64,000 nucleotides of DNA from Butyrivibrio sp. AE3004. Its GTDB lineage: Bacteria; Bacillota; Clostridia; Lachnospirales; Lachnospiraceae. The stretch lies in assembly GCF_000703165.1 (NCBI RefSeq), contig NZ_JNLQ01000002.1, positions 1-64,000 of the forward strand. Reading direction: 5' to 3'. Of this stretch, positions 1-64,000 are shown one piece after another. The translations under genes were made by a program, and so were the position numbers. Position 1 is the first letter of the stretch. Each line of letters starts with the position of its first letter. The notes beneath the pieces were generated by a model, which was given only the letters and a program-made list of their open reading frames with translations, did not search any database and had not been told where the DNA came from.

Positions 1-637
1 CTGCCATTCTTTTCAGGAAGGATTGAAGGCTTCTCGCTGGAAGAGAATATTTCATATGATGCATGGTATCAGGGACGCTGGAGTGGGAAAATCCATTGGG
101 ATGCCTGGGACTGGAAAGGACAGGTTCTTCAGAACAAAGAGCTTGTTTATGGCAAGTTCTTTGAGAAAAAAGCTGGATTTATCAGTTTGAAACTATGGCC
201 GGACTTCTGTAATTACCGCAGGGGATGGTTATGACTTTGATGCCAGATTTGATGACGGGCTTGCACCATATAAGGATAAAGATGTTGTGGATCTTATTTC
301 TGGACAAGGAGCAATACTGACTCGGGAGATTAAGGACAGCTTGAATTATAAAAAGGGTGGAAACAAGGGATTTGAGACAGTGATCACCAGGCTTCAGATG
401 CAGACATATGTTGTTGTGCCGGTAAATTATGAATACAGTAAGCGTAAGAATGGCGATGAATACGGCTGGGGCCAACTGCCGATATGATATAGCTGAAAAC
501 TACTGGGGCGACAAGCCTTGCAGATCAGCTTATAAGAGGAGTCCGGAGGAATCTTTGGACAGGAATAATAAAAACATATCAGAAAAGCATTACCAAAGAT
601 GGATGAGGATGTTCTTAGGAAATTACTAAAGGAATAG
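1..637 (+). pseudogene. AlkZ-related protein, broken by frameshifts and cut by the window edge
   Basis: Conceptual translation across frames gives an AlkZ-related (winged-helix, HTH_42-like) protein: LPFFSGRIEGFSLEE, then WPDFCNYRR, DGYDFDARFDDG, GFETVITRLQMQTYVV, EYGWG and a C-terminal KALPKMDEDVLRKLLKE ending at 637. The pieces lie in different frames. Restoring the frame needs removal of one G in the G-run at 221-224, an indel near the GGGGCC run at 471-476, and removal of single A's near 563 and 570. The N-terminus lies outside the window. Family members are thought to bind or process damaged DNA, but function here is inferred only from similarity. Apart from the indels the protein looks well preserved, so recent decay or consensus error are both possible. 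Confidence 0.65.
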
Positions 638-688
638 TAGAAGATAAGTGTTCTATAGCTTGGAAGCAATGTTGTGGAAGGTAAGGAT

Positions 689-1300
689 TATGGGCGGAGA
701 TACTAAGACTAAAAGAAGGCTGCAGGATTTCATTAGATACGATTTTACATGAAGGCTATGAGATCTCAGGTAATTCCATAACTGCAAATGTGAGCATTGG
801 GAAAATAGAGGATGTACTGATCCATTTTATAGCGATGCATGATGAACCTCTTTTCTTTATACTGGAAACTCCTGCCAAAGCAGAATGATGAAACAGGAAG
901 TAAAGCCAGGCGTTGTAGAGTCGCTGCACAGAGATGTTTATTACATTGATGGCTGCTCCAGAGAAGAAGCGGTAGCCATTCTTGAGGGGATAGGTAGCCT
1001 TCTTTACAATGAACGGACTCTCCTCATTTGGCTTTGGAGGTCATAAGAGCTCAGATGAGATCATGTTTGGTAAATATAATGTTCTGCAGATATACAGCAG
1101 GGACATAAGCAGTTTTGATGGATTTTTGGAAGAACACAAGATAGAGCGGGTTGATAACCTTGTCACGGGATGGGATGTGATTTCCAAAGATAATCCCGGA
1201 ATCTGCAGCCGGTACGAAGAAGAGGGCAAGTCAGTATTTGATATCCCTGGAAGAGTTTAAGGACTGGGGAATATATATGGCGGAGCAGAGGGAAGAATAA
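689..1300 (+). pseudogene. Conserved hypothetical protein, frameshifted
   Basis: Three frames together give one protein: ISLDTILHEGYEISGNSI, HDEPLFFILETPA, PGVVESLHRDVYYIDGC, GLSSFGFGGHKSSDEIMFGK, VDNLVTGWDVISKDNPG, and a C-terminus EEFKDWGIYMAEQREE. I recognise the pattern as a conserved Lachnospiraceae hypothetical but know no function. At least two joints are single extra bases in short runs: an A in GAACGG near 1012 and a G in CCTGGAAG near 1252. A further shift lies near 888. No intact start with a ribosome site is visible; the start given is approximate. Confidence 0.45.
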
Positions 1301-1392
1301 TAGAATCCAGAGTATGGTTTTTAAAGCGTTACTGATGTGATAGGAACCAATGTTATCCAAAGGATTTAAAAGCGGAGGACGTACTGTATGAA

Positions 1393-2154
1393 TCTAGGCA
1401 CATGCCGTTTTGAGGGATTTTGCTACAAAGATGAAGCTTGTTTCCCATAAACAGGATAGAAGGCAAGCCAACAAGAGCAATAGAGGAAACAGAGCAACAT
1501 TTCACATTAACAAGAGATGGCAGGATCTGGTTTTCGGGATACCGGGATGAAAATAATAAGCAGGAGAAGCTTCGTCAGTTCCAGGAAAAGATTTCACCTG
1601 AGGCTGCAAACTATTTCCTTGCCTGCATAGGATATGAACTGTCGCAGGCTGAAGTAGACTGGCCAGGCCCTAATGAATCATACTGGGATCTGGAACTCAC
1701 TAATGAAAAAGATGATACATACAGGTATAAGAGGTTTGATGCCAACAACAGATAAGGCATTGCATGATATGTCCGATTGGCTCAGAAATGTGCTGGGTAC
1801 AGACACTATTCTTGCATTTGATGGAGAGGCAAGATTTGCCATAACAGTAAGACCTGAAGAGAAGATATTTTGTTGCGGTAAAATCCATAATTGATCCGGA
1901 CGAGGAACCTTACTGGTATTTCTATGAGGGCAACAATATAAATATCGGAGATCAGTTCCTTGCTCCATTTAGGAAAAGGCGAGCGATATTATAACGTTGA
2001 GGTTGTGGATATTGTTGTTGCTACTCCAGAGAACGGGCCTGTGCCATTAAGACAGCAGAAAAGGATGATGGTTTTGGAAGGCAGCATGAGATCCAAGCTG
2101 CCGGGCGAGTTCACTAACATGTTTAAAAAGATGAATGGATGGGATGTGAACTAA
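1393..2154 (+). pseudogene. Conserved hypothetical protein, frameshifted
   Basis: The longest clean piece (1438-1755) reads INRIEGKPTRAIEETEQHF and ANYFLACIGYELSQAEVDWP. It continues in a second frame (ALHDMSDWLRNVLGTDTI), a third (RYFVAVKSIIDPDEEPYWYF) and a fourth (KGERYYNVEVVDIVVATPEN), ending at 2154. All pieces are collinear, so this is one gene with at least three indels, not four genes. It is followed directly by a good terminator. The function is unknown; similar proteins occur in Lachnospiraceae. Start position uncertain. Confidence 0.45.
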
Positions 2155-2169
2155 ATGGGAAGAGTAGCG

Positions 2170-2200
2170 GGAGCAATCGTCGATGGTTGCTCCTTTTTTT
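2170..2200 (+). terminator. Intrinsic terminator
   Basis: Stem GGAGCAA (2170-2176) pairs with TTGCTCC (2187-2193), followed by seven T's. It closes the broken gene ending at 2154. Confidence 0.85.
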
Positions 2201-2319
2201 AGTTAAAAAAAAATAGAAATAGTTTCACTGGCAGAACTTGAGCCTTATTATAAGCCCCAAGTTCATACATACGAGGCACGCGGAGTAGAAGATATTTTGC
2301 CTTACCGCTGATAACTGCA

Positions 2320-2589
2320 ATGATTGAAGGCGATGATGATTATTCAGATACGTTATCGATTACAAATAAGGATAGCTTAAGACTGTTAAAAGCAGACATT
2401 ATGAGACGCGCCAAATGTTATACAGAGCTTATTGAAGAATTCTCATCACAGAATTTTGTAGATGGTCGCTTAAATGATTACCTTCAATTTGAGTTGGAAA
2501 AAGCCAAACAAAGGGATAATAAATGCTATTGTACTGATGAGGTACCTGTCTCAAATTTAAGGCCTGTTAAAGAACGCTTTGAGAGTTAG
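2320..2589 (+). CDS. Hypothetical protein, probably a C-terminal remnant
   Basis: Open frame of 89 codons starting MIEGDDDYSDTLSI. It is acidic and helical with no motif I recognise. No clear ribosome site precedes the ATG. Directly upstream, in another frame (about 2216-2311), lies SLAELEPYYKPQVHTYEARG, which looks coding as well. The two together may be one larger frameshifted gene like the three before it. A terminator follows at 2632. Confidence 0.35.
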   Translation: MIEGDDDYSDTLSITNKDSLRLLKADIMRRAKCYTELIEEFSSQNFVDGRLNDYLQFELEKAKQRDNKCYCTDEVPVSNLRPVKERFES

Positions 2590-2631
2590 CCTGGGTGAAT
2601 TACCGTTGTTGTAATTAAAAAGTTGGATGAA

Positions 2632-2664
2632 AATACTGTGACACAATGTGTTGCAGTATTTTTT
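2632..2664 (+). terminator. Intrinsic terminator
   Basis: AATACTG (2632-2638) pairs with CAGTATT (2654-2660); an inner ACAC/GTGT extension closes a small loop and a T-rich stretch follows. From 2665 to 3067 I see no convincing gene. A minus-strand frame at 2692-2955 (87 codons) has no ribosome site and no recognisable family. Confidence 0.7.
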
Positions 2665-3067
2665 ATTGTGCATCTATTAGACAAGTACAAGTTATAACCC
2701 ACGTTGTTTGATAAGCTTATTATGGGTAAGAGCATTATCCGCCTTCACTTGTTGACACCGGCGCTTACGGAAATGGGGATTGATTACTTCATTTGGAACA
2801 GGAGGTGGTACGGTAAATTTCGAGAGGAAGGTGAATGGTTTTATTGGGGCAGCGTAATTAGAAGAATGTGAATCAAAGTGAGATTGTGAAATTGCAACGG
2901 GAACCAATGACATATATTGTGTTTCCGTTTTTTGTGTATATTCTGCTATATCCACGTGATGTTCAACAAACGTGTATCACTGTAATGATACTTAAATCTC
3001 ATTAGAATGGTAATTCTCAATTCCTGACGCCGTTGTTAAAATACATTAGTGTAAGAGAGGATTCATT

Positions 3068-3469
3068 ATGAATGACAACGATGTTAAGGAACTTGTTAAC
3101 AGGATTAGGAATACGATCAAAAAAGAGGATATTCCTGCGGCAGAACTTGCCGAAAAAGCAGAAGTGAGTTACAACACTGCCAAGGATTTTCTTAACGGGA
3201 AGAAAGATCCCGATTTCAGGACAGTAATCCGTATGATCGATGCAGCTGATCTTGACATTTCAAAGGTTTTTGAAGCGACAACCATTCTTATAGAAACAGA
3301 CAACCCTACGGAAGATTTTTATGTCAGAAAGTATAGAAGACTTGATGAGTATGGGAAGAGTGCTGTGAAGTATATTATCGACGCCTGTACATCGTATGAG
3401 AAAGAGAAGCAACGACTGGCAAGAAGGAAAAATAAAGAAGACAGCGCAGATGATTCAGAGCAGATATAG
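3068..3469 (+). CDS. XRE-family helix-turn-helix regulator
   Basis: 133 aa. Residues 20-55 (IPAAELAEKAEVSYNTAKDF and on) form a Cro/CI-type helix-turn-helix, with a helical dimerisation-like C-terminus and a charged tail. AGAGAGG lies about 9 bases before the ATG. It stands alone between terminators, upstream of the recombination module, so it may control excision or transfer genes, as XRE regulators do in other ICEs. That role is inference; the DNA-binding fold is clear. Confidence 0.75.
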   Translation: MNDNDVKELVNRIRNTIKKEDIPAAELAEKAEVSYNTAKDFLNGKKDPDFRTVIRMIDAADLDISKVFEATTILIETDNPTEDFYVRKYRRLDEYGKSAVKYIIDACTSYEKEKQRLARRKNKEDSADDSEQI

Positions 3470-3532
3470 TTAAGAAGCTTGTTTTTTGGAGATTTTGGAG
3501 TTAGCAGCAACTAGTTTTTAAGACATCATAAG

Positions 3533-3572
3533 ACCGGAGATAGCAGGAAACAACTGCTGTCCCCGGTTTTTT
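3533..3572 (+). terminator. Intrinsic terminator
   Basis: ACCGG...CCGGT outer stem with an inner AGCAG/CTGCT stem around GAAACAA, followed by a T-run. It ends the XRE transcript. Confidence 0.75.
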
Positions 3573-3629
3573 GATAGATTTTTTAGAGGGGATGTAACTG
3601 TTGTTTTTTCAATGGAGGGATATGAAAAA

Positions 3630-4283
3630 ATGAGGAGGAAACGTATATCAGCGCATGCACTGGCAATTGAACTTTGCAGAAGGGAGAACATGTCATATAA
3701 TAAAGTTCATGAGCATTCTTGTAAACTTCTAGAGAGGTACGCGAAGGGACAGAGTGATCCGCTGAGAGGAAACAAGTTCAGGAAAAAGACTTTTGGCTCT
3801 ATTCAGCAGGAAAAGCAGAACATCAGAAGAAGGTACATCGAAATCATCAAAGGGAAAAAACCATATACTGATGAAGAATATGAGGACTTTGTTTGGGATG
3901 TGGTCACATCAAGATGGTTTATGGAAAAAGCAACTATGATACTGGACCTTATAGAGCTTCTTGTTGATGGTAGTGTCTCTGGAACAGACTATGATGTAGA
4001 TTTTGATGCCCGTAACCAGGGGAAACAGATAAGACGGATATTGAAGGATCTATTTCTAAGAGGCGAAAACAATGTGAAGGACGGCAAGGCTATCTACGTA
4101 GGAATGGGAATATCCAGGGCAACATATTTTAGGAGACGCCCTGACGGAATTGTACTATTTGGAATTCTCATGTGGATATATGCCAAGAGGAGAGAAGAGG
4201 AAGATATCGAGGCAGGAATTGTTGACAGGCCTGAAGAAGATATTATAGATATGCCTATAAGTGAAGAGTTTGTATTTGTATAG
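3630..4283 (+). CDS. Hypothetical basic protein
   Basis: 217 aa from ATG 3630, chosen because GGAGGG at 3614-3619 sits 10 bases before it; an upstream in-frame ATG at 3612 has no ribosome site. The N-terminus is strongly basic (MRRKRISAHALAIELCRREN) and could bind nucleic acid. A second segment (GISRATYFRRRPDGIVLFGI) resembles the recognition end of an HTH and is followed by a hydrophobic patch, then an acidic tail. I do not recognise the family. It lies between two terminators, so it is monocistronic. Confidence 0.6.
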   Translation: MRRKRISAHALAIELCRRENMSYNKVHEHSCKLLERYAKGQSDPLRGNKFRKKTFGSIQQEKQNIRRRYIEIIKGKKPYTDEEYEDFVWDVVTSRWFMEKATMILDLIELLVDGSVSGTDYDVDFDARNQGKQIRRILKDLFLRGENNVKDGKAIYVGMGISRATYFRRRPDGIVLFGILMWIYAKRREEEDIEAGIVDRPEEDIIDMPISEEFVFV

Positions 4284-4289
4284 AGCAGA

Positions 4290-4320
4290 AAAGCCCGGTT
4301 CGTAATGGACCGGGCTTTAA
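4290..4320 (+). terminator. Intrinsic terminator
   Basis: AAAGCCCGGT pairs with ACCGGGCTTT (4309-4318) around a 9-base loop. The 3' arm itself supplies the T's. It separates the preceding gene from the repeat array. Confidence 0.75.
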
Positions 4321-4335
4321 CTATGCCAATTTATG

Positions 4336-4445
4336 TGAGACTTTCATGAGACTATCGTGAGACTTTCATGAGACTATCGTGAGATTTTTGTGAGATTTTC
4401 GTGAGACTTAATTGAGATTTATTTGAGATTTCAGTGAGACTAAAT
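4336..4445 (+). repeat. Array of ten 11-bp direct repeats
   Basis: TGAGA recurs at 4336, 4347, 4358, 4369, 4380, 4391, 4402, 4413, 4424 and 4435, exactly 11 bp apart. The first four units alternate TGAGACTTTCA and TGAGACTATCG; later units drift in the last six bases. One unit per helical turn on the same DNA face suggests cooperative binding of a regulator or initiator. The array sits between a terminator and the -10 box of the next XRE gene. Confidence 0.9.
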
Positions 4446-4456
4446 CCCGGTATTTA

Positions 4457-4467
4457 TGTGCTAATAT
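4457..4467 (+). promoter_or_regulatory. Extended -10 promoter for the XRE gene
   Basis: TGC TAATAT (4459-4467) is an extended -10 element. No good -35 is spaced correctly, and the repeat array occupies that position, which fits activation or repression by a protein bound there. Inference from sequence only. Confidence 0.45.
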
Positions 4468-4503
4468 GTCCGTGTTTTGTTGAGAAAGGAGGAGACATGG
4501 CTT

Positions 4504-4749
4504 ATGAAGGAAATGCCTGATAGGAAAGTCGGGGAGAGACTCAGGGTGCTCAGGATGAGTGAAGGCCTAACGCAAGAGGCGGTGGCAAAACTGTTCAATC
4601 TGTCCAGTGGCAGGATAATCTCGGCATATGAAACCGGGACAAGGCTTGTTCCGCTGGATCTGGTGGTCAAATATTCCGGTGAGTTTGATATTTCAACGGA
4701 CTGGATACTGACAGGGCGAGATAGTACGAGCTGTAAGAATACTGCATAG
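4504..4749 (+). CDS. XRE-family helix-turn-helix regulator
   Basis: 81 aa HTH_3 protein: VGERLRVLRMSEGLTQEAVA then SSGRIISAYETGTRLVPLDL, a classic Cro/CI fold covering nearly the whole protein. AAAGGAGG (4486-4493) serves ATG 4504 at a spacing of 10; a TTG at 4477 is the alternative. It lies directly downstream of the 11-bp repeat array, making it the best candidate for the protein that binds there and controls its own synthesis. That link is inference. Confidence 0.8.
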   Translation: MKEMPDRKVGERLRVLRMSEGLTQEAVAKLFNLSSGRIISAYETGTRLVPLDLVVKYSGEFDISTDWILTGRDSTSCKNTA

Positions 4750-4878
4750 TGCAGAGAAATACGGCAAAAAGAAGAGATATTCCGCATATCAGTGAACCTT
4801 CCGCCAGTAGTTTTTAGCTAAAATTATATATGTAGCCAAAAAACTGGGGAAACAGAAGTTATTTGTAGGAGGGGCAAG

Positions 4879-5463
4879 ATGCTAGATCTTGAAAACATTG
4901 TGGAAGACTATCATGAAGCTTCCATCGAAAAACGGGTAGACATGATATTGCGGAATTTCTCAAACTTTGAAGCAATCGTTGACTGCTGCGAGAAAAACTT
5001 GAGCGTCACTATTAAGGAAGAAATTGATTACAACAGACGCGAGGAGCTGGGAAATCTCGGTGTAAGAGTTCAGACTTCAAACATCAGTAATCCCACACTA
5101 AGTGATGCAGCAAACAGGGAAGAAATTGAAAAGGCAATCCATAATGGTGAGTATTACAGAATACTCAGATGGACAGATGATTTCGAGAAGCACAGGACGC
5201 AGATCATCACATTGCAGAAAATGAGAAATGATTATTTCAGAGTCAGCAATGTGGTAAACTGCTTAGATCCGCAGAACAGAAGGATTTTTCGAAAGTATAT
5301 TTCAAAGGAAGCTTCAGTGGAGACACTGGCGGAGGTTGAAAAACTCACACATGATTCTGTAAAGACCAGAATAAAAGAAGCTAGAAAAACAGTACGATCA
5401 TGTGCGGGAAGGGAAATGAGAAATGGAATAGACTTCGCAGTACTGGAAAAAGCTGTTGCATGA
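4879..5463 (+). CDS. Sigma-70 region 4-like protein
   Basis: 194 aa with a strong AGGAGGGG ribosome site. The N-terminal two thirds is helical. The C-terminus (about 130-180) reads LDPQNRRIFRKYISKEASVE and TLAEVEKLTHDSVKTRIKEA, which resembles the sigma region 4 helix-turn-helix found in ICE and phage sigma-like regulators. In many Lachnospiraceae elements such a gene sits just before xis and int, as here, and probably drives their transcription. Function inferred from fold and position; exact family uncertain. Confidence 0.55.
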   Translation: MLDLENIVEDYHEASIEKRVDMILRNFSNFEAIVDCCEKNLSVTIKEEIDYNRREELGNLGVRVQTSNISNPTLSDAANREEIEKAIHNGEYYRILRWTDDFEKHRTQIITLQKMRNDYFRVSNVVNCLDPQNRRIFRKYISKEASVETLAEVEKLTHDSVKTRIKEARKTVRSCAGREMRNGIDFAVLEKAVA

Positions 5464-5474
5464 ATCTCGAATCG

Positions 5475-5527
5475 GAGTCATGATAGACTCGTGCCAGAGA
5501 GTCTTATGGATAAAGCCAACCCTATTT
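5475..5527 (+). repeat. Leader repeat copy A, upstream of xis
   Basis: About 53 bases that match 5839-5893 at roughly 80 percent. Both share GAGTCAT, ATAGA, GTGCCAG, TATG and AAGCCA. Copy A also contains the palindrome GAGTC ATGATA GACTC (5475-5490). It lies 40 bases before the xis start. It may be a shared regulatory RNA leader or a recombinase binding site. Confidence 0.6.
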
Positions 5528-5568
5528 TCTATAAAGAAGAAATATTTCTAAAGAAGGGAGAAGCTTTT

Positions 5569-5778
5569 ATGATGAATCAGAGAAGTAAAGTAGAGGAGAC
5601 AAGGAACGCCTGCAAGCGCTTTTTCAAGTATCCGGAGGCAGAGGAGTACTTCGGTATGGAGCGTAAGACCATAAGGAGACTTGCGAAAGAATGTGGTGCA
5701 TACCTTGAGTACAGCACAACTATGATCCGAATTGACGGACCGGTGCTGGAGGAATATTTACTGACATTCAGAAGATAA
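5569..5778 (+). CDS. xis: Excisionase-like protein (DUF6462 type)
   Basis: 69 aa from ATG 5569, preceded by AAGAAGGGAG eight bases upstream. It has a winged-helix excisionase pattern: YPEAEEYFGMERKTIRRLAK, then IRIDGPVLEEYL. Small basic excisionases bend DNA at att sites and bias the integrase toward excision. The integrase gene follows directly. Two related proteins lie at 7609 and 7959 on the other side of the candidate att site, so this family was duplicated around the recombination site. Confidence 0.75.
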   Translation: MMNQRSKVEETRNACKRFFKYPEAEEYFGMERKTIRRLAKECGAYLEYSTTMIRIDGPVLEEYLLTFRR

Positions 5779-5838
5779 TCATATAGGTAGAATAAGGGTT
5801 GGTTAATACGATTTAGTTCTTGCGGTGCGCTTTTCATA

Positions 5839-5893
5839 GAGTCATAATAGAATTGTGCCAGGGAGAATCTATGCGGATTAAGCCAGCCTTATT
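5839..5893 (+). repeat. Leader repeat copy B, upstream of int
   Basis: Second copy of the leader at 5475-5527, ending 13 bases before the integrase ATG. The internal GTGCCAG and AAGCCA blocks are conserved, but the GAGTC/GACTC palindrome of copy A is lost here. Confidence 0.6.
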
Positions 5894-5906
5894 AATTGGA
5901 GGTAAC

Positions 5907-7154
5907 ATGGCTAAATCTGACACAAAGAGAGACTTTAGAGGTCGGCCTCTGAGAAAAGGAGAGCTGCAACGCAAATCTGACCTGCGATATCAGTACACCT
6001 ACACAGATCCTTATGGTAATAGGAAATACATATATTCCAAAGATCTGATGGAACTGAGGCGCAAGGAGGATGAACTAAAGAGAGACCAGCTAGACGGGTT
6101 AGACATCTATGCTGCTGGAAGAGCTACTATCGATTTTACTTTTAACAGGTACATGTCAACGAGAAGTGATCTCAAGGGTTCAACACAGGCCAATTACTGG
6201 TATACGTATGATCGCTATATCAAGGATAACCTCGGATCCAAGAGAGTTGTTGACCTGAAACACTCAGACATTCTCCAGTTTTATTATTTCCTTATGAAGG
6301 AGAGAAATCTTTCGTATAACACACTGGAATCAGTGCATGGTATCATTCATCCGATTTTCGATCTTGCGGTGATGGATGATATAATAAGAAGGAATCCTTC
6401 CGATAAGATCATGGGTAAGATTGCAAAAAGAGAAGGAGTGGAGATTGTACCCAAAAAAGCTCTGACAGTTGAAGAGCAGAGAGCATTTAAGGAGTACGTT
6501 GCAAACAGTCCTATATACTATCATTGGTGGCCAATCTTCACGGTGCTTTTTGGTACCGGAATGAGAATCGGCGAATGCATCGGCCTAAGATGGGAAGACA
6601 TTGATCTTGAGAAGAGAAGAATCAGCGTTAATCACAGTCTTTCATATTATACTGACAGGAAGACAGGTGAGTGCAGACTGAGAGTATCGACTCCCAAGAC
6701 CAAGGCGGGTATCAGAACTATTCCGATGATGAGCTCTGTCAAGGATGCTTTCGAGGTCGAAAAAGAGTTACAGCTGGATGGCAATGGTCTCAACGCTACT
6801 GTGATAGATGGAATGAGTGGTTTCATCTTCCAGAACAGAGACGGAGGCTGCCTTACTGCAGCAGATATCAATCGGGCGATCAAGAGAATTTACACGGATC
6901 ACAACGCAGAGGAAATTCTTAAGGCAAAGAAAGAAAAGAGAGAACCGATAATCATCCCTCATTTCACATGTCATATCTGCAGACATACTTTTGCTACAAG
7001 ACTCTGTGAAGTTGAGGACAACCCCAAAGTAATCCAGTCGATCATGGGTCACAAGAGCGTGGTGACAACATTTGATGTCTATGCTGACTCATCCGACAGA
7101 AGAAACGAGGTGTCCTTCAACAAGTTAGTAGACAGATGGAATGATGCTTTTTAA
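5907..7154 (+). CDS. int: Tyrosine recombinase/integrase (Tn916 Int type)
   Basis: 415 aa from ATG 5907 (GGAGG eight bases upstream; upstream in-frame starts lack one). The N-terminus GRPLRKGELQRKSDLRYQYT is the arm-binding domain typical of Tn916-like integrases; a SAM-like core-binding domain follows (about 70-160). Catalytic residues are visible: Arg220 (TGMRIGECIGLRW), His356 and Arg359 (HICRHTFATRL), a GHKSVVTT box and nucleophile Tyr392 (FDVYAD). All are present, so the enzyme should be active. It would act on the att region 7181-7428 just downstream, with Xis as the direction factor. Confidence 0.92.
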   Translation: MAKSDTKRDFRGRPLRKGELQRKSDLRYQYTYTDPYGNRKYIYSKDLMELRRKEDELKRDQLDGLDIYAAGRATIDFTFNRYMSTRSDLKGSTQANYWYTYDRYIKDNLGSKRVVDLKHSDILQFYYFLMKERNLSYNTLESVHGIIHPIFDLAVMDDIIRRNPSDKIMGKIAKREGVEIVPKKALTVEEQRAFKEYVANSPIYYHWWPIFTVLFGTGMRIGECIGLRWEDIDLEKRRISVNHSLSYYTDRKTGECRLRVSTPKTKAGIRTIPMMSSVKDAFEVEKELQLDGNGLNATVIDGMSGFIFQNRDGGCLTAADINRAIKRIYTDHNAEEILKAKKEKREPIIIPHFTCHICRHTFATRLCEVEDNPKVIQSIMGHKSVVTTFDVYADSSDRRNEVSFNKLVDRWNDAF

Positions 7155-7180
7155 AGAGCGACACTGTCTCTGATCATTTT

Positions 7181-7428
7181 TGACAACAATAAAATAGATC
7201 TGACAACACTTTGACAACAAATAGACGGTCAAACATGTCAAGTATAGGCTGAACCGGTCATGGTTTTGGAGAGCCGGAAATCAGGTATTTCCAAGACATT
7301 CCAGGTGGTGGAGGAATTTTAAATGAGATCCCGACACTAAAGCACATCGACTGAAAAAGCCAGTAACCATGCGGCTTCCAAGCATGGGATACGGATTTTG
7401 ACAACAATTTGACAACACTTTGATGTCT
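7181..7428 (+). other. Candidate att site of the tyrosine integrase
   Basis: TGACAACA occurs at 7181, 7201 and 7212 on one side and at 7399 and 7410 (with a degenerate TGATGTCT at 7421) on the other; neighbours are mostly 11 bp apart and all face the same way. Between them CCATGC (7367-7372) and GCATGG (7382-7387) are inverted around 9 bases, the shape of a tyrosine-recombinase core. Arm repeats on both sides of a core are the signature of an intact attP. A 33-codon open stretch ending at 7354 (GFGEPEIRYFQDIPGGGG) may be a fragment of a target gene. The 7155-7608 gap holds no other gene. Confidence 0.5.
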
Positions 7429-7506
7429 AACGTGGCTAAAACTTACCAAGTTATGTCAGATAGACAAAAATGATCATAGAGAGACATAGGCTTACATTAA
7501 GTAATG

Positions 7507-7553
7507 AAAGCTGCTTTTTAGAAAGTAAAAATTTCTAAGAAGCAGCTTTTTTG
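7507..7553 (+). terminator. Intrinsic terminator
   Basis: AAGCTGCTT with inner TAGAAA pairs with TTTCTA and AAGCAGCTT, followed by T's. It separates the att region from the par/rep operon. Confidence 0.85.
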
Positions 7554-7608
7554 TTTGGCTTTTTCTGAATGATTCTCTTCGGCACAAAAAATAAAAAGGA
7601 GAAAAATC

Positions 7609-7956
7609 ATGGGAAAGAAAAAAGCAGACGAACCACATTTTGACATTAATAAGGACTACATGGCAGAAGATGAGCGAGACACAGAAACAAGAACCGTAAT
7701 TCAGGAAAAACTTGTGGTAAGGACATTGAACAAGAAATTTTTAAGGTACCGAGATGCTGAGCTTGTTTACAGCCTGGAACACAAAAAGCTTCTTGAGATG
7801 GCTGATCAGTGCGGAGCCATTTACAGAAGAGATGGGATTGTCCTGATAAACAGGGATATTTTTGATGAATACCTTGAAAAATTCCATCAGCCTGCCGGTC
7901 TCTATCAGACAAATGGAAATAGAGAGAAAAAGGTATTAGAGGACAGGGAGGGTTGA
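7609..7956 (+). CDS. DUF6462-type DNA-binding protein
   Basis: 115 aa with AAGGAG eight bases before the ATG. The C-terminal half (KKFLRYRDAELVYSLEHKKL, then IVLINRDIFDEYLEKF) has the same winged-helix layout as the Xis at 5569, with an added acidic N-terminus. It is the first gene of an apparent operon with parA and parB, sitting next to the att site. It may be a second excisionase or a regulator of the par/rep genes; the sequence does not decide. Confidence 0.6.
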   Translation: MGKKKADEPHFDINKDYMAEDERDTETRTVIQEKLVVRTLNKKFLRYRDAELVYSLEHKKLLEMADQCGAIYRRDGIVLINRDIFDEYLEKFHQPAGLYQTNGNREKKVLEDREG

Positions 7957-7958
7957 GC

Positions 7959-8210
7959 ATGTTTGGAACGATATGGATGTTCTCAGATCAGATAGATGAT
8001 GAAGATATCCTGTTTGCACAGAGAAGTTTCATCACTATCAAAATGGCAATCTACTATTACCAGATGAGTTATAAATCAGTCACAAGGGCTGCTGACAGAG
8101 CCGGAGCAATTTACAAATTACATAAAAAGGTTCTTATCAAAAGATCAATCATTGAGGATTATCTCAGAAAAAACGGAAAAGACGGGAGGAAAAAAGTATG
8201 TGCAAAGTAA
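7959..8210 (+). CDS. DUF6462-type DNA-binding protein
   Basis: 83 aa from ATG 7959, with GGGAGG at a spacing of about 8 (a TTG at 7953 is the alternative). The stretch [20 protein letters not shown] and [13 protein letters not shown] parallels the preceding gene and Xis. The start lies two bases after the preceding stop, and its end overlaps parA by 13 bases, so the three are translationally coupled. A tandem duplication of a small winged-helix gene ahead of parA is common in this ICE group. Confidence 0.6.
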
Positions 8211-8980
8211 TCGCAATCGCAAATCAGAAAGGTGGGGTAGCTAAGACCACAACCGCCATGAACCTTGGTATAGGTCTCGCAAATAAGGGACATAAGGTGC
8301 TCCTTATCGATAACGATCCCCAGGCAAGTCTTTCAATCTGCCTTGGCTATAGGGAACCAGATAATCTTGATGTCACTATTGTAGACGTGATCGAAAAGAT
8401 TGTAAACGAGGAAGATATACCGGAAGGCTATGCAATCCTGCATCATAGTGAAAACCTTGACCTGCTTCCCTCAAATATCGGGCTTTCAGCTGCAGAGGTA
8501 TCACTTGTTAATGTCATGAGCAGAGAACTTGTGCTCAGAGATTATATAGAACAGATAAAGAACCAATATTCATATGTCATAATCGACTGCATGCCATCAC
8601 TTGGAGTAATGACAGTAAACGCACTTGCATGTGCTGATAGCTGCCTGATCCCATGTGCTGCAGCATTCCTCCCTGTAAAGGGACTCCAGGCACTTCTTAA
8701 AACGATTTATACCGTAAAGCGAAGGCTCAATTCAAAACTTGAAATAGAAGGAATTCTTTTAACCATGGTGGATAAGAGAACCAACTATGCAAAAGAGATA
8801 ATAGCTGAGGTCAATGAAGTTTATGGAAAAACTCTGAGAGTACTTCCTGCAGAGATACCGCTTTCAATAAGAGCTACAGAGACTTCTGCAATGAGCAAGA
8901 GTATTTACGAGTATGACCCGAAGGGCAAGGTTGCCGGAGCATATATGGAACTTACAGATTTTGTTTCAAGTAATTCATAA
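8198..8980 (+). CDS. parA: ParA/Soj partition ATPase
   Basis: 260 aa. Deviant Walker [10 protein letters not shown] (residues 11-19), switch region [10 protein letters not shown], and Walker B-like [11 protein letters not shown] identify a ParA/Soj ATPase that moves or positions DNA bound by ParB. It overlaps the preceding gene and lies 14 bases before parB, the usual par operon. Its presence means the element is kept as a replicating or partitioned molecule for at least part of its life. Length is normal for small plasmid-type ParA proteins. Confidence 0.93.
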
Positions 8981-8994
8981 GGGGGACTTCGATT

Positions 8995-9981
8995 ATGGCT
9001 AAAAGAGAAAAGATACATTTTGAAACTGTAGATGAGCTTCTTGGGGCTCCAACATTTAAGGACGGTACAGAGGAAATAAAGATAGATAAGATCCATCCGT
9101 TCAAGGATCATCCTTTCAAGGTTATTGATGATGAGAAAATGTCAGAACTGGTTGAAAGCGTTAAGATAAACGGAATTCTTTCCCCTGTACTTGTCAGACC
9201 GGATAACAATGGTGGTTATGAAATGATTTCAGGACACAGAAGAATGCATGCAGCTGTGATAGCTGGGGTAGATACACTCCCGGCAATTGTAAAGGAACTG
9301 TCTGATGATGAAGCTGTAATAGCAATGGTCGATAGTAATGTCCAGCGAGAGGAAATACTTCCAAGTGAAAGGGCTTTTTCCTTAAAGATGAAAATGGATG
9401 TCATGAGAAGACAGGGTGCAAGGACAGATTTGACTTCCGCCACTGAGTGGCGAAAGTTGGATGAAGGTACTTCCGCCACTGAGCGGCGGAAGTTAAATGA
9501 TGAATCCGCAGCTGATGGAACCCGTAAGAAAGAAGCTGCAGCCATTGCAGGTGAAGAATATGGAATGGGTAAAACACAAGTAAAAAAATATATCCGTCTT
9601 ACAGAACTTCTTCCGGAATTATTGGATATGGTCGACGAAAAGAAAATCGCAATTGGTCTTGGGGCAGAGATTTCATATTTTGATAAGGATGTTCAAAGAT
9701 GGGTTTATGAGTATCGTCTCGAAAATGGCTTCTTAAAACAGGAACAGATTGAAGCGCTGAAGAATCATCCCAATCTGGATAATCTCACGCAATATACAGT
9801 CATACAGGTTATGAATGCTGCATTGCCTGAACCTAAGATAAGCGGAAAAGTAGCTATCTCAGAAAAGAAGCTGAATAAATATTTTCCGTCACACATGCCA
9901 GCAAGAGAACGAGAAAGAATAATCCTTGAACTCTTGGCGCAGTGGAAAGAATCACAAAAGGAGGTACAGGATGAAACTTGA
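8995..9981 (+). CDS. parB: ParB/Spo0J partition protein
   Basis: 328 aa. The N-terminal nuclease-like ParB domain has GHRRMHAAVIAGVDTLPAIV and SNVQREEILPSERAFSLKMK; an HTH follows (YGMGKTQVKKYIRLTELLPE), then a C-terminal dimer region. Between the domains, where homologues have a short linker, sits an insertion (about residues 142-180) encoded by two tandem palindromes (9433-9493). Its product should bind parS and work with ParA. The 3' end overlaps the next gene by 11 bases. Confidence 0.9.
   Translation: MAKREKIHFETVDELLGAPTFKDGTEEIKIDKIHPFKDHPFKVIDDEKMSELVESVKINGILSPVLVRPDNNGGYEMISGHRRMHAAVIAGVDTLPAIVKELSDDEAVIAMVDSNVQREEILPSERAFSLKMKMDVMRRQGARTDLTSATEWRKLDEGTSATERRKLNDESAADGTRKKEAAAIAGEEYGMGKTQVKKYIRLTELLPELLDMVDEKKIAIGLGAEISYFDKDVQRWVYEYRLENGFLKQEQIEALKNHPNLDNLTQYTVIQVMNAALPEPKISGKVAISEKKLNKYFPSHMPARERERIILELLAQWKESQKEVQDET
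9433..9493 (+). repeat. Two palindromes inserted in parB
   Basis: ACTTCCGCCACTGAGTGGCG (from 9433) and ACTTCCGCCACTGAGCGGCG (from 9469) start 36 bp apart, each running into a near-complementary arm (GAAAGT, GAAGT). The second is ACTTCCGCC with a perfect GGCGGAAGT partner. They encode SATEWRKL and SATERRKL in frame, so they behave like a palindromic repeat tolerated inside a coding linker. Confidence 0.8.
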
Positions 9982-10378
9982 TTATCATTACGGCAGGCAG
10001 GCCATGCAATATGCCATGGTTGAGATACCACTACTTATGTTTTTGGATGATGCATTTGAGTCCTTATCTATAGAAGCGAAAGTTGTTTATGGAATTTTGC
10101 TTCAGAGAATAAAGATGGCAGTCAGAAATGGGTGGAGAGATGAATTGGGAAGACTCTACGTAATATACCCGTTGGAACAGATGCATAAGGATATAGGGCT
10201 CTCTACAAGAACAATCAGTGCGGCATTAAAACAGTTGGAGGAGATAGGGATCCTTGATATAGAAACAAGAGGACAGGGTATGCCCAATCTGTACTACGTT
10301 AAGAATTTCATCTACAAGGATGAAGATAATGGTTCCAGAGGTGCAAAAATTGCATCTCTGGATAAAGGAAGGGGATAA
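9971..10378 (+). CDS. RepA_N-type replication initiator domain protein
   Basis: 135 aa from ATG 9971, behind AAAGGAGG at a spacing of 7. It has the RepA N-terminal pattern: a fixed-length winged helix with FESLSIEAKVVYGILLQRIK, then LEQMHKDIGLSTRTISAALK and a recognition wing ending YYVKNFIY. Such proteins bind origin iterons. The paralogous domain follows in the next gene, so the element carries two copies in tandem. This one lacks the C-terminal DUF6017 part and may be a regulator or accessory initiator. Confidence 0.7.
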   Translation: MKLDYHYGRQAMQYAMVEIPLLMFLDDAFESLSIEAKVVYGILLQRIKMAVRNGWRDELGRLYVIYPLEQMHKDIGLSTRTISAALKQLEEIGILDIETRGQGMPNLYYVKNFIYKDEDNGSRGAKIASLDKGRG

Positions 10379-10387
10379 AAAGGGGAA

Positions 10388-10888
10388 ATGAAATTTGAGT
10401 ATTTTAACGGAAAAGAGCCTGCTTCAAATTGCTTTATAGTCTTACCGAAAGCACTTCAACATGATCCGGAACTAAAAAAGCTATCTTCAAATGCTAAGGT
10501 TCTATATGGAATTATGCTGGATAGGATGAAATTATCAGCTATAAATAATCAGATCGATAAAGATGGTAAAACCTTCATATATTTCTCTATTGAGAGTATT
10601 CAGGAGGAGCTTAATGTGGGCAGAAATACAGCTTTTAAAGTCTTGGAAGAGCTTGATACGGACAATGGAATCGGGCTTATAGAACGTGTGAAGTGTGGCC
10701 AGGGAAGGCAATCTCGAATTTATGTCATGAGAATAGTTGAGGCAAAATACGATTACTCTGCAGATGAATATGAAAACGAAGATACTGTTCCAGTTCAGAA
10801 GTTTATTAATAGGGGATTCAGAAGAAAAAACGGAAGTTTCAGAATCCCAAAATGTAAACTTCAAGAAGTTTATAAATGGGACTTCTAG
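10388..10888 (+). CDS. repA: Replication initiator, RepA_N part (gene appears frameshifted)
   Basis: 166 aa. The winged-helix initiator pattern is clear: LKKLSSNAKVLYGIMLDRMK, IESIQEELNVGRNTAFKVLE and QSRIYVMRIVEAKYDY. In related proteins a linker with repeated EVxKxN-like words leads to a DUF6017 domain in the same chain. Here the frame moves at an A6 run (10824-10829) into TEVSESQNVNFKKFINGTSR, and again near 11030 into the DUF6017 part at 11017-11448. This frame stops at 10888 instead. Full length would be about 353 aa. Decay, consensus error or real truncation are all possible. Confidence 0.65.
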   Translation: MKFEYFNGKEPASNCFIVLPKALQHDPELKKLSSNAKVLYGIMLDRMKLSAINNQIDKDGKTFIYFSIESIQEELNVGRNTAFKVLEELDTDNGIGLIERVKCGQGRQSRIYVMRIVEAKYDYSADEYENEDTVPVQKFINRGFRRKNGSFRIPKCKLQEVYKWDF

Positions 10889-10980
10889 AAGTTTAAATTC
10901 TAACACTCTAGAAGTTTATAATCGGGACCCTAATAAGAATATTATTAATAAAAATAAAATTAATAATAATAATCTTATCC
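10865..10980 (+). repeat. Candidate origin: 23-bp iterons plus AT-rich tract
   Basis: GAAGTTTA starts at 10865, 10888 and 10911, exactly 23 bp apart, with related copies at 10798 and 10833. A 50-base run of nearly pure A/T (about 10929-10980) follows. Iterons next to an unwinding tract inside or beside a rep gene is the classic plasmid origin layout. The repeats also encode the repeated EVY.x.D words of the Rep linker. Confidence 0.55.
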
Positions 10981-11016
10981 ATATCTATCCAAGTAATACT
11001 AAGGCTTCGACGATTG

Positions 11017-11448
11017 ATGGGGATGGGATGTGACTCTGATGAAACAGCTACAAGATTGTATGTCAGGGAAGACATAGGGACTGATTCTATCTGCAGTGCA
11101 TATCCGCATTGGGAAAGCAAAGTACGTGGACTTGAGGATCTGATTGTTGATGTGCTTACTTCAAGACGCAGCACAATCACAATCGCTGGAGAAGAAAGAG
11201 AGCTGAATGTAGTTAAAGGTCGCTTTATGAAGCTTAACAGATTCCAGCTTGAAACAGTGATAGAGAACTGGTCTAAGCTCAAAAAGACACCAAATAATTC
11301 TAGGGCATACCTTCTTGCAATGCTGTTTAATGTGTCCGGGACAGCAGATATGCAGTTTGAGGCTGAATGCAATGAGGGTGCACAGAGTAATTATCAAAAG
11401 GTGGCTGACAATAACAATGCGGATTATGAAGATTTTATGGAGGGGTAA
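11017..11448 (+). CDS. DUF6017 domain, separated C-terminal part of the replication initiator
   Basis: 143 aa. The sequence VREDIGTDSI, VRGLEDLIVDVLTSRRSTIT, GRFMKLNRFQLETVIENW and SRAYLLAMLFN matches the DUF6017 tail of RepA_N initiators. No ribosome site precedes the ATG at 11017 or the TTG at 11014, and the preceding frame runs into it with KASTIDGDGM. This supports a frameshifted tail rather than an independent gene. It ends two bases before the next gene. Confidence 0.6.
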   Translation: MGMGCDSDETATRLYVREDIGTDSICSAYPHWESKVRGLEDLIVDVLTSRRSTITIAGEERELNVVKGRFMKLNRFQLETVIENWSKLKKTPNNSRAYLLAMLFNVSGTADMQFEAECNEGAQSNYQKVADNNNADYEDFMEG

Positions 11449-11450
11449 AA

Positions 11451-11744
11451 ATGTTTGTTTTAAAGCTTTTACTGAAAATCATATTGTTACCGGTATTCTT
11501 GATGGTATGCTTCATCAGGACATGGGTGGAACTGCTTTCAAGGATCGGCTGCGTTATCCTGGGGCTATTTTACCTTGCGATGCTTGTAATAATCATCATG
11601 TATGTCAGCAAGCAGATGTGGGGGGCAGTAGCCATTTCTGTTGGTATGTCATTCGGAGCATTCCTCATAACTTTTGCTGCTGTTGCAGTTGGAATGGCGC
11701 TTGAAGGAATTGGCGATAAAATCAGCGAAATACTGGCATCATAA
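11451..11744 (+). CDS. Small integral membrane protein
   Basis: 97 aa with AGGGG seven bases before the ATG. It holds two to three hydrophobic segments (about 5-20, 30-52 and 58-82) and a short amphipathic tail. Proteins like this follow rep genes in Tn1549-like elements and may belong to the transfer region, but no function is known. It is the last gene before the tRNA, so the rep operon ends here. Confidence 0.7.
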   Translation: MFVLKLLLKIILLPVFLMVCFIRTWVELLSRIGCVILGLFYLAMLVIIIMYVSKQMWGAVAISVGMSFGAFLITFAAVAVGMALEGIGDKISEILAS

Positions 11745-11806
11745 GTGATATAATCGAATGGAAGTGTTATTTTTCGTAGCACGCTGACTTCATATACATG
11801 AGGTCT

Positions 11807-11882
11807 GGGGCATTAGCGCAGTTGGGAGCGCATCACACTGGCAGTGTGAGGGTCACGGGAGCAAGTCCCACTTTGCGCGCCA
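11807..11882 (+). tRNA. tRNA-Ala(GGC), 5' part intact, 3' end replaced
   Basis: Acceptor strand GGGGCAT (11807-11813), D-arm GCGC...GCGC, and anticodon arm TCACA CTGGCAG TGTGA with anticodon GGC are perfect. From 11860 the T-loop reads AGCAAGT instead of TTCAAGT; the T-stem loses two pairs, and the 3' acceptor strand TTTGCGC cannot pair with GGGGCAT. The missing 3' part (TTCAAGTCCCGTATGCTCCA) lies at 21228-21247 and pairs correctly. The gene is therefore split and the left copy should not fold into a working tRNA. Confidence 0.85.
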
Positions 11883-11910
11883 CTCCGGAGATTCATTGTA
11901 TGAAGAAATA

Positions 11911-12748
11911 TCATAATCTCTTGAACCAGTTTATGTAATTCTTATACTCTGACTTCAGACAAATACAGTAGAAGTCCATCTGTGCATCTTTATCAGAAAA
12001 TGGAACAGAAAATCTGTTGTGACGCATTCCAAGAACGCGATTGGTTAGGTCAGTCGAGAAGGCAGGAAGGACGAAGTCTCTGCGACTTCCATAAGGATTC
12101 TGTTCCCGATTGAAGAAGAAACTTCGACTTTGGCATATGTTTTCGGACGATGGCATCCCATACTCCGACTTCAGATACCATGAGAAAACTTTCACCATCC
12201 ATTTGCTTGAACGTGATGGAGCTTTCATATGCAAGTTTATGCTCCGGTATTAGTGATGCACAAAGGTGTTCTGAGCCGCAGTGCTGGGAATGATAAAGCT
12301 CACCTTCAAGCTGATGGTTGAGTATTATCATCTGATATGTTTTGTTATTAATCCCTGTAATAAGGGTTTCTTCATCTGTCATCTCTGTTGATAATGCCAT
12401 ATTAGAAAATGTCGTTGATAGTCTTGGCATCAGCTCAAGAAGCGGACCAGGTGCACAGGATCCTACAGTTATGGTCTTGCTTCTTCTGTCAGAAAGACGT
12501 ACCTGTTCTTCCATGGCCTCATGCATGTGAAGAATATCTTCTGCATATTCTGCAGCTACCTTACCTGTATCATTAAGATACAGTCTTTTTTTCTCCCTCT
12601 CAAAAAGCTTTACTCCAAACTCGTCCTCGAGCTTGCTCATGGATCTGGTAAGTGTAGGCTGCGTAAGATGAAGTGCTTCTGCTGCTTCGGATAATGTTCT
12701 GTGATTCTTAAAAGCTACAAGATGCTCCAAAAGATATGTCTCGATCAT
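11911..12748 (-). pseudogene. LysR-family regulator with one frameshift
   Basis: The N-terminus (from 12748) is a standard LysR HTH: FKNHRTLSEAAEALHLTQPT and LTRSMSKLEDEFGVKLFERE. The effector domain follows, but the frame stops at 12050. The last part continues in another frame to 11911 (EQNPYGSRRDFVLPAFSTDL, NRVLGMRHNRFSVPFSDKDA), and removing one base near 12110 restores about 279 aa. It is divergent from the flavin/redox genes, which LysR proteins of this layout usually activate. The tail carries part of the inducer pocket, so the truncated form would be impaired. Confidence 0.75.
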
Positions 12749-12766
12749 GATATACTCCCAATGATT

Positions 12767-12792
12767 AATATACGCAACAAGTATATTATAAT
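12767..12792. promoter_or_regulatory. LysR-type operator and promoter
   Basis: AATATAC (12767-12773) and GTATATT (12781-12787) form a perfect inverted repeat around GCAACAA, the T-N11-A type box. TATAAT at 12787-12792 overlaps the right arm and would read toward the flavodoxin gene. Placed in the divergent lysR/flavodoxin gap. Confidence 0.55.
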
Positions 12793-12881
12793 ACGAAAGT
12801 TCAATTTTACACAGCTGAATATACGGGGTATCATCAAAACATAGAACATAAACATCGCATATAAAACAGGAGGCGGTTTAA

Positions 12882-13354
12882 ATGAAGACACTTGTAGCGT
12901 ATTTCTCATGGAGCGGAAATACAGAGAAGATTGCCAAACGGATTGTGGCGAAGACCGGAGCCGATATGTTCAGGATCGAGCGAAAGGTACCCTACAGTGA
13001 AGATTACAACACCTGTGCATATAGAGAGGCAAAGGAAGAGATAGAAAAGAAGATAAGACCGGAGATAAAGACACCTCTTCCGGATGTGGAAAAATACGAC
13101 AGCTTGATTCTGGCATTTCCTATCTGGTGGTACACATCACCGCTTCCTGTATGGAGATTTTTGGAATCCTATCCGGACTGGAAAGGAAAAAGATTTATCT
13201 TTTTGCGAACTCTTATACAGATGATCATAACTACATGACCACATCACTTAAGGATGCAAAAGCGTCAGCAAGAAATGCGGATGTTGTTGCAGGACTATTT
13301 AACAAGGAAATAGAAGGGCTGGATGAATGGCTCAAACAGAATAATTTCAGATAA
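12882..13354 (+). pseudogene. Flavodoxin with a homopolymer frameshift
   Basis: AGGAGG precedes the ATG. The N-terminus MKTLVAYFSWSGNTEKIAKR carries the FMN phosphate loop (SWSGNT); IWWYTSPLPVWRFLESYPDW follows. The frame then leaves at the A5 run 13187-13191. One more A would restore IYLFANSYTDDHNY and continue to DEWLKQNNFR at 13354, about 157 aa. It would carry electrons for the reductases behind it. A single A-run change means decay, phase variation or a consensus error. Confidence 0.75.
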
Positions 13355-13371
13355 GAAGGAGGATTTCTATT

Positions 13372-14229
13372 ATGGAGTACATTACACTTAACACAGGAGC
13401 AAAGATGCCACTTGAGGGATTCGGAGTATTTCAGATTCCGGACTTAAAAGAATGCGAAGAGGTAGTTTATAACGCTATCAAGACTGGATACCGTCTTATC
13501 GATACTGCAGCCGCGTATGCAAATGAAGAAGCTGTTGGAAAAGCAGTTGCCCGTGCTATTTCTGATGGTCTGACCACAAGGGAAGAGCTTTTCATAACCA
13601 CCAAAGTGTGGGTAAACGACATGAAGAGTGAGGAAGCTGCTTATGAAGCTGTAAAGACATCGCTTGGCAAGATGGAACTCGATTATGCAGACCTCATTCT
13701 CCTTCATCAGCCAATGGGTGATTACTTCGCAGCTTACCGCGGGATCACAAAGGCATACAAGGAAGGTCTGGCAAAGGCTATAGGTGTAGCAAATTTCTAT
13801 CCTGCTATTCTTACAAACCTCTGCGAGACAGTAGAAGTAATTCCGGCTGTAAATCAGGTAGAGCTTCATCCCTTCTTTGCACAGGAAGCAGCAATTGAGA
13901 ATATGAAGGCTTATGGCGTTGTTCCTCAGGCCTGGGGACCTCTTGCAGAAGGAAAACATGGGATTTTCACAGATCCTGTTCTTACAGAGATTGGAAAGAA
14001 GTATGATAAGAGTGCAGCTCAGGTTGCTTTGAAGTGGAATGCCCAGCGAGGTGTTTCCATCATCCCCAAGTCAGTGCATGTGGAGAGAATGGAACAGAAC
14101 ATCGATATCTGGGATTTTGAACTCACTGATGAAGAGATGGCTAAGGTGGCTGCAAAGGATCTGGGACACAGCGAGATCGTAAACCATGATAGTCCTGAGT
14201 TTGTGAAGTTCGTACTGAATCTGCATTGA
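13372..14229 (+). CDS. Aldo/keto reductase
   Basis: 285 aa, full length for the family, behind AAGGAGG. The catalytic tetrad is complete: Asp44 and Tyr49 (DTAAAYANE), Lys78 (TTKVW) and His112 (LLHQP). The NADPH-binding end reads SIIPKSVHVERMEQNIDIWD. It reduces an aldehyde or ketone with NADPH; the substrate cannot be told. It lies 17 bp after the flavodoxin and 19 bp before an FMN reductase, so the three form a redox operon probably controlled by the divergent LysR. Confidence 0.93.
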   Translation: MEYITLNTGAKMPLEGFGVFQIPDLKECEEVVYNAIKTGYRLIDTAAAYANEEAVGKAVARAISDGLTTREELFITTKVWVNDMKSEEAAYEAVKTSLGKMELDYADLILLHQPMGDYFAAYRGITKAYKEGLAKAIGVANFYPAILTNLCETVEVIPAVNQVELHPFFAQEAAIENMKAYGVVPQAWGPLAEGKHGIFTDPVLTEIGKKYDKSAAQVALKWNAQRGVSIIPKSVHVERMEQNIDIWDFELTDEEMAKVAAKDLGHSEIVNHDSPEFVKFVLNLH

Positions 14230-14248
14230 TTGGAGAGGGAGGTTTTTT

Positions 14249-14866
14249 ATGAAGGTACTTATCATTAACGGAAGCCCCAGAGTGGGCGGAAACACAAGTA
14301 TTGCTCTTGATGAAATGGTAAAGGTGTTTGAATCAGAAGGCATAGAGACGGAAGTTGTTTTTGTCGGAAACAAGGATATCAGGGGCTGCATTGCATGCCG
14401 CGCATGTGCCGAAAAAGGCAAGTGTGTATTTAATGATGTGGTAAATGAACTTGCTCCGAAATTTGAGGAGGCTGACGGTCTGGTAGTGGCATCACCAGTT
14501 TATTTTGCATCAGCTAATGGTACGCTTATCTCATGTCTTGACAGACTTTTCTTCAGCACTCATTTTGACAAGACAATGAAAGTAGGAGCATCAGTAGCTA
14601 TAGCAAGACGTGGTGGCTGTTCTGCTACATATGATGAACTCAATAAGTATTTCACAATCAGTGGAATGCCTGTTGCATCAAGCCAGTACTGGAACAGTGT
14701 TCATGGCAGAGAAAAGGGAGAGGCGGAGCAGGATCTGGAAGGTCTTCAGACCATGCGAACGCTTGCAAGAAACATGACTTTCCTTATGAAGAGCATCGCT
14801 CTTGGAAAAGAAAAGTATGGACTTCCTGAGAAGGAAGAACATCAGTGGACACATTTCATTAGGTAG
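14249..14866 (+). CDS. NADPH-dependent FMN reductase / iron-sulfur flavoprotein-like
   Basis: 205 aa. The flavodoxin-like fold begins MKVLIINGSPRVGGNTSIAL (phosphate loop GSPR..GNT). The motif CIACRACAEKGKCVFND has the spaced cysteines seen in iron-sulfur flavoproteins of anaerobes, and ASPVYFASANGTLISCLDR follows. It probably passes electrons from NAD(P)H to FMN or a small acceptor. GGGAGG precedes the ATG. Last gene of the LysR-controlled set. Confidence 0.85.
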   Translation: MKVLIINGSPRVGGNTSIALDEMVKVFESEGIETEVVFVGNKDIRGCIACRACAEKGKCVFNDVVNELAPKFEEADGLVVASPVYFASANGTLISCLDRLFFSTHFDKTMKVGASVAIARRGGCSATYDELNKYFTISGMPVASSQYWNSVHGREKGEAEQDLEGLQTMRTLARNMTFLMKSIALGKEKYGLPEKEEHQWTHFIR

Positions 14867-14916
14867 AAAGTTATACTATCGGAATTAAACTGTCTAGTGG
14901 TGGTGAGGGAATGGGA

Positions 14917-14941
14917 GGTTCAAGTTTCCGTATGCGCACCA
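14917..14941 (+). other. tRNA 3'-end-like remnant
   Basis: GGTTCAAGTTTCCGTATGCG then CACCA resembles a T-loop plus acceptor end. It matches the displaced tRNA-Ala end at 21226-21247 in GGTTCAAGT and CCGTATGC. The T-stem does not pair well, so it is not a functional tRNA. It may mark an older attachment site inside the island. Confidence 0.4.
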
Positions 14942-14948
14942 ATTTATC

Positions 14949-15533
14949 TTATGGCAGTTTTTTCAGTGTGTTCTCAAAGACATATACGCAGATATCTGCC
15001 ATATGCTCTTCGCTTTCATGCATCCCGTCCCTGAACCAACTGATAAGTATCTGGAAAAAAGCTGCTTCTGAAGCGAGCCTGATGTACTTTGTCTCGGTAT
15101 CTGTTGCAGGGTAGAGAAGCTCTGAAATGGATCTTCCGGAAAAGAGTTCACGCTGTAATATACCTGCCTGATCAAATAAGGTAATGGTTTCCTTATCCTC
15201 ACGGACAGTTCTAAAAACATCTTCAAACCACCGATGAGGGTTCTCGTGAAACTCTGGTTTTTCGCTGATATCAGCAATCCTTTTTATAAGTTTGTTTCCC
15301 AGTTCATGCAAAATATCTTCTTTGTCTGCATAGTTACGGTAGAATGCCGTTCTTGACACTCCGGCACGACGCACGATCTCGCTGACGGTGATTTTTTCAT
15401 ATGGGTGTTCTCCCATAAGGTGCATCAGCGCAAGCTGAAGACATTCTCTTGTCAGCTGGTTAGATTCTTTATTATTCATCCGCAGAACATCTTTTTTCTG
15501 CATTTCTGTCAAAGGTTCTTTTGTGGTAGTCAT
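14949..15533 (-). CDS. TetR/AcrR-family regulator
   Basis: 194 aa from the ATG at 15533, chosen because GAGG lies ahead of it; a longer frame to 15584 lacks one. The TetR HTH is clear (EKITVSEIVRRAGVSRTAFY then RNYADKEDIL), with a divergent ligand domain behind. It is divergent from the radical SAM gene and shares an intergenic region with repeated GTTACA/TGTAAC words, so it likely represses both. The ligand is unknown. Confidence 0.88.
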   Translation of the reverse strand: MTTTKEPLTEMQKKDVLRMNNKESNQLTRECLQLALMHLMGEHPYEKITVSEIVRRAGVSRTAFYRNYADKEDILHELGNKLIKRIADISEKPEFHENPHRWFEDVFRTVREDKETITLFDQAGILQRELFSGRSISELLYPATDTETKYIRLASEAAFFQILISWFRDGMHESEEHMADICVYVFENTLKKLP

Positions 15534-15549
15534 ATTTCTTTTCCTCGCT

Positions 15550-15672
15550 GTTACAAAATGTACGATTATGTAACATCGCTCCAAATGGTATTGCTACTGT
15601 CATGTCCGAGCTCAGAGCCGTTGTATTCGTCTTTTGGCGGAGTTACACTTGTAACATCAGAATGATTGTAAC
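15550..15672. promoter_or_regulatory. TetR operator cluster GTTACA/TGTAAC
   Basis: GTTACA 15550-15555 with TGTAAC 15569-15574; GTTACACTTGTAAC 15642-15655 (perfect palindrome); TGTAAC 15667-15672. The first pair lies just upstream of tetR, the others just upstream of the radical SAM gene. Confidence 0.55.
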
Positions 15673-15696
15673 ACTACATGGGGAGGCAAAACAAGT

Positions 15697-17184
15697 ATGC
15701 AGGTTATAGAAACTATTTCTCACAAGGCACAGAGACAGGCATTCAGTATTTTGATAGACAGATTTCTTGCAAATCTGGATAAGTCTGAGAACAGAACAGC
15801 AACATACTTAAAGCTCGTGGACCAGGCAGAGAAATTTTGGGGGAAAGATGCCACAAGAAAAGAAAAGCTTGATCAGGTAAGGAATGCTTTTAAGGATCCC
15901 GATAACAGATGGGTCAAGTTTCTGAATAAAGTAGTTGATGAGACAGATCCTCATGTTGCCAAGATGACAATGCTCAACCTTGGTTATGAGGCCTTTTTCA
16001 GAGGCACTAAGATGATAAGGGCTAACAGGGAAAAGTATGGCTGCAATATACCATGGCTTATTCTCTTTGATCCAACAAGTGCCTGCAACATGCACTGTCA
16101 GGGCTGCTGGTCCGGAACCTACGGCCCCAAGCACAATCTTTCTTTTGAAGACATGGATAAGATCGTTACCCAGGGAAAAGAGCTGGGTGTTTACCTTTAC
16201 ATGATGACAGGAGGTGAGCCTCTTGTCAGAAAGAAGGATGTGCTCCGCCTTGCTGAAAAGCACAATGATGTAGAGTTTTCTATTTTTGATAACTCCACTT
16301 TAATCGACGAGGACTTCTGCAAGGAAGTAGTAAGGCTTGGAAACATCACGTTCCAGCTTTCTATCGAAGGTACTCCGGATACTAATGATGCAAGACGTGG
16401 AATTGGTCACTACGATGCTGTTATGAAAGCCATGGACCTGTTTAAGAAATACGGAATTGTATATGGCACTTCCATCTGCTATACAAGGAATAATATCGAT
16501 GCAGTAACTGATCCTAAATTCATCGAGTTCATAGCTGAAAAAAGCGCAAGATTCGGATTCTTCTTCCACTACATGCCGGTTGGTAACAATGCTGTTCCAG
16601 AGCTTATGCCAACAGTAGAGCAGAGAAAAAAGATGGTGGAACAGATCAGGTTCCTTAGAAGTGATAAGTGCGATATCGGATTCTTCCCAATGGATTTCCA
16701 AAATGACGGGGAAGCTGTTGGTGGCTGTATCGCTGGCGGAAGAAACTACTTCCACATCAATTCAAGCGGAGATGCTGAGCCCTGCGTATTTGTCCACTTC
16801 TCCAACACCAATATCCATACTCACTCAATCCTTGAGATGCTAAAGAGCCCTCTTTTCATGGAATATCATAAGGGACAGCCCTTTAATAAGAATCATTTAA
16901 GGCCATGTCCTATGCTTGAAAATCCCGAGCTTCTTAGAGAGATGGTAGCAAGATCCGGAGCCCATGGCACCAATGAAGAATCAGAAGAAAGCGTTGAACA
17001 CCTCTGCGCAAAATGTGATAATTATTCAAAAGAGTGGGGACCTGTAGCTGATGATATCTGGGCTCACCAGAAGCACTACAGAAAATCTTACGAGAACTAT
17101 GCAAAAGAAAATATAGAAAGCGCAGAAAAACTGGAATTTCCTGATGTTAAGGAATCCAAGAAGAAAGAGAACAGAGGCGCATAA
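15697..17184 (+). CDS. Radical SAM protein with SPASM-like C-terminus
   Basis: 495 aa behind GGGGAGG. Cys130, Cys134 and Cys137 (CNMHCQGC) bind the SAM 4Fe-4S cluster, followed by MMTGGEPLVRKKDVLRL (GGEP motif). The C-terminus has further cysteines (GGCIAGGRNYFHINSSGDAE, PCVFVH, and CAKCDNYS), as in SPASM enzymes with extra clusters. An N-terminal helical extension of about 110 residues precedes the barrel. The substrate is unknown; no precursor peptide gene is obvious beside it. A degV gene follows 17 bp later, and TetR likely controls both. Confidence 0.85.
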   Translation: MQVIETISHKAQRQAFSILIDRFLANLDKSENRTATYLKLVDQAEKFWGKDATRKEKLDQVRNAFKDPDNRWVKFLNKVVDETDPHVAKMTMLNLGYEAFFRGTKMIRANREKYGCNIPWLILFDPTSACNMHCQGCWSGTYGPKHNLSFEDMDKIVTQGKELGVYLYMMTGGEPLVRKKDVLRLAEKHNDVEFSIFDNSTLIDEDFCKEVVRLGNITFQLSIEGTPDTNDARRGIGHYDAVMKAMDLFKKYGIVYGTSICYTRNNIDAVTDPKFIEFIAEKSARFGFFFHYMPVGNNAVPELMPTVEQRKKMVEQIRFLRSDKCDIGFFPMDFQNDGEAVGGCIAGGRNYFHINSSGDAEPCVFVHFSNTNIHTHSILEMLKSPLFMEYHKGQPFNKNHLRPCPMLENPELLREMVARSGAHGTNEESEESVEHLCAKCDNYSKEWGPVADDIWAHQKHYRKSYENYAKENIESAEKLEFPDVKESKKKENRGA

Positions 17185-17201
17185 TTGCCTGGGGGAAAAT
17201 A

Positions 17202-18044
17202 ATGATAAAAATTCTGTCAGATAGTACCTGTGATCTGTCACCGGAATTGATTCAAAAATACGACATCGGTATAATCCCGCTATATGTAAGACTCGGGGAT
17301 GTGGAATATCTCGATGGCGTCAATATTTCTCCCGAACAGATCCATAAATGGTCTGATGAACATGGAGAAACGCTCAAGACAGCAGCGGCCAGCATTGAGG
17401 ATATTTCCAAATACCTGGATCCGTCAGAAACAGATGAATACGTTATTTTCACGATATCATCTTCAATGTCGGCAAACTTTAACAATGTCAGACTTGCTGC
17501 AGAAGATCTTGGCATGTCTGACAGAGTTCATGTTATTGATTCTGCAAATCTTTCCACAGGTATCGGACTATTGGTAGTGTATGCTGCAGAGCTGGCAAAA
17601 GAAGGAAAGACAGCAAAAGAAATAGCAAGCGAGATAGAGAAAACCAAAGATAAAGTTCGTGCAAGCTTTGTGATAGATACCCTTGTTTATCTACATAGGG
17701 GCGGTCGCTGTTCTGGCCTTGCTGCCTTCTTTGGAACAGCGTTGAAGATCCATCCGCGTATCGCTGTATCTGACGGGGCCATGCATCCGGAAAAGAAATA
17801 TCGCGGATCAAGCAGACGCTATGTACTTGATTATGTCAGGGACATGGAAGCTGACCTGAAAAATGCCAGACCGGAGCGCGTATTTATAACCCATTCCGGA
17901 TGCGACAGGAAAGTGGTTGAATCTGTGAGAGAATATCTGGGTAGTCTTGGCGTGTTCAAAGAAATCCTTGAGACCCGCGCAGGAAGTGTTGTTTCGTCGC
18001 ACTGTGGTCCGGGAACACTAGGGGTGCTGTTTATTGCCAAATGA
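17202..18044 (+). CDS. degV: DegV family fatty-acid-binding protein
   Basis: 280 aa, complete. MIKILSDSTCDLSPELIQKY is the standard DegV start; VIDSANLSTGIGLLV and VIDTLVYLHRGGRCSGLAAF are the binding-site segments, and the C-terminus ends HCGPGTLGVLFIAK. DegV/FakB proteins bind a fatty acid for FakA kinase. The neighbouring radical SAM enzyme and TetR suggest lipid-related control, but that is inference. GGGGG lies ahead of the ATG. Confidence 0.93.
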   Translation: MIKILSDSTCDLSPELIQKYDIGIIPLYVRLGDVEYLDGVNISPEQIHKWSDEHGETLKTAAASIEDISKYLDPSETDEYVIFTISSSMSANFNNVRLAAEDLGMSDRVHVIDSANLSTGIGLLVVYAAELAKEGKTAKEIASEIEKTKDKVRASFVIDTLVYLHRGGRCSGLAAFFGTALKIHPRIAVSDGAMHPEKKYRGSSRRYVLDYVRDMEADLKNARPERVFITHSGCDRKVVESVREYLGSLGVFKEILETRAGSVVSSHCGPGTLGVLFIAK

Positions 18045-18243
18045 TAAGAAAGATATTTCGCTTATTAAATGGTTCAGTGGTGCTACGGGAATTCAGGGAG
18101 AAGGCAGCAAGATATGGGACTTCAAGCTTTATGGAGATATAATTAGGAATCCTAATGAGACTGACCCCAACAGCGAAAATGCGTATGTAGAACTGGTATA
18201 TTCTGACAGATTCCAGCCTATTCAATTTGTTGAAAAGGAATGA
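18034..18243 (+). CDS. Small hypothetical protein or gene remnant
   Basis: 69 codons starting at a TTG inside the end of degV (KKDISLIKWFSGATGIQGEG to FQPIQFVEKE). Codon use looks coding, but there is no ribosome site. The frame opens inside degV, so it may be the tail of a gene lost by insertion or deletion. I do not recognise it. Confidence 0.3.
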   Translation: MPNDKKDISLIKWFSGATGIQGEGSKIWDFKLYGDIIRNPNETDPNSENAYVELVYSDRFQPIQFVEKE

Positions 18244-18343
18244 GGTTATGGTATCAAGAATTGAAACTACATGTGAAAGAAATATAAAATTGTTGCCTAC
18301 TATATTGATATTTGCCACCCCACATGTTATATTTTAATTGCCA

Positions 18344-18580
18344 GATGAGCGTGCTCATCTTTATGGAGATAAGGAGCTTCTCCCACTGGTTCTGACAGTG
18401 TAAAAACTCGAACTCCGAGATGGCTTAATGTAGCGCGTGTCGTTATCAGGAGACCATCAAAACCTTTTACGGATAGGTTAATCCGTGCCGCGAGGCAAGA
18501 TGGCGGGCATCTATAAAATCAGAAAACTAGAGCAAAACCAAGTCCGATTGGATTTACCAACCGGGCTTTTTGCTTTGATT
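18344..18580 (+). ncRNA. Hairpin-rich structured RNA with its own terminator
   Basis: Seven perfect short hairpins in a row: GATGAG/CTCATC (18344-18359), GGAGA/TCTCC (18365-18383), CACTG/CAGTG (18384-18400), CTCG/CGAG (18407-18419), CGGAT/ATCCG (18470-18485), TGCC-GCGA-GGCA with a GNRA loop (18486-18497) and GATG/CATC (18499-18511). A terminator follows: AGCAAA with AAGTCCG pairs to CGGGCTT and TTTGCT (18531-18574). There is no open frame. I cannot assign an Rfam family. It lies 12 bp before the PBECR4 gene. Confidence 0.6.
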
Positions 18581-18591
18581 TGGGGTAAATA

Positions 18592-19299
18592 ATGGCAAGA
18601 AAAAGGATTACGACAACCTCTTGGAATTATAACAGCATAAAAATCAAGTCGGATGAAGAAATAAAAGAACTGCTTTGTAAATCTGCTAACGCGTACTCTC
18701 TGATCTGTGATAAAGAGGTAATGTTCATTTATAGGAAAAACTCTGACGATGCAGAGTATAAGTATTACATTGCAAATTGCAAGAAGGAGAATTTTATCCA
18801 TCTGGTCGGATGTAGGGTAAATAACTACGTTAGCGCTGAGGCTTTTTATGAGGAATGTCTTAATCATATGGAAAAGCCTATAGAAAAAGAGCACATCACA
18901 TATAAAGAGAGTAAGAAGACTACATCAGCCAAACTGGAAGTCTTTCCCTCCATGTTCGACTATAAGGGCGTTAAGGCATACAGGATGGGTGTGCATAATA
19001 AGATAACCATTAAGAATACTTTTGAAATGGCAATGGGAAACAACAAGGGAGTCCTTGGCTTTGACAAGAGGAAAGAAGGCATGATTCCTGTTCCTGTTAC
19101 TATGCTAAATGGCATAATAGGTGATTATGCAACAGATTACTTCAATGTTATTGCGGTGCTGGTAAAGGATAGCTCTGAAAAGAGATTCAGGCAAGTAGTG
19201 GGATGTGTGACAAAAGGTATTGCGGTCTCAGATCTTCCACCAGCAATTAGAGATAAGATAGACTTTTCCGATGAGGAGAGGATTACAAAGCCAGTTTAA
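18592..19299 (+). CDS. PBECR4-domain-like protein
   Basis: 235 aa. The segment ANAYSLICDKEVMFIYRK, then KKENFIHLVGCRV, SAEAFYEECLNH and AKLEVFPSM follows the pattern I know for PBECR4 (phage-Barnase-EndoU-ColicinE5/D-RelE-like nuclease family 4) in Firmicutes mobile DNA. The N-terminus is basic. The C-terminus (VLGFDKRKEGMIPVPVTMLN) is typical too. It could be an RNase-like toxin or a phage-interaction protein. It directly follows a structured RNA with a terminator, so an RNA-protein pair is possible but unproven. Confidence 0.6.
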   Translation: MARKRITTTSWNYNSIKIKSDEEIKELLCKSANAYSLICDKEVMFIYRKNSDDAEYKYYIANCKKENFIHLVGCRVNNYVSAEAFYEECLNHMEKPIEKEHITYKESKKTTSAKLEVFPSMFDYKGVKAYRMGVHNKITIKNTFEMAMGNNKGVLGFDKRKEGMIPVPVTMLNGIIGDYATDYFNVIAVLVKDSSEKRFRQVVGCVTKGIAVSDLPPAIRDKIDFSDEERITKPV

Positions 19300-19363
19300 C
19301 TGCGAGATTAGAATATATAGTTTATGGATTATGATGCCGAAATATACAGTAGATAAAGGACTT

Positions 19364-19408
19364 CCGGATATCAATGGATTGAAACATCCATGGTATCCGG
19401 ATTTTTTA
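19364..19408 (+). terminator. Intrinsic terminator
   Basis: CCGGATA with inner ATGGAT pairs with ATCCAT and TATCCGG, followed by six T's. It closes the PBECR4 gene ahead of the recombinase. Confidence 0.85.
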
Positions 19409-19527
19409 TCTATGTGACCAATAGAGATTTGTGTGAGCAGTTTTATATGGATTGTGACGCATGAATTATTATCTTTGGTATAATGGCATAAATGAATTCC
19501 GTATGAAGCTGCGGAAAGGAGATTTAT

Positions 19528-21189
19528 ATGTATCAGCAGCTTCATGACAACAGAATAACAGCATTATATTGCAGACTCAGTCGAGATGATGGCTTTTATG
19601 AGGACAGCTGTAGCATAGTGTCACAGAAATCATTGCTTGAAAAATATGCCGGGGATCAGGGATTTGGCAATTGCCAGTTCTTTGTTGATGATGGATATAC
19701 CGGAACAAATTATGACAGGCCTGACTTTCAGAGGCTTATACGCCTGGTGGAAAGTGGAGATGTAGGGATCATCATTGTAAAAGATCTTTCAAGACTCGGA
19801 AGGGAGTATCTTCAGACAGGTTATTATACTGAGGTGGCTTTTCCATCACATGATGTCCGCTTTATTGCAATCAATGATGGTATTGACTCTGCGAATGGAG
19901 AAAATGAATTTGCGCCGTTCAAGAATATCATAAATGAGTGGTATGCAAGGGATATCAGCAGAAAGATAAAGACCATCAGAAGGATTAGCGCTGAACACGG
20001 AGAGTACGTGAATGGACGCCCGCCTTATGGGTATATAAAAGATCCTGAACAGCATAATCATCTTATGCCAGATCCGAACAATGCTCCTGTGGTAAAACGC
20101 ATCTTTGATATGTGTGTCAGCGGCAAGGGGTGTACGGAAATAGCTAGGACTCTGAAAACGGAAGAAATTCCACGTCCGAGTTCTTATCATCTTGATAAGG
20201 ATGGCATAAACAAGTCGGATCCGGATGATGAGGAACGTTTTGAGTGGTGCCAGAGGTCTGTACGCGATATCCTGATGAACCCCGTGTACATAGGGCACCT
20301 GTTCTCGTTAAGGGAAACCAAGAGGTCTTTTAAGGATAAGCGTCCGGTAAAAATCCCGGAAGAACAGTGGGTAAAATGCTATAACAACCATGAAGCAATC
20401 GTCACAGAGGAAGTATTTCGCATCGCCCAGAGCAGGGTGGCCGTTAGAAAGCCAAGGAATCCTGCATCATCAAGGAATATTTACAGGGGACTAATTTTCT
20501 GTGCAGATTGCGGTAGTAGGATGCATTTTATCATCAGAAGACCACCTCATAAGGGAATCGGGTATTATGTATGCGGCTTTGCCAAAAGAAAAGGCGTGGG
20601 TTGTGGCTGTTCCCAGCACTACATTACGATTGAGCAGATTGAAGAATTGCTGTTAAAAGATATTAACAGAATACTTACCTGGATTACCGAAGACAAGGAT
20701 GGTTTTGAAAAGTATGTAGAGAGCCTGTCTGCAGCGGAGAAAGAAAAGACCAGAAATGACAGCAGAGCTGAGCTTGATGAAGCAATCAAGAGGATTTATG
20801 AACTGAATATCATCATCAAAAGGCTCTATGAAGACCGGGCACTGGGAGTAATCTCTACAGATCGTTACAAAATCCTTGTTTCAGATTATGAGGCTGAGAG
20901 CACTGCTCTTGACGAAAAAGTAAGAAATCTCAAGGAAAACATCGTTAAAAACAGCAGCAAGAGAAAGGATACAGAGAGCTTCATCAACCTGATCAGCTCC
21001 TGTGGAGAGATTACAGAAATGGATGCAGATATCGCTCACAATCTGATAGATAAGATCCTTGTGCATGAAAAAGAGTCTGAAGGTAATCGGGTGATAATGA
21101 GGGTTGAAGTGCATTATAGGTTTATCGGATGCATCGATAAAGCACTTATGATACCCAAGACCAAAGGTCGCATAAAACGTGCGGTTTAA
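19528..21189 (+). CDS. Large serine recombinase
   Basis: 553 aa behind AAAGGAG. The N-terminal resolvase domain has nucleophile Ser18 (YCRLSRDD) and the DLSRLGREYLQTG active-site helix. The recombinase domain (GRPPYGYIKDPEQ to VYIGHLFSL), a zinc ribbon (FCADCGSRMHF..CGFAKRKGVGCGC), a coiled coil (about 400-490) and a DUF4368-like tail follow, as in TnpX/TndX transposases. All key residues are present. The gene ends 36 bp from the right junction of the island and is the obvious enzyme for its insertion into tRNA-Ala. Confidence 0.93.
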   Translation: MYQQLHDNRITALYCRLSRDDGFYEDSCSIVSQKSLLEKYAGDQGFGNCQFFVDDGYTGTNYDRPDFQRLIRLVESGDVGIIIVKDLSRLGREYLQTGYYTEVAFPSHDVRFIAINDGIDSANGENEFAPFKNIINEWYARDISRKIKTIRRISAEHGEYVNGRPPYGYIKDPEQHNHLMPDPNNAPVVKRIFDMCVSGKGCTEIARTLKTEEIPRPSSYHLDKDGINKSDPDDEERFEWCQRSVRDILMNPVYIGHLFSLRETKRSFKDKRPVKIPEEQWVKCYNNHEAIVTEEVFRIAQSRVAVRKPRNPASSRNIYRGLIFCADCGSRMHFIIRRPPHKGIGYYVCGFAKRKGVGCGCSQHYITIEQIEELLLKDINRILTWITEDKDGFEKYVESLSAAEKEKTRNDSRAELDEAIKRIYELNIIIKRLYEDRALGVISTDRYKILVSDYEAESTALDEKVRNLKENIVKNSSKRKDTESFINLISSCGEITEMDADIAHNLIDKILVHEKESEGNRVIMRVEVHYRFIGCIDKALMIPKTKGRIKRAV

Positions 21190-21224
21190 GTAAAAAAGAA
21201 AATGGTGCGCAACAGGAAACTTGA

Positions 21225-21247
21225 GGGTTCAAGTCCCGTATGCTCCA
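21225..21247 (+). tRNA. Displaced 3' end of tRNA-Ala(GGC)
   Basis: TTCAAGTCCCGTATGCTCCA (21228-21247) is the T-loop, 3' T-stem and acceptor strand of the tRNA whose 5' part is at 11807-11859. ATGCTCC pairs with GGGGCAT, and CCCGT with ACGGG. The first GGG (21225-21227) is shared core. CCA is not encoded here. Confidence 0.8.
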
Positions 21248-21251
21248 TTCT

Positions 21252-21443
21252 CTAAAAACATGTAGCGATAAATAAAAAAGAGAAAGCTACTATACCAGTC
21301 AATATCACAGCGGATATTATGCCGGTAGCTTTCTCTTTTACGGTCTCAAGATCCATATAACGGTTGTTAAACCTGATTGTGTCTACAATCTTAGGTGAAG
21401 ATTTCCCAATGAAAGCTTTGCTTATAGAATTATTCTTGCTCAT
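21252..21443 (-). CDS. Small single-pass membrane protein
   Basis: 63 aa read leftward from an ATG at 21443 with GGGAGG nine bases upstream. Residues 1-40 are basic and soluble; 41-62 (GIISAVILTGIVAFSFLFIA) form one membrane helix. Family unknown. The coding of that helix contains a perfect 15-bp inverted repeat, whose outer arm is followed by T's on this strand, so gene end and terminator overlap. Confidence 0.55.
   Translation of the reverse strand: MSKNNSISKAFIGKSSPKIVDTIRFNNRYMDLETVKEKATGIISAVILTGIVAFSFLFIATCF
21276..21339 (-). repeat. 15-bp inverted repeat, likely terminator
   Basis: AAAAGAGAAAGCTAC (21276-21290) and GTAGCTTTCTCTTTT (21325-21339) are exact reverse complements around 34 bases. 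On the minus strand the stem is followed by TTATTT. It overlaps the end of the small membrane protein gene. Confidence 0.6.
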
Positions 21444-21669
21444 AGATTCTTCCTCCCGTAAAGAACATTAAAGATTTATAAAAAATACAACATCTAGTGT
21501 TCTTTTATGAGAGTATACACCATATATATTAAAACTTTATAAAATAAGAGGGAAATATTTATAAGAAAAAATAAATAACAAACGCTATATGTTGTATGTG
21601 AAATAGATCCAATATACAATATAAGGTAGAAACAGCCAATCAAAGTGTTCATATTCATAGGAGGCAGTG

Positions 21670-21891
21670 ATGATAACTGAGTTCCCAAGAAGGATAACTA
21701 TTGACGGATTTGTTTATGAGAAGCAGAGCGCACATGATGAGGCGATGTATTATGATTCCAAGGATAACCCTTCGGAGATTACAAGTCACTCAATCAGCCT
21801 GTATCCAAATGGGGAACTGACCTATTTCTGGCAGGGGATAGAGCAGAAATGGAATAAACATTTTGAAGTTGTGAAAGAATTGGCTAACTGA
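21670..21891 (+). CDS. Small hypothetical protein
   Basis: 73 aa from ATG 21670, behind AGGAGG. It is acidic and soluble: ITIDGFVYEKQSAHDEAMYY, then a beta-rich SHSISLYPNGELTYFWQGI. No family recognised. The region upstream (21444-21666) is very AT-rich without a clear gene. A strong hairpin follows, so it is a single-gene unit. Confidence 0.6.
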   Translation: MITEFPRRITIDGFVYEKQSAHDEAMYYDSKDNPSEITSHSISLYPNGELTYFWQGIEQKWNKHFEVVKELAN

Positions 21892-21915
21892 CATCAAGTA
21901 ATAAGTTAATAATAA

Positions 21916-21969
21916 ACACAAAGCGGACTCTGGAATCAATGATTAGTTGGTTTCAGAGTCCGTTTGTGT
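21916..21969 (+). terminator. Terminator-like hairpin
   Basis: ACACAAA with GGACTCTG pairs with CAGAGTCC and TTTGTGT around a 20-base loop. No T-run follows, but placement right behind the gene fits a terminator. Confidence 0.55.
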
Positions 21970-22076
21970 AATGAAAATTTGCGATTAATAGTGTCAACTT
22001 CAGTGTATAGCATGTAGAAACGTTTGTGAAGCAGGGGGATAGCAAACAGAGTCATTATAATTTGTGTAGCCTTTTC

Positions 22077-22427
22077 TTATAATTTTTTGTATTCTTCTTT
22101 TATTTCCTCATGATTCATTTTTGTGAGTTTATCAATCTTAAGTTGTAGAATGGCTGATGCTTGTTTCTGAGTGATATTCAGGGCACTAATGAGGGTTTTC
22201 TTTGCATCTCTTGTGGTTTTCGAGGTTTTAATAATTCGGACAACCGTGTCTATGTTATCTAGTGCTATTAAATAAGCTTCCAGTGTTTGTAATCTGCTTT
22301 TTTTTCGTTTTATTCCCTGTTCAAGCTGAATGGCAGCGTATTCTTCGGTTGTGTAATATATTGGTTGTCCTAAATTATAATCGAAAACATATACATAACC
22401 TTCTTTTTCATAGGGATCCTCGATCAT
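22077..22427 (-). CDS. Stand-alone GyrA/ParC-like fragment protein
   Basis: 116 aa with a good AGGAGG before the ATG at 22427, so it is probably translated. Residues 46-116 (LQTLEAYLIALDNIDTVVRI then ASAILQLKIDKLTKMNHEEI) match the GyrA/ParC tower and coiled-coil segment that holds the C-gate. The first 45 residues are unlike GyrA, and the active-site Tyr region and beta-propeller are absent. It is therefore not a gyrase. It may act on gyrase as a decoy, or belong to a mobile-element system. It is divergent from the WYL regulator. Confidence 0.65.
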   Translation of the reverse strand: MIEDPYEKEGYVYVFDYNLGQPIYYTTEEYAAIQLEQGIKRKKSRLQTLEAYLIALDNIDTVVRIIKTSKTTRDAKKTLISALNITQKQASAILQLKIDKLTKMNHEEIKEEYKKL

Positions 22428-22480
22428 AGAAGCCTCCTAAATATTTTTCATTTTTTATACAAATATTCTTACAAAATAAA

Positions 22481-22504
22481 TGTACAAAAAAATGTACATA
22501 TAAT
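22481..22504 (+). promoter_or_regulatory. Promoter with doubled TGTACA site for the WYL gene
   Basis: TGTACA at 22481-22486 and 22493-22498, each a palindrome, 12 bp apart, immediately followed by TATAAT (22499-22504). A regulator bound there would block the -10 region. The site lies between the divergent GyrA-like and WYL genes. Confidence 0.45.
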
Positions 22505-22568
22505 GTGATAAATTATAATCAGTAGATTCCTAAAATAGCAGTTGAAATTGGTATGAGGAGCAATTTAT

Positions 22569-23555
22569 ATGTATGCGACTGGAAATAAAAAAATGCTAAA
22601 TATGCTTATTCTTGAGGTTTTACGAAAATATTCTGATGAAGAACATGCACTTTCGCAGCAGGAAATTATAAAACTTTTGGATAAGAACTATGGAATGGAG
22701 TGTGACAGACGTTCGGTAAAAAATAACATTATATCTCTTAAAGAAATGGGATATGACATTTCTATGGATAAAGGATATCGGTTGCTCGAGAGAGAATTTG
22801 ACGAGTCGGAGCTACGTATCCTGATAGACAGTGTGCTTTTTTCAAAGTCAATATCTACTAAGCAAGCAAGGGGACTAATAGACAAAATCAGGAGTCTTGC
22901 AAGTAATTATTTTAATGCTAAGGTATCTCACGTGAGTAATCTTCCGGAGCTGAACAGGACTATAAACAAACAGGCAATGTACGCACTTGATGCTATAAAT
23001 GATGCTATTTCTGAAAAACGGAAGATTGAATTTGTATATAACGAGGTTGGTATAGATTTCAAATTACATCCAAAACGAGAGGAATTGTATAAGGTAAATC
23101 CATATCAGATAGTAGCTAATAATGGCAGATTCTACCTTATTGCTAACTATGATAAGTATGATAATGTTGCTCATTTTAGAATAGATAAGATGACAGAGGT
23201 TAGGATTCTTGATGAAAAAATTAAACCCATGAGTCAAGTGCCAGAACTGGAAAATGGATTAAATCTTCCCAAGCACATGGCTGAGCATTTATACATGTTT
23301 AGTGGAGAAAGCGTTTCCGCTGAAATAAAAACCACATCTGATATGATGTCGGAACTAGTGGATTGGTTCGGAACAGATTTTAGTATTGTGAGTAGAACGG
23401 AAGAATCAATGCTTATTAGGGTTAGATGTAATACGTCGGCGTTACGGTTTTGGGCTCTTCAATATGGACCTTATGTAGAAGTGATCAGGCCTGAATCACT
23501 TAGAAAGCAGCTGCAGAAAGATACGGAAACAATGTATGCCAAGTATCATAATTGA
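22569..23555 (+). CDS. WYL-domain transcriptional regulator
   Basis: 328 aa. An N-terminal winged HTH (LSQQEIIKLLDKNYGMECDR, RSVKNNIISLKEMGYDI) leads to a WYL domain: KIEFVYNEVG, VNPYQIVANNGRFYLIANYD, HFRIDKMTEV. A C-terminal WCX extension follows. WYL proteins sense nucleic-acid ligands and often control phage-defence operons. GAGGAG precedes the ATG. A YbjN-like gene follows 9 bp later, and a nuclease/NTPase pair lies just downstream. Confidence 0.9.
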   Translation: MYATGNKKMLNMLILEVLRKYSDEEHALSQQEIIKLLDKNYGMECDRRSVKNNIISLKEMGYDISMDKGYRLLEREFDESELRILIDSVLFSKSISTKQARGLIDKIRSLASNYFNAKVSHVSNLPELNRTINKQAMYALDAINDAISEKRKIEFVYNEVGIDFKLHPKREELYKVNPYQIVANNGRFYLIANYDKYDNVAHFRIDKMTEVRILDEKIKPMSQVPELENGLNLPKHMAEHLYMFSGESVSAEIKTTSDMMSELVDWFGTDFSIVSRTEESMLIRVRCNTSALRFWALQYGPYVEVIRPESLRKQLQKDTETMYAKYHN

Positions 23556-23564
23556 GGTAGACTT

Positions 23565-24005
23565 ATGAATCCAGAAGTACAGTTTATAGAAATCTTAAGC
23601 AAAGCGGGTGGGGAGGACTTGTTTATTGAAAATGATGATGGAACATTAGACACAGTTGTCCATACTGGTAGGATGCTTGAAGCATTTGAAATGGCTGTTG
23701 AATTTGAAAATGAAATAGTGTCTATTACAACATCTGCTTTTCTATGTGTTAATGAAAGTAGTAGAAGTAATATGAATATACTGATATCCAGTATGAATGA
23801 AATGTGTTCTCATGGAAGATTTTATATTTCTGAAGAAAAGAAGATTTCGTTTTGTTTGAGATTAACACTTAATTATTTGGAATGTCTTGATAACCCTTTT
23901 GATGCAGTGTTTTACGGGTGTGAATTATTTGAAAGGAACCAAGTGGCTATACTTAAAGTGCTATCAGGGCAGTCAGTTATGTTAACACGAATCAAGGGCG
24001 TATGA
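23565..24005 (+). CDS. Hypothetical protein, possibly YbjN-like
   Basis: 146 aa behind TTGAGGTAG. Alternating beta and helical segments (VEFENEIVSITTSAFLCVNE, then NILISSMNEMCSHGRFYISE and KISFCLRLTLNYLEC) recall the YbjN/type III chaperone-like fold. This is a fold impression, not a family match. It is co-transcribed with the WYL regulator and ends at a terminator, so it likely works with that regulator. Confidence 0.5.
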   Translation: MNPEVQFIEILSKAGGEDLFIENDDGTLDTVVHTGRMLEAFEMAVEFENEIVSITTSAFLCVNESSRSNMNILISSMNEMCSHGRFYISEEKKISFCLRLTLNYLECLDNPFDAVFYGCELFERNQVAILKVLSGQSVMLTRIKGV

Positions 24006-24020
24006 GAAAAACAATAATAT

Positions 24021-24045
24021 AAACATAGAAGTTTATGTTTTTTTT
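24021..24045 (+). terminator. Intrinsic terminator
   Basis: AAACATA pairs with TATGTTT around a short loop, followed by T's to 24045. It ends the WYL operon. Confidence 0.75.
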
Positions 24046-24187
24046 ATATATGGATTTGACTTATTTGCTGGGGAAATGGGGCATAATATTGGTAACATGT
24101 TTTTGAATGTACCAATACCGTTAGCAGGGAAAAATCATCATGTTTTGAGAATGAATTATGCAGATTCTGTGATTTAGAGGTATATAT

Positions 24188-25462
24188 ATGGATTGTCCTT
24201 CTAAAAAAATACTTACCGCTATGCTGGATAAGCTGGAAGACTTAAAAGTGGTCGACGATGCATCTAGAAATAAAATGAACATTATAAGCATTCTCGGAAA
24301 AGAAACGGATGAGCTTATAATGTGCAAAATTCTGTGGGGAATCTTGAATTACAAGATTGGTAGTAAATGCGTTTATGTCGAAAGCTTTGCAAAACAGGTA
24401 TTAGGGATAGACATAAGTGATGGAAGCTTTCGTTCAGCAAAAGTGTATCGAGAGTATTGTATTCCCAATAGCAATCGTAGAATAGATATTGTTATAAAGA
24501 CTCCAAAAGTCTTTGTGCCAATTGAAGCAAAAATATACGCTGATGATCAAGAAAATCAGTGTGCTGATTATTTAGACTATACAAAGAATTATTATGATGA
24601 TGGTAAGCAAGCAACGCTGTTCTATCTAACAATAAATGGAAACAAGCCTTCATATAGAAGCCTTTCCTGGAATAAGAGTTTGTTGAAAGATATACGGCTT
24701 ATTTCGTGGTTTGATATTTTGTCTTGGTTGGAAGGAGTTAATTGTCCGGATTCAGAATCTGAAGATATCATTAGGCAGTATTGTAAAGCGTTAGAGGCTT
24801 TATTAAATCGCAAAAGAGGTGAAATTGAGATGAAAATTGATGAAATGATAGATTCACCAGATTGCATGAGAGCAGCTATTGAAATCGAAAAATCCTTAAA
24901 TCGGAAGAAAACAGCGTTGTTACATTCGTTATTTGAGGACATTATTGATAAAGTGGACAATGAAACAAATTTAGATTATGACCCTTTACTGAATGAACCA
25001 TGGGACTATAGAAAGAGCGTGGATGATTACTATTCAAGGCGCTTAAGCTCATCTACATATCCGGCCCTAACGTACAATATGGGATTATTGGATAAACTGG
25101 AAGATGGGACAGAGTATTATTTTATTTTGAGATTTGAGATAGAGTGGAGAGCTTATGTAGGATTTGCCATTATGCGTAGAAGTGAAGATGGTGAATTGTT
25201 TACAGAGGATAATCCGTCAGAACTGCTTATTTCAAAAGCAAAAGCGCTTGTATTTGAGCCTGATAAGCTAGAGCATGAAAAAGGATGGTGGCTATATTGG
25301 GAATATGTCACATCAAATAACCAGGAGATAATAGATAATGAGCCAGATTTTAGAACAATGAATGAGGCTTATTTATCTTTATATGATACAAATGGAAAGG
25401 AAGCGTTTGTTGAACAAGTAATCCAGACCTTGAAAAAATTCAAATCTAGTGTGAAGTCCTAG
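24188..25462 (+). CDS. PD-(D/E)XK nuclease family protein
   Basis: 424 aa. The N-terminal third has the nuclease core: RRIDIVIKTPKVFVPIEAKI with Asp100, Glu113 and Lys115, then QENQCADYLDYTKNYYDDGK, as in the PDDEXK_4 family. The C-terminal half (LDYDPLLNEPWDYRKSVDDY, YFILRFEIEWRAYVGFAIMR) is a separate mixed fold. GAGG precedes the ATG. It lies 19 bp before a KAP NTPase gene, and the two should be made together. Defence role inferred from domain types and context. Confidence 0.75.
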   Translation: MDCPSKKILTAMLDKLEDLKVVDDASRNKMNIISILGKETDELIMCKILWGILNYKIGSKCVYVESFAKQVLGIDISDGSFRSAKVYREYCIPNSNRRIDIVIKTPKVFVPIEAKIYADDQENQCADYLDYTKNYYDDGKQATLFYLTINGNKPSYRSLSWNKSLLKDIRLISWFDILSWLEGVNCPDSESEDIIRQYCKALEALLNRKRGEIEMKIDEMIDSPDCMRAAIEIEKSLNRKKTALLHSLFEDIIDKVDNETNLDYDPLLNEPWDYRKSVDDYYSRRLSSSTYPALTYNMGLLDKLEDGTEYYFILRFEIEWRAYVGFAIMRRSEDGELFTEDNPSELLISKAKALVFEPDKLEHEKGWWLYWEYVTSNNQEIIDNEPDFRTMNEAYLSLYDTNGKEAFVEQVIQTLKKFKSSVKS

Positions 25463-25481
25463 GAAAGTTAGGAGGGAAGAG

Positions 25482-27233
25482 TTGATTAGAACTATGGGAT
25501 ATCCTGACAAACCTGTTGCCAGTATAAATGAAGACCTTTTTAATGTAGAAGTTTATGTAAATGCCTTATGCAGCTTTATTAGGAGCTGTGAGACACCAAT
25601 GACAATATCCATCCAGGGCGACTGGGGGAGTGGCAAAACCAGTATGATGAACATGATGAAGGCTAATATGCAAGGCGCTGTATGGCCTATATGGTTCAAT
25701 ACATGGCAGTTTTCACAGTTTGATATGGGAAATGCCCTCGCATTTTCAATGATGGATGTAATCCTAAAAGGGCTTGATTGCGAAAATGATGTCAGGAAAA
25801 AGATAATAAATGGCTTGATAGGTTTTGGAAAGCGAGTAGTTCGCAATGTATCTGATTATACATTGGGTGGAGAAATAACGGGAGTAATTAGTAATTCGCT
25901 TGAAGGTCCAGCGCAGGAAGTAGACTTTGCCTCAGAAATTAGTGAGTTGAAAGATAAATTCAGAACCGCTGTTGATAGTAAGTTGGAAAAAGAACATCGG
26001 GACAGAGTTGTAGTTTTTGTTGATGATCTTGACAGGTTGCAACCCGCCAAGGCAGTTGAGCTTCTTGAGGTTTTGAAACTATTTCTTGACTGTGATAAGT
26101 GTGTCTTTGTCTTGGCGGTGGATTATGAAGTCGTAACTCTTGGTATCCGGCAGAAGTATGGGAATGAAGTCACAGAAGAAAAGGGAAGAAGTTTCTTCGA
26201 TAAAATAATCCAACTTCCGTTTAAAATGCCGGTAGCAAGTTATGATATCCACAGATATGTTCGTGGAATGATGAAAAAAATGAATATTTCGGATTCAGAA
26301 TCTGAGGTGACATTATTTTTTAATCTTATTCAGACTTCTATAGGATTTAATCCCAGGAGTATGAAAAGACTATTCAATACTTATGAACTCCTAGATATAG
26401 TTACGGAATCAACTGTTAGAAATATAGATGATGATGTTCGAAAGAGGATTCTATTTGCCATTATCTGTGTACAGATGTGTTATGAAAAGCTCTATCTATA
26501 CTTTACATCGACTCGGATAGATGGTGATACTTTTGCAGCATTTACGGAAGATGCCCTGTTAGATGCAGCGTTAAGGGAAATATATGGAATAGGCTCTGAC
26601 GATTCATGTTATGAAATAGATAGAGTTAAAGTGTTTATTCCTCATTTCATGGATGCCTTGCAGATGGATGGAGATAAAGAGCTGTCGGAAGAAGAGATAA
26701 GTAATTTCAAGACAATTCTTAAGAGCTCTGTCGTTACATCTGTAAATGCAACCACGGAGACTGCGGATTCTGATTCAAAAGAATGGGAGTATCGGAACAG
26801 AAACAAGGACATTGTAAAAGAAACCGCAGAAAAATTGCGCAATATTGGGAAGTTTACTCCATGGATGCCCAGAAAAGCTCGTGAAGGAGTAAAATTCTCG
26901 GATATCTCGGGGTGGTATGCATGGAATGTTCCCGTAGGATTTGATTGCACTTTAGAGTATTATCTCTCCAGGATAAGTGAATTCATTATTAGCGTAAGTG
27001 TCATGATATCACTTCGTGATGGAAAAGGAATGGAGCAGAAGTTTTTCGATGTGTTTGGAGATAATCCGCTTAAGCTAAATATAGTTCCTGTTAAAGAGGA
27101 ATGGGGGCGATATATTTATAATAATGTGCTAAGAGTTAATGCAAATGATACAAGCATTGCTGACCAGATAGCGACGATTACCAAAAATGCGTATGAAGCT
27201 GTAAATGAAAAAGTAAATAATTATGAGCAATGA
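25482..27233 (+). CDS. KAP-family P-loop NTPase
   Basis: 583 aa from TTG 25482 (AGGAGGG five bases ahead; ATG 25494 is the alternative). Walker A is G46-T53 (GDWGSGKTS), followed by the KAP signature PIWFNTWQFSQFD. Walker B is VVVFVDDLDRLQPAKAVELL, and FNPRSMKRLFNTY is the family sensor region. No clear paired membrane helices are seen inside the NTPase core. KAP NTPases occur in several phage-defence systems, and the preceding PD-(D/E)XK gene makes a nuclease-NTPase pair. Defence role inferred. Confidence 0.88.
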   Translation: MIRTMGYPDKPVASINEDLFNVEVYVNALCSFIRSCETPMTISIQGDWGSGKTSMMNMMKANMQGAVWPIWFNTWQFSQFDMGNALAFSMMDVILKGLDCENDVRKKIINGLIGFGKRVVRNVSDYTLGGEITGVISNSLEGPAQEVDFASEISELKDKFRTAVDSKLEKEHRDRVVVFVDDLDRLQPAKAVELLEVLKLFLDCDKCVFVLAVDYEVVTLGIRQKYGNEVTEEKGRSFFDKIIQLPFKMPVASYDIHRYVRGMMKKMNISDSESEVTLFFNLIQTSIGFNPRSMKRLFNTYELLDIVTESTVRNIDDDVRKRILFAIICVQMCYEKLYLYFTSTRIDGDTFAAFTEDALLDAALREIYGIGSDDSCYEIDRVKVFIPHFMDALQMDGDKELSEEEISNFKTILKSSVVTSVNATTETADSDSKEWEYRNRNKDIVKETAEKLRNIGKFTPWMPRKAREGVKFSDISGWYAWNVPVGFDCTLEYYLSRISEFIISVSVMISLRDGKGMEQKFFDVFGDNPLKLNIVPVKEEWGRYIYNNVLRVNANDTSIADQIATITKNAYEAVNEKVNNYEQ

Positions 27234-27263
27234 GTATGTGTATGACAGAATAGGAGGTCTCTA

Positions 27264-27440
27264 ATGGTAAAATGCCAAGTATGTAACCGTACAGGAGCAA
27301 ATATGAAAATGTGCAAAAAATGCGGAAAAGTATGGTGTGAGAGGTGCGCATGTCAGGGGAAGGCTCCATATCCAAAACAGAAGGCTGTGAATGTTTGTCC
27401 ATATTGCGGAGGATATAACTGTATGACAACAGCCAAATAG
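27264..27440 (+). CDS. Cys-rich zinc-ribbon mini-protein
   Basis: 58 aa behind ATAGGAGG. It has ten cysteines in CxxC pairs: CQVC, CKKC, CERCAC, CPYC and a late Cys, consistent with two zinc ribbons. It lies 30 bp after the KAP gene in the same direction and may belong to that system. Too short for most gene finders, but start, ribosome site and cysteine spacing are convincing. Confidence 0.65.
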   Translation: MVKCQVCNRTGANMKMCKKCGKVWCERCACQGKAPYPKQKAVNVCPYCGGYNCMTTAK

Positions 27441-27691
27441 TCTGATGTTTTGATTAATGGGCGGTGGGAAAGATTATTATTCCTGGCGCCTTTTTTGACC
27501 AATAATGTATGCCTGATGTTTGCAATTTACATATTTCATAAGAGCAAAGAATAATTAATGCGTAGTTAATATATTCCTAGAAGCGATAATGATAGAATTA
27601 ATCTTGGGGCTAGGTGTGATGTAAACAGTAATATTCCAGTTACTTATACGAGTATCTCAGTTCAACAATGCTTTAGCAGAAAGGAATTAAG

Positions 27692-28552
27692 ATGCGTGAA
27701 CCTATTCTGGACGGAAGAAATACTAAAATTGGTGAGTATGAAGAACGGCTTGATGGGAGAGTCTATATATATGACAGGAAGAACAATAGAATAGGTGAAA
27801 TAAGGGGAGGAGTAAGAAGGCTTGATTTATATGATAGGAATAATAGAAAACTAGCTTTTTGGGATGAGGATAGAGATTGTACCAGAGATATTAGGAATCG
27901 TAAGCTTTCTGATGGAAATTCTCTTTTACAAGTATGCGTTATGCTAAATGAAGAACAAATAGAAGCCCAGAATAGAAAAGAACAAGAAGAAGCCCAAAAG
28001 AGGAAAGAAAAAGAAGACGCAAATAAGAGAAAAGAAGCGCAGAAACAATCTTATGAAAGAGGAAGGAAAACATATACTACTGGGAAGAAAGGCTCGACTA
28101 GAGGTAGTGGCAAGAAGAATGGTTCAGCAGGTGGGGGACTTATACTTTTAATTCTTATTGTGATTATGTTCAGGGCATGCTCTAAAAACACAACTCAAGA
28201 GCCCAAGAACGAAGATCAGAACATTTCTGTTCAGCATAAACAGGTTGCAAAGGAACAATCGGAACAGGATAAACAACTTGATATTCGAACAGAATCGGAC
28301 TTTATCTTTTCGGATTCTGATAAGAGATATCTTTCGGATGATGAAGTGAAAACGCTTAACAAGGATGAAATAAGGATAGCTATAAACGAGATATATGCCA
28401 GAAGAGGAAGGGCATTCAAAACTCCTGAGTTGAATGAATACTTCTCATCAAAAAACTGGTATAATCCGCAATATTCACAAGCTGAATTTTCAGAGGATGT
28501 TTTTAATGAATACGAAAAAGCAAATATTATTTTGCTTTCAAAATATAGGTAG
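27692..28552 (+). CDS. Membrane-anchored YARHG-domain protein
   Basis: 286 aa behind AAAGGAA. The N-terminus has repeated short beta units (VYIYDRKNNRIGEIRGG, LDLYDRNNRKLAFWDEDRD). A charged coiled coil (about 95-125), a Gly/Ser/Lys linker and one membrane helix (GGGLILLILIVIMFRAC, about 147-163) follow. The C-terminus is a YARHG domain (INEIYARRGRAFKTPELNEY, FSSKNWYNP), thought to be extracellular. With the next two genes it forms a set of surface proteins of unknown role. Confidence 0.75.
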   Translation: MREPILDGRNTKIGEYEERLDGRVYIYDRKNNRIGEIRGGVRRLDLYDRNNRKLAFWDEDRDCTRDIRNRKLSDGNSLLQVCVMLNEEQIEAQNRKEQEEAQKRKEKEDANKRKEAQKQSYERGRKTYTTGKKGSTRGSGKKNGSAGGGLILLILIVIMFRACSKNTTQEPKNEDQNISVQHKQVAKEQSEQDKQLDIRTESDFIFSDSDKRYLSDDEVKTLNKDEIRIAINEIYARRGRAFKTPELNEYFSSKNWYNPQYSQAEFSEDVFNEYEKANIILLSKYR

Positions 28553-28820
28553 AAAGTGGGGTGTCACATCAGCGTTTGGACATGTGGCATCCCTATTTAT
28601 TTGCACAATTAATTATTTAGGCCTTTTATGTGCAAAAGAATGTACATCTAATTTGCTATCATTTTCTCATGAGCATAATAACTATGTAATGAGGTGAAGC
28701 AGATATGATCTGGCTTAAATATTGCTAAGAGCCTATGCTTTGTTAATTGTTATTTTATAAATGTAACTATAGCAAGATGTTAGAATTAGTATAGTAGTAT
28801 TCACTTATGAGGGCCTTTTT

Positions 28821-30518
28821 ATGAGAAAAAGAGATATTTATAAATATGCATTGGTTACTATGGTTGCTTCTGCACTTTTTGGATGTGCAACTAATCGTGC
28901 AGATGTAAAGCCGCTAAATTTGAATGAAATGAGTTCTGTTATTTCAGAGGAGAATCAGAGTAGCAAAGAGGATATTAGTCTGGACAAAAGTAGTGTTGGT
29001 GATTCTGAAAAAATGCTAAGTGATGAAGAAGACAACGCTATTCTTGACGAGGCGGTACCGACTGCTTCAGAACCTGAAAAAAATGCTGCTGGGAAAATGG
29101 GGGCAGTATCAAATCCTTCAGATGTAAAAAAATCATATGAAAAATTTCTTGCAAATGAAGAGCCTGTAATCATTGAATCCTATAGGCTTTTTGGAGATCT
29201 TCACAGTGCGTTTTTTAATTATGAAGAAAAAGATGGCCAAGCGTATCTGTTATCTGAGATAATCCATCGGATATTGGCTGAAGATAATGAATTGAATGTA
29301 AAAGCCATTAAATACGCATACATAGATTCCATGGATAAGGGGTCAGAACAATTGCTTGTTTCTATAACAACAGATTGGGGAGATGAAGAATTTTCAAGCG
29401 GACAAAACTATACGGATTACAAATTTGTGGTTAATAATGTAGAAGGTCAGCTAAAGCTTTTATATGAGAATGAGGAAGTTTTTCGTTACGCTGTTACAAT
29501 CAACAAATACGGTTATATCAGTACAGGAACATATAGTGGCTTTGCTTCTGATGAATATGAGTACAGGATTCTCACAGAGGATGGATGGAATTTTGTTTAT
29601 GGCGAAACATTTGAAGCAGGTAATTGTTTGACACCTTTAAAATTGTTTTGGGATTGGGAACCGGTTGAAGTAAATCTTGAATCACTATGTGAGGATGGCG
29701 GTGCAGTTTGGTCATATAGGTTTGAAGAGGAAGGTGATGCGAATATGACATATTCGTATGCTTTCTGGAATGATGAGGGAGGCCCTGAATACGGACCGTC
29801 AGTTGAGGAGAAGCTGTACGGAAAGAATAGTCCGTATAGAAAAGCTTTTGAAGATGCCGGAGTTACTATTTATACAATGTCAGAAGTCGGGGACATGATT
29901 TCAAAGAGAGAAAAAGAGCTTGGAATAACGAATAAGATAACAGATGCTGATGAGCCTGAGTGGAATGAGATTAAAGATATCTCTGCGATTATTGATGCTG
30001 CCAATAAAAAGACGGTATCTAAGGCAGCTGATAATAAAATAATAGATATAGATAGCAATATTTTGAAATATCGCAATATAAGATATTCGGATTTTGTTAA
30101 TATGACAGGGAATGAAGCAGAGTTTTATCATAATTGCTATTTCATTTCCAGCATACCGGATTCATCATATGAAATAGTCTTTTTGGGCGGATGGAATGAT
30201 AATACTTTCGAGGCATATTTAGATGATGACAGCGTAGGATATATGCTTCAGGGGAAACTAAAGGATTTTGTGAATTCTGATCGTTCGGAGATTGCTTTAG
30301 ATAAAATCATAGAGGATCTTGGTGTTGTCAGTTATGAGTATCGCGAAGGTGGGGGAACAATATACTACGTTTCAGACAATTATGTAAGGCTTAATATTGA
30401 TACTGGAAGTGATGGGAAAGCTGATATGTTTATGGATGTGGATATTGATCCAAACAGGGCTAATGTCATCAAATTAGACTCATGTGTTTATCTGTATTGG
30501 AACGAAGAACCTATGTAA
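28821..30518 (+). CDS. Large lipoprotein
   Basis: 565 aa behind GAGGG. MRKRDIYKYALVTMVASALF then GC is a lipoprotein signal with Cys22 as the likely lipidated residue. An acidic, Ser-rich spacer (about 25-100) precedes a beta-rich extracellular region (TYSYAFWNDEGGPEYGP). The C-terminus has YVRLNIDTGSDGKADMFMDV. I do not recognise the family. It lies between two YARHG proteins in the same direction, suggesting shared surface function. Confidence 0.75.
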   Translation: MRKRDIYKYALVTMVASALFGCATNRADVKPLNLNEMSSVISEENQSSKEDISLDKSSVGDSEKMLSDEEDNAILDEAVPTASEPEKNAAGKMGAVSNPSDVKKSYEKFLANEEPVIIESYRLFGDLHSAFFNYEEKDGQAYLLSEIIHRILAEDNELNVKAIKYAYIDSMDKGSEQLLVSITTDWGDEEFSSGQNYTDYKFVVNNVEGQLKLLYENEEVFRYAVTINKYGYISTGTYSGFASDEYEYRILTEDGWNFVYGETFEAGNCLTPLKLFWDWEPVEVNLESLCEDGGAVWSYRFEEEGDANMTYSYAFWNDEGGPEYGPSVEEKLYGKNSPYRKAFEDAGVTIYTMSEVGDMISKREKELGITNKITDADEPEWNEIKDISAIIDAANKKTVSKAADNKIIDIDSNILKYRNIRYSDFVNMTGNEAEFYHNCYFISSIPDSSYEIVFLGGWNDNTFEAYLDDDSVGYMLQGKLKDFVNSDRSEIALDKIIEDLGVVSYEYREGGGTIYYVSDNYVRLNIDTGSDGKADMFMDVDIDPNRANVIKLDSCVYLYWNEEPM

Positions 30519-30566
30519 GCTGTAAGTAATGTGGCGATTATCTGTCATGGATGAGGGTGATTGCAT

Positions 30567-32327
30567 ATGAAATTGATAGATTTGACATGTCCACATTGTG
30601 GATCACTATTGAGAATCGACGCTGATAGAGAACGTGCATTTTGTGAGCATTGTGGAGCTCAGGTAATAATTGATCATGAAGTGCAACATATTAAGTATGA
30701 TGGTGCAGAGCAGGCTGGCTATGAATTTGAAAAAGGAAGACAGCGGGCACAGGCAGAAGCCCAATATGAGCAGCCTGTTTATACTGTTGAGGAAGAAAGC
30801 CCTAAAGAAAAACCGTTTTTACCGTTTTGGATTGATGTTTTTCTTTGGATAGTTCTATTCCCTATAATGTCATCGATTCATATTTTAAAGAGCAAAAAAT
30901 ATAATACATTACTAAAGCCTATATTGATATTGATAATGTGGATTTTTTACTTCGCTATTTTGGATGGGATTGGCTTATCAGGAAAGAACACAAAAACCAA
31001 TACTAATACTTATAATAATGCGGTAACAGAAAAAAGCTATATATCTGAAACTACGGATGAAAAAGAGGAGTATCCTTCAAAATCAACTACCAAGGCCATA
31101 ACAGAAGAGAATACCCAAACTAAAAGTACAGATAGTGCTGTAGAAAAAAATATGTTTCCTACAGATTTACCATACTCATTTGTATTCTATGATGGAACTA
31201 ACTGGCAAACAGTTATCCATCTTCGATCTGATGGAAAATTCAGGGGGTATTATGTTGAAAATGGATCAGAATCAAATGCAGAGTATCCGAATGGAACCTG
31301 TTGCTACTCCTTTTTCAGTGGGAAGATGTCTGACCCGGCAACTGATGAAAACAAATACAGCATGAAGATTAACGAACTGACTTATGATGATTCTTTTGGA
31401 GATAAAGAATCAGATGGGGGAGTTAGATACATTTATACTGCAGCAAAAGGGATTCGAGAAGGATTAAGATTCGAATTATATAAGCAGGATGCAAAGGTTG
31501 ATAGTATCCCTGGAAAATATCAATCAAAATGGAAGAACTTGATAACACAAGTATATAAAGATTACTCAGGACGAACAGATACCATAGGAGATTATGTAAT
31601 CTTCAGTACAGATGAGGATGCCATGATATATTTTTGTGGCATGGATAATATAGACAGTCAGTTACTGTATCCTGACGTATATTCAAGGGTATTAACAGAA
31701 GCGGATGTTTTGACTATATGGGAGAAATCTGGTGGAGAAGTTAATGGGAGAAACGTGTACCAGATGATAATTAATGAAATGTATGCTAGACATGGATTTA
31801 AATTTGGGAAACAAGACCTAGCAGATTATTTTACATCCAAATTCTGGTATTGGGATTTGAAATCGGACGGAGCTCTTACAGATGATATGAGTGAAGTGGC
31901 TTCCTTAATGAGTAAGATTGAGAGCGATAATGTAATTCTTTTGAAGAATTCTATAGGAAATAGTACAGTAGATTCTTCTGAAGACCAGTTTGCTGAGGGA
32001 GCTGGGGCTGAGTCTCAATCAGTCTCTGAATCAACAACATCTGCGTATGGAATTGAGTATCCTCAAGCACCGTTTGATATCGGCAGAATTCACGTAGATA
32101 CATTTGATGTTTTAGGCGTTGAAGAAGGGAGCCAGTATCTAAAACTTAGTTATGCCATTACAGGTACAGGCCCGCAAATCAATAGTTATAAAACATTCTA
32201 CTGTTATGATATAGATGGATATCAGCTGGGATCATTTACGATTTGGTTTAACATTAGTGAAGACAGTTTCAAAATTAAGAAGGATACTTACATTCCTAAA
32301 AACACGGTAAGAATTTCGCTGGAGTAA
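30567..32327 (+). CDS. Zinc-ribbon, membrane-anchored YARHG-domain protein
   Basis: 586 aa from ATG 30567, behind GAGGG (a TTG at 30561 is the alternative). A zinc ribbon (TCPHCGSLLR..FCEHCGAQV) opens the protein. Two hydrophobic segments (about 88-104 and 115-134) form a hairpin or anchor, followed by a Thr/Ser-rich spacer. A beta domain and a YARHG domain (INEMYARHGFKFGKQDLADY) follow, and a last beta domain begins near residue 490. Cytoplasmic zinc ribbon plus external YARHG resembles sensor-like surface proteins of Firmicutes. The substrate is unknown. Confidence 0.75.
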   Translation: MKLIDLTCPHCGSLLRIDADRERAFCEHCGAQVIIDHEVQHIKYDGAEQAGYEFEKGRQRAQAEAQYEQPVYTVEEESPKEKPFLPFWIDVFLWIVLFPIMSSIHILKSKKYNTLLKPILILIMWIFYFAILDGIGLSGKNTKTNTNTYNNAVTEKSYISETTDEKEEYPSKSTTKAITEENTQTKSTDSAVEKNMFPTDLPYSFVFYDGTNWQTVIHLRSDGKFRGYYVENGSESNAEYPNGTCCYSFFSGKMSDPATDENKYSMKINELTYDDSFGDKESDGGVRYIYTAAKGIREGLRFELYKQDAKVDSIPGKYQSKWKNLITQVYKDYSGRTDTIGDYVIFSTDEDAMIYFCGMDNIDSQLLYPDVYSRVLTEADVLTIWEKSGGEVNGRNVYQMIINEMYARHGFKFGKQDLADYFTSKFWYWDLKSDGALTDDMSEVASLMSKIESDNVILLKNSIGNSTVDSSEDQFAEGAGAESQSVSESTTSAYGIEYPQAPFDIGRIHVDTFDVLGVEEGSQYLKLSYAITGTGPQINSYKTFYCYDIDGYQLGSFTIWFNISEDSFKIKKDTYIPKNTVRISLE

Positions 32328-32337
32328 TTTTTATAAT

Positions 32338-32391
32338 CCCCCAAAAAACCTCGATTCCACACTAATACCCCCAAATACCCTCGAATCCCCC
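32338..32391 (-). other. G-rich tract on the minus strand
   Basis: C-runs at 32338-32342 (5), 32368-32372 (5), 32378-32380 (3) and 32387-32391 (5) give four G-runs on the minus strand with gaps of 25, 5 and 6 bases. A G-quadruplex is possible but one loop is long. It lies between cargo and the conjugation promoter. Confidence 0.35.
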
Positions 32392-32431
32392 ATTTTTTCA
32401 TCTTTTCAACGGAAAAATGGCATGATATTAT

Positions 32432-32485
32432 TATAATGCGCCAAGAGATGTGAGATACGAAATCCCACACCTCAAGGCGTTTTTC
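32432..32485 (+). promoter_or_regulatory. Conjugation operon promoter and early attenuator
   Basis: TATAAT at 32432-32437 would start transcription just before an imperfect hairpin: CGCC (32439-32442) pairs with GGCG (32476-32479), with inner GAG/CTC and TGTG/CACA pairs, then TTTTTC. An intrinsic terminator placed this early suggests regulated read-through. No convincing -35 box. Confidence 0.45.
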
Positions 32486-32560
32486 TTTTGCAAAAGAATT
32501 TTTTCCTTTCTTTCTTTAAAAATGTTAAAGCTTTTGGTTTGTTTGTGTTTGGTTCACTTA

Positions 32561-32599
32561 GAGCATCAGATTCCGGGACGTCACGGAAGACTGGTGCTC
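32561..32599 (+). promoter_or_regulatory. Leader hairpin before the conjugation operon
   Basis: GAGCA, CAG and TTCCG (32561-32575) pair in order with CGGAA, CTG and TGCTC (32584-32599) around GGACGTCA. It lies 20 bases before the ribosome site of the first gene. Together with the hairpin at 32439 it makes a structured 5' leader; the 32328-32629 gap holds no gene. Confidence 0.55.
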
Positions 32600-32629
32600 A
32601 TTTTAATTTGACAATAATCGGAGGAAACT

Positions 32630-33808
32630 ATGGATAACGTTAATACAACAGATATGGAAAACTACGCTAAAAAAATGGATGAGAAATATGCAGATAAGGC
32701 TGCTGACAAGGCAGGCTATCAGGAGTTCAAGGACAACTTCAAGGATCTTGTTGAAAAAAACTTTGAGGATAAGGGCATTCATGATGTTGAGGTTGAGAAC
32801 CGCCTCGTTGATAAGGTCAATGAGACATATGATGCTTTCACAATAAAGCATACCGGTTCAGATGTTGGTGTAAACATCAGTGTTACTGAGGCTTATGCAG
32901 CATATGCCAAGGATGAAACTGATATGAAAACAATCGCAGGCGCTATGGTGGACAGGACTGTTCAGGCTCTTCAGAATGCGCCTACAATCAGCAATGGAAT
33001 AAATGACATTCAGAACTATGATGTCATGAAGAACAAGCTGGTTATGGAGGTTGTTTCAGCTGAGACAAATGCAGAGCTCCTTGAGACTGTGCCTCATAAG
33101 GACATTGAGGACATGGCAGTTATCTACCGCTTCGATGTAAAAGATATTGTGGGAGAGGGTGCCAGCGTCGTGGTGACAAACAAGATGCTTGATAACTACG
33201 GCGTCACTCCTGAGCAGCTTCATACAGATGCTGTGAAAAATGCGCCTGAGATCAGACCTATCGTCATCCAGGGCATGGCAGAGGTGCTTGCAAAGCAGAT
33301 GGGTGTTGAGGATCTGGAGATGCTTGGCCTTAATATTCCACCGGAGCAGGAGCAGATTTTTGTGGCTTCGGTTCCTGATAATGTTCATGGTGCAGGGGTC
33401 CTTGCCTATGAGGATTTCATGGATAAGGCTGCAGAAAGAGCTGGTGGCGATTTTTATATTCTCCCCAGCAGTATTCATGAGCTTCTTATCGTTCCTGACA
33501 ATGGAATGATGGATCTTAAATCTCTCGAGAATATGGTAAGGGAAGTAAATGCAACAACCGTTGATCCTTCGGAGAAGCTCACTGACAATGTTTACCACTA
33601 CGACTCAAAGGACAAGATCTTTGAGCTTGGTGAAAAGCATCTTCTTCGTGAAGCAGTAAAGGAAAGAGAAGCGGAGATGGGACAGAAGTCCGGAGAAAAG
33701 AAATCTCTTATCGGGGAGCTCAAGGCTGCAAAGGAAGAGGCTTCAAAGCGCCCTGAAAAGGATGTGATTGATAAGGGCGTAAAGTCCAAAGGTGATGTAG
33801 CGATATGA
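32630..33808 (+). CDS. DUF5688 family protein
   Basis: 392 aa behind GGAGG. The pattern GVNISVTEAYAAYAKDETDM, MAVIYRFDVKDIVGEGASVV, and GDFYILPSSIHELLIVPDN with a late SLENMVREVN matches DUF5688, common at the head of Lachnospiraceae transfer operons and in phage-like elements. The fold is mixed alpha/beta with no membrane helix. The tail is Lys/Glu-rich. Role unknown. A terminator-like hairpin follows. Confidence 0.8.
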   Translation: MDNVNTTDMENYAKKMDEKYADKAADKAGYQEFKDNFKDLVEKNFEDKGIHDVEVENRLVDKVNETYDAFTIKHTGSDVGVNISVTEAYAAYAKDETDMKTIAGAMVDRTVQALQNAPTISNGINDIQNYDVMKNKLVMEVVSAETNAELLETVPHKDIEDMAVIYRFDVKDIVGEGASVVVTNKMLDNYGVTPEQLHTDAVKNAPEIRPIVIQGMAEVLAKQMGVEDLEMLGLNIPPEQEQIFVASVPDNVHGAGVLAYEDFMDKAAERAGGDFYILPSSIHELLIVPDNGMMDLKSLENMVREVNATTVDPSEKLTDNVYHYDSKDKIFELGEKHLLREAVKEREAEMGQKSGEKKSLIGELKAAKEEASKRPEKDVIDKGVKSKGDVAI

Positions 33809-33867
33809 TGATATGGGATTGCGGAAACGAAGTAAAGCAATCCGTATATCACCTATAACCCAATATA

Positions 33868-33913
33868 GTGGCGCTGGTCTGTGGTAAATCCCAGACTGGT
33901 GCCATTTCTTTTT
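33868..33913 (+). terminator. Intrinsic terminator
   Basis: TGGCGCTGGTCTG pairs with CAGACTGGTGCCA around about ten bases, followed by a T-rich stretch. Just upstream GGATTGC/GCAATCC (33817-33842 area) forms another hairpin. Confidence 0.75.
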
Positions 33914-33947
33914 CCAAAATTCGTAGAACATAGGAGGAATCTAAAAA

Positions 33948-34142
33948 ATGTCACAGGCATATAACAGAGATAAATACAGTGGAGGGAAGTCTTTTCAGGG
34001 GACAAGGGATCCTATTCCGGTTGTCGGACTAAAGCCCCATAACTGCAAGACTCCGTGTCCTTACGGCGTTGGAAAAACATTCTGCTTTCCATGCATGGGA
34101 AAGATCATGGATGAGCATAACAAACTTAGAAAGGCGGCATAA
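33948..34142 (+). CDS. Small Cys-containing transfer-region protein
   Basis: 64 aa behind ATAGGAGG. Cysteines in CKTPCPYG and CFPCMG suggest a metal site. The N-terminus is Lys/Gly-rich. Family unknown; similar small proteins lie upstream of PcfB in related elements. The next gene starts two bases after its stop. Confidence 0.6.
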   Translation: MSQAYNRDKYSGGKSFQGTRDPIPVVGLKPHNCKTPCPYGVGKTFCFPCMGKIMDEHNKLRKAA

Positions 34143-34144
34143 AA

Positions 34145-34570
34145 ATGGATAAAGAATTTGCTGTTGATTTAGAAAAAACAAATGGTGAAGCGATTTCCTT
34201 TAAAGCATATAGGGATTCTCTGACCAAGAGGAAAGGTGTGCTGGTGGGAGTAGGCGGAATTAAGAGTCTTGTGGACTCATCAGGAATAAGAAATATTCTC
34301 GCCGATTTTGGAAGGAATGTAATCGGATGGCCACTTGGGGCAGACTATCATCTGCTATGTGCAGATGAGAACCTTTTGGAAAATGAACTTGGATTATTTC
34401 TTGAGGGCGATGCACTTGTGGTAAAGACCGGCTTCACTGGTGAAACACAGTCTCTGACAGAGGCAGATCTTGGTATCATCCAGTTTATTTTTGAGAGAAG
34501 GACTATGTTCCTTACGGATGATCATGGAAATACTTTTCCTGCTATTGAGCTTGATCATAGAGCTGCATGA
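34145..34570 (+). CDS. Hypothetical transfer-region protein
   Basis: 141 aa, 2 bp after the preceding stop with AAGGCGG ahead. Mixed alpha/beta: RKGVLVGVGGIKSLVDSSGI, RNVIGWPLGADYHLLCADEN, then LTDDHGNTFPAIELDH. No motif I can name with confidence. It is coupled to the pcfB gene behind it, so it probably belongs to transfer. Confidence 0.6.
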   Translation: MDKEFAVDLEKTNGEAISFKAYRDSLTKRKGVLVGVGGIKSLVDSSGIRNILADFGRNVIGWPLGADYHLLCADENLLENELGLFLEGDALVVKTGFTGETQSLTEADLGIIQFIFERRTMFLTDDHGNTFPAIELDHRAA

Positions 34571-34581
34571 GGTAAGTGCCT

Positions 34582-35049
34582 ATGAATGAAGAAGTATCTC
34601 AGAAGACTGTCCGGTTTGCAATAAATACCGGAAAAGTCTCGGGGCGTATTCTCTTGAATTGTTTAAAGGCATATCTGCGGCACAGGAAGAATAAAAAGTT
34701 CACTGCCGGCAAAGGAAAGCAGACTGTCAAACAGCTTATAAAGCAAGGTCAGGGTGCTTCCAGCATGGAAGTAAGCGGAGAGAGCATCAGGACTTTCAAG
34801 AGAATTGCGAACAAGTATGGTGTTGATTTTGCCATTGTAAAGGACAAGACAGCAGATCCTCCACGCTTTACATGCTTTTTCAAGGCTAAGGACATGGATG
34901 CTATAACCGCAGTGGTAAAGGAGTACTCTGCGAAAGTAGTCAAACTGCAGGGTAAGCCCAGTCTTCTCAAGGAACTTAAGAAGATTAAGGATGAGATTGC
35001 AAAGGCTCCACGCAAAGTAAAAGAGAAGTTTAAGGAGTACGTCAGATGA
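34582..35049 (+). CDS. pcfB: PcfB/DUF3801 family conjugation protein
   Basis: 155 aa from ATG 34582 with GAGGTAAG upstream; a GTG at 34576 is the alternative. The pattern NTGKVSGRILLNCLKAYLRH, KQTVKQLIKQGQGASSMEVS and FTCFFKAKDMDAITAVVKEY is that of PcfB/DUF3801, a partner of the coupling protein in Gram-positive conjugation. It overlaps virD4 by 4 bases (ATGA), the usual pcfB-pcfC coupling. Confidence 0.85.
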   Translation: MNEEVSQKTVRFAINTGKVSGRILLNCLKAYLRHRKNKKFTAGKGKQTVKQLIKQGQGASSMEVSGESIRTFKRIANKYGVDFAIVKDKTADPPRFTCFFKAKDMDAITAVVKEYSAKVVKLQGKPSLLKELKKIKDEIAKAPRKVKEKFKEYVR

Positions 35050-36809
35050 ATAGAAAAACAAAGAAACTGATAATCCTTAATATTCCCTACGTGCTGGTGG
35101 GGCTTTTTTGTACAAATCTTGGTGAGGCCTGGAGAATAGCCTTGGGACACAACATGTCAGAAAAACTCCAGGGGCTTGTGATATATGGCGGTTTTTCAAA
35201 AGCTTTTGCGAATATCCTGCCAAGCTTCAATCCATTTGACCTTACTGTAGGTATTGTCTGCGGACTGGCGCTGAGGCTAGCGGTCTACCTTAAGGGGAAG
35301 AATGCAAAATCCTTTCGGCATGGAAAGGAATACGGCTCAGCGAGATGGGGAAAACAGGAGGACATAGAGCCTTTTGAAGATCCGGTATTTGAGAACAACA
35401 TCATCCTGTCAAAAACAGAGAGGCTAATGATGAACTCAAGACCAAAGAACTGGATCCATGCAAGGAATAAGAATGTACTTCTTATCGGTGGTTCCGGTTC
35501 AGGTAAGACCAGAAACTGGATAAAACCTAACCTCTTACAGCTTCACAGCAGCTACGTACTTACAGATCCTAAGGGACAGGTCCTGGGTGAAGTTGGTAAC
35601 GTGTTCTTAAAGGCAGGCTATGAGATAAAGGTTTTCAATACCATAAACTTTAAGAAGAGCCAGCATTATAATCCATTTTCCTACATTCATTCGGAGAAGG
35701 ATATCCTGAAGCTGGTGACTACGCTGATGGCTAACACCAAGGGGGAGGGTACTCCTGGAGATCCTTTCTGGGAGAAGGCTGAAAAGCTGCTTTATACGGC
35801 TCTTATCGGCCTGATATATTATGAGGCTCCTGAGGAGGAAAAGAACTTCAACACACTTGTGGAGTTCATCAATTCAATGGAGATCAGGGAGGATGACGAG
35901 TCTTTTAAAAATGCGGTTGATATTCTTTTTGAGAGACTTGAGAAAAAGGATCCTGATCACTTTGCGGTAAGGCAGTATTCCAAGTATAAATTAGCTGCCG
36001 GAAAGACAGCTAAGAGTATCCTGGTAAGCTGCGGAGCAAGACTTGCGCCCTTTGATATTGCCGAGCTTCGAGAGATCATGAGTTATGATGAGCTGGAGCT
36101 TGATAAGACCGGTGACAGGAAGACGATATTGTTCCTCATAATGTCAGATACAGACAGCACTTTTAATTTCATTATCAGTATGATCTACACGCAGCTTTTT
36201 AATACTCTGTGTGAAAAAGCTGATGATGTCTATAAGGGAAGGCTTCCTGTTCATGTAAGGTGTCTTATCGATGAGTGCGCGAATATCGGACAGATCCCGA
36301 ACCTGGAGAAGCTCATGGCAACTATTCGAAGCCGTGAGATTTCTGCGGCGCTTGTGCTTCAGGCAAAGTCGCAGCTTAAGGCTATCTACAAGGATAACTC
36401 CGAGACCATCATAGGCAACTGTGATAGTCAGATTTTCCTTGGTGGCTCTGAACAGACAACACTCAAAGACCTTAATACCAGTCTGGGAAAAGAGACCATC
36501 GACATGTATAACACAGGTGAGTCCAGGGGAACATCGCAGAGTTATAACCTTAACTATCAGAAGCTCGGACATGATCTTATGAGCATTGATGAGCTTGCAG
36601 TAATGGATGGCGGCAAATGCATCGTACAGGTGCGTGGCGTAAGACCATTTTTGTCGGATAAATATGATCTGACAGAGCATCCAATGTATAAATATACTGC
36701 GGATGCTGATAAGAAGAACTGGTTCGATGTCGAGAAATTCCTCGATCATGAACTAAAACTAAAACCCGATGACGAGTATGAAGTTATTGAGGAAACAGTA
36801 GAAGAGTAA
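35046..36809 (+). CDS. virD4: VirD4/TraG (PcfC) coupling ATPase
   Basis: 587 aa. Two N-terminal membrane segments (about 7-25 and 55-80) anchor it. The NTPase has Walker A G148-T155 (GGSGSGKT), LTDPKGQVLGEV, and Walker B LIDECANIGQIPNLEKLMAT followed by RSREISAALVLQAKSQLKAI. It ends with an acidic tail. It brings the relaxase-DNA complex to the T4SS channel. All motifs are intact. It overlaps pcfB and leads the core T4SS genes. Confidence 0.95.
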   Translation: MNRKTKKLIILNIPYVLVGLFCTNLGEAWRIALGHNMSEKLQGLVIYGGFSKAFANILPSFNPFDLTVGIVCGLALRLAVYLKGKNAKSFRHGKEYGSARWGKQEDIEPFEDPVFENNIILSKTERLMMNSRPKNWIHARNKNVLLIGGSGSGKTRNWIKPNLLQLHSSYVLTDPKGQVLGEVGNVFLKAGYEIKVFNTINFKKSQHYNPFSYIHSEKDILKLVTTLMANTKGEGTPGDPFWEKAEKLLYTALIGLIYYEAPEEEKNFNTLVEFINSMEIREDDESFKNAVDILFERLEKKDPDHFAVRQYSKYKLAAGKTAKSILVSCGARLAPFDIAELREIMSYDELELDKTGDRKTILFLIMSDTDSTFNFIISMIYTQLFNTLCEKADDVYKGRLPVHVRCLIDECANIGQIPNLEKLMATIRSREISAALVLQAKSQLKAIYKDNSETIIGNCDSQIFLGGSEQTTLKDLNTSLGKETIDMYNTGESRGTSQSYNLNYQKLGHDLMSIDELAVMDGGKCIVQVRGVRPFLSDKYDLTEHPMYKYTADADKKNWFDVEKFLDHELKLKPDDEYEVIEETVEE

Positions 36810-36985
36810 TGATATGGAGCCCGATGTTATGTCAATAAAAGGCATGCATTCAGGGCTTTATATATTGCCTGGAAACAGGCGGCATGGCCATGTGTCCGGT
36901 ATCAGTCGACGGGTACCGGAAAGCAACTATCAACCGGCATCACAGAAGTACGAGTGGTGTCGCTTACCAACAAAAAATATTGGAA

Positions 36986-37045
36986 GGAGGATGTCGGAAA
37001 CTATATAAAGTATATTTATATACGTTTTTCCGTCAACGTGTTATG
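36986..37045 (+). promoter_or_regulatory. Ribosome site separated from start codon by a hairpin
   Basis: GGAGG (36986-36990) is followed at once by ATG TCG GAA ACT ATA TAA (a possible five-residue leader, 36991-37008). A strong hairpin, CGGAAA...TTTCCG with inner TATATAAA/TTTATATA (36995-37032), then leads to the maff2 ATG at 37043. The upstream 36810-36985 stretch has only a doubtful 64-codon frame. Confidence 0.55.
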
Positions 37046-37255
37046 GCATTTTTCGTTTCTGCCGTAGGGGCATTACAGACAATTGTAGTAGCATTAGGCG
37101 CAGGCCTTGGTGTATGGGGTATTGTAAACCTTCTTGAGGGATATGGCAATGATAATCCTGGAGCCAAGTCACAGGGAATGAAGCAGCTGATGGCCGGAGG
37201 TGGTGTTTGCCTCCTTGGAACAACTGTGGTTCCCCTTCTTTCAGGACTTTTCTGA
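37043..37255 (+). CDS. maff2: Maff2 family protein (VirB2-like small membrane protein)
   Basis: 70 aa from ATG 37043; family members start MAFF as here. Two hydrophobic stretches (about 5-27 and 50-68) flank NLLEGYGNDNPGAKSQGMKQ, the family signature. It is likely the pilin-like or channel subunit between VirD4 and VirB6. No ribosome site lies next to the ATG; the only strong one is 53 bases upstream, beyond a hairpin. Longer in-frame extensions upstream lack conserved sequence. Confidence 0.8.
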   Translation: MAFFVSAVGALQTIVVALGAGLGVWGIVNLLEGYGNDNPGAKSQGMKQLMAGGGVCLLGTTVVPLLSGLF

Positions 37256-37300
37256 TTAGCCCAGGAAGAAGAAATTACAACTGAATAAGGAAAAAATACA

Positions 37301-37421
37301 GAGCCAGGCGGAGATTGCAAGAAAGTTGGAGCGGAGCTTGCTCCAGCGAAAACTTTTCTGCATATCTCCAGTTGGCGGATATCCGCCAACGAGGAAATGG
37401 CTACATTTCCGAGTCTGGCTC
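37301..37421 (+). ncRNA. Cloverleaf-like structured RNA between maff2 and virB6
   Basis: P1: GAGCCAG (37301-37307) with CTGGCTC (37415-37421). P2: GGAGAT-TGCA..AAAGTT (37310-37327) with AACTTT..TGCA-ATCTCC region (37350-37369), capped by GGAGC/GCTCC (37328-37344). P3: GTTGGCGGATATCCGCCAAC (37371-37390), a perfect palindrome. P4: GGAAATG/CATTTCC (37393-37410) with a GCTA loop. Closing P1 over three arms gives a four-way junction with nearly every base paired. No T-run follows, so it is not a simple terminator. No frame crosses it. Confidence 0.75.
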
Positions 37422-37480
37422 AATCTAAAAACAATCTAAAAAACAACCCAGCAACAAGCTGGTAAAAACTTAGGAGGGAT

Positions 37481-38350
37481 ATGTTTGACACATTATTTCA
37501 AGAGATAGAACAGCATCTCAAAGATATGATAATTCCCTACCTTATGAGTGTACTGCAGACCATGTTTGACTGTGTAAATGACCAGGTTGGAACGATTGCA
37601 TCAGATGTGGGTACAACGCCTTCAGCTTTTAATCCGACAGTCTTTGGAATGATAAGAAATATCTCAGAGACGGTCATAATGCCGATAGCGGGAATAATCC
37701 TTACGTTTGTAGCATGTTATGAGCTGATACAGCTGATAATCAGTTACAACAACCTGGCGAATTTTGAAACATGGTTCATTTTCAAATGGGTGTTTAAGAC
37801 AGCCATTGCAGTAGAGATAATCTCGCATACTTTTGATTTCACAATGGCGGTATTTGATGTAGCTCAGCATATCATATTAAATGCGGGCGGAGTCATTGCA
37901 GCCACAACAGCGGTTGATGCATCAGCACTTGCCTCGATGCAGGCAACCATAGAGGCTATGGATATATGGAGCATTTTTGCACTGTTTTTCCAGGTCTCAA
38001 TAATCATGATCGTAACGCAGATCCTTTCGAAACTCATATTTGTCATCATCTATGTGAGAATGATCGAGATCTATATGTATGTTTCCCTTGCTCCGATACC
38101 ACTCGCTACTTTTGCTAACAAGGAACAGAGCTCAGTCTGTATCAATTATGGAAAGAGCCTGTTTGCATTAGGACTTCAGGGATTCCTTATCATGATATGC
38201 GTTGGTATCTATGCTGCACTTATACAGACACTTGCATTTTCAAGCGATATCGTAGGTTCCCTTTGGGGAGTTGTAGGATATACACTGCTTCTGGCATTTT
38301 CACTGTTTAAGACAAACACAGTAGCCAAGGCAATCCTGCAGTGCACATAA
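37481..38350 (+). CDS. virB6: VirB6/TrbL-like T4SS membrane protein (CD1112 type)
   Basis: 289 aa behind AGGAGGG. Five to six membrane helices (for example NISETVIMPIAGIILTFVAC, SIIMIVTQILSKLIFVIIYV, LFALGLQGFLIMICVGIYAA) and the EIYMYVSLAPIPLATF segment mark the VirB6-like inner channel protein of Tn1549-type systems. It spans the membrane and shapes the DNA channel. It follows the structured RNA by 59 bases and precedes the PrgI gene by 17. Confidence 0.85.
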   Translation: MFDTLFQEIEQHLKDMIIPYLMSVLQTMFDCVNDQVGTIASDVGTTPSAFNPTVFGMIRNISETVIMPIAGIILTFVACYELIQLIISYNNLANFETWFIFKWVFKTAIAVEIISHTFDFTMAVFDVAQHIILNAGGVIAATTAVDASALASMQATIEAMDIWSIFALFFQVSIIMIVTQILSKLIFVIIYVRMIEIYMYVSLAPIPLATFANKEQSSVCINYGKSLFALGLQGFLIMICVGIYAALIQTLAFSSDIVGSLWGVVGYTLLLAFSLFKTNTVAKAILQCT

Positions 38351-38367
38351 AATGAGGAAGGAGATAT

Positions 38368-38754
38368 ATGGCAGCTTCATATATATCAGTTCCAAGAGAT
38401 CTTACAAAGGTCAAAAGCAAAATAATCTTAAATCTGACAAAAAGACAGTTAGGATGTTTTTTGGTGGCGGCGTTCATAGGAGTTCCGTCATTTTTTCTTA
38501 TAAAGAGCATGGCTCCGGTAAATGTGGCTATCATGTGCATGATGATCATAATGATGCCAATATTCTTCTTTGCACTTTACGAGAAAAATGGAAGACCTTT
38601 GGAAGTATATCTTGGGCATTTCATAGAGGCCGTGTTTGTGCGGCCAAGAAAACGACCGTATAAAACGGATAATTATTATTCGGCTCTGGAGCGGACAGCC
38701 AGGGCAGAAAGGGAGGTGGACAGAATTGTTCGTAGTTCCGTGGAGAAAAAATAA
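38368..38754 (+). CDS. prgI: PrgI family T4SS membrane protein
   Basis: 128 aa behind GGAAGGAG. A short N-terminal domain (AASYISVPRDLTKVKSKIIL) and two membrane helices (about 32-50 and 52-70) match PrgI/VirB3-like proteins. The soluble tail is basic (RPRKRPYKTDNYYSALERTA). It works with the VirB4 ATPase, whose gene starts inside this one. Confidence 0.88.
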   Translation: MAASYISVPRDLTKVKSKIILNLTKRQLGCFLVAAFIGVPSFFLIKSMAPVNVAIMCMMIIMMPIFFFALYEKNGRPLEVYLGHFIEAVFVRPRKRPYKTDNYYSALERTARAEREVDRIVRSSVEKK

Positions 38755-41176
38755 GAACACAAGACAGTTCCAGATGCCTGAAGGCTTATCAAAGAGTGAG
38801 CAGGCACAGGTAAGAGAAATAATAAAAAATGCGAAGAAGGATGATGGGACTCCGAGGACTGCACAGCAGACGCTCCCCTTTGACCGCGTATTTCCGGATG
38901 GAATAATCAGAGTGGGAATGGACTATTACACAAAGACCATCCAGTTCCAGGATATCAATTATCAGCTTGCACAGCAGGAGGATAAGACCGAGATATTTGA
39001 GGAGTGGTGTGGATTCCTAAACTTCTTTGACAGTTCGGTTCATTTTGAACTTTCATTCATGAACTTCGCAACTGAAGTGGGAGACTTTGAGAAAAAGATT
39101 GCGATAGTCCATCAGAATGATCCCTTCAATGATGTAAGGGATGAGTACTCAGGAATCCTGCTCCGTAACATGCAGGCAGGTAATAACGGACTTACAAAAG
39201 TAAAGTACATCACTTTTGGTATCCACGCGGATTCCATGAGGTCTGCAAAGCCAAGACTAATCCATATAGAAATGGATATCCTGAACAACTTCAAGAGACT
39301 TGGTGTGTTAGCTGAAACTCTTAATGGAGAGCAGAGACTTGCTCTCATGCATAAGCAACTTCATATGGGAGATAATGCGAAATTCCATTTTGATTGGAGA
39401 TACCTTGCAAAGAGTGGTCTTTCTGTAAAAGACTTTATTGCACCAAGCTCCTTTGAATTTCCTAATGGAAGGTATTTTAAGATGGGAGATACCTGGTGTT
39501 CCATGAGCTTTTTATCAATCGATGCATCAGATGTCAGCGACAGGATGCTGGCTGATTTTCTAGGGATGGAATCAAGTCAGATAGTCACCATGCATCTGCA
39601 CTCTGTTGATCAGAATGAGGCGATAAAAACTGTAAAGCATACTATCACCGAGCTCGACAGAAGTAAGATAGAAGAACAGAAAAAGGCTGTAAGAGCCGGG
39701 TATGATATGGAGATTATTCCCTCAGACCTTGCTACTTACGGAAAGGACGCAAAGGCCCTCCTTAAGGAATTGCAGTCACAGAATGAGAGAATGTTTCTTC
39801 TGACATTTCTTATCATGAACACAGGAAAGACCAAGGAAGAGCTTGATAACAATATCTTCCAGGCATCATCCATTGCACAGAAGCACAGCTGCAATCTGGT
39901 ACGCCTTGATTTCCAGCAGGAGCAGGGACTTGTAAGTACTTTGCCTCTTGCCTACAACGAGGTTGATATTCAGCGTGGCATGACAACTTCAAGTACAGCG
40001 ATCTTTGTTCCTTTTACTACACAGGAACTGTTTCAGGATCATAGGGGCGCTTTGTATTATGGGCTTAATGCTCTTTCAAACAACCTTATCATGGTGGACA
40101 GAAAGAAGCTTAAGAACCCTAATGGCCTCATCCTTGGTACTCCCGGTGCAGGTAAATCCTTCGCAGCTAAGAGGGAGATTGTAAATTCATTCCTTGTTAC
40201 GGATGATGATATCATCATATCAGATCCGGAAAATGAGTACAGAGCGATGGTGGAGTATCTTGGCGGTCAGGTGGTAAAGATAAGTCCCACATCAGACCAG
40301 TACATCAATCCCATGGACATTAACATGAACTACTCGGAGGATGATAACCCTGTGATGCTTAAGGTGGATTTCATCCTTTCCCTGTGTGAACTTATCATGG
40401 GAGCAAAGGATGGTCTGCAGCCCACGGAAAAGACTGTTATAGACAGATGTGTCCGTCAGGTCTACAGAAAGTATCTTGAGGATCCGATACCAGAGAATAT
40501 TCCGATACTGGAAGATCTTTACAACCTGCTCCTTAAGCAGGATGAGCCAGAGGCTAAATACGTTGCAACTGCACTTGAAATTTATGTAACAGGATCACTT
40601 AATGTCTTTAACCACAGGACAAACGTGGAACTGCGCAACCGTCTTGTCTGCTTTGACATAAAGGATCTTGGCAAACAGCTTAAGAAGATAGGTATGCTCA
40701 TCATTGAGGACCAGGTATGGTGCAGGGTTTCAGAGAACAGAGAAGCCGGAAAGTCCACCCGTTACTACATGGATGAGATGCATCTGCTCCTTCGTGAAGA
40801 GCAGACAGCAGCTTATACAGTTGAGATCTGGAAGCGCTTTAGAAAGTGGGGAGGTATGCCGACAGGTATAACCCAGAACGTCAAAGACCTGCTTGCATCA
40901 AGGGAAGTAGAAAATATATTTGAAAACTCTGACTTCATTTTAATGCTCAATCAGGCCGTAGGGGACAGGGCAATCCTTGCAAAACAGCTTAACATAAGTC
41001 CACACCAGCTTTCGTATGTGACACATTCGGGAGAAGGTGAAGGGCTTATTTTTTATGGAAATGTAATACTGCCGTTCATTGACAGATTCCCTAAAGAGAC
41101 CAAGCTGTATGAGGTTATCAATACCAAGTTCTCGGAGACTTCGGCGCAGAAAGAACAGAATAAAACCACCGCATAA
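38726..41176 (+). CDS. virB4: VirB4/TraE-type T4SS ATPase
   Basis: 816 aa from TTG 38726, with GGGAGG nine bases ahead; the frame is open further upstream but no better start exists. It overlaps prgI by 29 bases. Walker A is at about residues 471-478 (GTPGAGKS), then IIISDPENEYRAMVEYLGGQ. Walker B is TRYYMDEMHLLLREEQTAAY, and GGMPTGITQNVKDLLASREV completes the ATPase. It powers assembly and transfer. All motifs are intact. Confidence 0.94.
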   Translation: MFVVPWRKNKNTRQFQMPEGLSKSEQAQVREIIKNAKKDDGTPRTAQQTLPFDRVFPDGIIRVGMDYYTKTIQFQDINYQLAQQEDKTEIFEEWCGFLNFFDSSVHFELSFMNFATEVGDFEKKIAIVHQNDPFNDVRDEYSGILLRNMQAGNNGLTKVKYITFGIHADSMRSAKPRLIHIEMDILNNFKRLGVLAETLNGEQRLALMHKQLHMGDNAKFHFDWRYLAKSGLSVKDFIAPSSFEFPNGRYFKMGDTWCSMSFLSIDASDVSDRMLADFLGMESSQIVTMHLHSVDQNEAIKTVKHTITELDRSKIEEQKKAVRAGYDMEIIPSDLATYGKDAKALLKELQSQNERMFLLTFLIMNTGKTKEELDNNIFQASSIAQKHSCNLVRLDFQQEQGLVSTLPLAYNEVDIQRGMTTSSTAIFVPFTTQELFQDHRGALYYGLNALSNNLIMVDRKKLKNPNGLILGTPGAGKSFAAKREIVNSFLVTDDDIIISDPENEYRAMVEYLGGQVVKISPTSDQYINPMDINMNYSEDDNPVMLKVDFILSLCELIMGAKDGLQPTEKTVIDRCVRQVYRKYLEDPIPENIPILEDLYNLLLKQDEPEAKYVATALEIYVTGSLNVFNHRTNVELRNRLVCFDIKDLGKQLKKIGMLIIEDQVWCRVSENREAGKSTRYYMDEMHLLLREEQTAAYTVEIWKRFRKWGGMPTGITQNVKDLLASREVENIFENSDFILMLNQAVGDRAILAKQLNISPHQLSYVTHSGEGEGLIFYGNVILPFIDRFPKETKLYEVINTKFSETSAQKEQNKTTA

Positions 41177-41193
41177 ACGATGGGAGACATGTA

Positions 41194-42999
41194 ATGGATG
41201 AAGGATTATACACAAGGGAGCCTCGTGATGAGGCTTCCGTAGATGAAAATAAAGTCAGGACCCATGCCAATAAATTGAAAACCAAGGATTCCGCAAGGAG
41301 GTACTACGAGAAGAAGCTTCGAAATGGAAGAGCTGACAACAGGGACACTGCAGAGGAACAGAAAAGAAAACATAAAATCCATAAGCAGAGTCAGAAGAAG
41401 GCTAATGATATTGAGAAGAATCGTAAGAATTCCGAAGCTAAAAGGAAAGCAGACCAAGAAGCACAGCGGACTGCAAGAAAAGGTACGGACGGTAATACCG
41501 GGGCGGATGGTAAACCTTCGGGGGCTTTTTCCAGAACAGCTGCAGATGCGCTGACCGGAATTGGCATAGTTTCTGATATGGTTGGTTCCACTGATGACGG
41601 GAAAGATGAGTCAGTTGTGGCAGAAGAGGTTGTTGATACTGGTGGTTATATTGCAAGTGGCGCAGTCAGCAGTGCTACATCAAAAGCGAAAAACAAAAAG
41701 TACAGCAACAAGATGCATAAGAGAAAAGAACTGGACACTGAAAAGGAAGCAGCAAAGCAGAAAGCCCAGAGGGAAATGCAAAAAAAGGCAATGCAAAAGC
41801 AGGCCAGGGCTGCAGAAAACGGCGGCAAGATTGGACGTAAGATCACTGACAAAGCAGAAGATATGGCAGCTCTTTTATGGGAAACAGTAAAAGAGTTTGT
41901 GGAGGATAATCCTGTTGCCTCAGCGATAATAGTTCTTGTTTTTATTCTGATAATTGCAGTTATGGGTATGATGAGCTCATGCTCTGCCATGGGAGGCGGC
42001 AGCGGAGATGTGGTTTTTGCTTCTTCATATACTGCTGAAGATGAGGACATACTCGGAGCTGAGGATGACTATAAGGAACTGGAGGCAGGCCTTCAGGATG
42101 ATATCGATAACATAGAGACAGATTACGCGGACTATGACGAAATTAACTATCATCTCGATGAGATAGGGCATAACCCATATCAGCTGGCAGCAATCTTGAC
42201 AGTCCTTTTTGAAGCATACAAGCGTGAGGATGTACAGGCAAAACTGCAGGAGATATTTGAGATCCAGTATGAACTGACCACTGAGGAAGAGGTTGAGACC
42301 AGGGAAAGGGAAGTGGAAGTATCCGGAATCCGTTGGGTAGAGGATGATTCTTTTGAAGACGGAGGTTATTGGGAACCATATACGGAAACCATAACAGAGG
42401 AATACGATTATTACATTCTAAATGTTTATCTTGTAAATCATACCCTTGATGTTGTCCCTGATGAACTGGGATTCACAGAAGCACAAAAAGAACGTGTAAA
42501 GCTTCTCATGCTCACCTATGGAAACAGGAAATATCTCTTTGGTGAGGATGATTATTACAACACGGATGATTCCCATCCCGGTGACAGTGATGAGCACCAC
42601 GTTCCGGGGGAATATCTGTCAGATGAACAGTTTGCCAGGATGCTAGCGGAGGCAGAAAGGTATCTTGGTGTTCCTTATGTCTGGGGAGGATACAGCCCTT
42701 CGGGATTTGACTGCTCTGGCTTTGTAAGCTGGGTAATCAACCACTGTGGCAACGGCTGGAATTACGGACGACTCACAGCTAATGGACTTCGGGCCAGGAC
42801 AACACCGGTGTCACCTTCGGAAGCAAAACCTGGAGATCTTATTTTTTTCCAGGGCACATATGATACTCCCGGCGCTAGTCATGTCGGAATCTACGTGGGT
42901 GGTGGCTGGATGATCCATGCAGGTAACCCTGTTCATTATTCGAGTATAAACACATCCTACTGGCAGTCGCACTTCCTTGGATTTGGACGTATTGGGTAG
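41194..42999 (+). CDS. Membrane-anchored NlpC/P60 hydrolase (CD1108-type, VirB1-like)
   Basis: 601 aa. A long charged cytoplasmic N-terminus (about 1-240, Lys/Glu/Ala-rich coiled coil) precedes one membrane helix (ASAIIVLVFILIIAVMGMMS). A helical spacer and a C-terminal NlpC/P60 domain follow: YLGVPYVWGGYSPSGFDCSG with Cys507, and ASHVGIYVGGGWMIHAGNPV with the catalytic His. It cuts peptidoglycan so the conjugation channel can pass the wall. The muramidase half of the classic two-domain form is not evident. Confidence 0.9.
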   Translation: MDEGLYTREPRDEASVDENKVRTHANKLKTKDSARRYYEKKLRNGRADNRDTAEEQKRKHKIHKQSQKKANDIEKNRKNSEAKRKADQEAQRTARKGTDGNTGADGKPSGAFSRTAADALTGIGIVSDMVGSTDDGKDESVVAEEVVDTGGYIASGAVSSATSKAKNKKYSNKMHKRKELDTEKEAAKQKAQREMQKKAMQKQARAAENGGKIGRKITDKAEDMAALLWETVKEFVEDNPVASAIIVLVFILIIAVMGMMSSCSAMGGGSGDVVFASSYTAEDEDILGAEDDYKELEAGLQDDIDNIETDYADYDEINYHLDEIGHNPYQLAAILTVLFEAYKREDVQAKLQEIFEIQYELTTEEEVETREREVEVSGIRWVEDDSFEDGGYWEPYTETITEEYDYYILNVYLVNHTLDVVPDELGFTEAQKERVKLLMLTYGNRKYLFGEDDYYNTDDSHPGDSDEHHVPGEYLSDEQFARMLAEAERYLGVPYVWGGYSPSGFDCSGFVSWVINHCGNGWNYGRLTANGLRARTTPVSPSEAKPGDLIFFQGTYDTPGASHVGIYVGGGWMIHAGNPVHYSSINTSYWQSHFLGFGRIG

Positions 43000-43009
43000 G
43001 TTATGTAGT

Positions 43010-43030
43010 CCCCTGCAGCTTTGCAGGGGG
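43010..43030 (+). promoter_or_regulatory. Hairpin between NlpC and DUF4315 genes
   Basis: CCCCTGCA (43010-43017) pairs with TGCAGGGG (43022-43029) around a short loop. Only GATTTC follows, so it may be a processing or partial attenuation site inside the operon rather than a full terminator. Confidence 0.5.
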
Positions 43031-43049
43031 ATTTCATTGGAGGAAAAGC

Positions 43050-43370
43050 ATGTTTGAGAAATTAACAAGGATAAGAGCAGAACATGAAAGGAATACTGTA
43101 AGGTTCGAGGAAGCCAGGGCAAAGATGGAAGAAAGTGCGGCGAAGCTCAAGGAAGAAGAGGCAACTGCACTTGTAGGACTTGCTGAGAAAGTGAAGATGA
43201 CACCTGAGCAGCTGGCAGAGTACCTTGGAGTCAAGGATGAAAAACCTTCTGCTCCAAAGAAGAAAAAGGAAACAAGTAACAAGGTTGATTCTGGGGATCC
43301 TGTAAAAGACAGTGATGACCACGGAAAAGAAAACAACGAGATGGAGGAAATCTTAAATGGAAGCTATTAA
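43050..43370 (+). CDS. DUF4315 family protein
   Basis: 106 aa behind GGAGG. The coiled-coil [20 protein letters not shown] then [15 protein letters not shown] matches DUF4315, which always sits here in Tn1549-like transfer operons. The Lys-rich tail is disordered. Role unknown. It overlaps the next gene by 14 bases. Confidence 0.85.
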
Positions 43371-44112
43371 GTTAATAGGTGCCAGAGTTAAGACTCTTGG
43401 CGTATCAGTGGCTCTTATGGGGTCACTTTTTTGTTTTAGTCCTGTGACTGCTTTTGCAGGAGGACCTGACTGTTTTACGGAGGAAACTGAAAATTCACCC
43501 GAAACTCCCGACACTCCGGTGGAGGAAAAATGGGGACCACTAACTCCTGATGGCAACATGGAGCTTGTTGATGATTATGGCTCCCTTGAAGCAGGCGGCA
43601 AGCAGTTCATCACTGTTATGACAAAGAGCGGCAATTATTTTTATATCATCATTGACCGTGATGATGAGGGAAACGAAAATGTTCATTTCCTCAACATGGT
43701 TGATGAGTCAGATCTTTTATCACTTATGGATGATGACCAGGTGGATAAATACATAAAAGTTACAGGAATCGGAAAGGAAGAGGAAAAGGATCCCGAGCCG
43801 GTTAAGATAGAGCCGGAACCTGAACCGGAAACCGAACCAGTGGTGGAGCCCGAACCTGAGAAAAAGCCGGTAAATGTAAATGCAATCATGGCATTTATAC
43901 TTATCATCGGTCTTGGTGCTGCAGGTGGTTTCATGTATTACACATCAACCAAGAATAATAAGAAAAAGAGTACCGGAGTAGATCCCGACCAGGATTATAC
44001 AGATCAGGATTACCTCGACAGTATTGGCAGTGATGATGAAGAAGATTTTGAAACTGAGGACGATATTCCTGAGACGGAAGCAGAGACTTCTTATGATGAG
44101 GGGGATGAGTGA
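43357..44112 (+). CDS. DUF4366 family exported membrane protein
   Basis: 251 aa behind GGAGG located inside the preceding gene. Residues 1-35 are a signal peptide ending near [10 protein letters not shown]. An external domain follows ([40 protein letters not shown]). A Glu-Pro repeat ([17 protein letters not shown]) resembles wall-spanning stalks. One membrane helix ([20 protein letters not shown]) and an acidic cytoplasmic tail finish it. Standard DUF4366 layout, part of the cell-surface side of the transfer apparatus. Confidence 0.87.
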
Positions 44113-44113
44113 T

Positions 44114-44230
44114 ATGGCCAGAAAGTCCAGATATATTGCTTATGTGAAAGCTGTGAGAAGAGCAGAGAAAAAGGAGTCAAAGGATGGAAAGAGAAGACAG
44201 GTTAAAGCAGCTGACAGACCAGCTAACTGA
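44114..44230 (+). CDS. Small basic protein
   Basis: 38 aa from an ATG behind GAGGGGGATGAG: MARKSRYIAYVKAVRRAEKK then a basic tail. It starts one base after the DUF4366 stop and overlaps the next gene by 47 bases, so all three are coupled. The high Arg/Lys content suggests nucleic-acid binding. Translation seems likely from the ribosome site; function unknown. Confidence 0.5.
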   Translation: MARKSRYIAYVKAVRRAEKKESKDGKRRQVKAADRPAN

Positions 44231-45398
44231 TGGCGTGAAGGCAGTCCGCGACAGTGGGGAGTACAAAAAACTCCTCGCTGTCATGGCAAAATTCCCGCAT
44301 TATTCCATGAACAACTGCATGCTCATTGCAATGCAGAGACCTGATGCTACTTTGTGTCAGGGCTTTGATGGATGGAAGAAGATGGGACGTTATGTGAAAA
44401 AAGGCGAGAAGGGCATAAGGATCATTGCCCCGGCGCCTTATACAGTTCAGAAGGAAGTAGATAAGCTTGATTCAAATGGGAAGCCTGTGATCGACTCTGA
44501 TGGTGAGCGTGTGAAGGAAACAAAAGAATACCAGGTCATGGGATTTAAGGCTGAGACTACTTTTGATGTTTCACAGACTGATGGAAAAGAGTTGCCAAAG
44601 GTTGGAGTGGATGAGCTCAAGGGTGAAGTCGATAAGTTTGAACTTATGATGGGAGTTCTCAAGGATTTGAGTCCTGTTCCGATTGGCTTTGAAGATATAC
44701 AGTCTGGAGCGAAGGGCTACTATCATGTGGCTGATAAGAGGATTGCGATCCAGAAGGACATGAGTGAGCTGCAGACAGTAAAGACATGTCTTCATGAGAT
44801 CACACATGCCATGCTTCATGCTGATGCACCTAAAGATATCAGTAAGAACAGAAAAGAACTGGAAGCAGAAGGAACAGCCTGCATTGTACTTAAGTATATG
44901 GGCTATGATACAGATGCCTACAGCTTTCCATATCTAACCGGGTATACAACGGATGCAGACATGAAGGAACTAAAGGATTCCCTGAATACTATCAGGAGAG
45001 CTTCATCAAAGATCATCACAAAGATTGAAAATGAACTTAGGGATATCTATAAGGAGAGGCATCCTGAGATTGTACCGGATAATGAGCCGGTGAAGACTGA
45101 AAAATCAGAGAAGACAGAGGCAAGGGATGAGGAGAAGACAGTTGCATCTACTGGGAATAACACATCTGAAAAATCCTCTGTCGAAAATAACAGAGCAGAT
45201 GATGACTGGCCTTTAGTGGATGAACCGAAAGAAAAAGTGATAGCGGAGAGACGGATTCTTGGAACAGTACGCATTTTACCCGATGGTGCTGGAGGAAAGA
45301 AGCCGTCTCTTTTGGATTCACTGAGACTTGAGAAAGACAAAATCAAAAATAAAATGACCGGAAATGACAGTAAAGATGCAAAGGGGGTAGCAATCTGA
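44184..45398 (+). CDS. ArdC-like antirestriction / ssDNA-binding metalloprotein
   Basis: 404 aa behind AAAAAGGAG. The N-terminal ArdC domain has FPHYSMNNCMLIAMQRPDAT and FDGWKKMGRYVKKGEKGIRI. The zincin-like site His204-Glu205-His208 (CLHEITHAML) follows, then EAEGTACIVLKYMGYDTDAY. The last 120 residues are disordered and charged. ArdC proteins coat incoming single strands and protect them from host restriction; the position in the transfer operon fits. Confidence 0.88.
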   Translation: MEREDRLKQLTDQLTDGVKAVRDSGEYKKLLAVMAKFPHYSMNNCMLIAMQRPDATLCQGFDGWKKMGRYVKKGEKGIRIIAPAPYTVQKEVDKLDSNGKPVIDSDGERVKETKEYQVMGFKAETTFDVSQTDGKELPKVGVDELKGEVDKFELMMGVLKDLSPVPIGFEDIQSGAKGYYHVADKRIAIQKDMSELQTVKTCLHEITHAMLHADAPKDISKNRKELEAEGTACIVLKYMGYDTDAYSFPYLTGYTTDADMKELKDSLNTIRRASSKIITKIENELRDIYKERHPEIVPDNEPVKTEKSEKTEARDEEKTVASTGNNTSEKSSVENNRADDDWPLVDEPKEKVIAERRILGTVRILPDGAGGKKPSLLDSLRLEKDKIKNKMTGNDSKDAKGVAI

Positions 45399-45721
45399 TG
45401 GGTAAGAGACATGATTATGCTTCAAGGAACATAGAGCTCCTTGAGGAAAACATAAAACTTCTAAAGGCTCTTAAGAAGGGCTCAGAAATAGCCCAGCTTA
45501 TAAAGGATCTGGCTGTTGCGGAAGAAAGAGGCCTTAAGCTTGCAGAGGATGAGCTTTCCATATTTGGAGAAGTGGGAGACTTGTTCCAGTCATCAAAGGA
45601 TCTTACAGAGTCCATAAAGGACATGGCGGATATCCTTGTTGAGAACTATAAGATCAGTTGGGAACGTGAATATGAACGTGAGGTCGCATATCCATATGTC
45701 GATCCGAAGGAGGAATTGTGA
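45398..45721 (+). CDS. Hypothetical helical protein
   Basis: 107 aa, mostly helical: YASRNIELLEENIKLLKALK, EIAQLIKDLAVAEERGLKLA, LTESIKDMADILVENYKISW. It starts on the stop of the ArdC-like gene (TGATG) and ends the same way on the next gene. No family recognised; tight coupling makes it a part of the transfer operon. Confidence 0.65.
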   Translation: MGKRHDYASRNIELLEENIKLLKALKKGSEIAQLIKDLAVAEERGLKLAEDELSIFGEVGDLFQSSKDLTESIKDMADILVENYKISWEREYEREVAYPYVDPKEEL

Positions 45722-46221
45722 TGGGAATACCTGAAGATGATGGATGGATCAATGCCGAAGATTATGACGGCTACATTCCATTTGAGAGTGATGAAGAAAA
45801 TGAGAAAAGGCTTGTTGCCCTTAGACAGAGAAAAGCTGCAGAGAGTGGCGGTGATGAACTTCCATTTGGGAATTTCGATGATGGTAGCGGTACAAAGCAG
45901 GTATACAACGAAGAGGAAATAGTAGGTGAATGTCCTCTATGTGGCACTCATGTTATCGAGAGGGAGAAAGGATTCTTCTGTGATAACATGGAGTGCCATT
46001 TTGCTTTATGGAAGAACAACAGATTTTTCCAGGCAATAGGCAAGGAGATGACAAGAGAAGTCGCCGATGATCTTGTGAACTGTGGAACGGTAAAGCTGGA
46101 AAACTGTGTTTCAAAAAGGACCGGCAATAAGTTCAGCTGCTATGTTGACATGACCATTGATGAGGAACAGAGGTCTCACTTCGAGATACGATTTCCCCAA
46201 AGTAAGCAGCGAAGGGAGTGA
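45721..46221 (+). CDS. Topoisomerase-tail zinc-ribbon protein
   Basis: 166 aa from ATG 45721 (TGATG overlap; GGAGG ahead). After an acidic N-terminus, a four-Cys ribbon (GECPLCGTHVIEREKGFFCD, NMECHFALWKN) is followed by AIGKEMTREVADDLVNCGTV and KRTGNKFSCYVDM. This matches the C-terminal repeat of type IA topoisomerases (TopB), here without the catalytic part. It may bind ssDNA during transfer. Role inferred from that domain. Confidence 0.7.
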   Translation: MGIPEDDGWINAEDYDGYIPFESDEENEKRLVALRQRKAAESGGDELPFGNFDDGSGTKQVYNEEEIVGECPLCGTHVIEREKGFFCDNMECHFALWKNNRFFQAIGKEMTREVADDLVNCGTVKLENCVSKRTGNKFSCYVDMTIDEEQRSHFEIRFPQSKQRRE

Positions 46222-46228
46222 TATCGTT

Positions 46229-46852
46229 ATGGAACCAAGAACAGGAATACCCATAGAAAAGTGGGATGAAGTAAATGGAACCATCTCTGCCCCGACTCAG
46301 AATATAGGAGCGGAACGGGATACAAATGTCATGCCCATGATCACCGGAGATGTTTCACAGGGAGAACGTTTTACGCAGCTTCGTGAACAGACTGGTATGA
46401 ACAGAAAAGAGTTTGCTGAATATCTTGATATTCCTTACAGGACCATGAGCGACTGGGAGAATAATCTCCGGACAATGCCAGCATATGTGTTTTCACTCAT
46501 CGAGTATAAAGTCAGGTCTGAGTTTGGTATTAAGCTCCCTCAGGAACTTGATCCCAATACAATCGGTAATGTCAGAAGAGGACTTGAAGACCAGATAGAG
46601 CAGAATGACAATATGATTGGTGATGGAATAATCAATAACACAGTCAATGTCATTGATGATAACGCCAATGGAATCCCTGATGAGGATGAAAAGCTTTATG
46701 AGAGGCAAACTGCTACAGAGAAAGTCAGCATGCCCAAGGTCAGTGTTAAAGAAAAAGAAGAGAAGACATCTCTTTTGAAAATGCTTCATGACTGCAAGCC
46801 CGAAGCAGATGACAGACCTCACAGGCAACTCGCCCCTGAGCTGGTGCTTTGA
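46229..46852 (+). CDS. HTH regulator of the relaxase region
   Basis: 207 aa from ATG 46229 with AAGGGAG ten bases ahead; the frame is open further upstream but overlaps the previous gene. The centre (GERFTQLREQTGMNRKEFAE, YLDIPYRTMSDWENNLRTMP) is an XRE-type HTH. The rest is charged and low in complexity. It ends one base before mobC, so it likely controls or assists relaxosome genes. Confidence 0.7.
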   Translation: MEPRTGIPIEKWDEVNGTISAPTQNIGAERDTNVMPMITGDVSQGERFTQLREQTGMNRKEFAEYLDIPYRTMSDWENNLRTMPAYVFSLIEYKVRSEFGIKLPQELDPNTIGNVRRGLEDQIEQNDNMIGDGIINNTVNVIDDNANGIPDEDEKLYERQTATEKVSMPKVSVKEKEEKTSLLKMLHDCKPEADDRPHRQLAPELVL

Positions 46853-46853
46853 T

Positions 46854-47183
46854 ATGGAAAAGAACACAGAGATCCATCTTAGGATATCCGACCATGATAA
46901 GGATATGATCAAAGCAAAGATGGATTCCGCAGGTGTAAAAAACCTAAGTGCTTATATCAAGAAGATGGCAATTGATGGTTATATCATTGTCCTGGACTTG
47001 TCGGACATAAAAGAAGTGGTCAGGCTCATGCGTATCAACAGCAACAATCTTAATCAGTATGCAAAGAAAGCAAATGAGAATGGCAGTATTTACCAGCATG
47101 ATATCCAGCAGCTTAAAGAACAGCAGGAAGAAATATGGATAGCAGTAAAGGGGGTTCTTGCCCGCCTTGCTGCAATACAATAG
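46854..47183 (+). CDS. mobC: MobC-like relaxosome accessory protein
   Basis: 109 aa starting two bases after the preceding stop. An N-terminal ribbon-helix-helix (TEIHLRISDHDKDMIKAKMD, NLSAYIKKMAIDGY) and the MobC core INSNNLNQYAKKANENGSIY are clear. MobC binds oriT and helps the relaxase open the strands. A terminator and the relaxase gene follow. Confidence 0.87.
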   Translation: MEKNTEIHLRISDHDKDMIKAKMDSAGVKNLSAYIKKMAIDGYIIVLDLSDIKEVVRLMRINSNNLNQYAKKANENGSIYQHDIQQLKEQQEEIWIAVKGVLARLAAIQ

Positions 47184-47189
47184 TTGGAT

Positions 47190-47227
47190 GGCCATGGGAT
47201 TAGTAAAAGTCTCATGGCCGTTTTTTT
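47190..47227 (+). terminator. Intrinsic terminator between mobC and relaxase
   Basis: GGCCATG with a second GA pair matches TC..CATGGCC around about 11 bases, followed by seven T's. It would limit relaxase expression from the upstream operon. Confidence 0.85.
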
Positions 47228-47244
47228 GATTCCACGGAGGAAAT

Positions 47245-48642
47245 ATGGCAGCAACAAGACTGATTGCATTACATCATACAAAGGGCAGGACGCTTCATAA
47301 GTGTCTCAGCGAGAGAACTGATTACGCTATGAACCCTGACAAAACAGATGATGGTACTTATGTAACTTCATATGCGTGTGATCCAAAGACAGCCAGTGAA
47401 GAGTTTCTTTTGTCAAAAAGAAATTATGAGCAGATCACAGGTCGGAAGAGAAAAGATGAGGTCATAGCATATCAGATAAGGCAGTCGTTTCGTCCGGGCG
47501 AGATAACACCAGAGGAAGCGAACCGCATCGGTTATGAAACTGCAATGAGATTTACAAAAGGAAATCATGCTTTTGTTGTGGCAACACATACTGATAAAGC
47601 TCATGTTCATAATCATGTGATCTTTAACTCTACTACGCTTGATTGTCATAGAAAGTTCAGGGATTTCCTCGGATCGGGAATGGCTTTGGGACGACTTAGT
47701 AATATCGTCTGCTTGGAAAATGGTTATTCCATCATTGCTCCAAAACCATATCATAGTAAGACAACATACATCCATGAAGACAGAGGTCCGAGCTTCCGGG
47801 ACAAACTTCGTGATGCAGTAGACATTGCTCTTTCAAAAAAGCCAAAGACATTTGAGGATTTTCTATCAGAATTATTGGCACAGGGCTATGAGATTAAGAG
47901 AGGCAAGCATACATCTGTCAGAGGAAAAGGGCAGAAGCGCTTCATCAGATTTCGTTCTCTGGGTAAAGGATATACGGAGGATGAGCTCAGGAAGAAAATT
48001 GAAGGTGTAGCTAAAGGGACTGACCTTAACAAAGAAAAGAAACCTTCATATAAGGATGATAGTTTTGACCTTCTCCTTAATCTTCAGGACATCATTGCTA
48101 AGGGAAAAGGTCCTGGCTATGAGACCTGGGCAAAGAAGTACAATGTAAAAAATGTTATGAAGGCTCTTATCTTTTTTCAGGAGCAGGGACTTAGAAGTTA
48201 TGCTGAGCTGGAAAAGAGAGCAGGAGATAAAGCAGACCGCTTTGATAAAGTCAGCAGCGATATAAAGGCTTATGAAAAAAGATTAAAGGAAATCTCAGAG
48301 CTTCGTGGAAATATCATTACCTATGGAAAGACCAAGGATGTGTATACTCAGTACAGACAATCGGGCTACAGCAAAAAGTTTTTTGCAGAACATAAGGATG
48401 ATATCATGGCTCACAAAGCTGCAAAGGATTCTTTTAACAGGATAGAAGGAAAGCTTCCTTCGGTAAAAGAGTTGACCGCTGAGTATGAAGAAGTCCTGGC
48501 GAAAAAGAAAACTGCTTATGCAGAATACAAAGAAGTGAAAAAAGATATGCAGACATATCAGGTTGCGAAGTATGACATTGATAAGATACTTGGCATTGAT
48601 GGTCAGCAGAAAGAAACAAAACATCAGGAACATACACGTTAA
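47245..48642 (+). CDS. MobP-type relaxase
   Basis: 465 aa behind CGGAGG. The N-terminus ATRLIALHHTKGRTLHKCLS starts the relaxase fold. The metal-binding three-His motif lies at about residues 115-124 (HTDKAHVHNHVIFNSTT); ERTDYAMNPDKT carries a candidate Tyr. The C-terminal half is a long coiled-coil region. It nicks oriT and pilots the strand to VirD4. MobC lies before it and a palindrome-rich candidate oriT behind it. Confidence 0.92.
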   Translation: MAATRLIALHHTKGRTLHKCLSERTDYAMNPDKTDDGTYVTSYACDPKTASEEFLLSKRNYEQITGRKRKDEVIAYQIRQSFRPGEITPEEANRIGYETAMRFTKGNHAFVVATHTDKAHVHNHVIFNSTTLDCHRKFRDFLGSGMALGRLSNIVCLENGYSIIAPKPYHSKTTYIHEDRGPSFRDKLRDAVDIALSKKPKTFEDFLSELLAQGYEIKRGKHTSVRGKGQKRFIRFRSLGKGYTEDELRKKIEGVAKGTDLNKEKKPSYKDDSFDLLLNLQDIIAKGKGPGYETWAKKYNVKNVMKALIFFQEQGLRSYAELEKRAGDKADRFDKVSSDIKAYEKRLKEISELRGNIITYGKTKDVYTQYRQSGYSKKFFAEHKDDIMAHKAAKDSFNRIEGKLPSVKELTAEYEEVLAKKKTAYAEYKEVKKDMQTYQVAKYDIDKILGIDGQQKETKHQEHTR

Positions 48643-48648
48643 GCATCA

Positions 48649-48846
48649 GGGCATCGCTATCCATGGCGGTGCCCATATTTGTTTCTTTGCCGGTAATCAT
48701 CGGTGGCTATTTCCAGAAAAAGCTTCGAAGAAGCGTAGTCAGATTTTCAAATCTGATGCGAGGGGATTGGGGATGTGCCCCAACAAGTGAGCAGAATGTG
48801 GACACATCTGCCCCACTTGCCACGTTAGCGTGCCGGTTTACCGGGG
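48649..48846 (+). other. oriT: Candidate oriT: cluster of six inverted repeats
   Basis: GGGCATCGC/GCGGTGCCC (48649-48674, one mismatch); GCTTC/GAAGC (48722-48734); CAGATTTTCAAATCTG (48740-48755); TTGGGG/CCCCAA (48767-48783); AAGTG-GCAGA-TGTG with CACA-TCTGC-CACTT (48785-48818); CCGGT/ACCGG (48833-48844). All lie in the 244-base gap behind the relaxase. I see no exact known nick consensus, so the nick position is open. Confidence 0.5.
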
Positions 48847-48886
48847 ATGGGGCAGGTGATGCTTTTTAAAAGGGGGATTTTTAAAA

Positions 48887-49459
48887 ATGAAAAAAGAAAA
48901 TGAAAATAACAAAAAGAAATACGAAGTGATCTATGCGGATCCGCCCTGGAGATTCAGAGTCCATTCTGAAAAAGGCAAGGGCAGAAATGCGGATAGACAT
49001 TATCCTACCATGAAGCTAGAGGATATCTGTGCATTACCTGTAGCGGATATTGCTGCGGAGAATTGTGCGCTGTTCATGTGGGTGACATTTCCAAATTTAC
49101 GTGAAGCGTTTGCAGTTATCGATGCCTGGGGATTTACTTACAAGACAGTTGCATTTGTCTGGGTGAAACAGAATAAGAAATCGGATTCTCTTTTCATGGG
49201 CCTTGGCTATTGGACAAGATCCAATGTCGAGATGTGCATCATTGCAACCAAAGGTCATCCAAAAAGAATTGGCAGGGATGTTCATTAGGTCATCATCAGT
49301 CACATCGAGGAGCATAGTAAGAAGCCTGCAGAGACAAGAGATAGGATCGTAAATCTCATGGGTGATGTTTCAAGAGTGGAACTGTTTGCTAGGCAAAAGA
49401 CTCCTGGTTGGGATACCTGGGGGAATGAAGTGGAAAATGATTTGGAGTTGGTGGCATGA
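48887..49459 (+). pseudogene. MT-A70 family adenine methyltransferase with in-frame amber
   Basis: Catalytic DPPW at residues 18-21 (YADPPWRFRV), FMWVTFPNLREAFAVIDAWG and NVEMCIIATKGHP mark an MT-A70 N6-adenine methylase. TAG at 49286-49288 stops it after 133 aa. The same frame continues without any shift (VIISHIEEHSKKPAETRDRI, VSRVELFARQKTPGWDTWGN) to 49459, exactly the family C-terminus. A CAG to TAG change is the simplest cause. TAG is used as a normal stop in neighbouring genes, so suppression is not indicated. Confidence 0.85.
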
Positions 49460-49555
49460 TTGTTTATTGCCAGCAATAAGAGATGACGTAAATAAGAAGT
49501 GACTATTATGCCCGAGAGCAGAGATGCCCTCCGGTGTTTTTTATTTGTGGGAAAA

Positions 49556-50110
49556 CTAGTCTTGTGCAAATCCCTTCTTCAACATTTCATATTGCTTGTT
49601 TCCAGCAAGAGCTTGTTCAATTTCCTCTGCATGGAGAGCTATCAAGCCGTCAATGGAAGTATCACTTATGTATGGATCGTTATGATGGTTACGACCATAG
49701 GACACTATTTTTATGATAAGACTCCATGCTTTTTCGCGATCAGTTATAATATCGGCGATGCATTCTTCACCAGGCCGTAATGACTTGCACGACTCCGGTA
49801 AATCTTTTGCGAGTTCAAATAGTTCTTCATCAGGCATTTTTGTTAATCCATCTATGAACAGTCTGTCAAAATATCTTTCTCCCGTAACTATATAGTAGCA
49901 ATCTAGTCCGGCCTCGAGAAGAACACTTATCTTGTCGAAGGGAATGGGATATCTCCCGGATTCATACCTGCCATAATGTCTTGGAGACACGTCCATTATT
50001 TCAGCCATCTCTTCCTGAGTTAGGTTGTTCATGAGTCTTTCTATGCGCAGTCTTTTTGCTATTTCTTTATAAAAATGTCGGTCATCTGCAGAGATACCGT
50101 TGCTTTTCAT
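49556..50110 (-). CDS. XRE-family regulator
   Basis: 184 aa read leftward from ATG 50110, with GGAGG ten bases ahead. The HTH is typical: LRIERLMNNLTQEEMAEIMD, VSPRHYGRYESGRYPI. The C-terminal part is acidic and helical. It is the only minus-strand gene here and is divergent from several tiny proteins at 50328-50733, which it may control. Confidence 0.85.
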   Translation of the reverse strand: MKSNGISADDRHFYKEIAKRLRIERLMNNLTQEEMAEIMDVSPRHYGRYESGRYPIPFDKISVLLEAGLDCYYIVTGERYFDRLFIDGLTKMPDEELFELAKDLPESCKSLRPGEECIADIITDREKAWSLIIKIVSYGRNHHNDPYISDTSIDGLIALHAEEIEQALAGNKQYEMLKKGFAQD

Positions 50111-50327
50111 GTTCAAATTACCTCCGTAAACTATTTGTGAATTAAGCTTATCGAATTAGTTTTGAAAAGTGTAGGACATAAAACAACAATTCTATATTTT
50201 TTTGCGAATGAAAAATGATTACAGATTCAGATAAATAGTGGACTTATGGAACTGTCATTTTTATTGGACTCGAGATATGTCATTAATAGAGTGTAAGGTG
50301 AAATGAGCTTCAAATGAGGTGATAGCC

Positions 50328-50447
50328 ATGAGCAGACTGATTTATTGGATAAAGAAATGCATTCATAGAAACAATAAGTTTTGTAAACATTTTTGTGTGA
50401 CGTGCGAGTTCTATGAATTCTGTAAACGAGACGGTGACTTAGCATAG
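50328..50447 (+). CDS. Small Cys-rich protein
   Basis: 39 aa behind GAGGTG: MSRLIYWIKKCIHRNNKFCK then HFCVTCEFYEFCKRDGD. Five cysteines with a CxxC could bind metal. It lies in a run of three small genes with good ribosome sites. No family known. Confidence 0.5.
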   Translation: MSRLIYWIKKCIHRNNKFCKHFCVTCEFYEFCKRDGDLA

Positions 50448-50456
50448 GAGGCGGCC

Positions 50457-50528
50457 ATGAGTATAAAGATAAAAGTTTTATTGGGAATAGCCACATATAT
50501 ATTTATGTTAATAGCATGCCCTTTGTGA
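50457..50528 (+). CDS. Tiny hydrophobic peptide
   Basis: 23 aa behind ATAGGAGG: MSIKIKVLLGIATYIFMLIA then CPL. A single hydrophobic helix with a basic start, like type I toxin or small regulatory membrane peptides. Start spacing is ideal, but coding evidence is limited by length. Confidence 0.4.
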   Translation: MSIKIKVLLGIATYIFMLIACPL

Positions 50529-50547
50529 GCTGCAGAAAGGAGCAGTT

Positions 50548-50733
50548 ATGTTTTTTGGAAAAAGAGATAAGTATGTAAGAATACCTGATGCTCAGTATAA
50601 AAATCTTGTCAGCAGCATGAGTAAGAAAGATTGCAGAGAGTTTGATCGTAAACAGGAGCAGCTTAGACGAGAGAGAGACGAAGACAGGCTTATGGGATGG
50701 TTTTTCCTGGAGGGTGAACTTGATGATATGTGA
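50548..50733 (+). CDS. Small charged hypothetical protein
   Basis: 61 aa behind AAAGGAG. Lys/Arg/Glu-rich helix (KDCREFDRKQEQLRRERDED) between two hydrophobic ends. Third gene of the small-protein run after the XRE regulator. No family recognised. Confidence 0.55.
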   Translation: MFFGKRDKYVRIPDAQYKNLVSSMSKKDCREFDRKQEQLRRERDEDRLMGWFFLEGELDDM

Positions 50734-50811
50734 AAATTTATCCTTTTTAGCAATCTTTAATAAGTTGGCCTGGGGGCTTCGGCTTATAATATAATTTGAG
50801 GTATTTTGTGT

Positions 50812-52233
50812 ATGGGTATTAGTGCAAATAGCAGTACATCATTAGATTTTTCTGATGTGCTTTCAATGATAAATGAACAGGAACATGCCAATTTGCATGG
50901 TGAGCAATACGATATAGTGTCGAAGGTTGCTTACCTTCTTGGCATAAATAAACGGATATTTGAAAACGAGGCTGAGCCACCAAAGCTTGCAATATACAAG
51001 AAATTGGAGATGGATAAGAAGGCTCGCATCATAAGAAATCTATGCATACTAAGGACTCAGCTTGAACATAATTTTCTGAAAGTATGCCAGGGAATTCAAC
51101 AGGAAGGTCGAAGTATTCTTGGGATGCCTGAGTACATGCCATTGGATGCTATGCAGCAGCTTTCAGATGATGGCATTGAGATATATGTTCATATGAAGGA
51201 GCCCACGCCTTACTTGATAAATCTTAATCAGAATATCAAGAGCCGTATCAATAACTGCAGGGATCTCTTTCCAGAGTGGATTAACTGGAACTATCTTTCT
51301 GACATTTTTATCATGCCAGATGGTTTGTCTGAAGAGGGAACAAAAAAGGCAGCGGCTTATTACTATGAAAACATGAACTGTTATCCTTATAAGCAGTATC
51401 TTAATTGGCCTGCAGAGGATGAGGGAAACATACTTCTTAATGACAGGAAGTTTGTTACATTACTGTATCGATGGAACAATGATGAATTTCAGAATCTCAG
51501 TCTGGTTTCAGATGTCAGTGAGAAGACAAAAGCAAATATTTATACCTTTATTGAAAACAGTGATAAGTGTGTATTTATAGTTGATTGTGAAAACTCCGAT
51601 CCATATAGTCTGTGTGCTGCGATTAGGAATTTGGAACCGGAGCGTTTGCAAAAAATAGAGAAAATCATTTTGTTCGACGATATTCATGCTGCATCGGCAT
51701 GGGAACTGCTTGGATCATATGTAAAGATTCCGGTTGAGTACATAATGATAGAGCGCCTTAAGGATAATAAGTCCCTGGCAGATGTAAAGGTTGCAGCTCG
51801 CACCTGCAAGGAGTTCTATACAAATAATGTGGATTCATTTGTACTGGTATCAAGCGACTCTGATTACTGGGGATTGATGGAAGAACTTCCTGAGGCGAAG
51901 TTTTTAGTAATGCTGGAGCATGAGAAGACAAGCTATGCGTTGAAAGAGACGTTAATAAAAAATGATGTTTTCTATTGTTATATAGATAGCTTCTATGCTG
52001 GTGGAGCAGACGATATTAAGATGGAGGCTATTCAGAAGGAACTGGCAAGGTCAGTAAAGGCATCTCTTGATTTGAATCTGAAAGAGTTGATGTGTGATGT
52101 TCTTAATAGAACAAGGATTCATATGACCGATGCTGAGATAGAAGGTTTCATCAAGAGGAAGGTAAAGAATCAACTATCAGTTGATGTTAAAGAAGATGGC
52201 GAGGTAGTGTTGTCTTATAGATTTAAAAAGTAA
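50812..52233 (+). CDS. NYN/PIN-like domain protein
   Basis: 473 aa from ATG 50812 (GAGG ten bases ahead; a TTG at 50806 is possible). The first 240 residues are an unrecognised helical region. A NYN-like nuclease domain follows (about 248-400): KCVFIVDCENSDPYSLCAAI gives the first acidic site, and SFVLVSSDSDYWGLMEELPE the second. The C-terminus is a small basic helical domain. Such proteins cut RNA. It has its own TATAAT (50784-50789) and terminator, at the left edge of the restriction island. Confidence 0.7.
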   Translation: MGISANSSTSLDFSDVLSMINEQEHANLHGEQYDIVSKVAYLLGINKRIFENEAEPPKLAIYKKLEMDKKARIIRNLCILRTQLEHNFLKVCQGIQQEGRSILGMPEYMPLDAMQQLSDDGIEIYVHMKEPTPYLINLNQNIKSRINNCRDLFPEWINWNYLSDIFIMPDGLSEEGTKKAAAYYYENMNCYPYKQYLNWPAEDEGNILLNDRKFVTLLYRWNNDEFQNLSLVSDVSEKTKANIYTFIENSDKCVFIVDCENSDPYSLCAAIRNLEPERLQKIEKIILFDDIHAASAWELLGSYVKIPVEYIMIERLKDNKSLADVKVAARTCKEFYTNNVDSFVLVSSDSDYWGLMEELPEAKFLVMLEHEKTSYALKETLIKNDVFYCYIDSFYAGGADDIKMEAIQKELARSVKASLDLNLKELMCDVLNRTRIHMTDAEIEGFIKRKVKNQLSVDVKEDGEVVLSYRFKK

Positions 52234-52297
52234 TACTTGATTTACTTTAAGACAATAATTGAAATAATAATGGATAGTATAAATAACGGAGATTATT

Positions 52298-52329
52298 GGG
52301 GCAGTCTTTTACAGGGGATTGCCCTTTTT
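52298..52329 (+). terminator. Intrinsic terminator
   Basis: GGGCA with inner TC pairs with GA and TGCCC (52320-52324), followed by five T's. It closes the NYN gene. Confidence 0.7.
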
Positions 52330-52355
52330 GACATCGGGGTAATATATAATACATG

Positions 52356-52386
52356 TTGACAATATACGCCATATATTGTCTAATAT
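52356..52386 (+). promoter_or_regulatory. Promoter with embedded palindromic operator
   Basis: TTGACA (52356-52361) is followed 17 bases later by TCTAAT, or 19 by TAATAT. Between them lies a perfect palindrome, GACAATATA (52358-52366) and TATATTGTC (52372-52380), around CGCCA. A repressor bound there would cover the promoter. It drives the long GHKL-restriction operon. Confidence 0.65.
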
Positions 52387-52419
52387 ATGCAAAGTATTGC
52401 TTATAATAGGAGAATATAT

Positions 52420-52644
52420 ATGTCGACAGAAAAGGAAAAAAGTGAACGCTTCAAAAGAGTAGCAGAGGGTAGGACAAATAAGATAATTGATCAGATTAGA
52501 TTGCTCGGGAACTGCGCCAATAAGTCGAATTACGAATATAGTGAAGAGGATATAAGAAAAATCTTCTCTGCGATAGAAAATGAGCTTAGATTGACTAAAG
52601 CCAAATATCAGTCAAAACAGAAAAATAAGAAGTTTGAGTTGTAA
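52420..52644 (+). CDS. Small conserved protein heading the defence operon
   Basis: 74 aa from ATG 52420, behind AGGAG. SERFKRVAEGRTNKIIDQIR then LLGNCANKSNYEYSEEDIRK is a pattern I have seen in small Firmicutes proteins near DNA methylases and mobile DNA, but no function is known. It is basic, helical and ends KFEL. Position directly behind the palindromic operator makes it a candidate regulator of the operon. The GHKL gene follows 12 bases later. Confidence 0.6.
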   Translation: MSTEKEKSERFKRVAEGRTNKIIDQIRLLGNCANKSNYEYSEEDIRKIFSAIENELRLTKAKYQSKQKNKKFEL

Positions 52645-52656
52645 GGAGAAGTGATT

Positions 52657-54618
52657 ATGAAACGCTGGAGATATATTTCAAATAATAATTCTACAATAGT
52701 AGGAATAAATGATGCGGGAATAGAGACTTTTACAGCTAACATGAATAAGTCACTTGTACGTGAAAACGTCCAAAACGCCTTAGATGCTGTTCTGACTAAT
52801 ACAGAAAAACCTGTTGAGGTTGAATTTGTTTTGTTTGACGTGCCTAGAGAACGAATACCAGATGTTGACACATTGCAGGATGCTATTACTAAATGCAAAA
52901 AAAGTAATAGAAACGAACCGGATGCGTTTAAGTTTTTTGAGACAGCTGAAAAGGTCATATCACAAAAAAAGGTGAGTGTTTTACGAATCAGTGACCATAA
53001 TACGATAGGGTTAGAAGGATCTGATACATGTGAAAAAGGGACAAGTTGGAGCAGACTTGTAAAAGAGAGTGGCTCATCTAATAAGGGACAAGGGTCAGGT
53101 GGCAGTTTTGGCATTGGAAAATCCGCGTCTTTTGCATGCTCAGATTTACGAACGGTATTTTACTCGTCAAAAGATACCAAAGGATTGCTGTCCAATATAG
53201 GTGTCGCAAAACTAGTGTCATTTGAAGATGAATCTGTTGGTGGCTTAACTACTGGGACATGTTATTATTCGGATGATAAAAGATTTGTTGCAATATCAGA
53301 ATTGGCACAGTTTGATCCAGATTATGAGCGAAACAGTTCAGGGACAGATATTTATGTAATAGGAATGCATGAGGTTGATGATTTTGAAAAAACATTTACG
53401 AATGCTGTTCTGTTTGACTTCATGGTTTCGATAATTAAAGGTAAACTTTCTGTCAAAGTCCAAGATAAGGTTATAGATAAAAATAGTCTTCCTAGATATA
53501 TGGCAGCGATTAATCCTTATGAATCAGATGAGGCAAAGGAATTATTGGATTACTATCATATTTTGACTTCTAATGATCCTACAATAAAAGAGATAAAGCT
53601 TGATTCAAAAGTATATGGTGAGAAGTATGGATTTAAGGATGGAGAGTGCACGTTATATTTGCAGGAATCAGAAGGCTTGAATAGGAAAGTGTTGATTACA
53701 AGACGAGCTGGTATGCGGATTTTGGAACAAAACAGAATTAGTGGATCCATTGAGTTTTCTGGAGTCATGATAATCGATGGCGATAATATGAATGAAGCAT
53801 TCAAAAAGATGGAGGTTCCTTCTCATGATGCTTGGGAGCCAGGAAGATGTCGAGGAGAGGTCAAAAGGTATACAGCAATTTTGGCTGATTTTAAAAGGTA
53901 CATAAAAGGATGTGTAATAGATAGCTTTGCCAAGGATAATACGACATCAATGGATGCAATAGGAGCAAGCGATTTTTTGCCAGATACTATTAGCGATGAA
54001 GAGGAAAAACTGAAAAAAAACGAATTAAGCACGAGGATAATCAATATAGATACTGCTGATAGAATTCCTAATAATAAAAAATCAAAAGCGTTAGATTTAG
54101 TTGATGTGGATGAAATGGTATCTGGAGTTGGCAGCGGAAGCCATGAAAAACAACCTGTGCCAGGACCAAATCCGGGACCAAATCCGCCAGGCCCAAATCC
54201 AGGACCGGGTCCAGGCCCAAATCCAGGACCTGAGCCAGGACCGAATAATGGAGACAATGATAACGGGCATGGAGAACAGGAAGAAAATCCAACTTCGTAT
54301 AAAGAAATAAGCGTAAAAAAAAGACTCATATGCAAGAATGCAAGTGATGGGGTATATACCTTAAGAATGATTGTTCCATCTGATGCATCAAAAGGTAAGC
54401 TGAAATTTTCTATTTCTGGGGAACAGAGCGATTTTGATTTGCCAATAAGAGAAGCAGCAATTGTATCTGGCTCTGAATCAACAGCTGTTTCGGGTATAAT
54501 TGGCAATTCTGTACAGCTTGATGATATGAGAAAGGGAGAGACAATTACGTTGGAGCTAAAGGTGGATTTTGATGGTTACTGCATGATGGAGGTGGATTAT
54601 TATGCGAATAAAAGATAG
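52657..54618 (+). CDS. GHKL (MutL/Hsp90-like) ATPase
   Basis: 653 aa from ATG 52657, AAGGAG eight bases ahead. The ATP site is visible: N-box LVRENVQNALDAV, a D-x-x-x-x-G box (SVLRISDHNTIGLEG), and the lid GSSNKGQGSGGSFGIGKSAS. A transducer-like region follows. A Pro/Gly repeat linker (about 502-528, PGPNPGP units) joins a C-terminal beta domain. The last 17 bases overlap the next gene. GHKL ATPases act as clamps that recruit nucleases in MutL-like and defence systems; here it leads a restriction operon. Confidence 0.8.
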   Translation: MKRWRYISNNNSTIVGINDAGIETFTANMNKSLVRENVQNALDAVLTNTEKPVEVEFVLFDVPRERIPDVDTLQDAITKCKKSNRNEPDAFKFFETAEKVISQKKVSVLRISDHNTIGLEGSDTCEKGTSWSRLVKESGSSNKGQGSGGSFGIGKSASFACSDLRTVFYSSKDTKGLLSNIGVAKLVSFEDESVGGLTTGTCYYSDDKRFVAISELAQFDPDYERNSSGTDIYVIGMHEVDDFEKTFTNAVLFDFMVSIIKGKLSVKVQDKVIDKNSLPRYMAAINPYESDEAKELLDYYHILTSNDPTIKEIKLDSKVYGEKYGFKDGECTLYLQESEGLNRKVLITRRAGMRILEQNRISGSIEFSGVMIIDGDNMNEAFKKMEVPSHDAWEPGRCRGEVKRYTAILADFKRYIKGCVIDSFAKDNTTSMDAIGASDFLPDTISDEEEKLKKNELSTRIINIDTADRIPNNKKSKALDLVDVDEMVSGVGSGSHEKQPVPGPNPGPNPPGPNPGPGPGPNPGPEPGPNNGDNDNGHGEQEENPTSYKEISVKKRLICKNASDGVYTLRMIVPSDASKGKLKFSISGEQSDFDLPIREAAIVSGSESTAVSGIIGNSVQLDDMRKGETITLELKVDFDGYCMMEVDYYANKR

Positions 54619-55465
54619 TTTGTCTCCATATCCGATATTAAACGATTTTGGTGATGATTACTTGGATTCATCGTTCAGAGTTGAGTATGTTGTAAAAACA
54701 CAATTTTCAGAGATTACTGGAGAGCTATTCTTCGAGCTTGATAATGAAGATATTGAAAACTTAATAGATAGCAAAAAGGCTCAATTTATTGCACATGTGG
54801 AATGCCCATCAACATGTTATAGGACAATATTGAAATCGTATGAACCTTATTTGAGTTTTAGATTAGATAGTACTGAAGTATCTAAAGTTATTGAAATACG
54901 CACGTTTGTGGTGCTAACTGAAAACGTAGAAGGGTTTTCTTCTAAAAAATTCCATCCTGATTATGCGGGCCAGACTTTTAACCTTTCTGCCCATCAGATA
55001 ATTGCTGTAGGGACAGCAAAAGATTTTAAGATAAAGAATGATGATAGAGATTTGGATTCGCTTCCGTCCATTATTACAATAGAGAAGTTAAATGATAGTA
55101 AGCGAGGATCCATAGCAGTTAATACCGATAATGATGAGCATATAATCATAGGACTAACGGAAGAAGTTTATGATCTGTATAGAAATCTGGGGAAAAATAG
55201 GTTTAAAGCAACAGCTTTTAGTTTGGTTCTTATGCCAGCATTGATGATTGTGCTGCAGAGGATGCATGCTTGCAAGGATGAAGAAGATGTTGCTTCAAGA
55301 CACTGGTTTCAGGTAATCAGAGATCTGTTGGAAAAAAATGATTGTAAGCTTGAAAATATTTCAGCAGAGGATGATAGTTTGCTCAAAGTATGCCAGAAAG
55401 TTTTTTCGGATCCTATAGCAAGAAGTTTTAAAGAACTACAGGATAGAAGTGAAAGGATGGGATAG
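54602..55465 (+). CDS. Unknown partner protein of the GHKL ATPase
   Basis: 287 aa starting inside the GHKL gene with GGAGG ahead. The N-terminal half is beta-rich (FRVEYVVKTQFSEITGELFF, IEIRTFVVLTENVEGFSSKK); the C-terminal half is helical (FSLVLMPALMIVLQRMHACK, SRHWFQVIRDLL). I know no named family for it. The overlap upstream and a 5-base gap downstream say it is made in a fixed ratio with the ATPase and the DUF6339 protein, so a three-part complex is likely. Confidence 0.65.
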   Translation: MRIKDSLSPYPILNDFGDDYLDSSFRVEYVVKTQFSEITGELFFELDNEDIENLIDSKKAQFIAHVECPSTCYRTILKSYEPYLSFRLDSTEVSKVIEIRTFVVLTENVEGFSSKKFHPDYAGQTFNLSAHQIIAVGTAKDFKIKNDDRDLDSLPSIITIEKLNDSKRGSIAVNTDNDEHIIIGLTEEVYDLYRNLGKNRFKATAFSLVLMPALMIVLQRMHACKDEEDVASRHWFQVIRDLLEKNDCKLENISAEDDSLLKVCQKVFSDPIARSFKELQDRSERMG

Positions 55466-55470
55466 TCTAT

Positions 55471-56214
55471 ATGGTTTTGATGTATTTGGATCAAAGGGCT
55501 ATTGATGATATTAAACTCAATTTTGAAAAATATAAAGATCACTTTGAAGATGACACGAATAGGTGGTTTATAAAAAGATTCTCAGAAAATGGATGGATAA
55601 AAGAATCTAAAGTACAATGCAATGAGTTTAGGTTTGTTACGGAGGGAGATTATACTATTACTGATGCGGAAAATGTCAGGATAATATATGAAGCACTTAA
55701 GGATTTAAGCCCAGCGATTGCTACAGATGAAAGGCTATGGGCTGGTATGCTTTTTTGTCAGTTCTGGGATTATGTTAGATATAGAAGATGTAAAGAACTA
55801 GAATCTGGAGATAAACAAGACGTTTTAAATTCTTTCTTATTTATGAGAGGCACAAAGAGAAGTTGTTTTATTAATTGTTTAGCTAGGTTATGGTGGACAG
55901 GCTTTTTGCTATATGATGCTGATAGCGATAAGCATTATGAGGCGGTTAATTTTGTCTGTGAAAATGCTTATGCGTCATTGATTGTGCTTCTATCTTCTAA
56001 TGGTTTTGCTGCTAACAAAAAACTGATTTTGGGGGTAATAGATGCAATAAGAGAGCGTGAGGATAGGGGAGAAAAAATCGGAAGATACCATTTTGTTGAG
56101 TCGGATAAGTATTTGAATTGTCTTGGGGGGACACAACTTCTGGATACTATGTCGCGGGAAGATGTAAAAGGCAAGGTGGCTGGCCGACTTGAAAGAATTT
56201 ATGGACAGATTTGA
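55471..56214 (+). CDS. DUF6339 family protein
   Basis: 247 aa. The pattern NVRIIYEALKDLSPAIATDE, RLWAGMLFCQFWDYVRYR, FFMRG-like FLFMRGTKRSCFINCLARLW and ARLWWTGFLLYD is that of DUF6339, which I associate with GHKL-ATPase and Z1/PD-(D/E)XK restriction clusters. It is helical, with no catalytic motif seen. It starts five bases after the partner gene and probably functions in that complex. ATG 55480 is an alternative start. Confidence 0.65.
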   Translation: MVLMYLDQRAIDDIKLNFEKYKDHFEDDTNRWFIKRFSENGWIKESKVQCNEFRFVTEGDYTITDAENVRIIYEALKDLSPAIATDERLWAGMLFCQFWDYVRYRRCKELESGDKQDVLNSFLFMRGTKRSCFINCLARLWWTGFLLYDADSDKHYEAVNFVCENAYASLIVLLSSNGFAANKKLILGVIDAIREREDRGEKIGRYHFVESDKYLNCLGGTQLLDTMSREDVKGKVAGRLERIYGQI

Positions 56215-56275
56215 GAAATTGGTAAATTTGAATATGGTTTTGGGATGGTGATACATATGATTCAGGAGTTATCAA

Positions 56276-56734
56276 ATGAAAGAACCAAGATTTAAAGGGA
56301 TTACATCTGAAAAATCATCTCACAATATGAGCAAGATCCATGGAAAGGATACAAAGATAGAAGTCATCTTGCGGAAAGCTCTTTGGGAAAAAGGATATCG
56401 CTATAGAAAAAACTATAGGGCTATACCAGGATGTCCGGATATAGCCATTACAAAGTACAAGATTGCCATTTTTTGTGATGGTGAGTTTTTTCATGGTAAA
56501 GACTGGGAGGTGTTGAGACCAAGACTTGAACAGGGGAAAAACCCTGATTATTGGATAAAAAAGATAGAGAGAAATCGTACTCGTGATAAAGAGAAAGACG
56601 CGGAATTGTTATATCTAGGATGGACGGTGATACATTTTTGGGGTAAAGACATATTAAAGAAAACAGATGAGTGTATCAGAGTTATTGAAGAGGCTGTCTT
56701 TGACAACAAAATAGGAGATGATGAAATTGACTGA
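56276..56734 (+). CDS. vsr: Vsr (very short patch repair) endonuclease
   Basis: 152 aa behind CAGGAG. The Vsr core is complete: SSHNMSKIHGKDTKIEVILR, KGYRYRKNYRAIPGCPDIAI (catalytic Asp), KIAIFCDGEFFHGKDW and GWTVIHFWGKDI. Vsr nicks at T:G mismatches left by deaminated 5-methylcytosine. Its pairing with the 5mC methyltransferase at 59001 fits repair of the mutations that enzyme causes. It overlaps the next gene by 14 bases. Confidence 0.92.
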   Translation: MKEPRFKGITSEKSSHNMSKIHGKDTKIEVILRKALWEKGYRYRKNYRAIPGCPDIAITKYKIAIFCDGEFFHGKDWEVLRPRLEQGKNPDYWIKKIERNRTRDKEKDAELLYLGWTVIHFWGKDILKKTDECIRVIEEAVFDNKIGDDEID

Positions 56735-57428
56735 ATCCTTACGTTTTCAGGATATGGAGGCAGAAAAGAGTCTGGCTGAGTTCATGGATGATTATCTGTA
56801 CTCAAGAATGCATGCCAAGGATGGTGGGCCTTTACGTTTCACGCGGATGCAGGATAAAGAGTCACAGCTCAAAGGGATTGATGTATGTATCGAGACGGGT
56901 GGCAGGAAGATATTCATAGATGAGAAATCGTCTCTTTATTATAGTAATGCGATGATACCGACATTTGCATTTGAGCTTGATTCGATACAGCGTGGCCATT
57001 CAGAACCAGTTGAAGGATGGTTTATAAACGATGCCCTAATGACGGAGTATTATATGCTGATATGGCCAAATGTAAAATGTGAGAATAAGCAAAGCGCATG
57101 GGTCAGAAAAGATATTGGTAATCTGAGAAAAGATGATTTTACTATTGTTGAGGCTATGTTGATCCAAAAAGTAGAGCTTAGAAATCGTATAGAAAGCATA
57201 GGATATACCAGGGACAGGCTTTTAGAATATGCAAAACGCTTGAGAAAACTGTATGAGGGTGATAATGGTCAAAAGGAAGAAAAAATAAACGATGAGGTCA
57301 AGTTTATGTATTCAGGCAGGCTTGCAGAAAAACCTATCAATCTGGTCGTCAGGAAAGAGGTACTAAAGGAATCCGCGAAAAAGATCTATCTCATTTCCCA
57401 GGATGGATATGCGACCATTAAGGAGTAA
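56721..57428 (+). CDS. PD-(D/E)XK-like protein in the restriction operon
   Basis: 235 aa. KESQLKGIDVCIETGGRKIF then IDEKSSLYY gives a candidate nuclease core (Asp in GID, then D/E-x-K in DEK). RGHSEPVEGWFINDALMTEY and YYMLIWPNVKCE follow. AGGAG lies almost against the start codons at 56718/56721, so the true start is uncertain. It sits between Vsr and the GATC endonuclease in one operon. It may be a second nuclease or a specificity helper. Confidence 0.6.
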   Translation: MKLTESLRFQDMEAEKSLAEFMDDYLYSRMHAKDGGPLRFTRMQDKESQLKGIDVCIETGGRKIFIDEKSSLYYSNAMIPTFAFELDSIQRGHSEPVEGWFINDALMTEYYMLIWPNVKCENKQSAWVRKDIGNLRKDDFTIVEAMLIQKVELRNRIESIGYTRDRLLEYAKRLRKLYEGDNGQKEEKINDEVKFMYSGRLAEKPINLVVRKEVLKESAKKIYLISQDGYATIKE

Positions 57429-57435
57429 CAAACGA

Positions 57436-58863
57436 ATGGATATAAGAATTGAGTTTGAATATGACAGGACTAACCCAAAATCTATAGAAGCTTATGCTCA
57501 GAAATTGATAGGAAAATCATTCCGTCAGATCATGGATGACGATAAGAATGTTCTTAGAGAGGAAGGACCTACATATGGAGAATCAGATGTGACCGAGGTA
57601 AAACGCAACAAAGGCAATCTTGGTCAGATCATCGAGGAATGCTTTTTCCATTATTCATGTAACAGTGATGCCAGAGCGGATTTCCCGGAAGCGGGAGTGG
57701 AATTGAAGGTCACACCTTATAAAATCAATAAGAATGGGACTCTTGCAGCAAAAGAAAGGCTCATTCTTACAATGATAGACTATATGACAGTCGTTAATGA
57801 GGACTTTGATCATAGCCACTTCTGGAACAAGTCTAAACTCATACTTCTTGTGTATTATCTCTATATGAAGGAAGCAAAGTACAACCTTGATTACAACATC
57901 GGGTATGCTAAACTGTTCACTCCACCGGAGCAGGATCTTAAGATAATACGACATGATTATGAAATAATCGTTTCTAAAATAAGGGCAGGTAAAGCACATG
58001 AACTTTCTGAAGGGGATACGATGTATCTTGGTGCAGCTCCCAAAGCTGCGACTTCCATGAACAGAAGGAAGCAACCGTTCAGCGATGAACCAGCAAAGCC
58101 AAGAGCATTTGCATTCAAAAATTCCTATATGACTTATGTGCTTAACAATTATATAGTTCCCGGAAAAGATACTTATGAGCCGATAATCAAAGATGAAGTG
58201 GTTGACTCTTTTGAGGATTACGTTGTTGACAGGATAGATGCTTTTGCGGGATATTCTGTGGATGATCTCTGTGTGAAGTTCGATATAGATGCTTCCAAGA
58301 AACCTAAGAGCCTTGAAGCCTTGTTAGCATATAGAATTTTGGGCATAAAGGGAAATCATGCTGCAGAATTTGAAAAGGCTAGTATTGTTATAAAGACTAT
58401 CCGTATTGGAAGTAATAATAAGATCAAAGAGAGCATGTCCTTCCCGACATTCAAATTTAAAGAGCTCATCGAAGAAGACTGGGAGAATTCTACCTTTGGC
58501 AATTATCTCAGAGAGACAAGATTCTTATTTGTTGTTTATAAGTTTGATCCCGATGACACATTGAGACTGAAAGGCGCCCAGTTCTGGAATATCCCGTATG
58601 AGGATCTTGAGGTCGAAGTAAAGTCAGTATGGGAGAGGACAGTACGGATCCTAAAGGAAGGGCTTAAGTTTGAAAAGGTCAATGGAGTATATCAGAATAA
58701 TTTTCCTAAAGCATCAGAGAATCACGTCAGCCATGTAAGGCCTCATGGTAAGAATGCGAAAGATACATATGAACTTCCTGATGGGAGACAATATCCAAAA
58801 CAGTGCTTTTGGCTTAATAATACTTATATCCTCGAACAGATAAATGATGGATTAAAAGAATGA
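57436..58863 (+). CDS. Sau3AI/MutH-type restriction endonuclease (GATC)
   Basis: 475 aa from ATG 57436, AAGGAG upstream. The MutH/Sau3AI domain reads KRNKGNLGQIIEECFFHYSC, DARADFPEAGVELKVTPYKI, with Asp, Glu and Lys of the D-x(n)-E-x-K site. A second, MutH-like copy without full catalysis lies at 230-470, as in Sau3AI, where it binds a further GATC. Cleavage at GATC is predicted from the family. The methyltransferase that should protect the site lies 137 bp downstream. Confidence 0.88.
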   Translation: MDIRIEFEYDRTNPKSIEAYAQKLIGKSFRQIMDDDKNVLREEGPTYGESDVTEVKRNKGNLGQIIEECFFHYSCNSDARADFPEAGVELKVTPYKINKNGTLAAKERLILTMIDYMTVVNEDFDHSHFWNKSKLILLVYYLYMKEAKYNLDYNIGYAKLFTPPEQDLKIIRHDYEIIVSKIRAGKAHELSEGDTMYLGAAPKAATSMNRRKQPFSDEPAKPRAFAFKNSYMTYVLNNYIVPGKDTYEPIIKDEVVDSFEDYVVDRIDAFAGYSVDDLCVKFDIDASKKPKSLEALLAYRILGIKGNHAAEFEKASIVIKTIRIGSNNKIKESMSFPTFKFKELIEEDWENSTFGNYLRETRFLFVVYKFDPDDTLRLKGAQFWNIPYEDLEVEVKSVWERTVRILKEGLKFEKVNGVYQNNFPKASENHVSHVRPHGKNAKDTYELPDGRQYPKQCFWLNNTYILEQINDGLKE

Positions 58864-58875
58864 TTTTAGCGTATT

Positions 58876-58942
58876 GATCCAGTTGATCAATTTTATCTTC
58901 TGTGATATCATCTTTAGTGGAGATTAATCAGAAGTGTTGATC
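58876..58942 (+). promoter_or_regulatory. GATC cluster in the methyltransferase leader
   Basis: GATC at 58876, 58885 and 58939, the second inside the palindrome TTGATCAA, lie in the 137-base gap between endonuclease and methyltransferase genes. Methylation of these sites could tune expression. Inference only. Confidence 0.35.
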
Positions 58943-59000
58943 CTAGCACTGTTCTGTGGTAAGATTTTTACTATATTATTTGGAATGGAGTTTGTCCGGT

Positions 59001-60386
59001 ATGGAGAAAAAGGTTTGTGAATTATTTGCAGGTGTTGGAGGATTCAGATGTGGTCTGAACTCAATATCTTCTGTTGAAGATGCGAAAAAGCCTGAGAAAT
59101 GGGAGACTGTATGGTTTAGTCAGTGGGAACCAGCAGATAAAAAGACTCAGTGGGCACATGATTGCTATGTTAATAGATTTGGAACATGTTTTGATCTTGA
59201 TGGAAATGATACAACAAATGAGGATATCAACGCTGTAGATAAAACAAAAGTGCCGGATCATACCCTTTTGGTCGGCGGATTTCCGTGCCAGGATTATTCT
59301 GTAGCTTCAACTCTTGCCACATCTAAGGGGCTGGAAGGAAAGAAGGGAATCCTTTGGTGGGATATCAGGGATATGCTTGAGGCGAAGAATTCCCCTTTTG
59401 TATTATTGGAAAATGTAGATAGATTGATAAAGAGTCCTGCAAGCCAACGTGGGCGTGACTTTGGTATCATCCTGGCTTGCTTCAGGGATCTTGGATATAC
59501 AGTTGAGTGGAGAGTCATAAATGCGGCTGAATATGGATATCAGCAGCGCAGAAGACGTACATTTATATTCGCTTATAGAAATGATACAAATTATGCAAAG
59601 AGAATGCTTGGGTATGCAAACTATATATCAATGCATGGTGATGAACTCCATAAGCATAGCGTTTCTAAGTTGATACTTAAAGGCGGTTTTTTTGCAACAG
59701 CATTTCCTGTAGCGCCACTTGATGCCAAGTACGTAAAAGTAGGGAAGCTTCCCAATGGGATAGGAGAGTTGTCGCAATCATTCAGCTTTACTTTTGAGAA
59801 TTCTGGAATGATGCTGGATGGAACCATTTACACTGCCAAGACAGTTCCGGATTATGATGGAAAGCAGAGAACACTTGGGGATATCATGGAGACCGGTGAT
59901 GTTGATAAGCAATTCTTTATTCCTAAAGAGAAGCTTTATTATACAAGCCCGGATATTACTCATAGTGATGAAACAAAAGAAAGGCTTTCCAAAGAGGAAC
60001 GCCAGACATGGCAATACCTGAAGGGCGCAAAGAAACTTTGCCGCACTGCTGCGAACGGACATGAGTATGTGTTCTCAGAAGGTGCAATTCCTATGATTGA
60101 TGAATATGATAAGCCTGCCAGGACGATGCTTACAAGTGAAGGGTCTTTTAGCAGGACAACACATATCGTTAGAGATAAGCAGACAGGTGAGATAAGGCTG
60201 CTAACTCCGATAGAAATGGAGCGAATACAGGGGTTTCCGTCAGATTGGACTAAAGAATGTCTTGTTAACGGAGAAAAAGTTGAAATGCCAGTAAATAAAA
60301 GAAAATTTATGATGGGTAACGCATTGGTGGTTGATTTGATAAAGAAAATGGAACCAGTGCTTTCAGAGATTTTTGAGAATGAATAA
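59001..60386 (+). CDS. DNA (cytosine-5) methyltransferase
   Basis: 461 aa from ATG 59001 (VCELFAGVGGFRCGL is motif I). Motif IV has catalytic Cys96 (GGFPCQDYSVA). Motif VI is FVLLENVDRL, motif VIII EYGYQQRRRRTFIFA, and motifs IX-X read RLLTPIEMERIQGFPSDW and MMGNALVV. The target-recognition region between VIII and IX is about 190 residues. It is the partner of the Sau3AI-like enzyme, so 5mC in GATC is expected. A frame to 58956 exists but motif spacing favours 59001. Confidence 0.92.
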   Translation: MEKKVCELFAGVGGFRCGLNSISSVEDAKKPEKWETVWFSQWEPADKKTQWAHDCYVNRFGTCFDLDGNDTTNEDINAVDKTKVPDHTLLVGGFPCQDYSVASTLATSKGLEGKKGILWWDIRDMLEAKNSPFVLLENVDRLIKSPASQRGRDFGIILACFRDLGYTVEWRVINAAEYGYQQRRRRTFIFAYRNDTNYAKRMLGYANYISMHGDELHKHSVSKLILKGGFFATAFPVAPLDAKYVKVGKLPNGIGELSQSFSFTFENSGMMLDGTIYTAKTVPDYDGKQRTLGDIMETGDVDKQFFIPKEKLYYTSPDITHSDETKERLSKEERQTWQYLKGAKKLCRTAANGHEYVFSEGAIPMIDEYDKPARTMLTSEGSFSRTTHIVRDKQTGEIRLLTPIEMERIQGFPSDWTKECLVNGEKVEMPVNKRKFMMGNALVVDLIKKMEPVLSEIFENE

Positions 60387-60523
60387 AGTTTTTGGGATGG
60401 TATGACTTTATATGGGACTATAAAATGATTCCTCTGGAATCTGTAATATTTTTATAGGGGATTATAGATATTACTTAGTCGTACAATAGTCATTGCAAGT
60501 ATAAAAGAAGGAAATACATGTTC

Positions 60524-60560
60524 AAAAAGAGCTGCTACTAATCAGCTCTTTTTATTTTTC
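60524..60560 (+). terminator. Intrinsic terminator
   Basis: AAAAAGAGCTG (60524-60534) and CAGCTCTTTTT (60543-60553) form a perfect stem with an 8-base loop, then more T's. It closes the restriction operon. The rest of 60387-60718 is AT-rich with no gene; GTACAA (60658) and TTGTAC (60687) are an inverted pair before the helicase. Confidence 0.9.
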
Positions 60561-60718
60561 TGTCTACAATATTGGAATTGAATACCTGTATATGAAATTT
60601 TAATAATATTTTAATTTAATATGTATGATATTGAAAAAACTAAAAAGCGAAATAATGGTACAATATAGGCAGATTGTGACTATTATTTGTACGCTTAGAA
60701 TGAAAGATTGTGGAAAAA

Positions 60719-63559
60719 ATGAACTATTCTGAAGTAGTGTTTTCACAATATAAAAATGATGGCAGGGTTATGCTTGTAGCAAATGATGCAAAAGTTGCTA
60801 AAAGATATGACTCCATAAATTACCAGTTATCAGAACAGTATAAATTTGAAAGAACGGAGAACATTTATTTAAAAGATGGCGATAGTAGCACGATTCGTTC
60901 TGGACTTCAGTTGGCCGTTTTGGTAAGTGATGGTAATAATGCTGATTTGACGTTTCCTGATGGTCAGAAGGAACTGGAAGAATTGTTCAATACGGTTCAG
61001 GTCATCAAGATTTTTTATTATGGATTTTTAGGAAAGATAGAAGACTGTAAGTGGGCATTTACTGGTGAAGATGAGAACAAGAAGTTGGATATTCTTCTTG
61101 GAAACTCCCATATAAAATATTCGTTTGTCAATATAAATATAGAAGATGATGCGGGAGATAATATCAAAGTCCTGAATGGGTATAAATATGTAGAAGCTGA
61201 TATACCTGAGGAACTAAGAGGTTCAGATATTGTACTAAATAAATCGATATCTTCGGGGGAGGAATTTAATAAGGAGAAGAAGAAACTAGGGAAAGTAGTA
61301 TTTGCAATCAAGGATAAAATTTCTGAAATAGAGTCAGGACCACATTTTGTAAATAAATACGAAGTGATAAAAGGCGGAGATGATGGAACGGAAATGGCGC
61401 AGCTTAATTATGACAAAAGAGTAAGTGCGTCTGATTATAAAAAAATAGAAGAATTAGATGAGTTATCTCGTTCCCCTTACAGATATAGGGTTGATCTAAA
61501 AAATAATGGTAATCCACTTGTATTTTATCTTGGACCAGTAGAGGTCAAGGATTTGGGAAGTGGAAATGAAATACTATCTTTTTATAGCGAAATGGGTAAA
61601 AGGCTTGCAACGTATAATGCGAAGGACAGATCTATAAATAATGATATTTCTTTGAGGAGGGAATTCAATATAAGTAGGTCTGTTTTGCATGATTTTAAAA
61701 ACATTATAGGTACAGATGCAGGACTGGAAGGAGAGTTTAGAGAAGGATTAGTAGATCCCTTCCTAATCAATATATTTAAGCAGAGAAGAGCTGAAAGGCA
61801 AATAAAAGATATTGTTCTTACGATTCAAGAAAACCAGAATAATATAGTTGATGTACCCAGTGGGGAGAATGTAATTGTTCAGGGATGTGCTGGTTCTGGT
61901 AAAACGATGGTTATGATGCATCGCTTATCGAAGTTACATAATTGGGATAGAGCATATGATTCAAGCGATGCAGTGATAATAGGGCCAAGCAAACAATATA
62001 GGGAGTTCATGCGTGGACTTACTGAAGGACTGGCAATTTCTTCATTATCGCAGAATACTATTGAAGGTTATTATTTAGAGCTGATTGGAGAAATAAGTAA
62101 GGAATTTGTAATAAATAAGAGTATTAGAACTGAAAATGATATTAGTGAAGCGTTCTTGAGTTATATTTATTCTGAAGAGATGCTTAAAAATATTGACCTG
62201 GAGCTGATATTGCTTAGGCAAGATCAGGATGAATTTTGCGAAAGATTAAATACAGTTCTCGAGTCTTTTGGCGAAAAGGAAATATCAAATTCATATGAAC
62301 TGTATGATTTTCAGAACTATCTTGCTGATACTACTACAATTATAAAAGAACGTATAGCAAAATCTAAGGATGCCCTGACCAGGTTAAGAGAACGAGTTAA
62401 TAATTTAAAACAGCGATATTTTGATTTGGCGGACCATGAGATAAAGAAGGCCAAAGAAGATTACTTGGGTGAATTAAAAGAGGCGGTGAAAAAGGTCAGA
62501 CGAATTCTTAAAGATGAGCAAGATTCGGATAATAGAGCAGTGATAAGAGAATTGCTTTCTACAGATGTGGACAATATGTCAGAGGATGCATGCAAATATT
62601 ATTTGCTGCGGGCTGCACGATTTAGTGTCGATGCAAATCGGGAACTAAGAATATGTGAGAGGACTGAACGTAATATACTTGAATTAGAAAATGAGCTCGA
62701 AGAAAAGCCCAAAACTATTCAAGAGGCGGAAGAAGAATTAAAAAAAGCAGAACTTCAGCAAATATCTTCAGATAAAGAAGCCGAGGTTTCAGGAATACTT
62801 GAGGAAGCAAAAGAATATCGAAACTTAAAGACATATAACCGAATAGTCGGGAATTTGTTAAACGAGAAAGCAAAAGAATTAGGTATCAAGCGTCCAAAAG
62901 GATTTCATAGATATGATCTCTATCTGCGACTGCAGTATGTGATGAGGTTATATCAAAAGATGCCGTCAATACATAAATATATATGTATTGACGAAGGACA
63001 AGATATCTCTTTTATGGAATATCAGATGCTTGCATCGCTTGGTAAAGGAAAGAGTGTTTTTAATATTTATGGTGATACAAATCAGGTTTTAAATCATGGT
63101 CATGGTCTAAATGATTGGAGAAGCCTAAAGAAGCTGTTCGAATACAAACAGTTCTATTTAGATGAAAACTATAGGAATTCAAATCAGATTACGCATTATT
63201 GTAATAACGAGTTCTCTTTGTCGATGAAAGAAATTGGTATTGACTCTGCGCCGGTAAGAACGCTGTCTAGAACAGAATTTGAATTCGAAATAACAACAAC
63301 AGATAAAGGAGCGAAGGATAGATGGGCAATCCTCTTGGCAAGGGAATATAACAAAAAAAGGTTTGCTGAAACTCTGCCTATAAACAATACATCAATAGAT
63401 GAGATTGGAGAAGAACGAATATCTGTTATGTATGTTGATGAAGTAAGAGGGTTTGAATTTGATAAGGTCTATGTAATTAGAAACGGAATGTCTAGTAATA
63501 TGGAATATGTTTCATATACTAGAGCTATTAATGAATTGGTTATTGTGGACTGGAAGTAA
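60719..63559 (+). CDS. UvrD/HelD-like SF1 helicase with novel N-terminus
   Basis: 946 aa from ATG 60719 (GTG 60710 possible). Residues 1-360 match nothing I know. Helicase motifs are complete: I VQGCAGSGKTMVMMHRL, II YICIDEGQDISFMEYQ, III FNIYGDTNQVL, IV FYLDENYRNSNQI, V-VI MYVDEVRGFEFDKVYVI and YVSYTRAINELVIV. A 200-residue coiled coil is inserted between I and II, as in HelD. The next gene starts two bases after its stop, so the pair is coupled. Defence role likely from place and shape, not proven. Confidence 0.8.
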   Translation: MNYSEVVFSQYKNDGRVMLVANDAKVAKRYDSINYQLSEQYKFERTENIYLKDGDSSTIRSGLQLAVLVSDGNNADLTFPDGQKELEELFNTVQVIKIFYYGFLGKIEDCKWAFTGEDENKKLDILLGNSHIKYSFVNINIEDDAGDNIKVLNGYKYVEADIPEELRGSDIVLNKSISSGEEFNKEKKKLGKVVFAIKDKISEIESGPHFVNKYEVIKGGDDGTEMAQLNYDKRVSASDYKKIEELDELSRSPYRYRVDLKNNGNPLVFYLGPVEVKDLGSGNEILSFYSEMGKRLATYNAKDRSINNDISLRREFNISRSVLHDFKNIIGTDAGLEGEFREGLVDPFLINIFKQRRAERQIKDIVLTIQENQNNIVDVPSGENVIVQGCAGSGKTMVMMHRLSKLHNWDRAYDSSDAVIIGPSKQYREFMRGLTEGLAISSLSQNTIEGYYLELIGEISKEFVINKSIRTENDISEAFLSYIYSEEMLKNIDLELILLRQDQDEFCERLNTVLESFGEKEISNSYELYDFQNYLADTTTIIKERIAKSKDALTRLRERVNNLKQRYFDLADHEIKKAKEDYLGELKEAVKKVRRILKDEQDSDNRAVIRELLSTDVDNMSEDACKYYLLRAARFSVDANRELRICERTERNILELENELEEKPKTIQEAEEELKKAELQQISSDKEAEVSGILEEAKEYRNLKTYNRIVGNLLNEKAKELGIKRPKGFHRYDLYLRLQYVMRLYQKMPSIHKYICIDEGQDISFMEYQMLASLGKGKSVFNIYGDTNQVLNHGHGLNDWRSLKKLFEYKQFYLDENYRNSNQITHYCNNEFSLSMKEIGIDSAPVRTLSRTEFEFEITTTDKGAKDRWAILLAREYNKKRFAETLPINNTSIDEIGEERISVMYVDEVRGFEFDKVYVIRNGMSSNMEYVSYTRAINELVIVDWK

Positions 63560-63561
63560 TA

Positions 63562-64000
63562 ATGAATGGATCAAGATTATATTCGATAAAAGAAATGCGA
63601 GAAATGATAGAAGGGATGCCTTCAGTATCATTTTTGAGGTTCTTGCGTGACACTAGTGATTCAATCAGAGAAATTGCCTTTTCATGGGTGGACGACGAAA
63701 ATACTATTTCTGAAATAAAATCTAAGATGGAAGAAATAGAGGAGTTAGAGGCTGCTTATAGTGAGCAAGGCAGAATATTTGACATGGGAGATTTACTATC
63801 TGTTTTGCGGTCATATGCGAAAAGAGTTGAGTTGGATGAGATTAGAAAAGAGAGGGAATCATTAGAAAAGAGCAACGTAGAGGATATACAGACTGATGAA
63901 AATCAAGAAAAGCAAGATGTTCAGGAAGTGTCTGATACCTCAAGTGATTTTGAACGGGACAGTAGGGACGTTGAAAAAAAGAGTGAAGATTACGAGTATC
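63562..64000 (+). CDS. Hypothetical partner of the helicase (runs off the window)
   Basis: At least 146 codons, open at the edge: MNGSRLYSIKEMREMIEGMP, a helical first domain, then a very acidic, low-complexity stretch from about residue 110. It starts two bases after the helicase stop. Without the rest no family can be given; the coupling suggests a two-gene system. Confidence 0.65.
   Translation, partial: MNGSRLYSIKEMREMIEGMPSVSFLRFLRDTSDSIREIAFSWVDDENTISEIKSKMEEIEELEAAYSEQGRIFDMGDLLSVLRSYAKRVELDEIRKERESLEKSNVEDIQTDENQEKQDVQEVSDTSSDFERDSRDVEKKSEDYEY

Follow-up and report, generated by a model that had tools for sequence, protein, structure and literature searches.

A serine recombinase island splits the T-arm of an ICE-borne tRNA-Ala(GGC) gene in Butyrivibrio sp. 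AE3004

A tRNA-Ala(GGC) gene on an ICE of Butyrivibrio sp. AE3004 is split into two parts by an island of 9,368 bp, and sequence comparison makes it very likely that a TnpX-type large serine recombinase (LSR) put its element into the T-arm of this gene. We analysed positions 1-64,000 (forward strand) of contig NZ_JNLQ01000002.1 (here C2) in assembly GCF_000703165.1; this stretch of 64,000 nucleotides is called the window. The split gene, the island ends and the LSR gene are located as follows:

11807..11859, + strand: tRNA-Ala(GGC) 5' part (B half of attL), ending in CACGGG, of which GGG includes the GG core
11860..11882, + strand: left island arm P', AGCAAGTCCCACTTTGCGCGCCA
19528..21189, + strand: LSR, 553 aa, with Pfam domains Resolvase, Recombinase, zinc-ribbon and DUF4368
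21202..21227, + strand: right island arm P1, ATGGTGCGCAACAGGAAACTTGAGGG
21228..21247, + strand: tRNA-Ala(GGC) 3' part (B' half of attR), TTCAAGTCCCGTATGCTCCA

The original prediction had placed the end of the 5' part (CACGGG) at 11859 and the restart of the 3' part at 21228, and had claimed that joining them restores all stems. Both coordinates proved exact, and 11807-11859 fused to 21228-21247 with 100-bp flanks was called by ARAGORN as tRNA-Ala(GGC) with every stem paired, whereas neither half gave a tRNA call with its actual neighbouring DNA and the whole window yielded zero tRNAs. Seven intact copies found elsewhere in the genus (L289, L290, L292, L293, L295-L297) have a 53-nt 5' part 98-100% identical to that of the window, directly followed by an identical 20-nt 3' part. 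These seven copies, together with a whole tRNA-Ala(GGC) at the same place in two ICEs (L298 and L299), confirm that the split is real and the match of the halves not due to chance. Some copies (L292, L293) carry direct repeats of the tRNA 3' part, and G432 has a second 3' part.

Rather than a chromosomal housekeeping gene, the tRNA gene is part of an ICE of about 81 kb, which occupies the 3' end of a lysS-like gene. We take window 1-7328 to be the right end of this ICE, located at the start of the contig, and window 5820-7335 is repeated at C2:86690-88205 with 100% identity. Its main features are:

5820..7154, + strand: ICE tyrosine integrase with Tn916-type DNA-binding domain (Pfam PF00589/PF02920)
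7329..7335, + strand: att core TCCCGAC of the ICE left end, within the 3' end of a gene for a class II (D/K/N) tRNA synthetase, interpreted as lysS
8198..11744, + strand: ICE genes left of the tRNA (ParA-type ATPase, ParB, two RepA_N proteins, a 144-aa DUF6017 ORF and a 97-aa ORF)
21667..48642, + strand: ICE genes right of the island, syntenic in L298/L299
21667-21891, + strand: 74-aa ORF
35046, + strand: VirD4
38636, + strand: VirB4-like ATPase
47245, + strand: relaxase

Pfam PF02534, PF19044 and PF03432 were matched among the genes right of the island, and VirD4 belongs to the CD1115 family (547 bits). The host element has the integrase, T4SS ATPases, coupling protein, relaxase and defined ends of a putatively transferable ICE. 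The empty site, which the original prediction had proposed to look for in relatives, is present in L298 and L299, same-genus ICEs in which the gene order of window 8198..11744 precedes an intact tRNA-Ala(GGC); with 97.5% identity across 14.5 kb, the two represent a single lineage. Because the tRNA gene resides on an ICE, the arrangement is that of an element within an element, with loss of an accessory tRNA.

The accessory nature of this tRNA follows from its distribution, a recognisable tRNA-Ala(GGC) copy being present in 20 of the 79 genus genomes. Of the 25 copies examined in the genus, 7 are broken, and in 6 of these the break lies no more than 2 nt from CACGGG. The search for other tRNA-Ala(GGC) copies in this genome, also proposed with the original prediction, returned none: the 57 listed tRNA-model hits, all inspected, included two tRNA-Ala(UGC) genes and no intact GGC gene, no second intact GGC gene was found among the 150 of 216 tRNA candidates scored (which does not strictly exclude a further copy), and searches with the tRNA sequence itself recovered no further one. 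A match at C2:3623861 was rejected as a second gene or empty site, as it lies in the redundant end of the circular contig (C2:3619385-3630828 equals window 7329-18748 with 0 mismatches and 39 gap openings) and still contains the left junction. The UGC anticodon can read GCN codons by established decoding rules; since two tRNA-Ala(UGC) genes remain, the cost of losing tRNA-Ala(GGC) is probably small.

The claim that a large serine recombinase adjoins the junction is borne out by the LSR gene, which ends 12 bp ahead of the P1 arm and encodes the four expected domains; the Resolvase, Recombinase and zinc-ribbon domains that characterize LSRs are all present, with Pfam matches above cut-off. Its closest solved relative is the TnpX catalytic domain (2mhc_A, E 1.7e-38), matched over the catalytic domain only; TnpX is the recombinase of transposon Tn4451. 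With 84.6 of 900 bits for CcrB and 70.7 of 700 for CcrA, the LSR does not belong to the CcrAB/SCC type. The island has its own integrase, as is required of an IME. No close LSR relative with the same target was found, the best reaching 38% identity in the genus and 49% in genome_contigs, where a protein-coding frame (..NTP-IIK-PFWQM..) continues from the junction in 10 of 14 relatives inspected. A 342-aa ORF in G207 related to this NTP|IIK-PFWQM target had no Pfam match. No LSR relative was recognised within a tRNA gene: a T-loop regex matched 12 of 109 loci, unconfirmed and, with one exception, on the other strand, and ARAGORN, applied to 40 of these 109 loci, detected tRNAs at two of them (L078, L084), both whole. 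Viral contigs contained two loci with LSR relatives, at 37-38% only, and no attL.

Joined as in a circle, the island ends form an imperfect palindrome about the GG core, with P1 matching inverted P' at 16 of 25 positions, a value reached by 22 of 200,000 arm pairs drawn at random from the island (mean 6.3). Such an attP dyad with a short common core (here GG, inside a GGG present at both ends) is characteristic of LSRs; the attB side shows no dyad (6/25). GGG is all that the two ends have in common, and the direct repeat of the tRNA 3' end by which an integrating element rebuilds its target is absent, in agreement with the original view that the tRNA is not rebuilt. Among the 79 genus genomes, P1 was found at 4 places, in 4 genomes (control 0), and 12 of 109 LSR relatives, all of them 44-49% identical, have a GGTGCGCAA-type motif at most 200 bp behind their LSR gene. 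The same or a similar P' arm is found at left ends in G432, G412, G409, G447 and G413; taken by itself, the P' pattern is weak, matching 6 places (in 5 of the 79 genomes) vs 2 in the reversed control, and two of the six (G405, G421) are away from junctions.

In the reaction we propose, a circular attP, in which the GG core lies between right arm P1 and left arm P', would recombine with an attB made of the tRNA sequence around ..TCAC-G-GG-TTCAAGTCCC.., yielding attL (tRNA 5' part plus P') and attR (P1 plus tRNA 3' part). Because P' offers no substitute for the lost T-loop and acceptor strand, the gene stays broken while the island remains integrated; it would be restored by excision. We infer the strand exchange, its reversibility and the role of this LSR as the enzyme. 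Neither a circle junction nor an excision product was observed; the redundant contig end bears the same integrated left junction.

Arms of one kind bound four elements, those of the window, G432, G412 and G447, whose P1 and P' arms match each other in inverted orientation at 15-16 of 25 positions. The latter three (9,787, 3,242 and 1,740 bp) contain no LSR, and only that of G432 is located in a tRNA 5' part. There, the order tRNA 5' part, P', P1, tRNA 3' part gives a complete attL and attR, and the 5' part lacks its acceptor strand; in G413 a tRNA 5' part is followed by a P'-like arm. As judged from these sequences, the same T-arm point appears to be used independently in other genomes, as in G432, and the arms common to the three LSR-less elements suggest that an LSR may move such modules in trans. 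A tyrosine integrase is located beside the right end of the G447 element.

It is unlikely that a tyrosine recombinase or illegitimate recombination split the tRNA, with the neighbouring LSR gene as a bystander. The T-arm is a usual site of tyrosine integrases, and the tRNA 3'-part repeats (L292, L293, and the second 3' part in G432) as well as the integrase adjoining G447 would fit this explanation; however, the island ends share GGG without a tRNA 3'-end repeat, the arms are inverted repeats with P1 abutting the LSR, no tyrosine integrase was found among the nine island proteins scanned with Pfam, and G432 has the same break with the same arm type. We consider it highly improbable that the P' arm supplies a working 3' end from which a functional tRNA is still made: 11807-11870 scores 30 bits with the Rfam tRNA model, 1 bit above cut-off, and the arm ends in CCA, yet ARAGORN finds no tRNA there, the arm, inspected by eye, provides no full T-stem and no acceptor strand for GGGGCAT, and the G432 5' part has lost its acceptor strand like a dead gene. 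The position of the window at the start of C2, whose redundant ends differ by 39 gap openings, might point to an assembly artefact, but the same attL is present at both contig ends and the same arms recur in other genomes, so that this explanation has hardly any probability.

The island itself looks like a tandem of three modules of about 3.1 kb:

12050..12748, - strand: LysR-type regulator of module 1, 232 aa (Pfam PF00126/PF03466)
12882..13354, + strand: flavodoxin gene of module 1, frame broken in this assembly (Pfam PF12682 on 12882-13235)
13372..14229, + strand: aldo/keto reductase of module 1 (Pfam PF00248)
14249..14866, + strand: NADPH-dependent FMN reductase of module 1 (Pfam PF03358)
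14897..14941, + strand: j1, inner att-like junction, right arm GTGGTGGTGAGGGAATGGGAGG abutting left arm TTCAAGTTTCCGTATGCGCACCA
14949..18044, no strand: module 2, with the next three genes (Pfam)
14949-15584, - strand: TetR regulator
15697-17184, + strand: radical SAM/SPASM protein
17202-18044, + strand: DegV protein
18063..18098, + strand: j2, inner att-like junction, P2-type right arm TATTAAATGGTTCAGTGGTGCTACGGGAATTCAGGG with no recognisable left arm after it
18592..19299, + strand: PBECR4 protein of module 3, a predicted barnase/EndoU/colicin-like nuclease (Pfam PF18813, 65 bits vs cut-off 27)

In G412 the flavodoxin gene is a single frame (157 aa) and the LysR-type regulator has 279 aa vs 232 aa in the window. 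Module 2 (14949-18046) is 97.3% identical to a stretch of G420, with no att arms beside that copy. The PBECR4 protein had no match in PADLOC, nor the 69-aa ORF spanning j2 in Pfam.

With two further att-like junctions inside, the 9.4 kb are probably not one simple element; a single LSR island with ordinary cargo, j1 and j2 being chance resemblances, nevertheless has an appreciable, if lesser, probability. It is favoured by the single LSR and two good outer ends across 9.4 kb, by the missing left arm of j2 and by the lack of a dyad in j1 (7/25) and j2 (4-7/25). Against it, the left-arm regex drawn from these junctions matched island junctions only in 2.74 Mb of loci and nothing in 5 Mb of random sequence (its right-arm counterpart is less specific, with 9 matches elsewhere and 3 in the random sequence), the P2 arm of j2 occurs at 6 places in 6 of the 79 genus genomes with differing neighbours (reversed-pattern control 0), and module 1 is also found behind P2|P' junctions in G412 and G409. 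A coding role of the P2 arm was rejected because a stop codon interrupts that frame in the copy of G432. Under the modular reading, the three modules would have been added in tandem (accretion) at this site. This reading is weaker than that of attL and attR, because the attB side, j1, j2 and the P2|P' junctions (G412, G409 and G447; 4-9/22) all lack a dyad. More speculatively, and with rather low probability, the system might be a serine-integrase counterpart of gene-cassette capture. Small modules of 1.7-10 kb with one kind of arm pair, some having one to four genes and no recombinase, would then be mobilised in trans by an LSR and lined up head to tail in the T-arm of the accessory tRNA-Ala(GGC) on the ICE, the gene serving as a landing pad that excision can restore. 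The original interpretation stands in that an LSR island breaks the T-arm, the enzyme adjoins, the gene is not rebuilt and relatives retain the empty site; it is to be amended in that the tRNA is ICE-borne and the 9.4 kb are probably composite.

Integration of LSR elements into tRNA genes is rare but already published: AICEs with a serine recombinase use tRNA-Leu in mycobacteria, and phage phiRSM1 uses tRNA-Ser (PMC3218068). The window resembles both in that a serine recombinase integrates in a tRNA gene, but phiRSM1 is given there as a 3'-end insertion, whereas the cut here lies inside the T-arm, nothing is rebuilt and the element is of another type. In the Dehalococcoides ssrA islands, the CcrB-like serine recombinase DsiB is proposed to act in the middle of the T-loop of the tmRNA gene, and tandem islands occupy one site, 15 of them without integration module and regarded as possible cis-mobilizable elements by accretion (PMC3146451). 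The proposed serine recombinase action at a T-loop resembles the reaction proposed here, the tandem islands resemble the putative modules, and the islands without integration module resemble the LSR-less elements; in contrast, the Dehalococcoides islands are flanked by a 20-bp 3'-end repeat in an essential single-copy gene, as reported in that source, while the window has GGG alone in common and a broken, ICE-borne tRNA, and its TnpX-like LSR scores far under the CcrB cut-off. The streptococcal ICE genes traG, SNF2 and PPI host serine-integrase IMEs/ICEs (PMC4701971, PMC7168690), which likewise are LSR elements nested in and disrupting a host-ICE gene; the targets described there are protein genes, whereas a tRNA gene is hit here and no relaxase was identified among the nine island proteins scanned with Pfam. 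SCCmec and the Enterococcus cassette chromosome (PMC6222049) are LSR-moved cassettes of variable cargo with dyad-symmetric att sites, as in the window, but their target is the rlmH 3' end; no ccr pair was found in the island, and elements of the window kind go down to 1.7 kb. What differs from these published cases is the tRNA that is not rebuilt, the ICE as host, and the very small recombinase-less elements with the same ends.

The break of a tRNA gene by the LSR island inside it, for which the empty site is known, is relevant to the question of why it is mainly tyrosine recombinases that use tRNA genes; the target here is a dispensable, element-borne tRNA. The system also provides a natural LSR for which attP and attB can be proposed, and the small recombinase-less elements with matching ends are candidates for trans-mobilisation. 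Relatives of the host ICE in plasmids were not detected with ParB at an identity of at least 60%. Outside the genus, 20 regions from 27 non-own ParB matches were read to the contig limits; tRNA-Ala(GGC) was found in none of them, and a tRNA-Arg(CCT) in 7.

The tRNA-Ala(GGC) gene of the window is cut in two by a 9,368-bp island: ARAGORN called a complete tRNA-Ala(GGC) from the joined parts and made no call on either half by itself, which bears out the original prediction that the island splits this gene and that the halves match. The tRNA parts, two att-like junctions within the island (j1 and j2) and the island genes are as follows:

11807-11859: 5' part of tRNA-Ala(GGC), from the joined-gene ARAGORN call
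14897-14918: j1, P2-type arm (a second right-arm type), abutting a left arm that ends in GCGCACCA
18063-18098: j2, P2-type arm, with no clear left arm
21228-21247: 3' part of tRNA-Ala(GGC), from the joined-gene ARAGORN call
Island genes, left to right, first group: LysR regulator, flavodoxin (frame broken in this assembly), aldo/keto reductase, FMN reductase
Second group: TetR regulator, radical SAM/SPASM protein, DegV protein
Right end: PBECR4 nuclease-like protein, then a 553-aa large serine recombinase (LSR)

The LSR contains Resolvase, Recombinase, zinc-ribbon and DUF4368 domains. Among solved structures the TnpX catalytic domain is nearest to it, and it scores far below the cut-offs for both CcrA and CcrB. 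The only sequence common to both island ends is GGG (attL, CACGGG followed by AGCAAGTCCCACTTTGCGCGCCA; attR, ATGGTGCGCAACAGGAAACTTGAGGG followed by TTCAAGTCCCGTATGCTCCA), so these ends differ from the 3'-end repeat that typically flanks tRNA islands. Around GG, the left (P') and right (P1) arms are inverted copies of each other at 16 of 25 positions; of 200,000 arm pairs drawn at random from the island, 22 do as well (mean 6.3); the attB side, i.e., the intact T-arm, has no comparable dyad (6/25). Because a GGTGCGCAA-type motif recurs in the 200 bp that follow the LSR gene in 12 of 109 LSR relatives (107 with at least 60 bases downstream), all 12 being 44-49% identical, the right-arm type is tied to this recombinase clade. 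In eight of these 12, and in loci L078 and L079, a protein-coding frame (NTP-IIK-PFWQM or similar) runs on from the junction, and the target thus differs within the clade. The interpretation that a serine recombinase destroyed the tRNA gene instead of rebuilding it is partly supported: the gene is broken in its T-arm, the LSR lies in the island and a 3'-end repeat is lacking, but the tRNA is accessory and borne by an integrative conjugative element (ICE).

The LysR and flavodoxin frames (12050-13354) are broken or shortened in this assembly, and since this stretch reads differently in the redundant contig end and in genome G412, the LysR frame may reflect indel errors near the contig end. The PBECR4 protein (18592-19299), immediately upstream of the recombinase, had no PADLOC match and may have an addiction or defence role.

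Contig C2, which holds the window, is a circle whose ends overlap: C2:3619385-3630828 repeats window 7329-18748 without a mismatch but with 39 gap openings. To the left of this overlap lie, on the chromosome, genes for GreA and for a class II (D/K/N) tRNA synthetase (read as lysS); the shared sequence starts within the last codons of the synthetase gene. The ICE integrase end (window 5820-7335) is found again at C2:86690-88205, and this recurring end and the synthetase-gene junction share TCCCGAC. Together these findings place the tRNA about 4.5 kb inside an ICE of about 81 kb, which encodes ParA/ParB, RepA_N proteins, a CD1115-family VirD4, a VirB4-like ATPase and a MobA/VirD2-type relaxase. 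At the contig start, what we read as a copy of the ICE right end (window 1-7328; cf. C2:86690-88205) is joined to the left end, as expected for an ICE that is circular or tandemly repeated; the arrangement could be a sign of ICE excision or could come from the assembly. The ICE cargo at window 52651-60383 includes matches to the PADLOC candidate defence system PDC-M33A/B/C, a Vsr-type endonuclease, a type II restriction enzyme and a cytosine methyltransferase.

Relatives with an uninterrupted tRNA-Ala at the same place, as the original prediction proposed to look for, were found among 79 Butyrivibrio genomes on the ICEs of G459 and G461 (L298 and L299), in the order ParA, ParB, replication-like ORFs, 144-aa and 97-aa ORFs, tRNA, 74-aa ORF, VirD4 (82%) and VirB4 (88-89%). 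The two loci are 97.5% identical across 14.5 kb and hence represent one lineage; their tRNA differs from that of the window by paired changes in the T-stem. Outside the genus, tRNA-Ala(GGC) was absent from 20 ICE regions (drawn from 27 non-own ParB matches in 397 genomes) as far as the contigs reach. Seven of the 20 (L241-L247) carry an intact tRNA-Arg(CCT), either an ICE-borne tRNA or an insertion site. In the genome itself, the 57 listed tRNA-model matches (150 of 216 candidates scored), all checked, included two tRNA-Ala(UGC) and no intact GGC gene, and neither a tRNA-Ala pattern nor the joined tRNA nor its 5' part, used as queries, turned up another GGC copy. By established decoding rules, a UGC tRNA should be able to serve all GCN codons. 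Since a GGC copy was recognisable by its 5' part in 20 of the 79 genomes (E 1e-5; more diverged copies would be missed), this isoacceptor is accessory in the genus.

The T-arm has been broken repeatedly. Among 25 GGC places in the 20 genomes, 18 are intact (ARAGORN) and seven broken, six of them within 2 nt of CACGGG and the seventh (L302) in the anticodon arm. An LSR-type left arm lies at three of the six breaks (the window, G413 and G432). G432 is a full parallel: its tRNA 5' part, with a decayed acceptor strand, is followed by P', then by 9,787 bp of different cargo (including a response regulator, a glycoside hydrolase 3, an epimerase and a short-chain dehydrogenase), and finally by P1 and the tRNA 3' part; in G413 the 3' part was not found in the 15.4 kb examined. 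At L292:3177-3295, L293 and L291 (reverse strand, 1-160) lie additional tRNA 3'-end copies some 40 bp past an intact tRNA-Ala(GGC) and, in G469, a short T-loop insertion around GGCACAAAGTGCC; these are remnants that other elements left at this site.

P1 occurs at four places in four of the 79 genomes (reversed-pattern control, none), each with P' at the opposite end, delimiting elements of 9,368 bp (window), 9,787 bp (G432), 3,242 bp (G412) and 1,740 bp (G447, with one ATPase gene), with inverted arm matches of 15-16/25. Only the window element contains an LSR: tblastn with it found nothing in the G432, G412, G447, G413 and G409 regions and a 21% relative in that of G207. Distant LSRs (33-38%) lie elsewhere in the genomes of G432, G447 and G207; G412 and G409 have none at E 1e-80. 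The G412 and G447 elements lie outside a tRNA 5' part, between a 36-45 bp P2 arm on the left and sequence resembling all or the beginning of the tRNA 3' part on the right. P' as a pattern is less telling than P1, because its six places (in five of the 79 genomes) compare with two in the reversed control and those in G405 and G421 are away from junctions. 

With j1 and j2 as boundaries, the island falls into three segments, each about 3.1 kb long. The first recurs in G412 (97.3%) and G409 (95.4%, to near a contig end), each time behind a P2/P' junction; the second recurs in G420 (97.3%) with no arms alongside. P2 leads directly into a tRNA-3'-like half in G432 and G207. At j1, j2 and the P2/P' junctions of G412, G409 and G447 the dyad is not above background, as expected if P2 derives from another element or target and not from this attP. 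The simplest reading of these arrangements is that elements were stacked at one attachment site and later suffered deletions, one of which the G412 sequence suggests.

Precedents are published for nesting, for the targeting of RNA genes and for accretion: serine-recombinase integration into tRNA genes, called rare, with eight mycobacterial AICEs and phiRSM1 as cases (PMC3218068); tandem islands at the Dehalococcoides tmRNA T-loop with a CcrB-like serine recombinase, 15 lacking an integration module (PMC3146451); serine-integrase elements within ICE genes, with tandem accretion (PMC4701971, PMC7168690); cassette chromosomes (PMC6222049); and island sites in general (PMC12424338, PMC12884075). 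Within the accessible text of the literature searched, which includes few subscription journals, we found no case of an LSR island that disrupts a tRNA within the T-arm and leaves it unrestored, and none of comparable 1.7-kb elements that lack an LSR.

A tyrosine integrase gene (L331:2931-4118) lies immediately past the right end of the 1.7-kb element of G447, and a six-gene tRNA cluster (Phe, Met, Tyr, Thr, Val, Asp) of the AE3004 genome is present both at C2:3230200-3231000 and on the 347-kb contig C3 (192400-193200).
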